Origin: a virus
Reading direction: 5' to 3' (one strand)
Virus record (IMG/VR): IMGVR_UViG_3300015168_000003
Coordinates: 1-27,052 of that record
Length of the DNA: 27,052 nt
Positions 1 to 27,052 of this stretch are shown one piece after another. A model generated the notes under the pieces. It was not told the origin of the DNA. It ran no database searches and saw nothing but the letters and a program-made list of their open reading frames with translations. Each line of letters starts with the position of its first letter. Within the stretch, counting starts at the first letter, position 1. A program made the translations under genes and the position numbers.

Positions 1-1
1 C

Positions 2-307
2 ACGCTGCGGCCGTGGATGACGAACATCGAGCAACGGTGCCGGCTCACGCTCCTGACGCCAGCGGAGCGCAAGAACCTGTATTTTAAGCACAACGACCGT
101 GATCTGCTGCGTGGTGACTTTCCCTCTCGTGCGACGGCCTACTCGCTGCTCGTCAACTGCGGCGTGATGTCACCCAACGACGCCCGGCTCGCTGAGGACA
201 TGAACCGCTACGAAGGCGGCGACGTCTATCTGGTCAACTCGACTCTCGTCGACGTCACAAAGTTGAAGGACGTCACGCCCGGCAAGACTCCGCCACCTTC
301 CCGCTAA
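2..307 (+). CDS. Portal protein, C-terminal part (HK97-like), cut by window start
   Basis: The portal is the dodecameric ring at one capsid vertex through which DNA is packaged and to which the tail is joined. Only the last ~101 residues are present; the frame is open to the window edge, and an internal ATG at 17 is not the real start because the residues before it (TLRPW) already fit the family. Visible family features are the helix ending LLTPAERK, the phrase YFKHNDRDLLRGDF, then SRATAYSLLVNCGVMSPNDAR and an EGGD motif, the usual end of HK97-type portals. A large terminase gene is expected just upstream, outside the window. The gene is followed after 5 bases by a signal-peptide protein rather than directly by the protease, which is unusual. 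Confidence 0.85.
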   Translation, partial: TLRPWMTNIEQRCRLTLLTPAERKNLYFKHNDRDLLRGDFPSRATAYSLLVNCGVMSPNDARLAEDMNRYEGGDVYLVNSTLVDVTKLKDVTPGKTPPPSR

Positions 308-312
308 CTCAA

Positions 313-810
313 ATGAAAACCCTGATCTCCGTCTTCCTCGCTCTGTTCCTCTCCGTCGCCCTCCGGGCTGGCGTGCCGGTCACTTTTTACGCAAACAGTG
401 CCGCGGCCGGCGCCACTACGGTTGAGACCGCCATCACGCTCACGATGTCGCGCAGTACGGCGGCGACCACAACCGGCGTCTCCTTCGTCATCCCGGCCAA
501 TAAGAAGTATGTGATCAAGTCGATCATGGTCGCAACGATGGGGAACGCAGTGGCGACGGCCCAGAACACGGTCTTCAATTTGCGCGTGAACACGGCGGGC
601 GCGGTGACGACCAGTTCGACGCCCGTCATCTTCTCCACCACCTCGGCCACGCCAGCCACGGCGAGCGCGTGGGACCGGATCTGCTACACCCTCGGTGATT
701 CCTTCACGATTTCGGGCGATGGCACGATCCAGCTCGGGATCACGGCGAAGGCCACTTACACGACCAACGCCCCGACGTGGTTCGTCACGATCATCGCCGA
801 GGAACAGTAA
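313..810 (+). CDS. Signal-peptide protein of unknown function in head module
   Basis: 165 residues. The N-terminus reads as a Sec signal peptide: Lys2, a hydrophobic run from residue 4 to 17 and a possible cleavage after Ala19. The rest is rich in Thr, Ala, Ser and Val with alternating hydrophobic residues, as in a beta-sandwich; there are no catalytic motifs that I recognise. It starts 5 bases after the portal stop and is followed 31 bases later by another small beta-rich gene, so it belongs to the late head operon. By position it could be a capsid decoration or head fibre protein, but a cytoplasmically assembled head protein would not need an export signal. It could instead be an envelope-acting protein. 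Function unknown. Confidence 0.7.
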   Translation: MKTLISVFLALFLSVALRAGVPVTFYANSAAAGATTVETAITLTMSRSTAATTTGVSFVIPANKKYVIKSIMVATMGNAVATAQNTVFNLRVNTAGAVTTSSTPVIFSTTSATPATASAWDRICYTLGDSFTISGDGTIQLGITAKATYTTNAPTWFVTIIAEEQ

Positions 811-841
811 TCTCCCTTCATTCACCTAAATCCCGTCATCC

Positions 842-1177
842 ATGAAAACCGTCTCCCTGACCGCTGCTAACTCCACCAACGCGACGAGTGCCTCCGCCGT
901 GGCTGGTCGTTTGAAGAAAGTCCAACTCCGCAACACGGGCGCCGTCGCCTGTTACTTCAAGATTTACGACAAGGCGAGCGCGCCGACCGTGGGCACCGAT
1001 GTGCCGGTCATGCTGCTCACCGTCCCGGCGAACGCCGAACTCGACATTTCGATCAAGGGTGACGGCCTTCCGTTCGCCCTCGGCCTCGCCTATGCGACGA
1101 CGCTGAACAAGGTCAACTCCGACTCGACGGCCGTGGCGGCCGGCGCGCTGAAGGCCGACCTCGCCTACTACAGCTAA
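842..1177 (+). CDS. Small beta-rich structural protein (possible capsid decoration)
   Basis: 111 residues with no signal peptide despite following a gene that has one. The sequence has Ser/Thr/Ala-rich strands, a central stretch with KVQLRNTG and FKIYDK, and a VPANAELDISIKGDG segment that looks like a beta-sandwich edge. I do not recognise a named family. It lies between the portal and the prohead protease, where decoration or head-fibre proteins are sometimes found, so a virion surface role is an inference from position only. There is no clear Shine-Dalgarno sequence in front of the ATG. Confidence 0.7.
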   Translation: MKTVSLTAANSTNATSASAVAGRLKKVQLRNTGAVACYFKIYDKASAPTVGTDVPVMLLTVPANAELDISIKGDGLPFALGLAYATTLNKVNSDSTAVAAGALKADLAYYS

Positions 1178-1203
1178 CTTTCAACGCGGAGCGCAAGACT
1201 TAC

Positions 1204-2349
1204 ATGCCCATCAAATTCAAAGCAGCAGCTTCAGGCGATCTGGAGATCGAGTTGTACGACGTGATCGGATTCTGGGGCACGACGGCGAAGGACTTCTCCG
1301 CCCGGCTGAAGGCGGCGAAGGGCAAGAACGTGACCTTGCGCATCAACTCGCCGGGCGGGTCCATCACGGACGGCACGGCGATTTACAATCTGCTCAAGCA
1401 GCATAACGGCACGGTGACGGCGCACATCGACGGCATGGCCGCATCCATGGCGGGCGTGATCGCGATGGCGGCCTCGCACATCATCATGCCGGAGAACTCG
1501 CTCATCATGATCCACAACCCGAGCGTCGTGGGTGAAGGTGAGAGTGAGGATCTGCGCAAGATGGCCGACCTCCTCGATAAGATGAAGGAAAACCTGATCT
1601 CGGCGTATGAGGCCAAGAGTGGACAGACTCGCAAGACCATCGGCGAATGGATGGACGAGGAGAGCTGGTTCACCGCGCAGGAGTGCCTCGACCTCGGACT
1701 GTGTGACGAGATGATCGGGATGCAGGAGGCGGCCGCCTGCGCCAGATACAGCGAATATTTTAATTCGAGCAAGCGCTTCGCCGCGATTGCTCGCAAAATT
1801 CCTCCGGTCATCCCGAACGGAGGGCAACAGAACCAACCCAATAACAAGACCATGAAAGTCTATACTGCAGAAGAGGCTCAAGCCCTTGCTGAACGGGTTG
1901 CATCTCTGGAGCGCGAACAAACGTCTCAGGCCTCGGCTCACGCCACGGCCCTGACCAACGCCAAAAACGCAGCCCTCCAAGAGGCAACCACGGCCGTCAC
2001 GGCCAAAGAGAACAAACGGCGCAATGACATCATCGTGCTGCGCAACAAGTACAACAAGGACGGCGACCTGAATGATATCACGGTGACCGCCCTTGCTGGT
2101 GAAACGACCCCGGAAGCCTTCAAGGATCTCGTCCTTGACGCCGTCCAGAGCCGCGCCACCACGACCGCGCAGAAGCCCGGCGCCAAGAACAAGGACAACG
2201 CCAGCAATTCTGATGAAGGCGAAGACGGTGATGCCGTCGCCAGCTTTATTAAGAAATACAAGGCGTGCAAGTCCGACCGGGATCGTCGCATTCTGGTTCG
2301 TGAAAATCGGCTCGTCGCCAAGCAGGCAATGCGTCAGATCGAAGAGTAA
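1204..2349 (+). CDS. ClpP-like (S14) prohead protease with scaffold-like C-terminal region
   Basis: Head maturation protease that trims scaffold and capsid proteins inside the prohead. 381 residues. Residues 1-190 form the ClpP/crotonase-type fold: the INSPGGSI strand-turn at 47-54, the catalytic serine in DGMAAS (Ser81) and the catalytic histidine in IMIHNP (His104); the later SWFTAQECLDLGLCDE segment is also typical. Residues 191-216 are a polar linker rich in Asn and Gln. Residues 217-381 are charged and helical with a coiled-coil start (AEEAQALAERVASLEREQ), which fits a scaffold domain, and no separate scaffold gene lies before the capsid gene. Met217, encoded at 1852, could be an internal start. 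The gene is 40 bases upstream of the capsid gene. Confidence 0.9.
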   Translation: MPIKFKAAASGDLEIELYDVIGFWGTTAKDFSARLKAAKGKNVTLRINSPGGSITDGTAIYNLLKQHNGTVTAHIDGMAASMAGVIAMAASHIIMPENSLIMIHNPSVVGEGESEDLRKMADLLDKMKENLISAYEAKSGQTRKTIGEWMDEESWFTAQECLDLGLCDEMIGMQEAAACARYSEYFNSSKRFAAIARKIPPVIPNGGQQNQPNNKTMKVYTAEEAQALAERVASLEREQTSQASAHATALTNAKNAALQEATTAVTAKENKRRNDIIVLRNKYNKDGDLNDITVTALAGETTPEAFKDLVLDAVQSRATTTAQKPGAKNKDNASNSDEGEDGDAVASFIKKYKACKSDRDRRILVRENRLVAKQAMRQIEE

Positions 2350-2389
2350 TCCAGAGTCGCAACCTTTAACTTACTGGAAACTCTATAAC

Positions 2390-3406
2390 ATGAACGCTCT
2401 CAAAAACTGGGGCTCGGCACTTCTCACCTTTGTGATGTGCGGATTCGCCCTCGTGTTCCAATTCGCAACCGGTCGCCCTGCAGTGATCGTGTGCTACGCC
2501 AATTCGGTGTCTGGTGGTTTGCAGACCGACGTCATTCTGGACTCGGCGATGCAAGCCTTCAAACAGCTCCTCACCCCACTCGGCCTCTTCTCGACCGTCT
2601 TCAAAGACGTCGTCCTGAAGGGCACGAACATCGTGGACGTGCCCTACTACCCGCTCGAAACGGCCGCCTCGAAGGATTTCGATGGTGAGTACGTCTTCGA
2701 TCTGGGCACGGACACGCAGGTCAAGCCCGTCACGATCAACAAGCGCAAATATCAGCCCCTCAGTTACACCAGCTCGGAACTCCGCCGGCTCGGTGGTGCG
2801 TTTGACCCGGAAGTCTTGGGTCAGATCAAGGGTAACAAGCTCGCCGAGGACATCCTCGCCGACATCTGGTCGCTCATCACCAACGCCAACTATGGCGCGG
2901 CAGTGTTCACGGGTCTGGCGGCAGACTTTGACATTGACGACGTGATCGACATTGAGGTTGCGGTCGAGCAGGCCAAGTGGCCGCTGGATCGTCGCGGTCT
3001 GGTCCTCAAGCCTGCCTACACGGGCGGCCTGAAGAAGGACATGAACGCGAACGGTGGTATGGCCACCTACAACCGTGACTCGAACGGCGCTCTCCGCGCC
3101 TTCCCATCCATCGCCTCGTTCAACTTCGCTGCTTCTAACGTGATTCCGGCGAACGGTGAAAACTTGGTGGGCTTCGCGGTTTATCCGTCCGCCTTGCTCG
3201 TCGCGTTCAGCCCAATTGAACCAGCTCCGGAAGTCATGATGGAACTGACCGATTATCGCGCTCAGAGCGATGACGACATCGGCATCACGATTGAGTATCG
3301 CGAGTGGGGTGATCCTGACTCCGACACCGTCAAGCGCACGATTGAGTGTAACTATGGTTACGCCCTCGGCGAAACGGCGGCCCTGAAACGCATCGTCTCC
3401 GCTTAA
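2390..3406 (+). CDS. Major capsid protein with hydrophobic N-terminus
   Basis: Main shell protein, predicted HK97 fold, 338 residues. The frame is open further upstream (an ATG at 2093) but that part overlaps the protease gene and looks like a shadow; the ATG at 2390 follows the protease stop by 40 bases. Recognisable parts are a YYPLE motif and FDLGTD near residue 100, LKKDM in the middle and the C-terminal EYREWGDPDSDTVKRTIECN with GYALGETAALKRIVSA, which resembles one family of phage coat proteins. Residues 8-26 are strongly hydrophobic (WGSALLTFVMCGFALVFQFA) behind Lys5, like a signal peptide or membrane anchor, which is not normal for a coat protein. The protease may remove it during maturation. 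Confidence 0.82.
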   Translation: MNALKNWGSALLTFVMCGFALVFQFATGRPAVIVCYANSVSGGLQTDVILDSAMQAFKQLLTPLGLFSTVFKDVVLKGTNIVDVPYYPLETAASKDFDGEYVFDLGTDTQVKPVTINKRKYQPLSYTSSELRRLGGAFDPEVLGQIKGNKLAEDILADIWSLITNANYGAAVFTGLAADFDIDDVIDIEVAVEQAKWPLDRRGLVLKPAYTGGLKKDMNANGGMATYNRDSNGALRAFPSIASFNFAASNVIPANGENLVGFAVYPSALLVAFSPIEPAPEVMMELTDYRAQSDDDIGITIEYREWGDPDSDTVKRTIECNYGYALGETAALKRIVSA

Positions 3407-3430
3407 ACTGGGCTCTGACCCACAACCAGT

Positions 3431-3811
3431 ATGAACAAAGCAATCACCATCGCCTTTAAGGGTGACGCGAACGAAATTCTCGTCGGTCCTGAGGTGATGT
3501 ACAGCGAGCAACGTCGTAACTTCCGCAAGCTGAAAGCCAGCTTGAATGGTTACGACTCGCTTGAATTGTGGTGCGCGTCGTCTGGCCGGGTGAAGCAGTA
3601 CAAGTTCAAGTCGAAGGTCGCTGCTCCATCCGCCCCGGAGACGGACACCAACACGAAGGCCGAGACCGGCGCTTCTGTTCCTGATCATTCACAGCCCGAA
3701 GGGGCTCTCAACAACAAGCCGAAAGCGACTCCTGCCAAAAAGGCAGTGGCGCCCAAGGCTAACAAAACGGCTAAGGCCAAGGCGACGTTAAAAACCGCCA
3801 CAAATAGCTAA
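3431..3811 (+). CDS. Small protein with lysine/alanine-rich disordered tail
   Basis: 126 residues. Residues 1-65 look folded (AITIAFKGDANEILVGPEVM, then an aromatic segment with LELWCASSGRVKQYKF). From about residue 66 the chain becomes low complexity with Ala, Pro, Lys and Thr, resembling histone H1 or other nucleic-acid-binding tails. It lies directly after the capsid gene and ends 12 bases before the next start. The basic tail could bind packaged DNA or neutralise charge at the head; this is inference. No family is recognised. Confidence 0.7.
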   Translation: MNKAITIAFKGDANEILVGPEVMYSEQRRNFRKLKASLNGYDSLELWCASSGRVKQYKFKSKVAAPSAPETDTNTKAETGASVPDHSQPEGALNNKPKATPAKKAVAPKANKTAKAKATLKTATNS

Positions 3812-3815
3812 GGAG
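3809..3815 (+). promoter_or_regulatory. Strong Shine-Dalgarno site for the 3824 gene
   Basis: TAAGGAG overlaps the stop codon of the preceding gene and ends 8 bases before the ATG at 3824. It is one of the few clear ribosome-binding sites here; most starts in the window have none and rely on overlap with the upstream gene. Confidence 0.7.
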
Positions 3816-3823
3816 AACTCACC

Positions 3824-4039
3824 ATGGCATCATATCGCAAACTCTACGCCAGCCAGACTCAACCTGACGGCATGCAAATCGGTCTCACGGGAGGCAAGAT
3901 CGGCTTCAATGGCGCGACGCCCGTCGTCAAGCCAACGGGCGCCGGTCAGGCCGTCCCAACGGACCTTGCATCCTGTATCGTGTTCTGCACGAAGATCCGG
4001 ACCGACTTGATCGCGCTCGGACTGATTGCTGGCGCGTAA
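3824..4039 (+). CDS. 71-residue GFxGATPV-type structural protein
   Basis: The sequence contains KIGFNGATPVVKPTGAG followed by a hydrophobic C-terminal helix that ends LIALGLIAGA. A GFFGATPV-x-P element followed by a short helix is a recurring module in phage head-fibre and tail-fibre proteins, where it seems to be a trimerising or attachment element. Here it is almost free-standing, with only ~23 residues in front. The start is supported by a strong ribosome-binding site. It lies between capsid and connector genes, so it is most likely a virion surface component. The family assignment is from memory of the motif. Confidence 0.72.
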   Translation: MASYRKLYASQTQPDGMQIGLTGGKIGFNGATPVVKPTGAGQAVPTDLASCIVFCTKIRTDLIALGLIAGA

Positions 4040-4045
4040 CCTATT

Positions 4046-4112
4046 GGAGGAGCATCCGTAATTGTAAGTCCTTGTGGGGCATGAGGTTATGATGTACGCG
4101 GAGCGCTCCTCC
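4046..4112 (+). repeat. Inverted repeat / RNA hairpin in the longest head-module gap
   Basis: GGAGGAGC at 4046-4053 is the exact complement of GCTCCTCC at 4105-4112; further inside, TCCG (4055-4058) pairs with CGGA (4099-4102) and TA with TA. The loop is about 35 bases. It falls in the 123-base gap between the 3824 gene and the connector gene. The left arm also contains GGAGGAG, a ribosome-binding-like sequence that the fold would mask. Confidence 0.5.
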
Positions 4113-4116
4113 ATTT

Positions 4117-4157
4117 GGCGGGGTTCGGGTCAAACCGGGCGCCGCCTGTTTCTTTTT
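4117..4157 (+). terminator. Possible intrinsic terminator after capsid gene cluster
   Basis: GGCGG (4117-4121) can pair with CCGCC (4142-4146), with GGTT/AACC as an inner stem, and the fold is followed at once by TGTTTCTTTTT. The stem is imperfect because GGGCG must bulge out. It would separate the abundant head proteins from the connector and later genes, but it may only be partial (an attenuator), because no promoter is visible after it. Confidence 0.35.
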
Positions 4158-4162
4158 CCACT

Positions 4163-4816
4163 ATGAAACCCGACTCCATGATTCCGGTCTGGCCGGAGGA
4201 CGCGATCACCGAACCCGTGACCCTAACTGAGGTGAAGAAGCAGTGCAAGATGGAGGGTTTCGATGAGGACGACACCTATCTGACTTTGCTCATCGCGGCC
4301 GCTCGCGAGAAGGTCGAGGAATACTGTCATCGCTCGTTCGTTTTGCAGCAGTATCAACTCGGTTACTCCGGGTGGCCCAACTCGACCCGTGCGGCGAACG
4401 GGCGCGGGTTTCTGGGCTTTCTCGGTGTCGCCTACGACCGGACCTTTGAACTCGTCCGCCCGCCCATCGTCTCGGTTGATGCGGTCCAGTACAACCGGTC
4501 CAGCGATAGCGTGTTGACCGCGCTCGACGTGGCGCGCTACAAGGTGGACCTCTCCGTCCTGCGGGGCGCGGTCCGGGTCAACGGCGGCCTGCCCGCCCTC
4601 GATTATGACGTGACGTGTCCGGTGCAGATCCTCGTGACCACGGGACAGTGGGGCACGGACAACGCGAACTTGCCGAGCCGGGTGAAACTCGCCATTTTGC
4701 TCACAGCCGCGACCTTTTACGAGAACCGCGTCAACGTGGTGATTGGCACGATTGCAACGGAGGTGCCGGATGCCGCGAAGGCGTTGCTCGGCTCCCTCAA
4801 AATCCGGAACATGTAA
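4163..4816 (+). CDS. Head-tail connector (HK97 gp6-like adaptor)
   Basis: The adaptor forms a ring below the portal and starts the neck. 217 residues from the ATG at 4163; a TTG at 4115 in the same frame would run through the candidate terminator hairpin and is less likely. The N-terminal helices match the gp6-like family: PVTLTEVKKQCKMEG, then DDTYLTLLIAAAREKVEEYCHRSF. The middle has a beta-rich insertion with RPPIVSVDAVQYN, and the C-terminus has the usual last helix (LPSRVKLAILLTAATFYENR). The stop overlaps the next start in TAATG. Length is a little above that of plain gp6 proteins (100-200), because of the beta region. Confidence 0.85.
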   Translation: MKPDSMIPVWPEDAITEPVTLTEVKKQCKMEGFDEDDTYLTLLIAAAREKVEEYCHRSFVLQQYQLGYSGWPNSTRAANGRGFLGFLGVAYDRTFELVRPPIVSVDAVQYNRSSDSVLTALDVARYKVDLSVLRGAVRVNGGLPALDYDVTCPVQILVTTGQWGTDNANLPSRVKLAILLTAATFYENRVNVVIGTIATEVPDAAKALLGSLKIRNM

Positions 4817-5412
4817 TGCCCTTGCGCGGACAAAATCCCGGAACGCTCGACCGGCGCATCACGCTGCGGTTTCCCGTGATCACGCGGGACGAGATCGGGG
4901 GCGCCATCGAGTCCTTCGCCGACCTGACGAACGTCTGGGCGTCGTGGTCCGCGGAGAAGGGCCGCGAGTGGTTCGAGGGCGACGCCAAGCAGAGTGAAAA
5001 CGTGGCCGCCTTCCGCATCCGGTACCGGGCGGACGTGCAGACCACGTGGCGGCTCCTGTACGCGGGTGCCCTGCATGAGATCGTGGGCAAGCCGGTCGAG
5101 ATCGGCCGGCGCCAGTACCTCGACCTGTTCGTCCGCCTCCTGCCCGATCAGGCGAATCCTTCGCTCTACACGACCGCACAGTCCTTCGTCGTCGATCTGG
5201 TCGAGGGCGAGGAAACGCACGACGTCGAGTTCCCGGTCGCTTTCCTCACTCCGCCCACTGGGCTTTACGTCCAGCTCCTCGTCCCGGAGGACGGCTTCGT
5301 CTTCAATGCTGACCCGGTGCTCCCATCTCTGACCGAGGAAGGCTTCACCGTTCAGCTCGGCGCTGCGGTGCCCGGCCCCGGCTACAAACTCAGCATCCAA
5401 GCTGCGCTATGA
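4816..5412 (+). CDS. Head-closure / head-tail joining protein with extra C-terminal domain
   Basis: 198 residues. Residues 1-110 match the SPP1 gp16 / HK97 gp7-like joining family: LDRRITLRFP at the start, a WASWSAEKGREWFEGD segment and a final beta strand pair ending EIGRRQYLDLFVRL. This family (typically ~110 residues) closes the portal channel. The last ~80 residues are an added beta-sandwich-like domain with DVEFPVAF, a TEEGFTVQLG segment and PGYKLSIQA, a pattern seen in small phage beta domains of lectin-like type. The start codon shares its A with the connector stop (TAATG). The end overlaps the fibre gene by 4 bases. Confidence 0.8.
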   Translation: MPLRGQNPGTLDRRITLRFPVITRDEIGGAIESFADLTNVWASWSAEKGREWFEGDAKQSENVAAFRIRYRADVQTTWRLLYAGALHEIVGKPVEIGRRQYLDLFVRLLPDQANPSLYTTAQSFVVDLVEGEETHDVEFPVAFLTPPTGLYVQLLVPEDGFVFNADPVLPSLTEEGFTVQLGAAVPGPGYKLSIQAAL

Positions 5413-8400
5413 AAAAATTCCTCTTCCTTTATCTCGTGGTCCTGATTGCAGCCTTTGCTTTCTTCGCGACACACAGTCACGGCCAGACGCTCGCGGGCAC
5501 GCTCACCATCCAGAAGTGGACGAAGATGACAGGCATCATCAACGCGGCGTTGACCGCGGATCAAAACAACTACGCCCCGACTGGGATCACGGACGCGGCC
5601 GCGGTCCGGCTCACGGCCGATACCGCCCGCTCGATCACGGGCCTGACGCCGGGTCTGACACCGAATGGCCGCATCATCTACTTGGTCAACGTCGACACGG
5701 CGGACGCCATCACCCTTGTCAGCGAGTCCGCCAGCTCGACGGCCGCGAACCGGTTCGCCCTTGGCGCGGATGTGGTCCTCACGCCCGGCGGGGTCGGCGC
5801 GGTCCTGATCTACGACGACACGTCCCACCGCTGGCGGTCCTATTCGGGCTCCGGCACGGGCTCCGGTGGTGGAGGTAGTGGCGGCACGGTGACCTCGGTG
5901 GCACTGGACCTGCCCACATCGCTCTTTGACGTGACGGGCTCTCCGGTGACCATTTCAGGTACGCTGACGGGTGCTCTGAAGACTCAGACGGCGAATCAGG
6001 TCTGGGCCGGGCCAGTCTCCGGGGCGGCCGCGTCACCTGTCTTCCGGGCGCTCGTGGCGGCCGACGTCCCATCCTTGACCCTCTCGAAGATCTCGGACGC
6101 GGGCACGATGGCGGCCGCGTCGACGACTAATTACTACACCAAGACGGCGACGGACACCCTGCTCGGTAGCTACTTGACCACGGCCACGGCCGCCAGCACC
6201 TATCTGACGATCTCGACCGCGGCCTCGACCTATCAACCCCTGAACACCAAGCTGACCGCCTTCGCGGCACTGGCGAACGCGGCTGGGTGGTTGCACAATG
6301 ACGGCGCGGGCGTCTTCGCCTATACGACACCGACGAAAAGCGACGTGGGACTGGGCAGCGTGGAAAACACGGCGCTTTCGACGTGGGCTGGATCGGCGAA
6401 TCTCACGACCCTCGGCACGATTACGACGGGCGTCTGGAATGGCACGGTCGTCGCGAATTCTTTTCTCGCCACCGCGTTGACAGGCAAGACCTACAATGGC
6501 CTGACGCTGACCTCGGCGACCGTGGGCTTCACCATTGCGGGCGGCACGACGAGCAAGACGCTGACCGTCTCGAACACGGCCGACGTCTCCGGCACAAACA
6601 CGGGCGACCAGACGAGCGTCACTGGAAACGCGGGCACGGCCACCGCCCTGCAGACGGCGAGGAACATCAACGGCGTGGCGTTCGATGGCACGGCGAACAT
6701 CACCGTCACGGCGGCCGCGGGCACGCTGACGGGCACGACGCTCAATTCATCCGTGGTGACTTCCTCCCTCACCTCGCTCGGCACGATCACCACGGGCGTC
6801 TGGAACGGCACAGCCATTGCGAACGCGAACTTGGCGAACAGTGCAGTCACCATCGGGTCGACCTCGGTGTCGCTCGGTGGCGCGGCCGCCTCGATCTCCG
6901 GTCTGAAGTTGGGCTCCCTCACGACGAACGGCTTTGTCAAGACCAGTGCGGGCGATGGTACGCTTTCCGTGGATACAAGCACGTACCTCACGACGAGCAG
7001 CGCGTCCAGCACTTATCAGCCCTTGGACGCGACGTTGACCTCGCTGGCGGCCTACAACACCAACGGCCTGCTCGTGCAGACGGCCGCCGATACCTTCGCC
7101 GGCCGGACGGTCACAGGCACGGCGAGCCGGATCTCGATCACGAACGGCAACGGTGTGTCGGGCAATCCGACCATCGATATCGACTCGGCCTACGTCGGGC
7201 AGAGCACGATCACGACCCTCGGCACGATCACCACGGGCACTTGGTCCGCGACTACCATTGCCGCGAATAAGGGCGGAACGGGTCTGGCTTCCTATACTAT
7301 TGGCGATCTACTTTATGCGTCCTCTTCTTCTGTGTTGTCGGCGCGCGCAGCGGTGGCAACGGGCTCGGTACTGATCAGTCAGGGTACGGGAACGGCTCCG
7401 ATCTGGAGTTCCGCTCCAACTGTCACGACGTTGACCGCGTCTGGTACGATCACGGGAGACAACCTCATCGGGGGCGTTAACGGAACGCACGACACGATTG
7501 TGCTGAATGGCGCGACTGCAGGGACGGGCGCCAGCGTCAATGCTAACAACTCCGCGTCCACCGATTACACTCCGCTCGTCTTGAGAGGAAACGTGGTCAC
7601 GATCCATAGTCGAACTGGTGTCGCCAGCGCGTCGGCTGTTGCCGCGTTCGCCACCGCTGGTGTTACTGTTACGGGTGGGACGTTCGTCTCGGCCGACAGC
7701 TACTTCGGCACGGGAGCGACGGACGGCGTTCATAAGTTGAGCGTGTTTGGTGTCATCCGAAGTCAGGACACCTCGCCCGGTCTCAACCTCTACGACACCT
7801 CGCCCGCGCTGAAGTCGCAATTTTACTGGGATGGGACGAAGACCAAGATTGGTTCCTTCGCAAATGCGAATCTTGCGCTTTTCGTGAATAACACGGTGAT
7901 TGCCACCATTAGCACTTCTGGTTTGACGGTGACAGGGCTGACGACTACTTCGAATGCGACGGTCGGATCAGGTGTTGCGTCTAACAATGCGACGGTGATC
8001 ATCAATGGAGCCGCGACCAGTTCTTTCGGTCCCAATATTTTGTGGGAGAGAAACTCAGTGATCAAATGGCAGATGGGTATTGAGAGCGGGATTATCGGGA
8101 ACAACTCTGACGCCTTCATGTTGTATGATCAGGCGGGTGGGGCGACAGCGTTGAAGTACACGTCAGCGTCCGGTCTTGCCGTCACAGGATCGTTATCTTC
8201 CACTGGAACACACACTTCGACTAGCACTGGTGGTGCGATGTTCACGGCTCAGTCGAGCACGACGAGTCAAGCGTATTTGCGCATCCAGAACACGTCGGGC
8301 AACGTCTTTCTCGGCATCGAGAGTTCAACGGGTGGAGCGATCATTACTGGAAGCACGGCCTATGACACCGTCCTGACTGGCGCGTCCGGGATCGCGTTTT

Positions 8401-9140
8401 CGGGGAACGGTGGCACCGGAATGCAAGCGCGTCTAACCTCGACCGGTCTGTCTGTGACCGGAGCAGTTTCTTGCACGACGGGATTTAGCATTGCTTCGGT
8501 AGCACTGACTTCTGGTAATTACTACATGCAGGTGATCGGCAGCAGTGGCGCGGACCGTACTTTGATCCTAGCCGGAATCGCGAGCGTTTCAAATGGTTTT
8601 GTGGTCGGATACACTCACTCAGGAACGAGCATGTATTATCAGATGAACGGAGGAGGTTTGACGGTTGGCGGTACGATCACGAACACGCAGGCCAATGGTC
8701 TCTATCAGATCGGTGGGACTACTGCTTCCTTTCCCGCGCTCCGCAACGAGGGCAACACCGAGGCCTCGTTCGTCCTCGCGACCCTCGGCGGTTACACCTC
8801 GGTTCGTGCGTCCGCCTTCAACGTATCGTCAGATCGCCGCATCAAGAAGAACATCCGCGATTACACGGGCAGCGGTGCCGTGATTGATGCGTTGCGCCCC
8901 CGGATCTTCGATATCGACACGACGGTGAAGATGTACGCGGACGGCAAGCCGAATCAGATCGGCTTTGTGGCGCAGGAGTTGTACGACGTCTTCCCTCAGG
9001 CCGTGACCAAGGGTGACGACGGCGCGACCATCAAATTCCTCTGGGGCGTTGACACGGCCAAGTTGATGCCGGTCATCGTTTCCGAGCTGCAGTCTTTGCG
9101 CGGCCGCGTGACCGCACTGGAGAAGAACAAGAAACTTTAG
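5409..9140 (+). CDS. Tail fibre/spike with signal peptide and S74 self-cleaving chaperone
   Basis: 1243 residues. Residues 1-25 resemble a Sec signal peptide (Lys2-Lys3, hydrophobic 4-20, possible cleavage after Gly25). A Gly/Ser linker at about 150-158 is followed by long Thr/Ser/Ala-rich fibre sequence with GTITTGVWNGT-type repeats. The C-terminal 103 residues are the S74 endosialidase-type intramolecular chaperone: the SDRRIKKNI motif starts at Ser1141, the expected autocleavage point, and the GFVAQELYDVFP and DTAKLMPV motifs follow, then a coiled coil. Such chaperones trimerise the fibre and are then cut off. GC falls from about 67% near 5900 to 45-48% near 8050-8600 in hand-counted 60-base rows. 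It overlaps the head-closure gene by ATGA. Fibre genes normally lie after the tape measure. Confidence 0.87.
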   Translation: MKKFLFLYLVVLIAAFAFFATHSHGQTLAGTLTIQKWTKMTGIINAALTADQNNYAPTGITDAAAVRLTADTARSITGLTPGLTPNGRIIYLVNVDTADAITLVSESASSTAANRFALGADVVLTPGGVGAVLIYDDTSHRWRSYSGSGTGSGGGGSGGTVTSVALDLPTSLFDVTGSPVTISGTLTGALKTQTANQVWAGPVSGAAASPVFRALVAADVPSLTLSKISDAGTMAAASTTNYYTKTATDTLLGSYLTTATAASTYLTISTAASTYQPLNTKLTAFAALANAAGWLHNDGAGVFAYTTPTKSDVGLGSVENTALSTWAGSANLTTLGTITTGVWNGTVVANSFLATALTGKTYNGLTLTSATVGFTIAGGTTSKTLTVSNTADVSGTNTGDQTSVTGNAGTATALQTARNINGVAFDGTANITVTAAAGTLTGTTLNSSVVTSSLTSLGTITTGVWNGTAIANANLANSAVTIGSTSVSLGGAAASISGLKLGSLTTNGFVKTSAGDGTLSVDTSTYLTTSSASSTYQPLDATLTSLAAYNTNGLLVQTAADTFAGRTVTGTASRISITNGNGVSGNPTIDIDSAYVGQSTITTLGTITTGTWSATTIAANKGGTGLASYTIGDLLYASSSSVLSARAAVATGSVLISQGTGTAPIWSSAPTVTTLTASGTITGDNLIGGVNGTHDTIVLNGATAGTGASVNANNSASTDYTPLVLRGNVVTIHSRTGVASASAVAAFATAGVTVTGGTFVSADSYFGTGATDGVHKLSVFGVIRSQDTSPGLNLYDTSPALKSQFYWDGTKTKIGSFANANLALFVNNTVIATISTSGLTVTGLTTTSNATVGSGVASNNATVIINGAATSSFGPNILWERNSVIKWQMGIESGIIGNNSDAFMLYDQAGGATALKYTSASGLAVTGSLSSTGTHTSTSTGGAMFTAQSSTTSQAYLRIQNTSGNVFLGIESSTGGAIITGSTAYDTVLTGASGIAFSGNGGTGMQARLTSTGLSVTGAVSCTTGFSIASVALTSGNYYMQVIGSSGADRTLILAGIASVSNGFVVGYTHSGTSMYYQMNGGGLTVGGTITNTQANGLYQIGGTTASFPALRNEGNTEASFVLATLGGYTSVRASAFNVSSDRRIKKNIRDYTGSGAVIDALRPRIFDIDTTVKMYADGKPNQIGFVAQELYDVFPQAVTKGDDGATIKFLWGVDTAKLMPVIVSELQSLRGRVTALEKNKKL
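6402..7253 (+). repeat. Three dispersed 15-codon repeats inside the fibre gene
   Basis: Near-identical copies lie at 6402-6446, 6768-6812 and 7209-7253, all in frame, each encoding a version of L-T-x-L-G-T-I-T-T-G-x-W. They share the DNA core CTCGGCACGATCACCACGGG with few changes. This motif is widespread in phage tail-fibre shafts. Copies are 366 and 441 bases apart, so recombination between them could shorten or lengthen the shaft. Confidence 0.8.
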
Positions 9141-9147
9141 CCCTACA

Positions 9148-9612
9148 ATGAAAACACAAAACCTCATCCTCGCAGCCTCGCTGCTTTCGATCAACGCGCT
9201 CTCTGCCTCGGCGGATCAGCTGAAACTTTCGCGCTCGAACGCGTCGGAGCTGTACGTTTCACTCTCGGCCATTGAATCCGGCCTCACCCCGTCGAACTCG
9301 GTCATCGTGGCGGACGACATCAACGCCCTCCGGCCCGCGGTCGAGGCCTTCGACAAGGGCAAGGTCGCGTTTCAAAAGGCGATCCGGGCGCTGGCGAAAT
9401 CGAATCCATCGGACGTGGACGCGAAGGCGCAGGCCCTCGGTGATGATCTCCAGACCAAGGCCGACGAAGAGTTGACATTTGACCTCGGCCTTGTTAGCTT
9501 CACCGATGATGAAGTCACGGCCGCCAAGATCAAACCTGCTGCACTGGCGGTCATCCGGCGGTTCCTCCTCAAGAAAACTCAACCCGTCAAATCCGATGCC
9601 CCCTCGAAATAA
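9148..9612 (+). CDS. Exported alpha-helical protein, unknown
   Basis: 154 residues. It has a clear Sec signal peptide: Lys2, hydrophobic 6-18 and an A-S-A cleavage site after Ala22. The rest is helical and charged, with regular Lys/Asp/Ala spacing (DVDAKAQALGDDLQTKADEEL) that suggests coiled-coil or helical-bundle packing, and ends in a basic tail. No motif or family is recognised. It starts 7 bases after the fibre gene and overlaps the next gene by 17 bases. By location it may be a periplasmic accessory of lysis or of fibre assembly; this is speculation. Confidence 0.68.
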   Translation: MKTQNLILAASLLSINALSASADQLKLSRSNASELYVSLSAIESGLTPSNSVIVADDINALRPAVEAFDKGKVAFQKAIRALAKSNPSDVDAKAQALGDDLQTKADEELTFDLGLVSFTDDEVTAAKIKPAALAVIRRFLLKKTQPVKSDAPSK

Positions 9613-9976
9613 GACCATTCTCGCAGCCTTCCTGCTGCTTTTCGTCCTCGCTTCCTCCGTCTTCGCCGACACCGCGGTCACGCCCGGTGCCTCGGCGACC
9701 CTGAGCGTCACCGCGGACGGCACGGCGCCCTTCACCTACGCGTGGACCAAGGATGGCGGCACGACACTCCTTGGCACGGCCGCAACCCTCGCCATTACCG
9801 GGATGGCACAGAAGGACGTCGGCGTGTACGTGGTGAAGGTCTCGAACTCGGCCGGCAGCACGACGGCGACGATCACACTTTCCCTCAAGGTTTTGCCGCC
9901 CTCGAACGCGAACATCTCGCTCGTCGAGAAGTTGATCGCGTGGATCAAGGCCTTCTGGAACAAGCAACCCACTTAA
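9596..9976 (+). CDS. Exported Ig-like domain protein with amphipathic C-terminal helix
   Basis: 126 residues. A signal peptide occupies residues 1-24 (Arg4, Lys6, hydrophobic 8-18, V-F-A before the cut). Residues 26-98 are an immunoglobulin I-set-like fold without the disulfide: TADGTAPFTYAWTKDGG, then TLAITGMAQKDVGVYVVKV and SNSAGSTTA. The final ~18 residues (LVEKLIAWIKAFWNK within them) form a strongly amphipathic, tryptophan-rich helix that could touch a membrane. The ATG at 9596 is preferred to an upstream start at 9479, which overlaps the previous gene and would place the signal peptide internally. Ig-like domains on phage virions often bind cell-surface sugars, but an exported form is unusual. 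Confidence 0.72.
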   Translation: MPPRNKTILAAFLLLFVLASSVFADTAVTPGASATLSVTADGTAPFTYAWTKDGGTTLLGTAATLAITGMAQKDVGVYVVKVSNSAGSTTATITLSLKVLPPSNANISLVEKLIAWIKAFWNKQPT

Positions 9977-9980
9977 TCCC

Positions 9981-10223
9981 ATGAGCGAACTGCACGACTT
10001 TTTCCAGATCCTCAACCAGCCCGACATCTCGGCCACGGTCAAGTGGCTGTTCATCTTCCGGCTCTTGGCTGAGGCCTACAGTGCACTTCGCTCCGGTGGC
10101 GGCATCCTCGGCATCTATCGCGGCGTGGTTTATGGTGAGAACATGCCGAAGGTCGTGACCCGTGATTACGCCAAGGAACTTAAGCTCTCGCCCGAAAAAC
10201 CCGAAACCCACAAGGAAACATGA
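9981..10223 (+). CDS. Small protein with one hydrophobic segment
   Basis: 80 residues. A hydrophobic stretch at 18-30 (ATVKWLFIFRLLAEAY region) is followed by a glycine-rich turn (RSGGGILGIYRGVVYG) and a charged, lysine-rich tail. It might be a small membrane or holin-like protein, but the hydrophobic segment is short and interrupted by Arg27, so this is weak. It starts 4 bases after the Ig-like gene and its end overlaps the lipoprotein gene by ATGA, so they are probably translated together. Confidence 0.65.
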   Translation: MSELHDFFQILNQPDISATVKWLFIFRLLAEAYSALRSGGGILGIYRGVVYGENMPKVVTRDYAKELKLSPEKPETHKET

Positions 10224-10651
10224 AACCTCGTCTCAGCATCAGTGTCCTGTTCGCGTCGCTCTTTTTGAGTGTCGCTCTGTTCTCGCCCGGCTGCAACAGC
10301 AACGTCAAACTCGACCCGGCGGGTGAGTACAAGGGCGACACGTTCCTGTATCAGACCGACATCGCCATCACTTCCAGTTACGCTGTGCTCGACACGTTCG
10401 TGACGTGGGAGTATACGAACCGGCCGCTCCTGCTCAAGTCACCCGGCGTGACCAAGTTCGCCGATTCGATCCGCCTCAACGCCAAGCACTGGTTCGATAG
10501 CGCGCACGCGCTCCGCACCACCTATGCCGCCCAACCCACCCCGGAGAACAAGGTCAACTTGCAGAAGGCCTTGGCTCTCATCCAGACCGCGCTAACGCAG
10601 GCTGCGACCTACATGGCCGTGCCCGCCACCACCGCAACTTCAACCGAGTAA
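10220..10651 (+). CDS. Probable phage-encoded lipoprotein
   Basis: 143 residues. The N-terminus (Lys2, Arg4, hydrophobic 5-21) ends in S-P-G-C with Cys25, an atypical but acceptable lipobox, followed by Asn rather than Asp. The mature part is helical with no known domain. A lipoprotein of this size placed next to small membrane-like proteins could be an outer-membrane spanin component or a superinfection-exclusion lipoprotein; neither is shown by sequence similarity. Start overlaps the previous gene by 4 bases. Confidence 0.68.
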   Translation: MKPRLSISVLFASLFLSVALFSPGCNSNVKLDPAGEYKGDTFLYQTDIAITSSYAVLDTFVTWEYTNRPLLLKSPGVTKFADSIRLNAKHWFDSAHALRTTYAAQPTPENKVNLQKALALIQTALTQAATYMAVPATTATSTE

Positions 10652-10657
10652 CCCACC

Positions 10658-10858
10658 ATGGACCCACTCAGCATCATCGCAGCACTGAACGCGGCGCTCT
10701 CCCTCTCGAACTCGCTCCTTCCGTTGGTTGAGCAGTTCAAGCAGGAGGGCACCATCACCCCGGAACAGCAGGCCGAGATCGCGGCGAAGTACAAGTCACT
10801 TCGCGACCGCGCCGATGGCCAGTTCGCCGGCCCGGCTTGGCAACCCTCCAAGAGCTAA
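10658..10858 (+). CDS. Small helical protein, unknown
   Basis: 66 residues. Residues 4-25 form an amphipathic to hydrophobic helix (IIAALNAALSLSNSLLPLVE), followed by a GTITPEQQAEIAAKYKSLRD helix-turn-helix-like segment and the end DGQFAGPAWQPSK. Short proteins of this type are common near phage lysis or tail genes, but I cannot name a function. It starts 6 bases after the lipoprotein stop. Confidence 0.62.
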   Translation: MDPLSIIAALNAALSLSNSLLPLVEQFKQEGTITPEQQAEIAAKYKSLRDRADGQFAGPAWQPSKS

Positions 10859-10864
10859 GCCGTT

Positions 10865-11308
10865 ATGCCTCCGCGCAGCAAAGTCTTCACACCAACCCGG
10901 CCGCTGCGCGTTCGCGCCCCGGCCGGCTCGCGGGCGACGACCGATCACGCCCGTCTTCAACACTTGACTCACGAAGTGGGCCAGCTTCGCTGTGAGTTGC
11001 AATGTTTGTCCGACTGGCTCAAGTCTCCGGCCGGACCAGTCCTTAAATCAGACTTGATCAAACTGGAGAAAAAAGTCATGGCTAAAGTATCCGAAATCAA
11101 GAAAATCGTGGCCGATGCGGCCGCTAAGTCTACCGAGGCGTTTACTGAAATCAGCACGCGTCTCGCCGACCTGCAGAAGCAAATCGATGACCTGATCGCC
11201 GGCAACGGTGACCCGGAAGTCACAGACGAAGAGTTCACGGCTAATTTGACGAAACTCAAGGAAACCACGGACTCCCTCGCCGACCTTGTTCCCAATCAGG
11301 CAGAATAA
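10865..11308 (+). CDS. Coiled-coil protein with a likely second internal start
   Basis: 147 residues from the ATG at 10865. The first ~70 residues are basic and contain two cysteines. From Met72 (encoded at 11078) the sequence becomes a regular coiled coil: VSEIKKIVADAAAKSTEAF then STRLADLQKQIDDL, ending in an acidic region. The internal ATG at 11078 has a good ribosome-binding site (GGAG at 11065-11068, 9 bases away), better than that of the first ATG. Either two products are made or the shorter, 76-residue form is the main one. No known family; it could be a trimeric fibre or holin-associated coiled coil. Confidence 0.65.
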   Translation: MPPRSKVFTPTRPLRVRAPAGSRATTDHARLQHLTHEVGQLRCELQCLSDWLKSPAGPVLKSDLIKLEKKVMAKVSEIKKIVADAAAKSTEAFTEISTRLADLQKQIDDLIAGNGDPEVTDEEFTANLTKLKETTDSLADLVPNQAE

Positions 11309-11317
11309 GAACGCTTT

Positions 11318-11355
11318 CAGCCCCCGGCCTATCGCTTTGAGCGGCCGGGGCGCTG
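11318..11355 (+). repeat. GC-rich hairpin in gap before 11403 gene
   Basis: CAGC at 11318-11321 plus CCCCGGCC at 11322-11329 pairs with GGCCGGGG at 11343-11350 and, across one bulged C, GCTG at 11352-11355. The loop is 13 bases and can itself form CGCT/AGCG as an alternative. No T-run follows, so it is not a classical terminator; it may be a Rho-linked, processing or translation-blocking hairpin. The whole gap 11309-11402 (94 bases) holds nothing else that I can see. Confidence 0.55.
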
Positions 11356-11402
11356 ATCGTGCCCGTCACTCTTCCAGTTCCCCCTTTCATTCCGCTCATC
11401 CC

Positions 11403-11870
11403 ATGCCCGGCCTTACTTCAGAAGAACTGACCACCGAAGTCCGCCGGCTGCGCGAAAAGCTGGAGCATCAGGCTGAGGCCCGGCACGCAGCGAACGAGGA
11501 ACTCAACGCCATCGTGATGCAGTTCAGCAACGACATCGAGCGGTTGACCTCCAAGACGGAGACGAGCGAGGCCGCCATCCGCGGGCTCTCCGCTCACATC
11601 CAGCCCTTGCTCGCCCTCGCGGGCGATATCAAGGCCATCCATCTCCGCCTCATCGGAGATCCGAATTTGCAGTCCATCGGCCTGATTCAGCAGCATCTCG
11701 CCACCGCGACCGAGTTGACCTCGCTGCGCACGCTGGCGGAGAAGAACGAGAACGCGATCCGGTGGATGAAGCGCGAGCGTCTGATCGTGGTCTCCACCCT
11801 CGGTAGCCTCGGTGCTATCGTTACCTTCGTCAAGGGCACGGCCATCGTGAAGTGGCTGTCGACACCGTGA
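11403..11870 (+). CDS. Coiled-coil protein with C-terminal membrane anchor
   Basis: 155 residues. Residues 5-75 form a long coiled coil (VRRLREKLEHQAEARHAANE and onward), followed by a helical segment, a second coiled coil (LRTLAEKNENAIRWMKRER) and one transmembrane helix (LIVVSTLGSLGAIVTFV) near the C-terminus. Soluble coiled coil plus C-terminal membrane helix recalls XhlA-type hemolysin/holin-associated proteins, though it is longer. The frame runs back to a TTG at 11286, but this would cross the hairpin and overlap the previous gene; the ATG at 11403 is preferred. The stop is overlapped by the GTG start of the tail terminator. Confidence 0.7.
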   Translation: MPGLTSEELTTEVRRLREKLEHQAEARHAANEELNAIVMQFSNDIERLTSKTETSEAAIRGLSAHIQPLLALAGDIKAIHLRLIGDPNLQSIGLIQQHLATATELTSLRTLAEKNENAIRWMKRERLIVVSTLGSLGAIVTFVKGTAIVKWLSTP

Positions 11871-12265
11871 TCCCACTTGGCACACGTCTTTATGATCTGC
11901 TCACGGCCGACGTCAACATTGCGGCCCTCGTGGTGCTCCGCGTCTATCCGACCGTAGCCCCACAAGGCACGCCTTACCCTTACATCGTGTGGCAAGAGGT
12001 CTCCTCCGCGGCCGAGACCACGCACGACGGCGACAGTGTCACGGACGGCGGGCTCGATCAGACGCTCATCCAGTTCGACTGCTGGGGCGACACGAGCAAG
12101 AAGGCCTGCGCGCTCCGGGCACTCGTCCGCAAGGCGCTGCTGGTGCCCGGTGCCCTGACCGGCACGAAGGTGAACCGGCCAGACCAACGACTTTTCCATG
12201 AGGCGGGGATCGAGAAGCACAACGCTCAGCTTGACCTCCTCTTCTGGCATAATCCAACGCAATGA
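11867..12265 (+). CDS. Tail terminator/completion protein (DUF3168-like)
   Basis: This protein caps the tail tube and joins it to the neck. 132 residues from the GTG at 11867, which forms a GTGA overlap with the previous stop; a GTG at 11852 in the same frame is an alternative. Family signs are the N-terminal LYDLLTADVNIAALV helix, then RVYPTVAPQGTPYPYIVWQE, the IQFDCWGD strand in the middle and the RALVRKALL helix. Length is typical. It marks the start of the tail module and overlaps the tail tube gene by ATGA. Confidence 0.78.
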   Translation: MIPLGTRLYDLLTADVNIAALVVLRVYPTVAPQGTPYPYIVWQEVSSAAETTHDGDSVTDGGLDQTLIQFDCWGDTSKKACALRALVRKALLVPGALTGTKVNRPDQRLFHEAGIEKHNAQLDLLFWHNPTQ

Positions 12266-12684
12266 GCACCAAAAACGCAGCCTTCGGGGTGACCCTCAAA
12301 GCCGCAGCCACCGCCAGCCCCACTGTCGTTGTGCCCGGCCTCAAGGAAGTCTCCTTCAACGGTGGTGATCGAGCCATGATCGACACCACGACGCACGACG
12401 ACACCGTCACCAAGTCCGCCATCCCGCATCCGTTGCGCGACTTGCGGTCCCTCGGTATCACTCTCGCCTACGACCCGGCCGACACCGTGCACGAGCGCAT
12501 GCGGGCCGCCCATGCCGGCAAGACGAAGGAGTACATCGATATCATCCTGCCCGACGCGGGCGCGGCGACGTATTCCCTCTCCGGCTACTACACCAAGTGG
12601 AGCCTGCCCACCATTGGACAGGACGGGATGCTGGAAGTCGTGGCCGAGTATCAGGCCACCACGGCCGAGACCTTCGCGGCCTAA
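12262..12684 (+). CDS. Major tail (tube) protein
   Basis: 140 residues; forms the stacked rings of the tail tube. Family-like features are the two-strand beginning with GLKEVSFNGGDRAMIDTTTHDD, a RDLRSLGITLAYDP segment, and the last strands with GQDGMLEVVAEYQ. This fits the lambda-V/TP901-1-like tail tube fold, and the place between tail terminator and chaperones is the standard one. It begins inside the terminator stop (ATGA). The family link is by pattern and position rather than by strong sequence identity. Confidence 0.75.
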   Translation: MSTKNAAFGVTLKAAATASPTVVVPGLKEVSFNGGDRAMIDTTTHDDTVTKSAIPHPLRDLRSLGITLAYDPADTVHERMRAAHAGKTKEYIDIILPDAGAATYSLSGYYTKWSLPTIGQDGMLEVVAEYQATTAETFAA

Positions 12685-12715
12685 GTTCAACCCCAACCCT
12701 CAACTCACTCCTACC

Positions 12716-12943
12716 ATGTTGAAATGCAAAGTCTTGAGTAACGTCTTCGAACACGGCACGGTGTACGGCAAGAAAGGCGATTCAGTCGTCGTGCCGGAGC
12801 ACATCGGCAAGGCCCACAGTAAGGGCAAGAATCCAAACCTGCAGGTCCTCGGCGAGGTCGATTCGGCCCCAGCCCCCAAGCCGGCGAAGGCGCCGAAGAA
12901 GGCCACCGTCGCGCCAGCACCTGCCACGCCAGCCAAAGCCTGA
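12716..12943 (+). CDS. Small basic protein with Ala/Pro/Lys tail
   Basis: 75 residues from the ATG at 12716; an earlier ATG at 12512 is inside the tail tube gene and is a shadow. Residues 1-48 resemble a small beta-barrel (VFEHGTVYGKKGDSVVVPEH), and the rest is Pro/Ala/Lys repeats much like the tail of the 3431 gene. It is placed between tail tube and chaperone genes. Function unknown; the two genes with similar tails could bind the same partner, for example DNA or a negatively charged virion surface. Confidence 0.65.
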   Translation: MLKCKVLSNVFEHGTVYGKKGDSVVVPEHIGKAHSKGKNPNLQVLGEVDSAPAPKPAKAPKKATVAPAPATPAKA

Positions 12944-12950
12944 ACCGACC

Positions 12951-13328
12951 ATGAGCACGAATGCCCCCTATGCTCCGTTGCCGGTGAAGGTTTCGCTCGA
13001 CAAGGAGCGGACCATCACCTATGACCGACTGGCCGAATATTACATGGGAACGTTGCCGCGTCCCTCGCGGCCGCAGGATCTGCTCGTCCCGGAAAAATCC
13101 GGCTCCGCCCTCATTCAGTGGATCTGGGCCTGCCTCTCACCGAAGGATCGGCGCGAATTTCCGAGCCCGGAGTCGCTCGTCCCGGAGATCACCGAGGAGA
13201 AGGTCACCGACCTCGTGGTCAAGTTCCATGAGACGTGGAACGCCGTCCAGCCGAAGGCAGTGAAGGAGGGCGAAGAGGACCCAAACGCCAAAGGCTCGAA
13301 GAATGGGCCTTTGCCCGCTTCGAGCTAA
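12951..13328 (+). CDS. Tail assembly chaperone (lambda G-like)
   Basis: 125 residues. It is expected to bind the tape measure with the frameshifted GT product and guide tail tube assembly, without staying in the virion. I assign it by position between tail tube and tape measure, acidic helical character (SLVPEITEEKVTDLVVKF), and by the slippery site near its end with an open -1 frame beyond. The sequence itself is not strongly family-specific. The zero-frame stop is at 13326-13328. Confidence 0.75.
   Translation: MSTNAPYAPLPVKVSLDKERTITYDRLAEYYMGTLPRPSRPQDLLVPEKSGSALIQWIWACLSPKDRREFPSPESLVPEITEEKVTDLVVKFHETWNAVQPKAVKEGEEDPNAKGSKNGPLPASS
13264..13313 (+). promoter_or_regulatory. Programmed -1 ribosomal frameshift signal for G/GT
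   Basis: Three elements are lined up: a Shine-Dalgarno-like AGGAGGG at 13264-13270; the slippery heptamer CCCAAAC at 13280-13286, correctly phased as C CCA AAC in the upstream reading frame; and a perfect 7-base stem, CAAAGGC (13289-13295) with GCCTTTG (13307-13313), loop of 11. This is the same order as the E. coli dnaX signal (SD about 10 bases upstream, slippery site, hairpin). Confidence 0.82.
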
Positions 13329-13750
13329 AACTCTCCGATGACGAGTTCGACGCCCTTTCCGAGCCGCAGTGGGAGGCACTCGTCCAACAGTGGGTGCAAG
13401 CAAGGCAGTACACCTACGCACTGTCTACGGCCAACGCCCTCAACTCGCGGTGGTCCAACCATCGGCGGGTCCGGCCGTTCAAGCCGGAGGACTTTTTGCC
13501 GGAAACCGACGCGGCTCGGGCCAAGCGAGAGGAGCAGGAGCGGATGATCCGCATCGCCTCTCAACGCGCCCTTTCCTCACATCTCACCGCCCTCGTCAAT
13601 GCCTGCAAAAGCAACAGTCGGGAAGTCCGGGATCAAGATCGAACTGACGGGCCTGAACGAGCTGAACGCGACGCTCGCCGGGATCAGCCTCAACATGCGG
13701 ACGGCGATCATCGCAAAGGCCGTGGGCGAGGGGGCAAAGCCCCTCGTTAG
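13286..13750 (+). CDS. T part of GT tail chaperone, made by -1 frameshift
   Basis: This is the -1 frame used after slippage at 13280-13286; the full GT product would be 112 residues of G plus 154 here, 266 in all. The first conserved part (RLEEWAFARFELKLSDDEFD, then WEALVQQWVQARQ and ALNSRWSNHRRVRPFKPEDF) resembles T domains of tail chaperones, which end in K/R-P-x-K-x-E-D-F-x-P. The last ~50 residues overlap the next gene by 152 bases and are rich in Arg and Asp, so they may be an unconstrained extension. There is no good independent start for this frame. Confidence 0.75.
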   Translation, partial: RQRLEEWAFARFELKLSDDEFDALSEPQWEALVQQWVQARQYTYALSTANALNSRWSNHRRVRPFKPEDFLPETDAARAKREEQERMIRIASQRALSSHLTALVNACKSNSREVRDQDRTDGPERAERDARRDQPQHADGDHRKGRGRGGKAPR

Positions 13751-14114
13751 ATACGTCAAGATGTATGCGCCCGTCGATTCCGGTGCCCTGCGTGACTCCA
13801 TCGGTTCCAAGGTCCTGCGCGACCGCAAGCGCGGTGTCGCGGTCGCGCTGGTGGGACCACGGACGGGCAAGTTTAAGAATGGCAAGCCGGTGAAGAAGGG
13901 CGAAAGCGCGGTTGACAGTGACCAGCCCTCGCGCTACGCTCACCTCGTGGAGTTCGGACACAACATGAAGAAGGGCGGACAGACCAAGGCACGTCCGTTT
14001 ATGCGGCCCGCGGTGATGGCGGCTGGTCCGCAGGTCGCCCGGTCGATCATGATCGGAGCCCAGAAGGGCCTGAACGCTGCAGTCAAGAAATACGCGAAGA
14101 TCCGCGCCAAATAA
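13599..14114 (+). CDS. HK97 gp10-like neck/tail protein
   Basis: 171 residues. Classic motifs are present: YAPVDSGALRDSIG near residue 60, YAHLVEFGHN in the middle and ARPFMRPAV near the end. Proteins of this family act in the neck or tail completion, joining head and tail. In most related phages the gene sits before the tail terminator; here it lies after the chaperones and just before the tape measure. It overlaps the T frame by 152 bases. The start codon is the first ATG in a frame that keeps the conserved N-terminal strand (IKIELTGLNELNATL). Confidence 0.87.
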   Translation: MPAKATVGKSGIKIELTGLNELNATLAGISLNMRTAIIAKAVGEGAKPLVRYVKMYAPVDSGALRDSIGSKVLRDRKRGVAVALVGPRTGKFKNGKPVKKGESAVDSDQPSRYAHLVEFGHNMKKGGQTKARPFMRPAVMAAGPQVARSIMIGAQKGLNAAVKKYAKIRAK

Positions 14115-14115
14115 C

Positions 14116-15351
14116 ATGAGTGACATCACCATCGCCAAGCTCAACACCCTCGTGACCGCGAACGCGGTGCAGTTCACGCAGGAGCTGAACCGGGCCAGCA
14201 ACGTGGCCATCAACATCGGCAGCAAGATCGGCTCCGCCCTGAGCAAGGTGGGCGTGGGCCTGTCCGCGGCCGGGATCATCGCCTTCGGCAAATCCGTGAT
14301 CGATTTCAGTGGCAACATCGTCGACCTCGCCCGTGACGCGGGTATGGGCACGCAGGCCTTCCAGACGATCTCGGCCGTGGCCATCGACTCCGGTGTTGAC
14401 ATGGAGATGATGGCGAAGGCGACGGAAAACTTGCGCTCCAAGCTGCAGGACGCGGCCGCGGGCGCGCAACCCGTGCGGGACGAGTTGAGCAAGCTCGGCC
14501 TGAGCTTCGAGGGCCTGATCAACCTCGCCCCGGAGAAGCAGTGGGAGGCGATCTCCCGCGCCATTCAGGGTTCGACCGACAAACAGGAGGCCTACAACAC
14601 GGCCTCCGACCTGTTCGGGGCCAAGATCGGGCCGAAGTTGCGGGAGGTCTTCGAGAAACTGGCCGAGGGGATGGACAAGGCGAGCAAGGCGACGGACGGC
14701 TTGCGCGTCTCCGACGAGACGTTGAAGTCCCTCGACGCGGCCGGCGACAAGCTGGGTCAGATCTGGCTGAAGATCAAGGTGATGGGCGCGGGCGCGGTGA
14801 ACGGAATCTTCAACGTCGTGAAGGACGACTTCAACGGGATCATGAACCTGTCGAAGAACATCAAGGGCGGCAACGGCAAGACACTTTTCGATTCGCTCAT
14901 GGCGGGCGGTGAGTTTCTCGGCCTGAACAACCAGTCCGGCGACAAGTTCAACGCGGGCGACGGCACGAGCAAAAACGGCCTGAAGTTTGGTTTGCAGAAC
15001 ACGGCGCAGATCTTGGGAAAGGAGATGGCGAAGGGCGCGGCCGACTATGCCAAGGCCCATCCGTTTGCCGGGATTGAAGAGGAGAACGCGCAGGCCGCCA
15101 AGGTGAAGGCCGCCCTGAACGCGGTCTTCGGCTCGCTCGATGAACGGGAGAAGGGCATGCACGACTTGCGCGTCTCCGCGACCTTTCCGCAGACCGACAG
15201 TGACCGGTTGTCCCGGCTCGGCCTGATCACGGGGGCGCCGACCGATAAGCTGGCCGAGGACCGCAAGCAGACGAATCTCTTGGACGGGATCAAGCGCGAG
15301 CTGCAGGTTCTTAATCAGAAGGCCTTTGCCCAACCGCCCGTCTATCAGTAA
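14116..15351 (+). CDS. Tape measure protein, short
   Basis: Sets tail length and later leaves the tail with the DNA. 411 residues. The N-terminus is the usual one for mini-tape measures (SDITIAKLNTLVTANAVQF), followed by a hydrophobic helical stretch (KVGVGLSAAGIIAFGKS at ~47-62) and DLARDAGMGTQAFQTISAVA. The remainder is helical, with a charged C-terminus and no peptidase or lysozyme domain. By the usual rule of about 1.5 angstrom per residue the tail would be roughly 60 nm, short for a siphovirus. It starts 1 base after the gp10-like gene. Confidence 0.82.
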   Translation: MSDITIAKLNTLVTANAVQFTQELNRASNVAINIGSKIGSALSKVGVGLSAAGIIAFGKSVIDFSGNIVDLARDAGMGTQAFQTISAVAIDSGVDMEMMAKATENLRSKLQDAAAGAQPVRDELSKLGLSFEGLINLAPEKQWEAISRAIQGSTDKQEAYNTASDLFGAKIGPKLREVFEKLAEGMDKASKATDGLRVSDETLKSLDAAGDKLGQIWLKIKVMGAGAVNGIFNVVKDDFNGIMNLSKNIKGGNGKTLFDSLMAGGEFLGLNNQSGDKFNAGDGTSKNGLKFGLQNTAQILGKEMAKGAADYAKAHPFAGIEEENAQAAKVKAALNAVFGSLDEREKGMHDLRVSATFPQTDSDRLSRLGLITGAPTDKLAEDRKQTNLLDGIKRELQVLNQKAFAQPPVYQ

Positions 15352-15357
15352 ACCCCT

Positions 15358-16200
15358 ATGAGCGTTTCCTTTCCCTTTCCCGGACTCAAGGCCGACTATC
15401 CCCAGATCAGCACGGACGTTGGCGGATGCGTGCGAACCTACATTTACTTCGCCGTAGGGACCAGTCTATATCTGCCCTCAAATGGCATGATTTACCTCGG
15501 TCATCCGATCCAGTCGGCCGTGCTCCGCAACGTGGACCTGTCGACGTGGAAGGAACTACAGATCACGACGATTCAGAAGGCCTTCACTGTCGACTCGAAG
15601 GGTGAGGTCGAGGATGTGGCCGAGGGCACGGATGGTGATTTCCTCATCCCGTTCTCCAACACGAGCGGTCCACCCTCGGAGGTCAGCGATGGCCAGTATC
15701 CGTTTATCGAGATCGAGTGGGCGAGTTTGGAAAAGCAGTTGCGCCAGCACCCCGCGTGGTCGACCATGACGCCCGCTGACTGGACCTCGGTCGAGCAGTG
15801 GGAAAAGGAGTCGGATCTCCAGCTCAAGGCCGCGTTCCAGTTCTACTATCGCAACAAGGACGGCGAGGCTATCGGCTCGGTCCAGACCCTCTCGACCACG
15901 AACAAGCCTGATAAGGACGCGCAGGATTACGCCAAACTCCGGCTCGTTGGCGTTGAGGCCTTCCTTGATTGCGCCCCGGTCGCCCGGCGGACGCGTCGTT
16001 TCCGCGGCTGGAACGCGCCCGACACGGGCGACGCAGGTCAAAAGATCTCGGGTGATCCGTTCACGGGCGTGCCCTCCGGCTATAGCTGGCTGAAGACGGT
16101 TGACCGGAGCAGCAAGCAGGGGTTCGGCACGGAGTGGTTGCAGCAGGAGGAGTGGCAGGGCGCCCGGCTCATCCTCCTCGACAAGGACACTGTTTATTAA
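15358..16200 (+). CDS. Tail-tip protein candidate, unknown
   Basis: 280 residues. Contains beta strands and aromatics, e.g. VRTYIYFAVGTSLYLPSNG, STWKELQITTI and YPFIEIEWASLEKQL, and a C-terminal WLQQEEWQGARLIL. The first gene after a tape measure usually encodes the distal tail protein, which would fit by position, but I see no clear family motif. Spacing to the tape measure is 6 bases. It may be the distal tail ring or a baseplate hub in a lineage far from the studied ones. Confidence 0.7.
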   Translation: MSVSFPFPGLKADYPQISTDVGGCVRTYIYFAVGTSLYLPSNGMIYLGHPIQSAVLRNVDLSTWKELQITTIQKAFTVDSKGEVEDVAEGTDGDFLIPFSNTSGPPSEVSDGQYPFIEIEWASLEKQLRQHPAWSTMTPADWTSVEQWEKESDLQLKAAFQFYYRNKDGEAIGSVQTLSTTNKPDKDAQDYAKLRLVGVEAFLDCAPVARRTRRFRGWNAPDTGDAGQKISGDPFTGVPSGYSWLKTVDRSSKQGFGTEWLQQEEWQGARLILLDKDTVY

Positions 16201-16213
16201 AGCTTCTTAAACC

Positions 16214-16891
16214 ATGCCCATCCTGCCTCGCCCCGTCGTCCCGAATCAACCCGTGCGGGCCGATGACTACAACAAGCTCCTCGCCTTCGTCCAGTCACTC
16301 GTCGTCCGACAGGGCCTCGGCATCCGCCTGACAAGTAGCACGACGGGAGTGATCGTGAGCCTGCAGTCCACCCCGGAGGCCGGCGCGGGTGGTCCGCCCG
16401 GCAAGATCATTCACCCTTTTCAGCTGACAGACGCTAGCGATGGGACTGGAGCGAAGGTCAATATCCGCTTCGGCCTGCTCAACAACCTGACGCCGACCCT
16501 TGATGATGGTACGACGGAGCTGGATACGTTGACTGAGATCGCTCTCACTCCGCCCGCGACGAGCGGAACTTGGATCATCTTCATGGCTGTGGCGATTGTG
16601 GAGGACGACTCCGTCCTCGTGCCGGACATCGACTACGTCTACATCGTCGCGCAGAAGGATTGGACGGAGGCCGGCGACGGTGGCGACCCGGCCGTCCTCG
16701 GATACCAGATTATCGGCGAGGTTGACGTCGTGGCCGGCGATGGTGACACGGTCCCAGATATGGTGACCGACATCCGGCAAAATGTGACGCACGGACTCAA
16801 GCATACGCTGTGCGGTCGCGTGGTCGCGGATGCGGAGGCCGATCCTCCTATCGCGTTTTCGCCGGGCCTGCCTCAATTCTGGGGAGTCTGA
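16214..16891 (+). CDS. Tail-tip protein candidate, beta-rich
   Basis: 225 residues. Starts with a short helix (RADDYNKLLAFVQSLVV), then the proline/glycine-rich GGPPGKI and strands typical of virion beta proteins (GTWIIFMAVAIVED, VYIVAQKDW). The arrangement of an N-terminal anchor helix plus beta body is usual for baseplate-attached proteins. No named family recognised. Part of a run of closely spaced genes after the tape measure. Confidence 0.68.
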   Translation: MPILPRPVVPNQPVRADDYNKLLAFVQSLVVRQGLGIRLTSSTTGVIVSLQSTPEAGAGGPPGKIIHPFQLTDASDGTGAKVNIRFGLLNNLTPTLDDGTTELDTLTEIALTPPATSGTWIIFMAVAIVEDDSVLVPDIDYVYIVAQKDWTEAGDGGDPAVLGYQIIGEVDVVAGDGDTVPDMVTDIRQNVTHGLKHTLCGRVVADAEADPPIAFSPGLPQFWGV

Positions 16892-16894
16892 TCT

Positions 16895-17842
16895 ATGGCG
16901 CGCGTCTGGCCACCTCAGGGCGATAACTCGCCGAGTTTTGCCTTCAAGGCCGTCTGTTGCTGCGTAGTCCAAGGCCCGGCGCTGGACGTATTCGAGACCC
17001 GATGGACCAGCCAGAACAATTCGGGCGTGTGCATGTGCGGATGCGCGTGGGGCGGCAAATGGTGGAAGGTCCGCACATGGTCCGGCACGTTACACGCAGA
17101 ATATTTCGAATCTTGCGATAGTGGCGCTGCATCGACCGGATCGAGTGATGAGGAATTCAGTGGGTCGATGACGGTCGATCCAACGACCGGATGCTTTCCG
17201 GGCTCTTGCTCGTTCTTGGATCCCTGCACGACCAGCACTCTGTCACAGGGCGGGAGCGATGTGGGCGTCAGTTGTAACTCGATGACCCCGAACACTCCGG
17301 CCGACGTGTATGAGGAGACGGACACGACTGCGCATTACTCGGGGAGCGGAGACTGTCATGTGATCGGTGATGCGGGCGCCGGAGTGGTCGTGACTGGTGA
17401 CGCAACTGATAGCTACAGCGATGAGGACACAGCCGACGACGCCATCGCCCGCATGCTGGCGGCCGCTGGATCGAGTGAAGAGGACGGCTCGGACAACTGG
17501 GATGTATGGACTCCGGTCGAAGGTTACTCGTTTTACGCGACGCCGGCCCCGGCCGATATCAATGGTGGTAGTTGCTTTCCTTATCAGCACGGCGTCTGGC
17601 GGCTCCGGCGCAATCACCTCCTGCCTAGTACCGAGTACACGGTCGAAGTCGAGATCTGGCGGGCGACGTGGGACGGCGTGACGACGCCCGACGATAGCGA
17701 CTACAGCCTGTTCGGGGTGTCGTCCGTGAACGCGACGACGGACGCAACTGGTCTGCTCAAAACGGTCTCGGCCGTGATCCCTAATGCGGTCGGCACGATT
17801 TCGCGAACCAAGATGTCAACCCTCACCTGCGTCCCAACATGA
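16895..17842 (+). CDS. Cysteine-rich tail protein
   Basis: 315 residues with 14 cysteines, including CCC at 21-23, CMCGC at 46-50 and three in TGCFPGSCSFLDPC. The N-terminal third is rich in Trp as well (GGKWWKVRTW), the middle is acidic and serine-rich, and the C-terminal third is beta-rich (EYTVEVEIWRATW). Cytoplasmic phage proteins seldom hold so many cysteines; they could bind a metal (zinc or iron-sulphur) or form disulfides after virion release. Position at the end of the tail genes suggests a tip or receptor-binding protein. There is no signal peptide. Overlaps the next gene by ATGA. Confidence 0.7.
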   Translation: MARVWPPQGDNSPSFAFKAVCCCVVQGPALDVFETRWTSQNNSGVCMCGCAWGGKWWKVRTWSGTLHAEYFESCDSGAASTGSSDEEFSGSMTVDPTTGCFPGSCSFLDPCTTSTLSQGGSDVGVSCNSMTPNTPADVYEETDTTAHYSGSGDCHVIGDAGAGVVVTGDATDSYSDEDTADDAIARMLAAAGSSEEDGSDNWDVWTPVEGYSFYATPAPADINGGSCFPYQHGVWRLRRNHLLPSTEYTVEVEIWRATWDGVTTPDDSDYSLFGVSSVNATTDATGLLKTVSAVIPNAVGTISRTKMSTLTCVPT

Positions 17843-18114
17843 AGCCCCAGACCGTCACCTTCCGCCCGAATCCGGACTATAAGCCGAAGCCCCTGATCGG
17901 CACGCAATTGAAGCAGTTCATTCACAAGACGCTGGACTTGGTGCCGATGCCGGAACTCACGCGCAACAAGATTAAGGGGTGCGGTGGGTGCACGAACCGC
18001 GAGCAGATGATCAACTTGGCTCAGATGAAGTATCTGACGCGTTTAGCCAAACGGCGAGCGCGAACTGCGAATAGCGGCACGGCCGATGCCGGCCCGACTG
18101 GGAGCGGACGGTAG
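17839..18114 (+). CDS. Small CxxC protein at end of tail operon
   Basis: 91 residues. A single CGGC motif (Cys48 and Cys51) sits in KGCGGCTNREQMINLAQMKYL; a short cysteine pair followed by R-x-x-x-(L/I)-N is a pattern I have seen in small tail-gene neighbours of other phages. Together with the upstream cysteine-rich gene it may share a metal. The last 24 codons overlap the end of the opposite-strand gene, so the C-terminus (ANSGTADAGPTGSG) is likely flexible. Confidence 0.65.
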   Translation: MKPQTVTFRPNPDYKPKPLIGTQLKQFIHKTLDLVPMPELTRNKIKGCGGCTNREQMINLAQMKYLTRLAKRRARTANSGTADAGPTGSGR

Positions 18115-18411
18115 GCGGACGCGATCCGGCCACCACGATTTGAAGATCTCCTCCGCCTCATTGAGGGCGACGACCTGAAGTCCGTTGTCGACCTCATAGG
18201 TGACGCGGCCCTCGTGCGTATCGATGATGTAGAGGGTCACGGACTTGTGGCGGAGATCACGGGCCGAAAAAACATCGCCGGGCTTGATGCTCTCGTCCTT
18301 GGCGTCGACGTAGCGCGCCATGCGGATCACGAGAAACCATGAGGTGAGACCGAGCACCAAGAACATTGCGATGATCTGCCATGTCTCCATGCCGGCAATT
18401 TCAGCTTCCAT
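18043..18411 (-). CDS. Small single-pass membrane protein
   Basis: 122 residues from the ATG at 18411; an ATG at 18390 is equally possible, and a TTG at 18426 less so. One membrane helix near the N-terminus (IIAMFLVLGLTSWFLVI), then Arg-Met-Ala-Arg, consistent with a cytoplasmic C-terminal domain, then a small beta-rich part (SVTLYIIDTHEGRVTYEVDN). The last ~24 residues overlap the tail gene on the + strand. Last gene of the leftward operon. It might act in lysis timing or exclusion, but nothing in the sequence proves this. Confidence 0.62.
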   Translation of the reverse strand: MEAEIAGMETWQIIAMFLVLGLTSWFLVIRMARYVDAKDESIKPGDVFSARDLRHKSVTLYIIDTHEGRVTYEVDNGLQVVALNEAEEIFKSWWPDRVRLPSAPSRAGIGRAAIRSSRSPFG

Positions 18412-18793
18412 TGGCGGGCTTGTCAAGCTTGGTTTCGCTTGTCACGGTGGGCGCGGCGCCCGGCACGGCCGCGTGCTTGATGCGCAGGAGCCGGGACAGT
18501 TCGTTGATCACCTGTTCCGCCTGATATTGGTAGTTGGGCGGGGCCTTGCGGGCGATCCACGCCAGCTTGAGCACGGGCGCGATCAAGTCTCCGTAGGCGG
18601 CGAGGTGGGCCTTGGTCGCGAGCGACTTCTCGACCTGATCGATGATCTGGGCCTGCATCGGCGGGTCGTTCGGTGGGAACAGTTCGGCGCGGAGCGTCTC
18701 GCGCACGTTGAAGACCATCGTGCCGATAAAGGTGAGGAGGCCGTTGACGATGAGCGGCTCACGCGTGACAGTGATTTTCTTTGGGTCGAGCAT
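18401..18793 (-). CDS. Unknown helical protein
   Basis: 130 residues, starting MLDPKKITVTREPLIVN. A hydrophobic stretch (GLLTFIGTMVFNV) near residue 20 could be a membrane-associated helix; the rest is amphipathic helix ending in a Pro/Ala/Thr tail. No family known. Overlaps the following membrane gene by 11 bases and is 12 bases after the preceding one, so it belongs to the early operon. Confidence 0.62.
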   Translation of the reverse strand: MLDPKKITVTREPLIVNGLLTFIGTMVFNVRETLRAELFPPNDPPMQAQIIDQVEKSLATKAHLAAYGDLIAPVLKLAWIARKAPPNYQYQAEQVINELSRLLRIKHAAVPGAAPTVTSETKLDKPANGS

Positions 18794-18805
18794 ATTAGTG
18801 GTGGG

Positions 18806-19045
18806 TTAAATGTGTTTCATCCAGTCTTCGGCCGCTCCGCACTTGAGCATCCACTCCTTGATCAGGTTGATGCAGTCCTTGCGCTCACCGTTCGAGACGT
18901 AGCTCAGACGGGGTTCACTGTCGCCTAAAATGCGGTCGCGATCAAAAGGAAAGACAAAAACGATGAAGCCGGTATGAGGTGGGAGTTCGGCCTTCACGGC
19001 CTGTGCAACTCGATGGATGACGGGTTTATCGACATGGAGACTCAT
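18806..19045 (-). CDS. Small conserved-looking phage protein
   Basis: 79 residues. Contains the pattern RLSYVSNGERKDCINLIKEW, a signature of small phage proteins of unknown role that often accompany replication genes. The start overlaps the helicase stop by ATGA; the frame upstream of this ATG is a shadow of the helicase gene. The first part (HRVAQAVKAELPPHTGFIVF) fits a compact alpha/beta fold. Confidence 0.7.
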   Translation of the reverse strand: MSLHVDKPVIHRVAQAVKAELPPHTGFIVFVFPFDRDRILGDSEPRLSYVSNGERKDCINLIKEWMLKCGAAEDWMKHI

Positions 19046-20250
19046 GGCTGGTGTGGATTGTTGAGGTTGAGATTGGCGGGATAATATTTTTGCCCTTGCT
19101 TCACGACGAGTTTGTTCGCCAGCAGTTTGGCCTTGCACTCGTAGTACGCTTGGCCGGTGCGGCCGAACTTGAGGGCGACCATCTTGCGCCACAGTGTATC
19201 CTGCGCGCCCTGTCGGGGCAAGCAGTCGAGGACGTCGCCTTCGCCGAAGGTCTTCGGTTGATCCGGGTTCGCGGTCTCTCCGTTCGGCTTGTCGCCGGGT
19301 GAGTAGAGTTGCCGTGGGTCGAGGGCCTCGTCGGCCACCATGATCGGGAAGGTCCAACGCACGACGAACTCGGGGAGCCGGGGCAGGTAGCGCAGCTCCG
19401 TGTTGACGGTGTAGCAATCGTCCTCCTGATGGCGGGTGAGCGTGAGGATGCAGTCGGGATCGCGGATCAGGACGCCGGAGCCGGAGGGCCGGTCCTTCGC
19501 TTCCTTGGCGGAGGCGTTGCCCTTGGCGAAGTGACCACCGAAGACGACGGCCGCCCCGGAGGGCAGGGCGAAGGACTCGATCAGGTTCATGAGCTTCGTC
19601 ATATCAGATGCCGAGTTCTCGTCGAGATCACCGAGGGCCTTGTAGATCGGGTCGACGATGATCATCGCGACCGGTTGACCCAGCGCGGCGAGGCGGGCGG
19701 TGAGGACCTTGGTCAGCGCGGCGAGGTCGTAGCAGTGGCCGCGCAGGTTCCAGATGACGAGACCATCGGGCAACCCAGTCATCCCCTTCGCGTGGGCGAT
19801 GGAGACGATGCGCTGTTCAAAGAAACCTTCGATGATTTCGAAGTTGAGGTAGAGGACGAGGCCCTGCTGCACCTTCAGGCCCCACCACGGCTTGCCATCC
19901 GCGACCGAGAGGGCGAGGTCGATCAGACACCATGACTTGAAGGATTTCGACCCGCCCGCGAGCAGCATCTTGCAGCCGACGTGCAGCAAGCCGTCGATGA
20001 GCAGGGGCGGGAGCTTGATGCGGGCCGGGTCGATCTGACTGGCGCGGCGAAACTCTGGGAGTTGACCGAGGACCGGGCCGTTCAGGACTGGCACGAGCGC
20101 CGGGACGGGCAAGGGCAGCGGCGGGAGCGGGGGCTCGGTCGCGGCCGGGAGGGGCAGTGACTTCAAATCGATGGGCGGAGGTGGCAGTTCGTGCTGATGT
20201 GCAGCGACAAACGCCCGAAAATTCCCGCGCCCATGTGCGGCGTCGCTCAT
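19042..20250 (-). CDS. RecA-fold RepA-like replicative helicase/ATPase
   Basis: 402 residues. A proline-rich N-terminal region (23-60) is followed by a RecA/AAA_25-type ATPase. The Walker A is GGSKSFKS (99-106), in which the usual glycine before the lysine is Phe; this variant recurs in phage RepA-like ATPases. Walker B ends at Asp200 (MIIVDP). Later motifs are GGHFAKG (His240) and SGSGVLIRDPD. The C-terminus looks like a winged helix (WRKMVALKFGRTGQAYYECK). It most likely unwinds DNA at the phage fork together with the primase encoded next to it. ATGA overlaps link it to both neighbours. Confidence 0.85.
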   Translation of the reverse strand: MSDAAHGRGNFRAFVAAHQHELPPPPIDLKSLPLPAATEPPLPPLPLPVPALVPVLNGPVLGQLPEFRRASQIDPARIKLPPLLIDGLLHVGCKMLLAGGSKSFKSWCLIDLALSVADGKPWWGLKVQQGLVLYLNFEIIEGFFEQRIVSIAHAKGMTGLPDGLVIWNLRGHCYDLAALTKVLTARLAALGQPVAMIIVDPIYKALGDLDENSASDMTKLMNLIESFALPSGAAVVFGGHFAKGNASAKEAKDRPSGSGVLIRDPDCILTLTRHQEDDCYTVNTELRYLPRLPEFVVRWTFPIMVADEALDPRQLYSPGDKPNGETANPDQPKTFGEGDVLDCLPRQGAQDTLWRKMVALKFGRTGQAYYECKAKLLANKLVVKQGQKYYPANLNLNNPHQP

Positions 20251-20492
20251 CGCGCAGCGCGTTCGAGGGCGGCGATGCGGATCGCGAGCGCGTGCAATCG
20301 GATCGCGCTCACCTTGAGATGGTCACCGGGTTGACTCGCTCGAATCTGGGCCGCGGTTTGAGCGATTTCTCGATTACGAGCAGCGGCAACGACGGAATTA
20401 TAGTCGGCCGTTGAAAGCTCGTGAGTGGCAAATTGAGCGGGAGGCGTGAGCCAGCGGGCGAGGACGACAAAGGGATCGGTGTTTTCACTCAT
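20247..20492 (-). CDS. Small helical protein between primase and helicase
   Basis: 81 residues, mainly Ala-rich helix (YNSVVAAARNREIAQTAAQI, then SAIRLHALAIRIAALERA). Both ends overlap neighbours by 4 bases (ATGA), so it is tightly coupled between primase and helicase. It may bridge the two enzymes, but no known motif is present. Confidence 0.65.
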   Translation of the reverse strand: MSENTDPFVVLARWLTPPAQFATHELSTADYNSVVAAARNREIAQTAAQIRASQPGDHLKVSAIRLHALAIRIAALERAAR

Positions 20493-21358
20493 AAATTGTG
20501 GGGTTGCCAGACGACGACGGATTGATGACGTTTATGTTTGGAATTCGTGCCGCCGGGGAGGCGGGAAAACTGGACGGGCGACCACATCTTCGGATCGGCG
20601 CCGAGGGTGACTGCGTCCTTGAAGAAGGCGAGGATTTGCTCCTCGGCCCGGCCCTTCACATTGAACCAGCCGTGCAGCGACTTGCCGCCGGAGTACACGA
20701 TCAGGACGAGCGGCATCTTTTTGGCGAGGAACTTCAAAATCGCGGCGTGCTCGGCCGTCGTGCCGAAGTCGAACTCGACGACCTGAAAGATCTTGGGGCC
20801 GCAGTTGTCGAGGCAGTGCATCGACGGCTCGTTGTCCTTGGTGAAGCCCCACTCATACTTCATCGGGTTCGGGCTGATATACTCGTACTCATGATGTTGC
20901 ATCGGCTCGAACCATTCGCCGAGGCGCTGTGTGCCGAACTCGAAGGCCGAGACGCCGAGGCAAATGAAGTCATCGTGACTGTAGATCCGCTTGAGGTACT
21001 CGAACGGCTCGACCGGGAGCTTGGCGCTCGCGGCCGCCATGCGTCGCAGGTCGACCGCGTGCTGTAGGACGACCTCGGCCCGGTAGGCCTGCTCGAATTT
21101 CGGCCACGTGTTGAGGGCGCCGGCCTCGCCCGCGAGCCGGGCCTTGGCGTAACGGATGGCGCCATGCAGTTCCCGGTCCGGGACGTGTCGGTCCGGCACG
21201 GTGTCGGCCGCCCGGCGGATGAACTCGAAGACCGTCTGGTCCGGGTAGCCTTGCTCCAGCATGATGATCGTGGCGCGGAAGATGTCCAAGTGCAGGCCTT
21301 GGCCCGGTTCGAGCGGTTGACTGGCCCACCTTTCCAGCTTGCTACTCAGTCGGGCCAT
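20489..21358 (-). CDS. AEP-superfamily primase
   Basis: Makes primers for the phage DNA polymerase. 289 residues from the ATG at 21358; longer versions are a shadow of the next gene. Catalytic core: Glu195 and Asp197 in VVEFDFG (metal-binding motif), the SGGKSLHGWF motif (His229) and the C-terminal SRLPGGT strand that in the archaeo-eukaryotic primase superfamily closes the active site. The first ~110 residues are helical (FRATIIMLEQGYPDQTVFEF and later VPDRELHGAIRYAKARL) and resemble the PriCT helical domain usually found after the core. It lies beside helicase and polymerase genes. Confidence 0.8.
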   Translation of the reverse strand: MARLSSKLERWASQPLEPGQGLHLDIFRATIIMLEQGYPDQTVFEFIRRAADTVPDRHVPDRELHGAIRYAKARLAGEAGALNTWPKFEQAYRAEVVLQHAVDLRRMAAASAKLPVEPFEYLKRIYSHDDFICLGVSAFEFGTQRLGEWFEPMQHHEYEYISPNPMKYEWGFTKDNEPSMHCLDNCGPKIFQVVEFDFGTTAEHAAILKFLAKKMPLVLIVYSGGKSLHGWFNVKGRAEEQILAFFKDAVTLGADPKMWSPVQFSRLPGGTNSKHKRHQSVVVWQPHNL

Positions 21359-21689
21359 GGTTCTCTTCTTCGAGGAGCAGCTTGAACCGGGCGAGCACGG
21401 TCTCGAACTCGCCATAGGAAAAGTACCAGCCATGACGGCCGAACTCCTCGTCGTTGGGGTAGACCTCCCGGCGCGGAACGGTCTTGCCGCCGGGCAGGTT
21501 CGCGGCCTCCTTCACGCGGACGCGGATCAACTCATAACCGATCAGGCGCTTGGCGTGAGGAGCGACGAGGAAGACGTTGAAAATCGCCGCGTTGTCGGTG
21601 CGGATCGATTGTTCGTAAGTGTGGCCGTGCTTGTTGAACGTCGTCTCCAAGGGACGCGGCAGGGGATCGAGAGGGGTGTGGTATGGCAT
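21342..21689 (-). CDS. Unknown small protein at head of primase-helicase segment
   Basis: 115 residues. Contains an N-terminal region with HGHTYEQSIRTDNAAIFNVF, then RLIGYELIRVRVKEA and a FGRHGWYFSYGEFETVLARF stretch. A basic, aromatic alpha/beta protein with no known motif. Overlaps the primase by 17 bases. It is preceded by the only clear gap on the minus strand (39 bases after the 38-residue gene), where a possible promoter lies. Confidence 0.7.
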   Translation of the reverse strand: MPYHTPLDPLPRPLETTFNKHGHTYEQSIRTDNAAIFNVFLVAPHAKRLIGYELIRVRVKEAANLPGGKTVPRREVYPNDEEFGRHGWYFSYGEFETVLARFKLLLEEENHGPTE

Positions 21690-21695
21690 GGACCG

Positions 21696-21724
21696 ATGAG
21701 ATCAGGCCGGGCGTTGAGCGTCAA
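21696..21724 (-). promoter_or_regulatory. Possible sigma70-type promoter, near-leaderless
   Basis: On the minus strand TTGACG (21724-21719) and TCTCAT (21701-21696) are 17 bases apart; they match the -35 and -10 consensus at 5 and 4 of 6 positions. Transcription would begin close to the ATG at 21689, so the mRNA would be almost leaderless. Overlapping inverted repeats such as AGCGTT-C-AACGCT (21731-21743) and GCGTTGA...TCAACGC could be an operator. Confidence 0.35.
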
Positions 21725-21728
21725 GTGT

Positions 21729-21845
21729 TCAGCGTTCAACGCTGCAACCATGAGTCCAGATCAGGATGAAGGCCCAGACGGTGATCGCGATGACGATGTT
21801 GACGACGAACTCGTGCGGGTGGCGCGGTGGCGGTCTATTTGGCAT
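21729..21845 (-). CDS. 38-residue single-helix membrane miniprotein
   Basis: Found by reading the gap between polymerase and the 21689 gene. Starts MPNRPPPRHPHEF, then a hydrophobic helix (VVNIVIAITVWAFILIW) and ends THGCSVER. ATG at 21845 overlaps the polymerase end by 11 bases, which fits the spacing used throughout this operon. Size and single membrane helix fit pinholin-like, toxin-like or regulatory miniproteins; none can be chosen. The proline-rich basic start would stay in the cytoplasm. Confidence 0.55.
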   Translation of the reverse strand: MPNRPPPRHPHEFVVNIVIAITVWAFILIWTHGCSVER

Positions 21846-23922
21846 AATGGTGAAGGATGTGGCCCTCGGCCGCGACGGGCAGGTCGGCGGCCCATGGCGG
21901 GGGCGTGCTCATGATGGCGAGCTTGGCTTCGAGGAGGTACTTGCTCTCCTTTTTCGGCGCGTAGCCGTTCAGTTCGTCGTGCACGGACCAACGATAGCGG
22001 TAACCGTAAGGTGAAAGCTGGCGGATGCATTCGGCCTTCCAGTAGGCGAGCAGCTCGCGGGCGATGCGCTGGACCCGGTTCTCCGTCAGCTTGCCGCCGT
22101 AGGTCTCGACGTGCTGCTTGGGATTGCGCGAGTTCTTGATCACCCAAGCGGTGAGCGTCTTTTCCGTGCGGTTGCGCATCGAGTTGAACTCGCGCTTGAC
22201 CTTGACGTCGAAGTACGTGATGCGCTCGCCGTTCGGCAGCATGACGTGGTGATCGCGGCCGTCGTCCCGTTCCATCTCCTGCTCGCACTTGGCCCAAATC
22301 CCGGTCTTGTAGTCGCAGATGAGCGGTGACTTGGAGCGGAAGTCCTTGACCACGTCGACCGCGGGCGGGAAGATGGACCAGCCGGCGAGGTCGTTGTTCG
22401 CGATCCGGTCGCGGATCTGGCTGGCGCGGAAGAACTGCCACTTGCTCGGGTCCTTGTCCGCCATCGAGGGACAATAGGAGGACTCCTGTTCGAAGATGAT
22501 GATCATCGCCATGGTCCGCGCCATCTCGCAGAACTTCGGCGCCCCGGCCTGATAACCGAGGGCGAGGAGCCTTGCCTTGGCGAGGGCGTAAATCGCGGCC
22601 GAGAAGTCCTTCAATCGGCCGGGCTGGCTGTAACCCATGGTCGAGCGGGCGTGGGCGTCGTAGGGCGAGGCGCCCTTGCGGCAGGCTTCGAGGAAGACGC
22701 GGTCGCCGACCAGCCAGTTCAACACTCGCGGTTCAATCTGGCTGGAGTCCGCGTTGAGCAGATCGAAGCCGGGCGGGCAGCCGATGAAGTGTCGCACGTT
22801 GAAGCCCTCGAACTCGTCCTTGTCCAAGTTCTGCATGCGCAGGCCTCCGCCGGACTGCCAGCGGGCCGTGTGCGGGGCTTTGCGATAGATCAGTTCAAAG
22901 GGGATCGTGCCGTCGCGACGCGTGCGGGCGCGCATCTGGTCGATGTGGGTCTTGGTCTGCTGAGCCTTGGTGTAGGTGCGGATGTCGTCGAGCCACGGGG
23001 CGTGGCGCTCGTAACGCTTGGCCCAGTTCTCGACTTCCGGCTCGTCGAGGGAGAGGGAGGGAGGGGGCGGGATGCCCCGTTTCGCGCACTCCAGCTGCAC
23101 GCCCTTGATGCTCGTCACCGGGAAGCGGTTGGCCCATGGGATGCGCTTGGCGATCACGTTCTGCGCGTTCGTCATCTGAATCCTCGCCTTGACCATGAGT
23201 TCCTGATCGGCGAACACGCCCGCCCAGCCGGCGCGGCGCTGCTCCCTCGCGAGGAAGCGCTCCAGCAACGGCCAGCGGTGCTGATGCCCGGCCCAGATCC
23301 AGCCACACTGGCGGCCGTCCGTGGCGGCGTAATCACGCAACTCGGTGGCGCCCGCTTGGCCCGCCTTGGCCTTGGCGCGGACCGACTTGTCGGCCGTCTC
23401 GCCAATGAGGGTCTGCGCGCAGCGGTCGAGGCCCCGGTCGAGCTGGCAGTAGGCGGCAAACTCGGCCGTGCAGTCCCACAGCTCCGGGAGCTTCACGTCC
23501 TCGGGGATGACCTTGTCCTTCTTCAGGCGCCGGGCGACCAGCTCATCGAAGGCGGCCCGGTGGGAGACCCACTGCTTGACCTTCGCGCAGTCGCGCCACG
23601 GGGCGTCCGCCGGGTGTCCGACCCAGCGCCACCACTTGCCCTTCTTGAATAGTTCGAGGGCGACGAGGTAGGCGTTGAAGGCCGGGTGGGCGATGTAGCC
23701 CCAGTCGTTCAGCTCCTTGTTCTGGACCGAGTATTTCGTCGAGTAATACGTCTCGAAGTCGACGGCGACGAAGTCCGGGATCTCAATCAAGGGCAGTGGC
23801 CACGAGGGGCCGTGCACGTGCCGCCACGTCGGGTCACTCGGGATGCGCCCCTCGGTCGAGTCGAGGGAGAACAGGGGCACCGTCATCTCGTCGTTGATCG
23901 CTACTTTCCGCGGGACAGCCAT
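21835..23922 (-). CDS. Family A DNA polymerase with 3'-5' exonuclease domain
   Basis: Phage replicative polymerase, 695 residues; starts at the ATG at 23922, the longer frame being a shadow of the resolvase gene. Exonuclease: VDFET with Asp55 and Glu57, SHRAAFDE (about 121-127) and the YAATD motif with Asp202. Polymerase: TARWQSGGG and MQNL near 355-365, motif A NADSSQIEPR with Asp392, motif B AKARLLALGYQAG (Lys449, Tyr457) and motif C VHDE with Asp649. All catalytic residues are present. The motif A Pro in place of Leu (IEPR for IELR) is mild divergence. Overlaps the resolvase gene by 22 bases. Confidence 0.93.
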   Translation of the reverse strand: MAVPRKVAINDEMTVPLFSLDSTEGRIPSDPTWRHVHGPSWPLPLIEIPDFVAVDFETYYSTKYSVQNKELNDWGYIAHPAFNAYLVALELFKKGKWWRWVGHPADAPWRDCAKVKQWVSHRAAFDELVARRLKKDKVIPEDVKLPELWDCTAEFAAYCQLDRGLDRCAQTLIGETADKSVRAKAKAGQAGATELRDYAATDGRQCGWIWAGHQHRWPLLERFLAREQRRAGWAGVFADQELMVKARIQMTNAQNVIAKRIPWANRFPVTSIKGVQLECAKRGIPPPPSLSLDEPEVENWAKRYERHAPWLDDIRTYTKAQQTKTHIDQMRARTRRDGTIPFELIYRKAPHTARWQSGGGLRMQNLDKDEFEGFNVRHFIGCPPGFDLLNADSSQIEPRVLNWLVGDRVFLEACRKGASPYDAHARSTMGYSQPGRLKDFSAAIYALAKARLLALGYQAGAPKFCEMARTMAMIIIFEQESSYCPSMADKDPSKWQFFRASQIRDRIANNDLAGWSIFPPAVDVVKDFRSKSPLICDYKTGIWAKCEQEMERDDGRDHHVMLPNGERITYFDVKVKREFNSMRNRTEKTLTAWVIKNSRNPKQHVETYGGKLTENRVQRIARELLAYWKAECIRQLSPYGYRYRWSVHDELNGYAPKKESKYLLEAKLAIMSTPPPWAADLPVAAEGHILHHYAK

Positions 23923-24521
23923 TTTTGTTTGGTCAGATACTGAGCTAGTTCGAGGCGTCGGTCGTTGTCCAGATCCTGCAAGTTCATCGGTTCTTCGTTG
24001 TCTGTGTAGATGCGGCGAACTTGGTGGGTCAGATCCTGCAGCCAGAGGGCGTCGCATTGATTGTCATCATAGGCCCAAGGTTGCGACTTGGTCGGCCGAT
24101 GTGGGACGAAGTGTTGATCTGGGAAGGCCTTCAGGGCCGTCCTCACCATGAGCTGCTTCGATTCGTGCGTTAGCTGGCCGTTGCCCGTCGCCCACTTCTT
24201 GATGGTTGCGGCCGAGAAGGACCAGACGGGAATCTCGTCGCAACGGGCGGCGATTTGATAGGTGATGGCCTCCAGTCCCTTTTGTACGAGTGACGTTTTG
24301 CCGCCCGCCTTACGGCCGCCGACGACGGCCTCGTAACTGATGAGGCTGATCTTGAAGTCGCGGATCGTCTCACCCAGCCAGTCAGCGTACCAGTTGAACC
24401 GGTGGCCGGGATGAGACGTCGGCTTGAGGCTGAAATCAACGGCGCCGGACGTATGGACTTTGCCGTCTGCGTTGACGGCCCAGCCAGTCACCGTGGCCGT
24501 GTCGAGGGCAAGGAGGTTCAC
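23901..24521 (-). CDS. RuvC-like Holliday junction resolvase
   Basis: Cuts branched DNA during replication or packaging. 206 residues from a GTG at 24521, which overlaps the stop of the membrane miniprotein (GTGA). The acidic catalytic set is complete: Asp7 (LLALDTATVTGW), Glu64 (SYEAVVGG) and Asp153/Asp157 in YDDNQCDALWL, and the usual GGRKAGGKTSLV loop follows the Glu. The last ~40 residues (from RIYTDNEEP) are an added charged tail not needed for the fold. Earlier upstream starts read through the miniprotein gene in another frame and give Arg/Pro-rich nonsense. Confidence 0.87.
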   Translation of the reverse strand: MNLLALDTATVTGWAVNADGKVHTSGAVDFSLKPTSHPGHRFNWYADWLGETIRDFKISLISYEAVVGGRKAGGKTSLVQKGLEAITYQIAARCDEIPVWSFSAATIKKWATGNGQLTHESKQLMVRTALKAFPDQHFVPHRPTKSQPWAYDDNQCDALWLQDLTHQVRRIYTDNEEPMNLQDLDNDRRLELAQYLTKQKWLSRGK

Positions 24522-24676
24522 TTGCGGAGGAGCAACCAAGCGAAGAGGGCGAGGGCGAATCCGCCGACGAGGGCGGAGATCACGACGCGGGCGGTTAGTT
24601 GCTCGCGACGGACGAAGGACTCGGCGAGATTGGCGAGGAAACCGAGGAGGAAGGAGAGGAGGATGATCGTGGACAT
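24518..24676 (-). CDS. 52-residue two-helix membrane miniprotein (holin-like)
   Basis: Found by reading the gap between two early genes. ATG at 24676, stop at 24518. Two hydrophobic helices: TIILLSFLLGFLANLA (residues 3-18) and VVISALVGGFALALFAWLLL (31-50), separated by a charged turn (ESFVRREQLTAR) and ending Arg-Lys. The arrangement is that of a small class II holin-like protein. Its stop overlaps the resolvase GTG start. The function could also be membrane anchoring of the replication complex. Confidence 0.62.
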   Translation of the reverse strand: MSTIILLSFLLGFLANLAESFVRREQLTARVVISALVGGFALALFAWLLLRK

Positions 24677-24678
24677 GA

Positions 24679-24867
24679 TTAGGTTTGGGTTTTGAGTTGA
24701 TACTTGAGGACAAAGTTCTGAGCTTCGACTTTCTCCTTGCGGGAGAGGGAGCGCGAGCGGGCGAGGGCCTTGATGCGCTCGGCGTCCGCCGGGTTGACGG
24801 GCTTGGAGGCGAGCAGGGTCTGCAGGACGAGCACCGTGTCGCCGTGCGTGTGATATTTGAGGTTCAT
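24679..24867 (-). CDS. 62-residue basic helical protein
   Basis: Begins MNLKYHTHGDTVLVLQTLL and continues as charged helices (DAERIKALARSRSLSRKEKVE, shortened here). ATG at 24867 overlaps the preceding gene by ATGA; the stop is 2 bases before the miniprotein start. No family known; basic and small, so possibly DNA-binding. Confidence 0.65.
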   Translation of the reverse strand: MNLKYHTHGDTVLVLQTLLASKPVNPADAERIKALARSRSLSRKEKVEAQNFVLKYQLKTQT

Positions 24868-25508
24868 GGCGACTCCGTGCCGCCGTGGAGGTTCTCCTGC
24901 TTGAAGATCTTCTTCGCCGAGTCCTGCGAGAAGAGGCGCCCCATCACGGCCTGCACGGCGACGGCCGCGACCTGCGTCATCTCGTGCTCCCAAGTGTGCT
25001 TCGGGTCGACGACCGCGCCAAAGTCTTCGAGCAGCGTGGCCTCGGCCGCTTCGCCGATTTCCTCCATCAAGATCGAGTTCCACTTGTAGGGGTGCTGCTT
25101 GCGCATTGGCCCCCACTTCTGGTCCTGCTTGTCCATCTCGGCGAGGAGCAGGGTCAGCGCCCGGTCGCGATAAGTGTCGACCTCGGAGAGGAACGGCGGG
25201 GCGGCCGGAGCCGGCGGAGCCTTCAGCTTGAGCTGCTCCGTCTGGATGGCGATGAGGCGGTTGAGCCGGACGACTTCGCAAGTGAGGTCGCCGATTTCCG
25301 CGTCTTTTTTGCGGACCAGCGACCATTCAGGGGGCGGAGGCGCAGCGACGTCCTGCAACGACCGGGCCGGTTCGTCTGACATTCGTGCCCGGACCTCGTC
25401 TTCAACAAGAATGAGCAGGGCCTTGAGGTCGTCGCCCAGTACGCGGGCGTCGATGGCGTGCGGGTGTTCCGCGTGCAGTCGGATGATTCGGATCTGTTCG
25501 GTGTCCAT
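24864..25508 (-). CDS. MazG-like nucleotide pyrophosphohydrolase with N-terminal extension
   Basis: 214 residues. The C-terminal half (about 112-192) is MazG-like: EMDKQDQKWG, then a W-x-x-I-L-x-EE-I-G-E helix with Glu149, Glu150 and Glu153, and EMTQVAAVAVQAV with Glu176 and Gln179 in place of the common Asp. It would cut NTPs or dNTPs to monophosphates, perhaps cleaning up modified or alarmone-type nucleotides in infection. Residues 1-50 are a separate helical piece and 62-95 a coiled coil. Overlaps the next gene by ATGA. Confidence 0.78.
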   Translation of the reverse strand: MDTEQIRIIRLHAEHPHAIDARVLGDDLKALLILVEDEVRARMSDEPARSLQDVAAPPPPEWSLVRKKDAEIGDLTCEVVRLNRLIAIQTEQLKLKAPPAPAAPPFLSEVDTYRDRALTLLLAEMDKQDQKWGPMRKQHPYKWNSILMEEIGEAAEATLLEDFGAVVDPKHTWEHEMTQVAAVAVQAVMGRLFSQDSAKKIFKQENLHGGTESP

Positions 25509-25511
25509 AGG

Positions 25512-27052
25512 TTACTTGATTTCGCGTTCGATGCGTTTGATGACGACCGGATATTTGAGGTATTCGGTGATGTGAGGCGGCACGTTGCGCACGGACCGCA
25601 GGAAGTCGAGGTACTCGGGCGGCAGGTCGCCAATCTTCTTGATCTTGGCGTGCGTCTTGAACTTGCCGAAGGTGATGGCCATGGCCTCGATTTCGAGGAT
25701 GCGGGCCTTCTCCGTCTGGAGTTCCTTGGTCTTCTTAGCGAAATCGACGCCCTCCTTCTTCGGCTTGTCGGGCGCGAGTTCGTCCTTCTTGAGCACGGGG
25801 GCCTTCGGTCCCTTACCTTGTGTCTCGGCCCGGTCCTGATCGCGGGCGTCGGCCGCAAATGCGGGCATGACCTCCTCCCATCCGTTGATCTTTAGCGCGG
25901 CGTCGCCCTTGATCGAGACGCGGCCCGTGTTGGTCGCCGGGTGGTAGAACCACGCGTAGCTGGTCTTCAGCTTGGGGTTGCTGGCGGCCAGCTCGCGACA
26001 GGAAAACGGGAACATGAACTTGATCCCGTCGACCTCCACGTCCTTCGTCGGCGACTGGACCAAGCGCTCGGCCATGGTGGCGCCGGTCGCGGGAAAGTCA
26101 GGCGCGGCCTCGGGTGGGAGCGGGGGCGGTAACGGTGGGAACATGGGACCCGGAGGCGCGACCTTTTCGCCCGTCTTCGTGCTGTACGCGTTCGACTGGC
26201 TCAGATCGGGCTTCGGCACGGGCGGCAGATCCGGCGATTTGACAGCGGCCGGGGCCGCGGGCACGCCCCCAACGGCCGAGATGATCGTGTGCTTGAAGTT
26301 GAAAAACCGGGGCTGGTTGTCGACCGGGACGCGGGGGTCGTACTGGTTGAGGTGGCGCCAGAGGTTGCAGAGCATCTGGAACACGCGATACTCGGTCGCC
26401 AGCTGAGCGGGCGAATAAGCCGCGGCCTCGGTGCGTCCGATTTCGGTGGAGGACATGTACAGGTTGATGCCGCAGCACTCGATGAAGCGCTCCTTCCAGT
26501 ACGTCTTGCCATAGGCTGCAATCTGCATCGCCTGATCGGGGAAGGGCTCAATCGGATAGTCGGGCTTGGTCTTCTTCGTCTTGTAGTCGAGGACGCCGGG
26601 CTTGGTCAGGTTCTGCCAGAGGAAGGGCAGGTCGCTCGTGCCGCCGAATCCGTCCTCGTGGTTGATCAGCACGATTTCACTCACGACGGGCGTGATGCCG
26701 CGGGCCTCGATCCACTGGATGGCCGGGGCCGTGTAGGCGTAAGTCGTCGCGTTGGGGGCGAATTCCGTCTTGTTCAGCTTGGCGGAGAAGTAGCGGTCCA
26801 TCTCGCCATGCACCCCGGTCCCATGATCGCCGGCCTTTTCGACCTCCTTGCGGCTCTCGACGATGACGCGGTCGATGTAGTAGTCCTCGCTTTCCTTCTT
26901 GTCCTTCTTCAAGCGGAGACCGGCGAGGGCGACCTGCTCCATCTTCCACTTGTCGAGGCCGGGCTTGTCGAGGAGCTGCAGGATGGAGGAGACCGAGGGG
27001 AAGAGGCCGAGCTTGCGGGCATCGGCGAGCGTGGTGGGGCGCGTGCCGTCAC
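25512..27052 (-). CDS. PD-(D/E)XK nuclease fused to a DUF3820-like C-terminal domain, 5' end beyond window
   Basis: At least 512 residues; the frame is open to the right edge (first full codon at 27050), where LADARKLGLFPSVSSILQLL fits the family, so the ATG at 26942 is not the true start. The nuclease motifs are GTGVHGEMDRYF (His), GGTSDLPF (Asp) and VLDYKTKK (Asp-x-Lys), as in RecB/Cas4-like exonucleases. A proline-rich linker with many PP repeats lies near 26090-26230. A small middle domain (CRELAASNPKLK, HPATNTGRVSIKGD) follows, and then a C-terminal ITFGKF with GDLPPEYLDFLRS pattern, typical of DUF3820. The protein probably resects DNA ends for recombination-dependent replication. Confidence 0.8.
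   Translation of the reverse strand, partial: DGTRPTTLADARKLGLFPSVSSILQLLDKPGLDKWKMEQVALAGLRLKKDKKESEDYYIDRVIVESRKEVEKAGDHGTGVHGEMDRYFSAKLNKTEFAPNATTYAYTAPAIQWIEARGITPVVSEIVLINHEDGFGGTSDLPFLWQNLTKPGVLDYKTKKTKPDYPIEPFPDQAMQIAAYGKTYWKERFIECCGINLYMSSTEIGRTEAAAYSPAQLATEYRVFQMLCNLWRHLNQYDPRVPVDNQPRFFNFKHTIISAVGGVPAAPAAVKSPDLPPVPKPDLSQSNAYSTKTGEKVAPPGPMFPPLPPPLPPEAAPDFPATGATMAERLVQSPTKDVEVDGIKFMFPFSCRELAASNPKLKTSYAWFYHPATNTGRVSIKGDAALKINGWEEVMPAFAADARDQDRAETQGKGPKAPVLKKDELAPDKPKKEGVDFAKKTKELQTEKARILEIEAMAITFGKFKTHAKIKKIGDLPPEYLDFLRSVRNVPPHITEYLKYPVVIKRIEREIK

Follow-up and report, generated by a model that had tools for sequence, protein, structure and literature searches.

Probable export-type signal peptides on fibre-like and accessory proteins in the structural operon of a tailed phage probably infecting Opitutales

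The stretch of DNA analyzed here (called the window) comprises 27,052 bases and is the IMG/VR virus record of a tailed phage, an incomplete contig. Its plus-strand genes include those for portal, ClpP-type protease, capsid, connector, tail terminator, major tail, and tape-measure proteins. The features considered below are listed in Table 1, and genes and their products are named by the first position of the gene. Single-sequence searches with the capsid protein gave no match in the viral and genome collections, and its relatives came only with alignments. The protein was 55% identical to one in an Opitutales metagenome-assembled genome (MAG) contig, 37% identical to one from an Opitutia MAG, and 27 to 30% identical to the capsid protein (CDS 11) of the Verrucomicrobia phage P8625, while a profile search detected the family in 17 of the 273 genomes of the order to which the P8625 host belongs. 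These similarities, with the capsid as the only marker used, suggest that the host is probably a member of the Opitutales.

Table 1. Features of the window considered in this study (a slash marks the predicted cleavage position)
Feature	Coordinates	Strand	Evidence or remarks
Jelly-roll accessory protein, 165 aa, with signal peptide	313..810	+	Scorer, AF2, Foldseek, homologues
Signal peptide of the 313 protein	313-369	+	Likely cleavage ALRA/GV after residue 19
ClpP-type head maturation protease, without signal	1204..2349	+	PF00574, phrog_94
Hydrophobic N-terminal extension (36 codons) of the major capsid protein, unproven	2390..2497	+	
HK97-fold major capsid protein, mature part	2498..3406	+	phrog_283, Foldseek
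S74-tipped fibre-like protein, 1243 aa, with signal peptide	5409..9140	+	Pfam, PHROGs, homologue in L075
Signal peptide of the 5409 fibre	5409-5483	+	Residues 1-25, SHG/Q
Small protein with signal peptide, directly 3' of the fibre	9148..9612	+	Scorer, L183 homologue
Signal peptide of the 9148 protein	9148-9213	+	SASA/DQ
Single Ig-like domain protein with signal peptide	9596..9976	+	PF07679 I-set, phrog_2973, scorer
Signal peptide of the 9596 protein	9596-9667	+	SVFA/DT
Lipoprotein-like protein	10220..10651	+	Sequence, scorer type II
Signal of the 10220 protein	10220-10291	+	Cys25, non-canonical box F-S-P-G/C

Six of these genes (313, 2390, 5409, 9148, 9596, and 10220) had been singled out in the original prediction as starting with export-signal-like segments. 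All six lie where they had been placed, and every N terminus consists of basic residues followed by a hydrophobic run. We scored them with a home-made signal-peptide scorer, checked on four known Escherichia coli signal peptides, which demands an n-region of net positive charge, a stretch of ten hydrophobic residues free of charge, and a site of the small-x-small type. Among the 26 late plus-strand genes, the scorer picked exactly the six reported ones and, in agreement with the original prediction, none of the genes lying between them (842, 1204, 3431, 3824, 4163, and 4816). Since a relaxed version gave obvious false positives on tape-measure and terminase genes, a strict setting (hydrophobicity of ≥2.4 and a core start by residue 10) was used for the statistics. 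Five of the 26 late genes were kept (313, 5409, 9148, 9596, and 10220), against a background of 48 of 2,628 genes (1.8%) in 174 other IMG/VR phage loci, and the probability of at least 5 of 26 at this rate is ca. 1e-4. The export-like character of the N termini thus held for five of the six genes; that of the capsid protein was weak and dropped out.

Both the scorer and the sequence itself show, for 313, 5409, 9148, and 9596, a positive n-region, an uncharged hydrophobic core, and small residues at positions −3 and −1. Several of the tags have clean signal-peptidase-type sites (A-x-A or A-x-A/Q), and the best of the set are those of 9148 and 9596, the two genes for which clean A-x-A-type cleavage had been claimed. 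The assembly of tailed-phage particles is generally placed in the cytoplasm, and we judge the repeated export-type signals in this structural operon to be, as first perceived, both real and unexpected.

The start codons of the five signal-bearing genes are constrained by gene packing. The ATGs of 5409 and 10220 overlap the preceding stop by 4 nt (in the case of 5409, that of the head-closure gene 4816), the start of 9596 overlaps the preceding gene by 17 nt, and 313 and 9148 begin 5 and 7 nt past the preceding stop, respectively. In other phages, most signal-bearing genes likewise begin a few bases from the previous stop. Shine-Dalgarno sequences could not decide the starts in the window, because most genes here are without one.

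The identification of the 2390 product as a capsid protein was borne out by its AF2 model, which has the HK97 fold, by Foldseek matches to HK97-type capsids (E value of 3e-13), by its assignment to phrog_283, and by 30% identity to CDS 11 of P8625; its gene also adjoins that of the ClpP-type protease. The same cannot be said of its N-terminal segment as an export-type signal. About 90 relatives (from ca. 70 phage loci and >15 prophage regions), with identities of up to 55%, are without the extension, and such homologues had been named in the original prediction as grounds for refutation. Complete relatives start at or within a few residues of window residues 36 and 37, usually with M-A-N, M-S-N, or M-P-N; the window protein alone has 36 extra codons, and the conserved Met of the relatives is Tyr36 there. 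The segment has no clean cleavage site in its c-region and is not above chance. The capsid extension falls outside the export explanation set out below; it may have arisen by chance or go unused.

For this one protein, prediction noise or a wrong start codon is easy to picture. In a Markov null of the same composition, 4.4% of random sequences were open and equally signal-like, there are alternative GTG starts at 2483 and 2489, and the codon use of the extension is indecisive. As an account of the whole set, however, noise is hardly credible: the other five genes have starts fixed by their junctions and are in significant excess, and for three of the five a signal, diverged in sequence, is retained in homologues.

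Hydrophobic N termini were also seen in the HK97-type capsid proteins of the phage loci L075 and L088, which are unrelated to that of the window, 56% identical to each other, and start 7 nt after the upstream gene. Neither the L075 capsid family nor that of the 313 protein had a convincing match in 388 Verrucomicrobiota genomes, in which there were only weak partial capsid matches. The extension of the window capsid could be a membrane anchor, perhaps on only a fraction of the copies, with heads starting their assembly at the inner membrane (a T4-like idea). The loss of the conserved Met in favor of Tyr36 would fit such an anchor, as would the L075 and L088 capsids with their position close to the upstream gene. 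Nonetheless, we consider it unlikely, given the weak statistics, the absence of the extension from all relatives of the window capsid, and an AF2 model that does not place it (residues 1 to 40 have a pLDDT of about 45).

The AF2 model of the 313 protein (mean pLDDT of 89.6) shows the signal as a helix (residues 2 to 17) with a complete beta domain beginning at residue 21 and, in Foldseek, matches jelly-roll and TNF-like folds, including TNF-like trimers. The best PDB match was 9k09_A, a chain of the cyanophage A4 portal-tail complex (E value of 2e-4), and the BFVD entry A0A6J5PG91 was 58% identical. Searches yielded about 25 viral relatives. A signal peptide stands ahead of the jelly-roll domain in the window and in L073, L075, L081, and L088, whereas about 20 other relatives have a different N-terminal region, mostly another module (e.g., MADNTTLNVGTGGDSIATDDIGGV) or other repeats. 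Homologues without the segment, proposed originally as grounds for refutation, therefore do exist for 313, side by side with four that carry it. In L081, the jelly-roll protein with its signal is followed by a gene that has a weak match to Cor superinfection exclusion (E value of 0.002).

A comparable picture emerged for the fibre-like protein 5409, which matches the tail fibre family phrog_5668 and has a PF13884 (Peptidase_S74) domain at residues 1141 to 1200 (41.7 bits versus a cut-off of 22). Its fibre module starts around residue 43 and is an N-terminal module common to many phage fibres. Neither Pfam nor PHROGs found an N-terminal virion-attachment domain, and the signal peptide and this generic module stand there. 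The module is accompanied by a signal peptide in the window, L075 (gene at 16610), L117, and L128, whereas 75 of the 80 fibre-module loci scanned have none and two further scorer matches were doubtful or distant; most homologues are thus without the segment and some keep it. One of the homologues begins with an apparent T7-type tail-attachment region. Fibres of the phrog_5668 type, which are assembled in the cytoplasm and have S74 as an intramolecular chaperone, share with 5409 the same modules, the C-terminal S74 domain, and the position in the structural operon, but 5409 starts with a signal peptide and has no recognisable tail-attachment domain. Fibre-like genes with a signal also turned up in phage L005 and in three Opitutales prophages (L182, L217, and L218); in some of these, the signal is joined to fibre-like motifs of the ordinary kind (WTDIKSTPTTAAGYGI or INIGTSPNDGTGDTLRSAFSKVNSNF, for example).

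Among S74 proteins in Opitutales genomes, 29 of the 39 matches had a signal, and 6 of the other 10 were truncated by the end of a contig. Being an S74 protein is evidently no obstacle to export in this order. These secreted proteins ("tail fiber domain") resemble 5409 in combining a signal peptide with a C-terminal S74 domain. However, a YQG-type domain forms the start of most of the cellular proteins, while 5409 has a phage fibre module and is encoded in a head/tail operon. We considered whether the signal of 5409 is a relic of a captured host S74 gene; because the host genes start with the YQG domain, simple capture appears to be an unlikely source.

The small protein 9148 matches no Pfam or PHROGs family. 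Its only detectable homologue (L183, positions 20948 to 21394, in the L075 phage) is 48 to 49% identical, has its own signal peptide, and is encoded 3' of a fibre that itself bears a signal, immediately ahead of a tape-measure-like gene. For 9148, then, the single homologue found does have the segment. In L294, what had looked like an Ig-like homologue behind that of 9148 turned out to be where a tape-measure-like gene begins. Another family, phrog_6034 (function not known), is also encoded just 3' of the fibre in other phages, and the position of both it and 9148 would suit a tail-fibre assembly chaperone. The signal was present on both the fibre and phrog_6034 in L217 and L303 and on neither in L111, L168, L304, L305, L306, and L307, a concordance of 8 out of 8 (P = 0.036; eight cases, two of them positive). 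This concordance is expected if the fibre and its neighbour must meet outside the cytoplasm and unexpected if the segments are noise or prohead tags. The 9148 protein is a candidate exported fibre partner.

The Ig domain of 9596 was recognised both as PF07679 I-set (E value of 4e-10) and as Hoc-like decoration, phrog_2973 (E value of 1e-10). The protein shares this single domain with the phage Hoc-like Ig decoration proteins and differs from them in the preceding signal peptide; no capsid-binding domain was recognised. As for the lipobox-like Cys25 reported for 10220, the scorer did make a type II call, but the box is not canonical, since a Pro at −2 falls outside the classical lipobox pattern.

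An assembly or membrane-docking tag removed by the prohead protease had been offered as one meaning of these segments, and the existence of two unrelated capsid families with hydrophobic N termini (that of the window and that of L075 and L088) could be read in its favor. We find it very improbable. The segments are found on tail-side fibres and their partners, far from the prohead, their sites are of the signal-peptidase type, and homologues without a signal have another N-terminal module in its place. Moreover, these phages do not share one type of prohead protease: that of the window is of the ClpP type, and L075 has a different one matching head-protein/protease families. There are also the many capsid relatives without an extension.

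We consider it likely, from these sequence comparisons, that the N termini of 313, 5409, 9148, 9596, and 10220 are genuine Sec-type signals that export fibre-like and accessory proteins. We counted in favor of export the statistical excess, the tight starts, the signals kept in homologues, the exchange of signal and N-terminal module, and the concordance between fibre and partner. Counted against it were the home-made scorer, the eight cases of the concordance test, the lack of signal peptides in P8625 (see below), and the chance that part of the excess (10220 and perhaps 9596) comes from ordinary genes for the envelope or for lysis. Under the export proposal, Sec would take the S74 fibre and the jelly-roll, Ig-like, fibre-adjacent, and lipoprotein-like proteins through the inner membrane, and signal peptidase would remove the tag. 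The proteins would arrive in the periplasm or at the cell surface, folding only after they have left the cytoplasm. They may then become part of particles set free by lysis or have a role at the infected cell's surface.

The same export step is shared by a reading that differs in the fate of the proteins: they could be exported but non-virion products, such as adhesins, receptor decoys, or superinfection-exclusion factors acting in infection or lysogeny, which happen to share fibre modules. We take this to be quite possible, although it is not the reading we favor. The signal stands where homologues have another N-terminal module, in one instance the apparent T7-type tail-attachment region, the Opitutales genomes hold many signal-bearing S74 proteins, and the L081 gene next to the jelly-roll protein is weakly Cor-like. 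On the other hand, the genes lie within head/tail operons with coupled starts, and in several such phages the signal-bearing protein is the sole fibre-like gene in the stretch examined. A more specific version of the export proposal, in which some Opitutales phages assemble their receptor-binding fibres outside the cytoplasm, with fibre, helper, and decoration proteins secreted by Sec into the periplasm and docking on particles no earlier than lysis, while a hydrophobic capsid N terminus may tether heads to the membrane, is put forward only tentatively and seems to us rather doubtful. The original suggestion that part of the particle is built at or across the inner membrane is compatible with what we found for the fibre and accessory proteins, while for the capsid the evidence is weak and the extension is missing from its relatives.

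Phage P8625, isolated on a Puniceicoccales strain, has a capsid, a ClpP-type protease, and a tape-measure protein related to those of the window, but its capsid is without the extension, and its authors reported signal peptides in none of its 52 proteins (PMC4642752). The trait is therefore not general in its lineage. Phage hypervariable proteins have been described as being without the signal peptides of their bacterial counterparts, which was read as support for a phage origin (PMC6199706). Searches of the open-access literature gave no report in which fibres of tailed phages bear signal peptides. Annotators should be warned that signal-bearing fibre genes are not to be labelled "bacterial" on that ground. 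The recurrent, kept signals on the fibre and on the adjoining gene suggest that the parts used for host recognition leave the cytoplasm in some phages. If true, this would mean either two-compartment building of the virion or a role for phage-encoded fibres at the infected cell's surface.

Most late genes of the window (313-16200) lack a visible Shine-Dalgarno sequence. Among their products, the small protein encoded at 842-1177 contains a stretch 52% identical to 9561-9737 of the compared locus L090, where a relative of the window's jelly-roll accessory gene (313..810, +) lies close downstream. A predicted protein of the tail-tip region has a cysteine-rich start (KAVCCCVVQ...GVCMCGCAWGG).

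In the compared loci L075 and L088, the capsid proteins begin with hydrophobic, signal- or anchor-like N-termini, followed by a YFENFxxSxGRHLA motif. In L217 and L303 a phrog_6034 gene directly follows the tail fibre gene; it may encode a fibre assembly protein, and its product carries or lacks a signal peptide as the fibre does.

Coordinates of the capsid, fibre-associated and tail-tip features
Feature	Locus	Position	Remark
HK97-type capsid protein	L075	11196-12689	family unrelated to window capsid
HK97-type capsid protein	L088	1928-3406	family unrelated to window capsid
phrog_6034 gene	L217	5366-5854	3' of fibre gene
phrog_6034 gene	L303	11406-11939	3' of fibre gene
Predicted 315-aa protein	window	16895-17842	tail-tip region

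S74 (Peptidase_S74) proteins are common in Opitutales genomes (e.g., L255, L259, L264, and L272); most have a signal peptide, in many followed by a YQG-type domain, and together they look like a cellular protein family that is secreted and resembles fibres.
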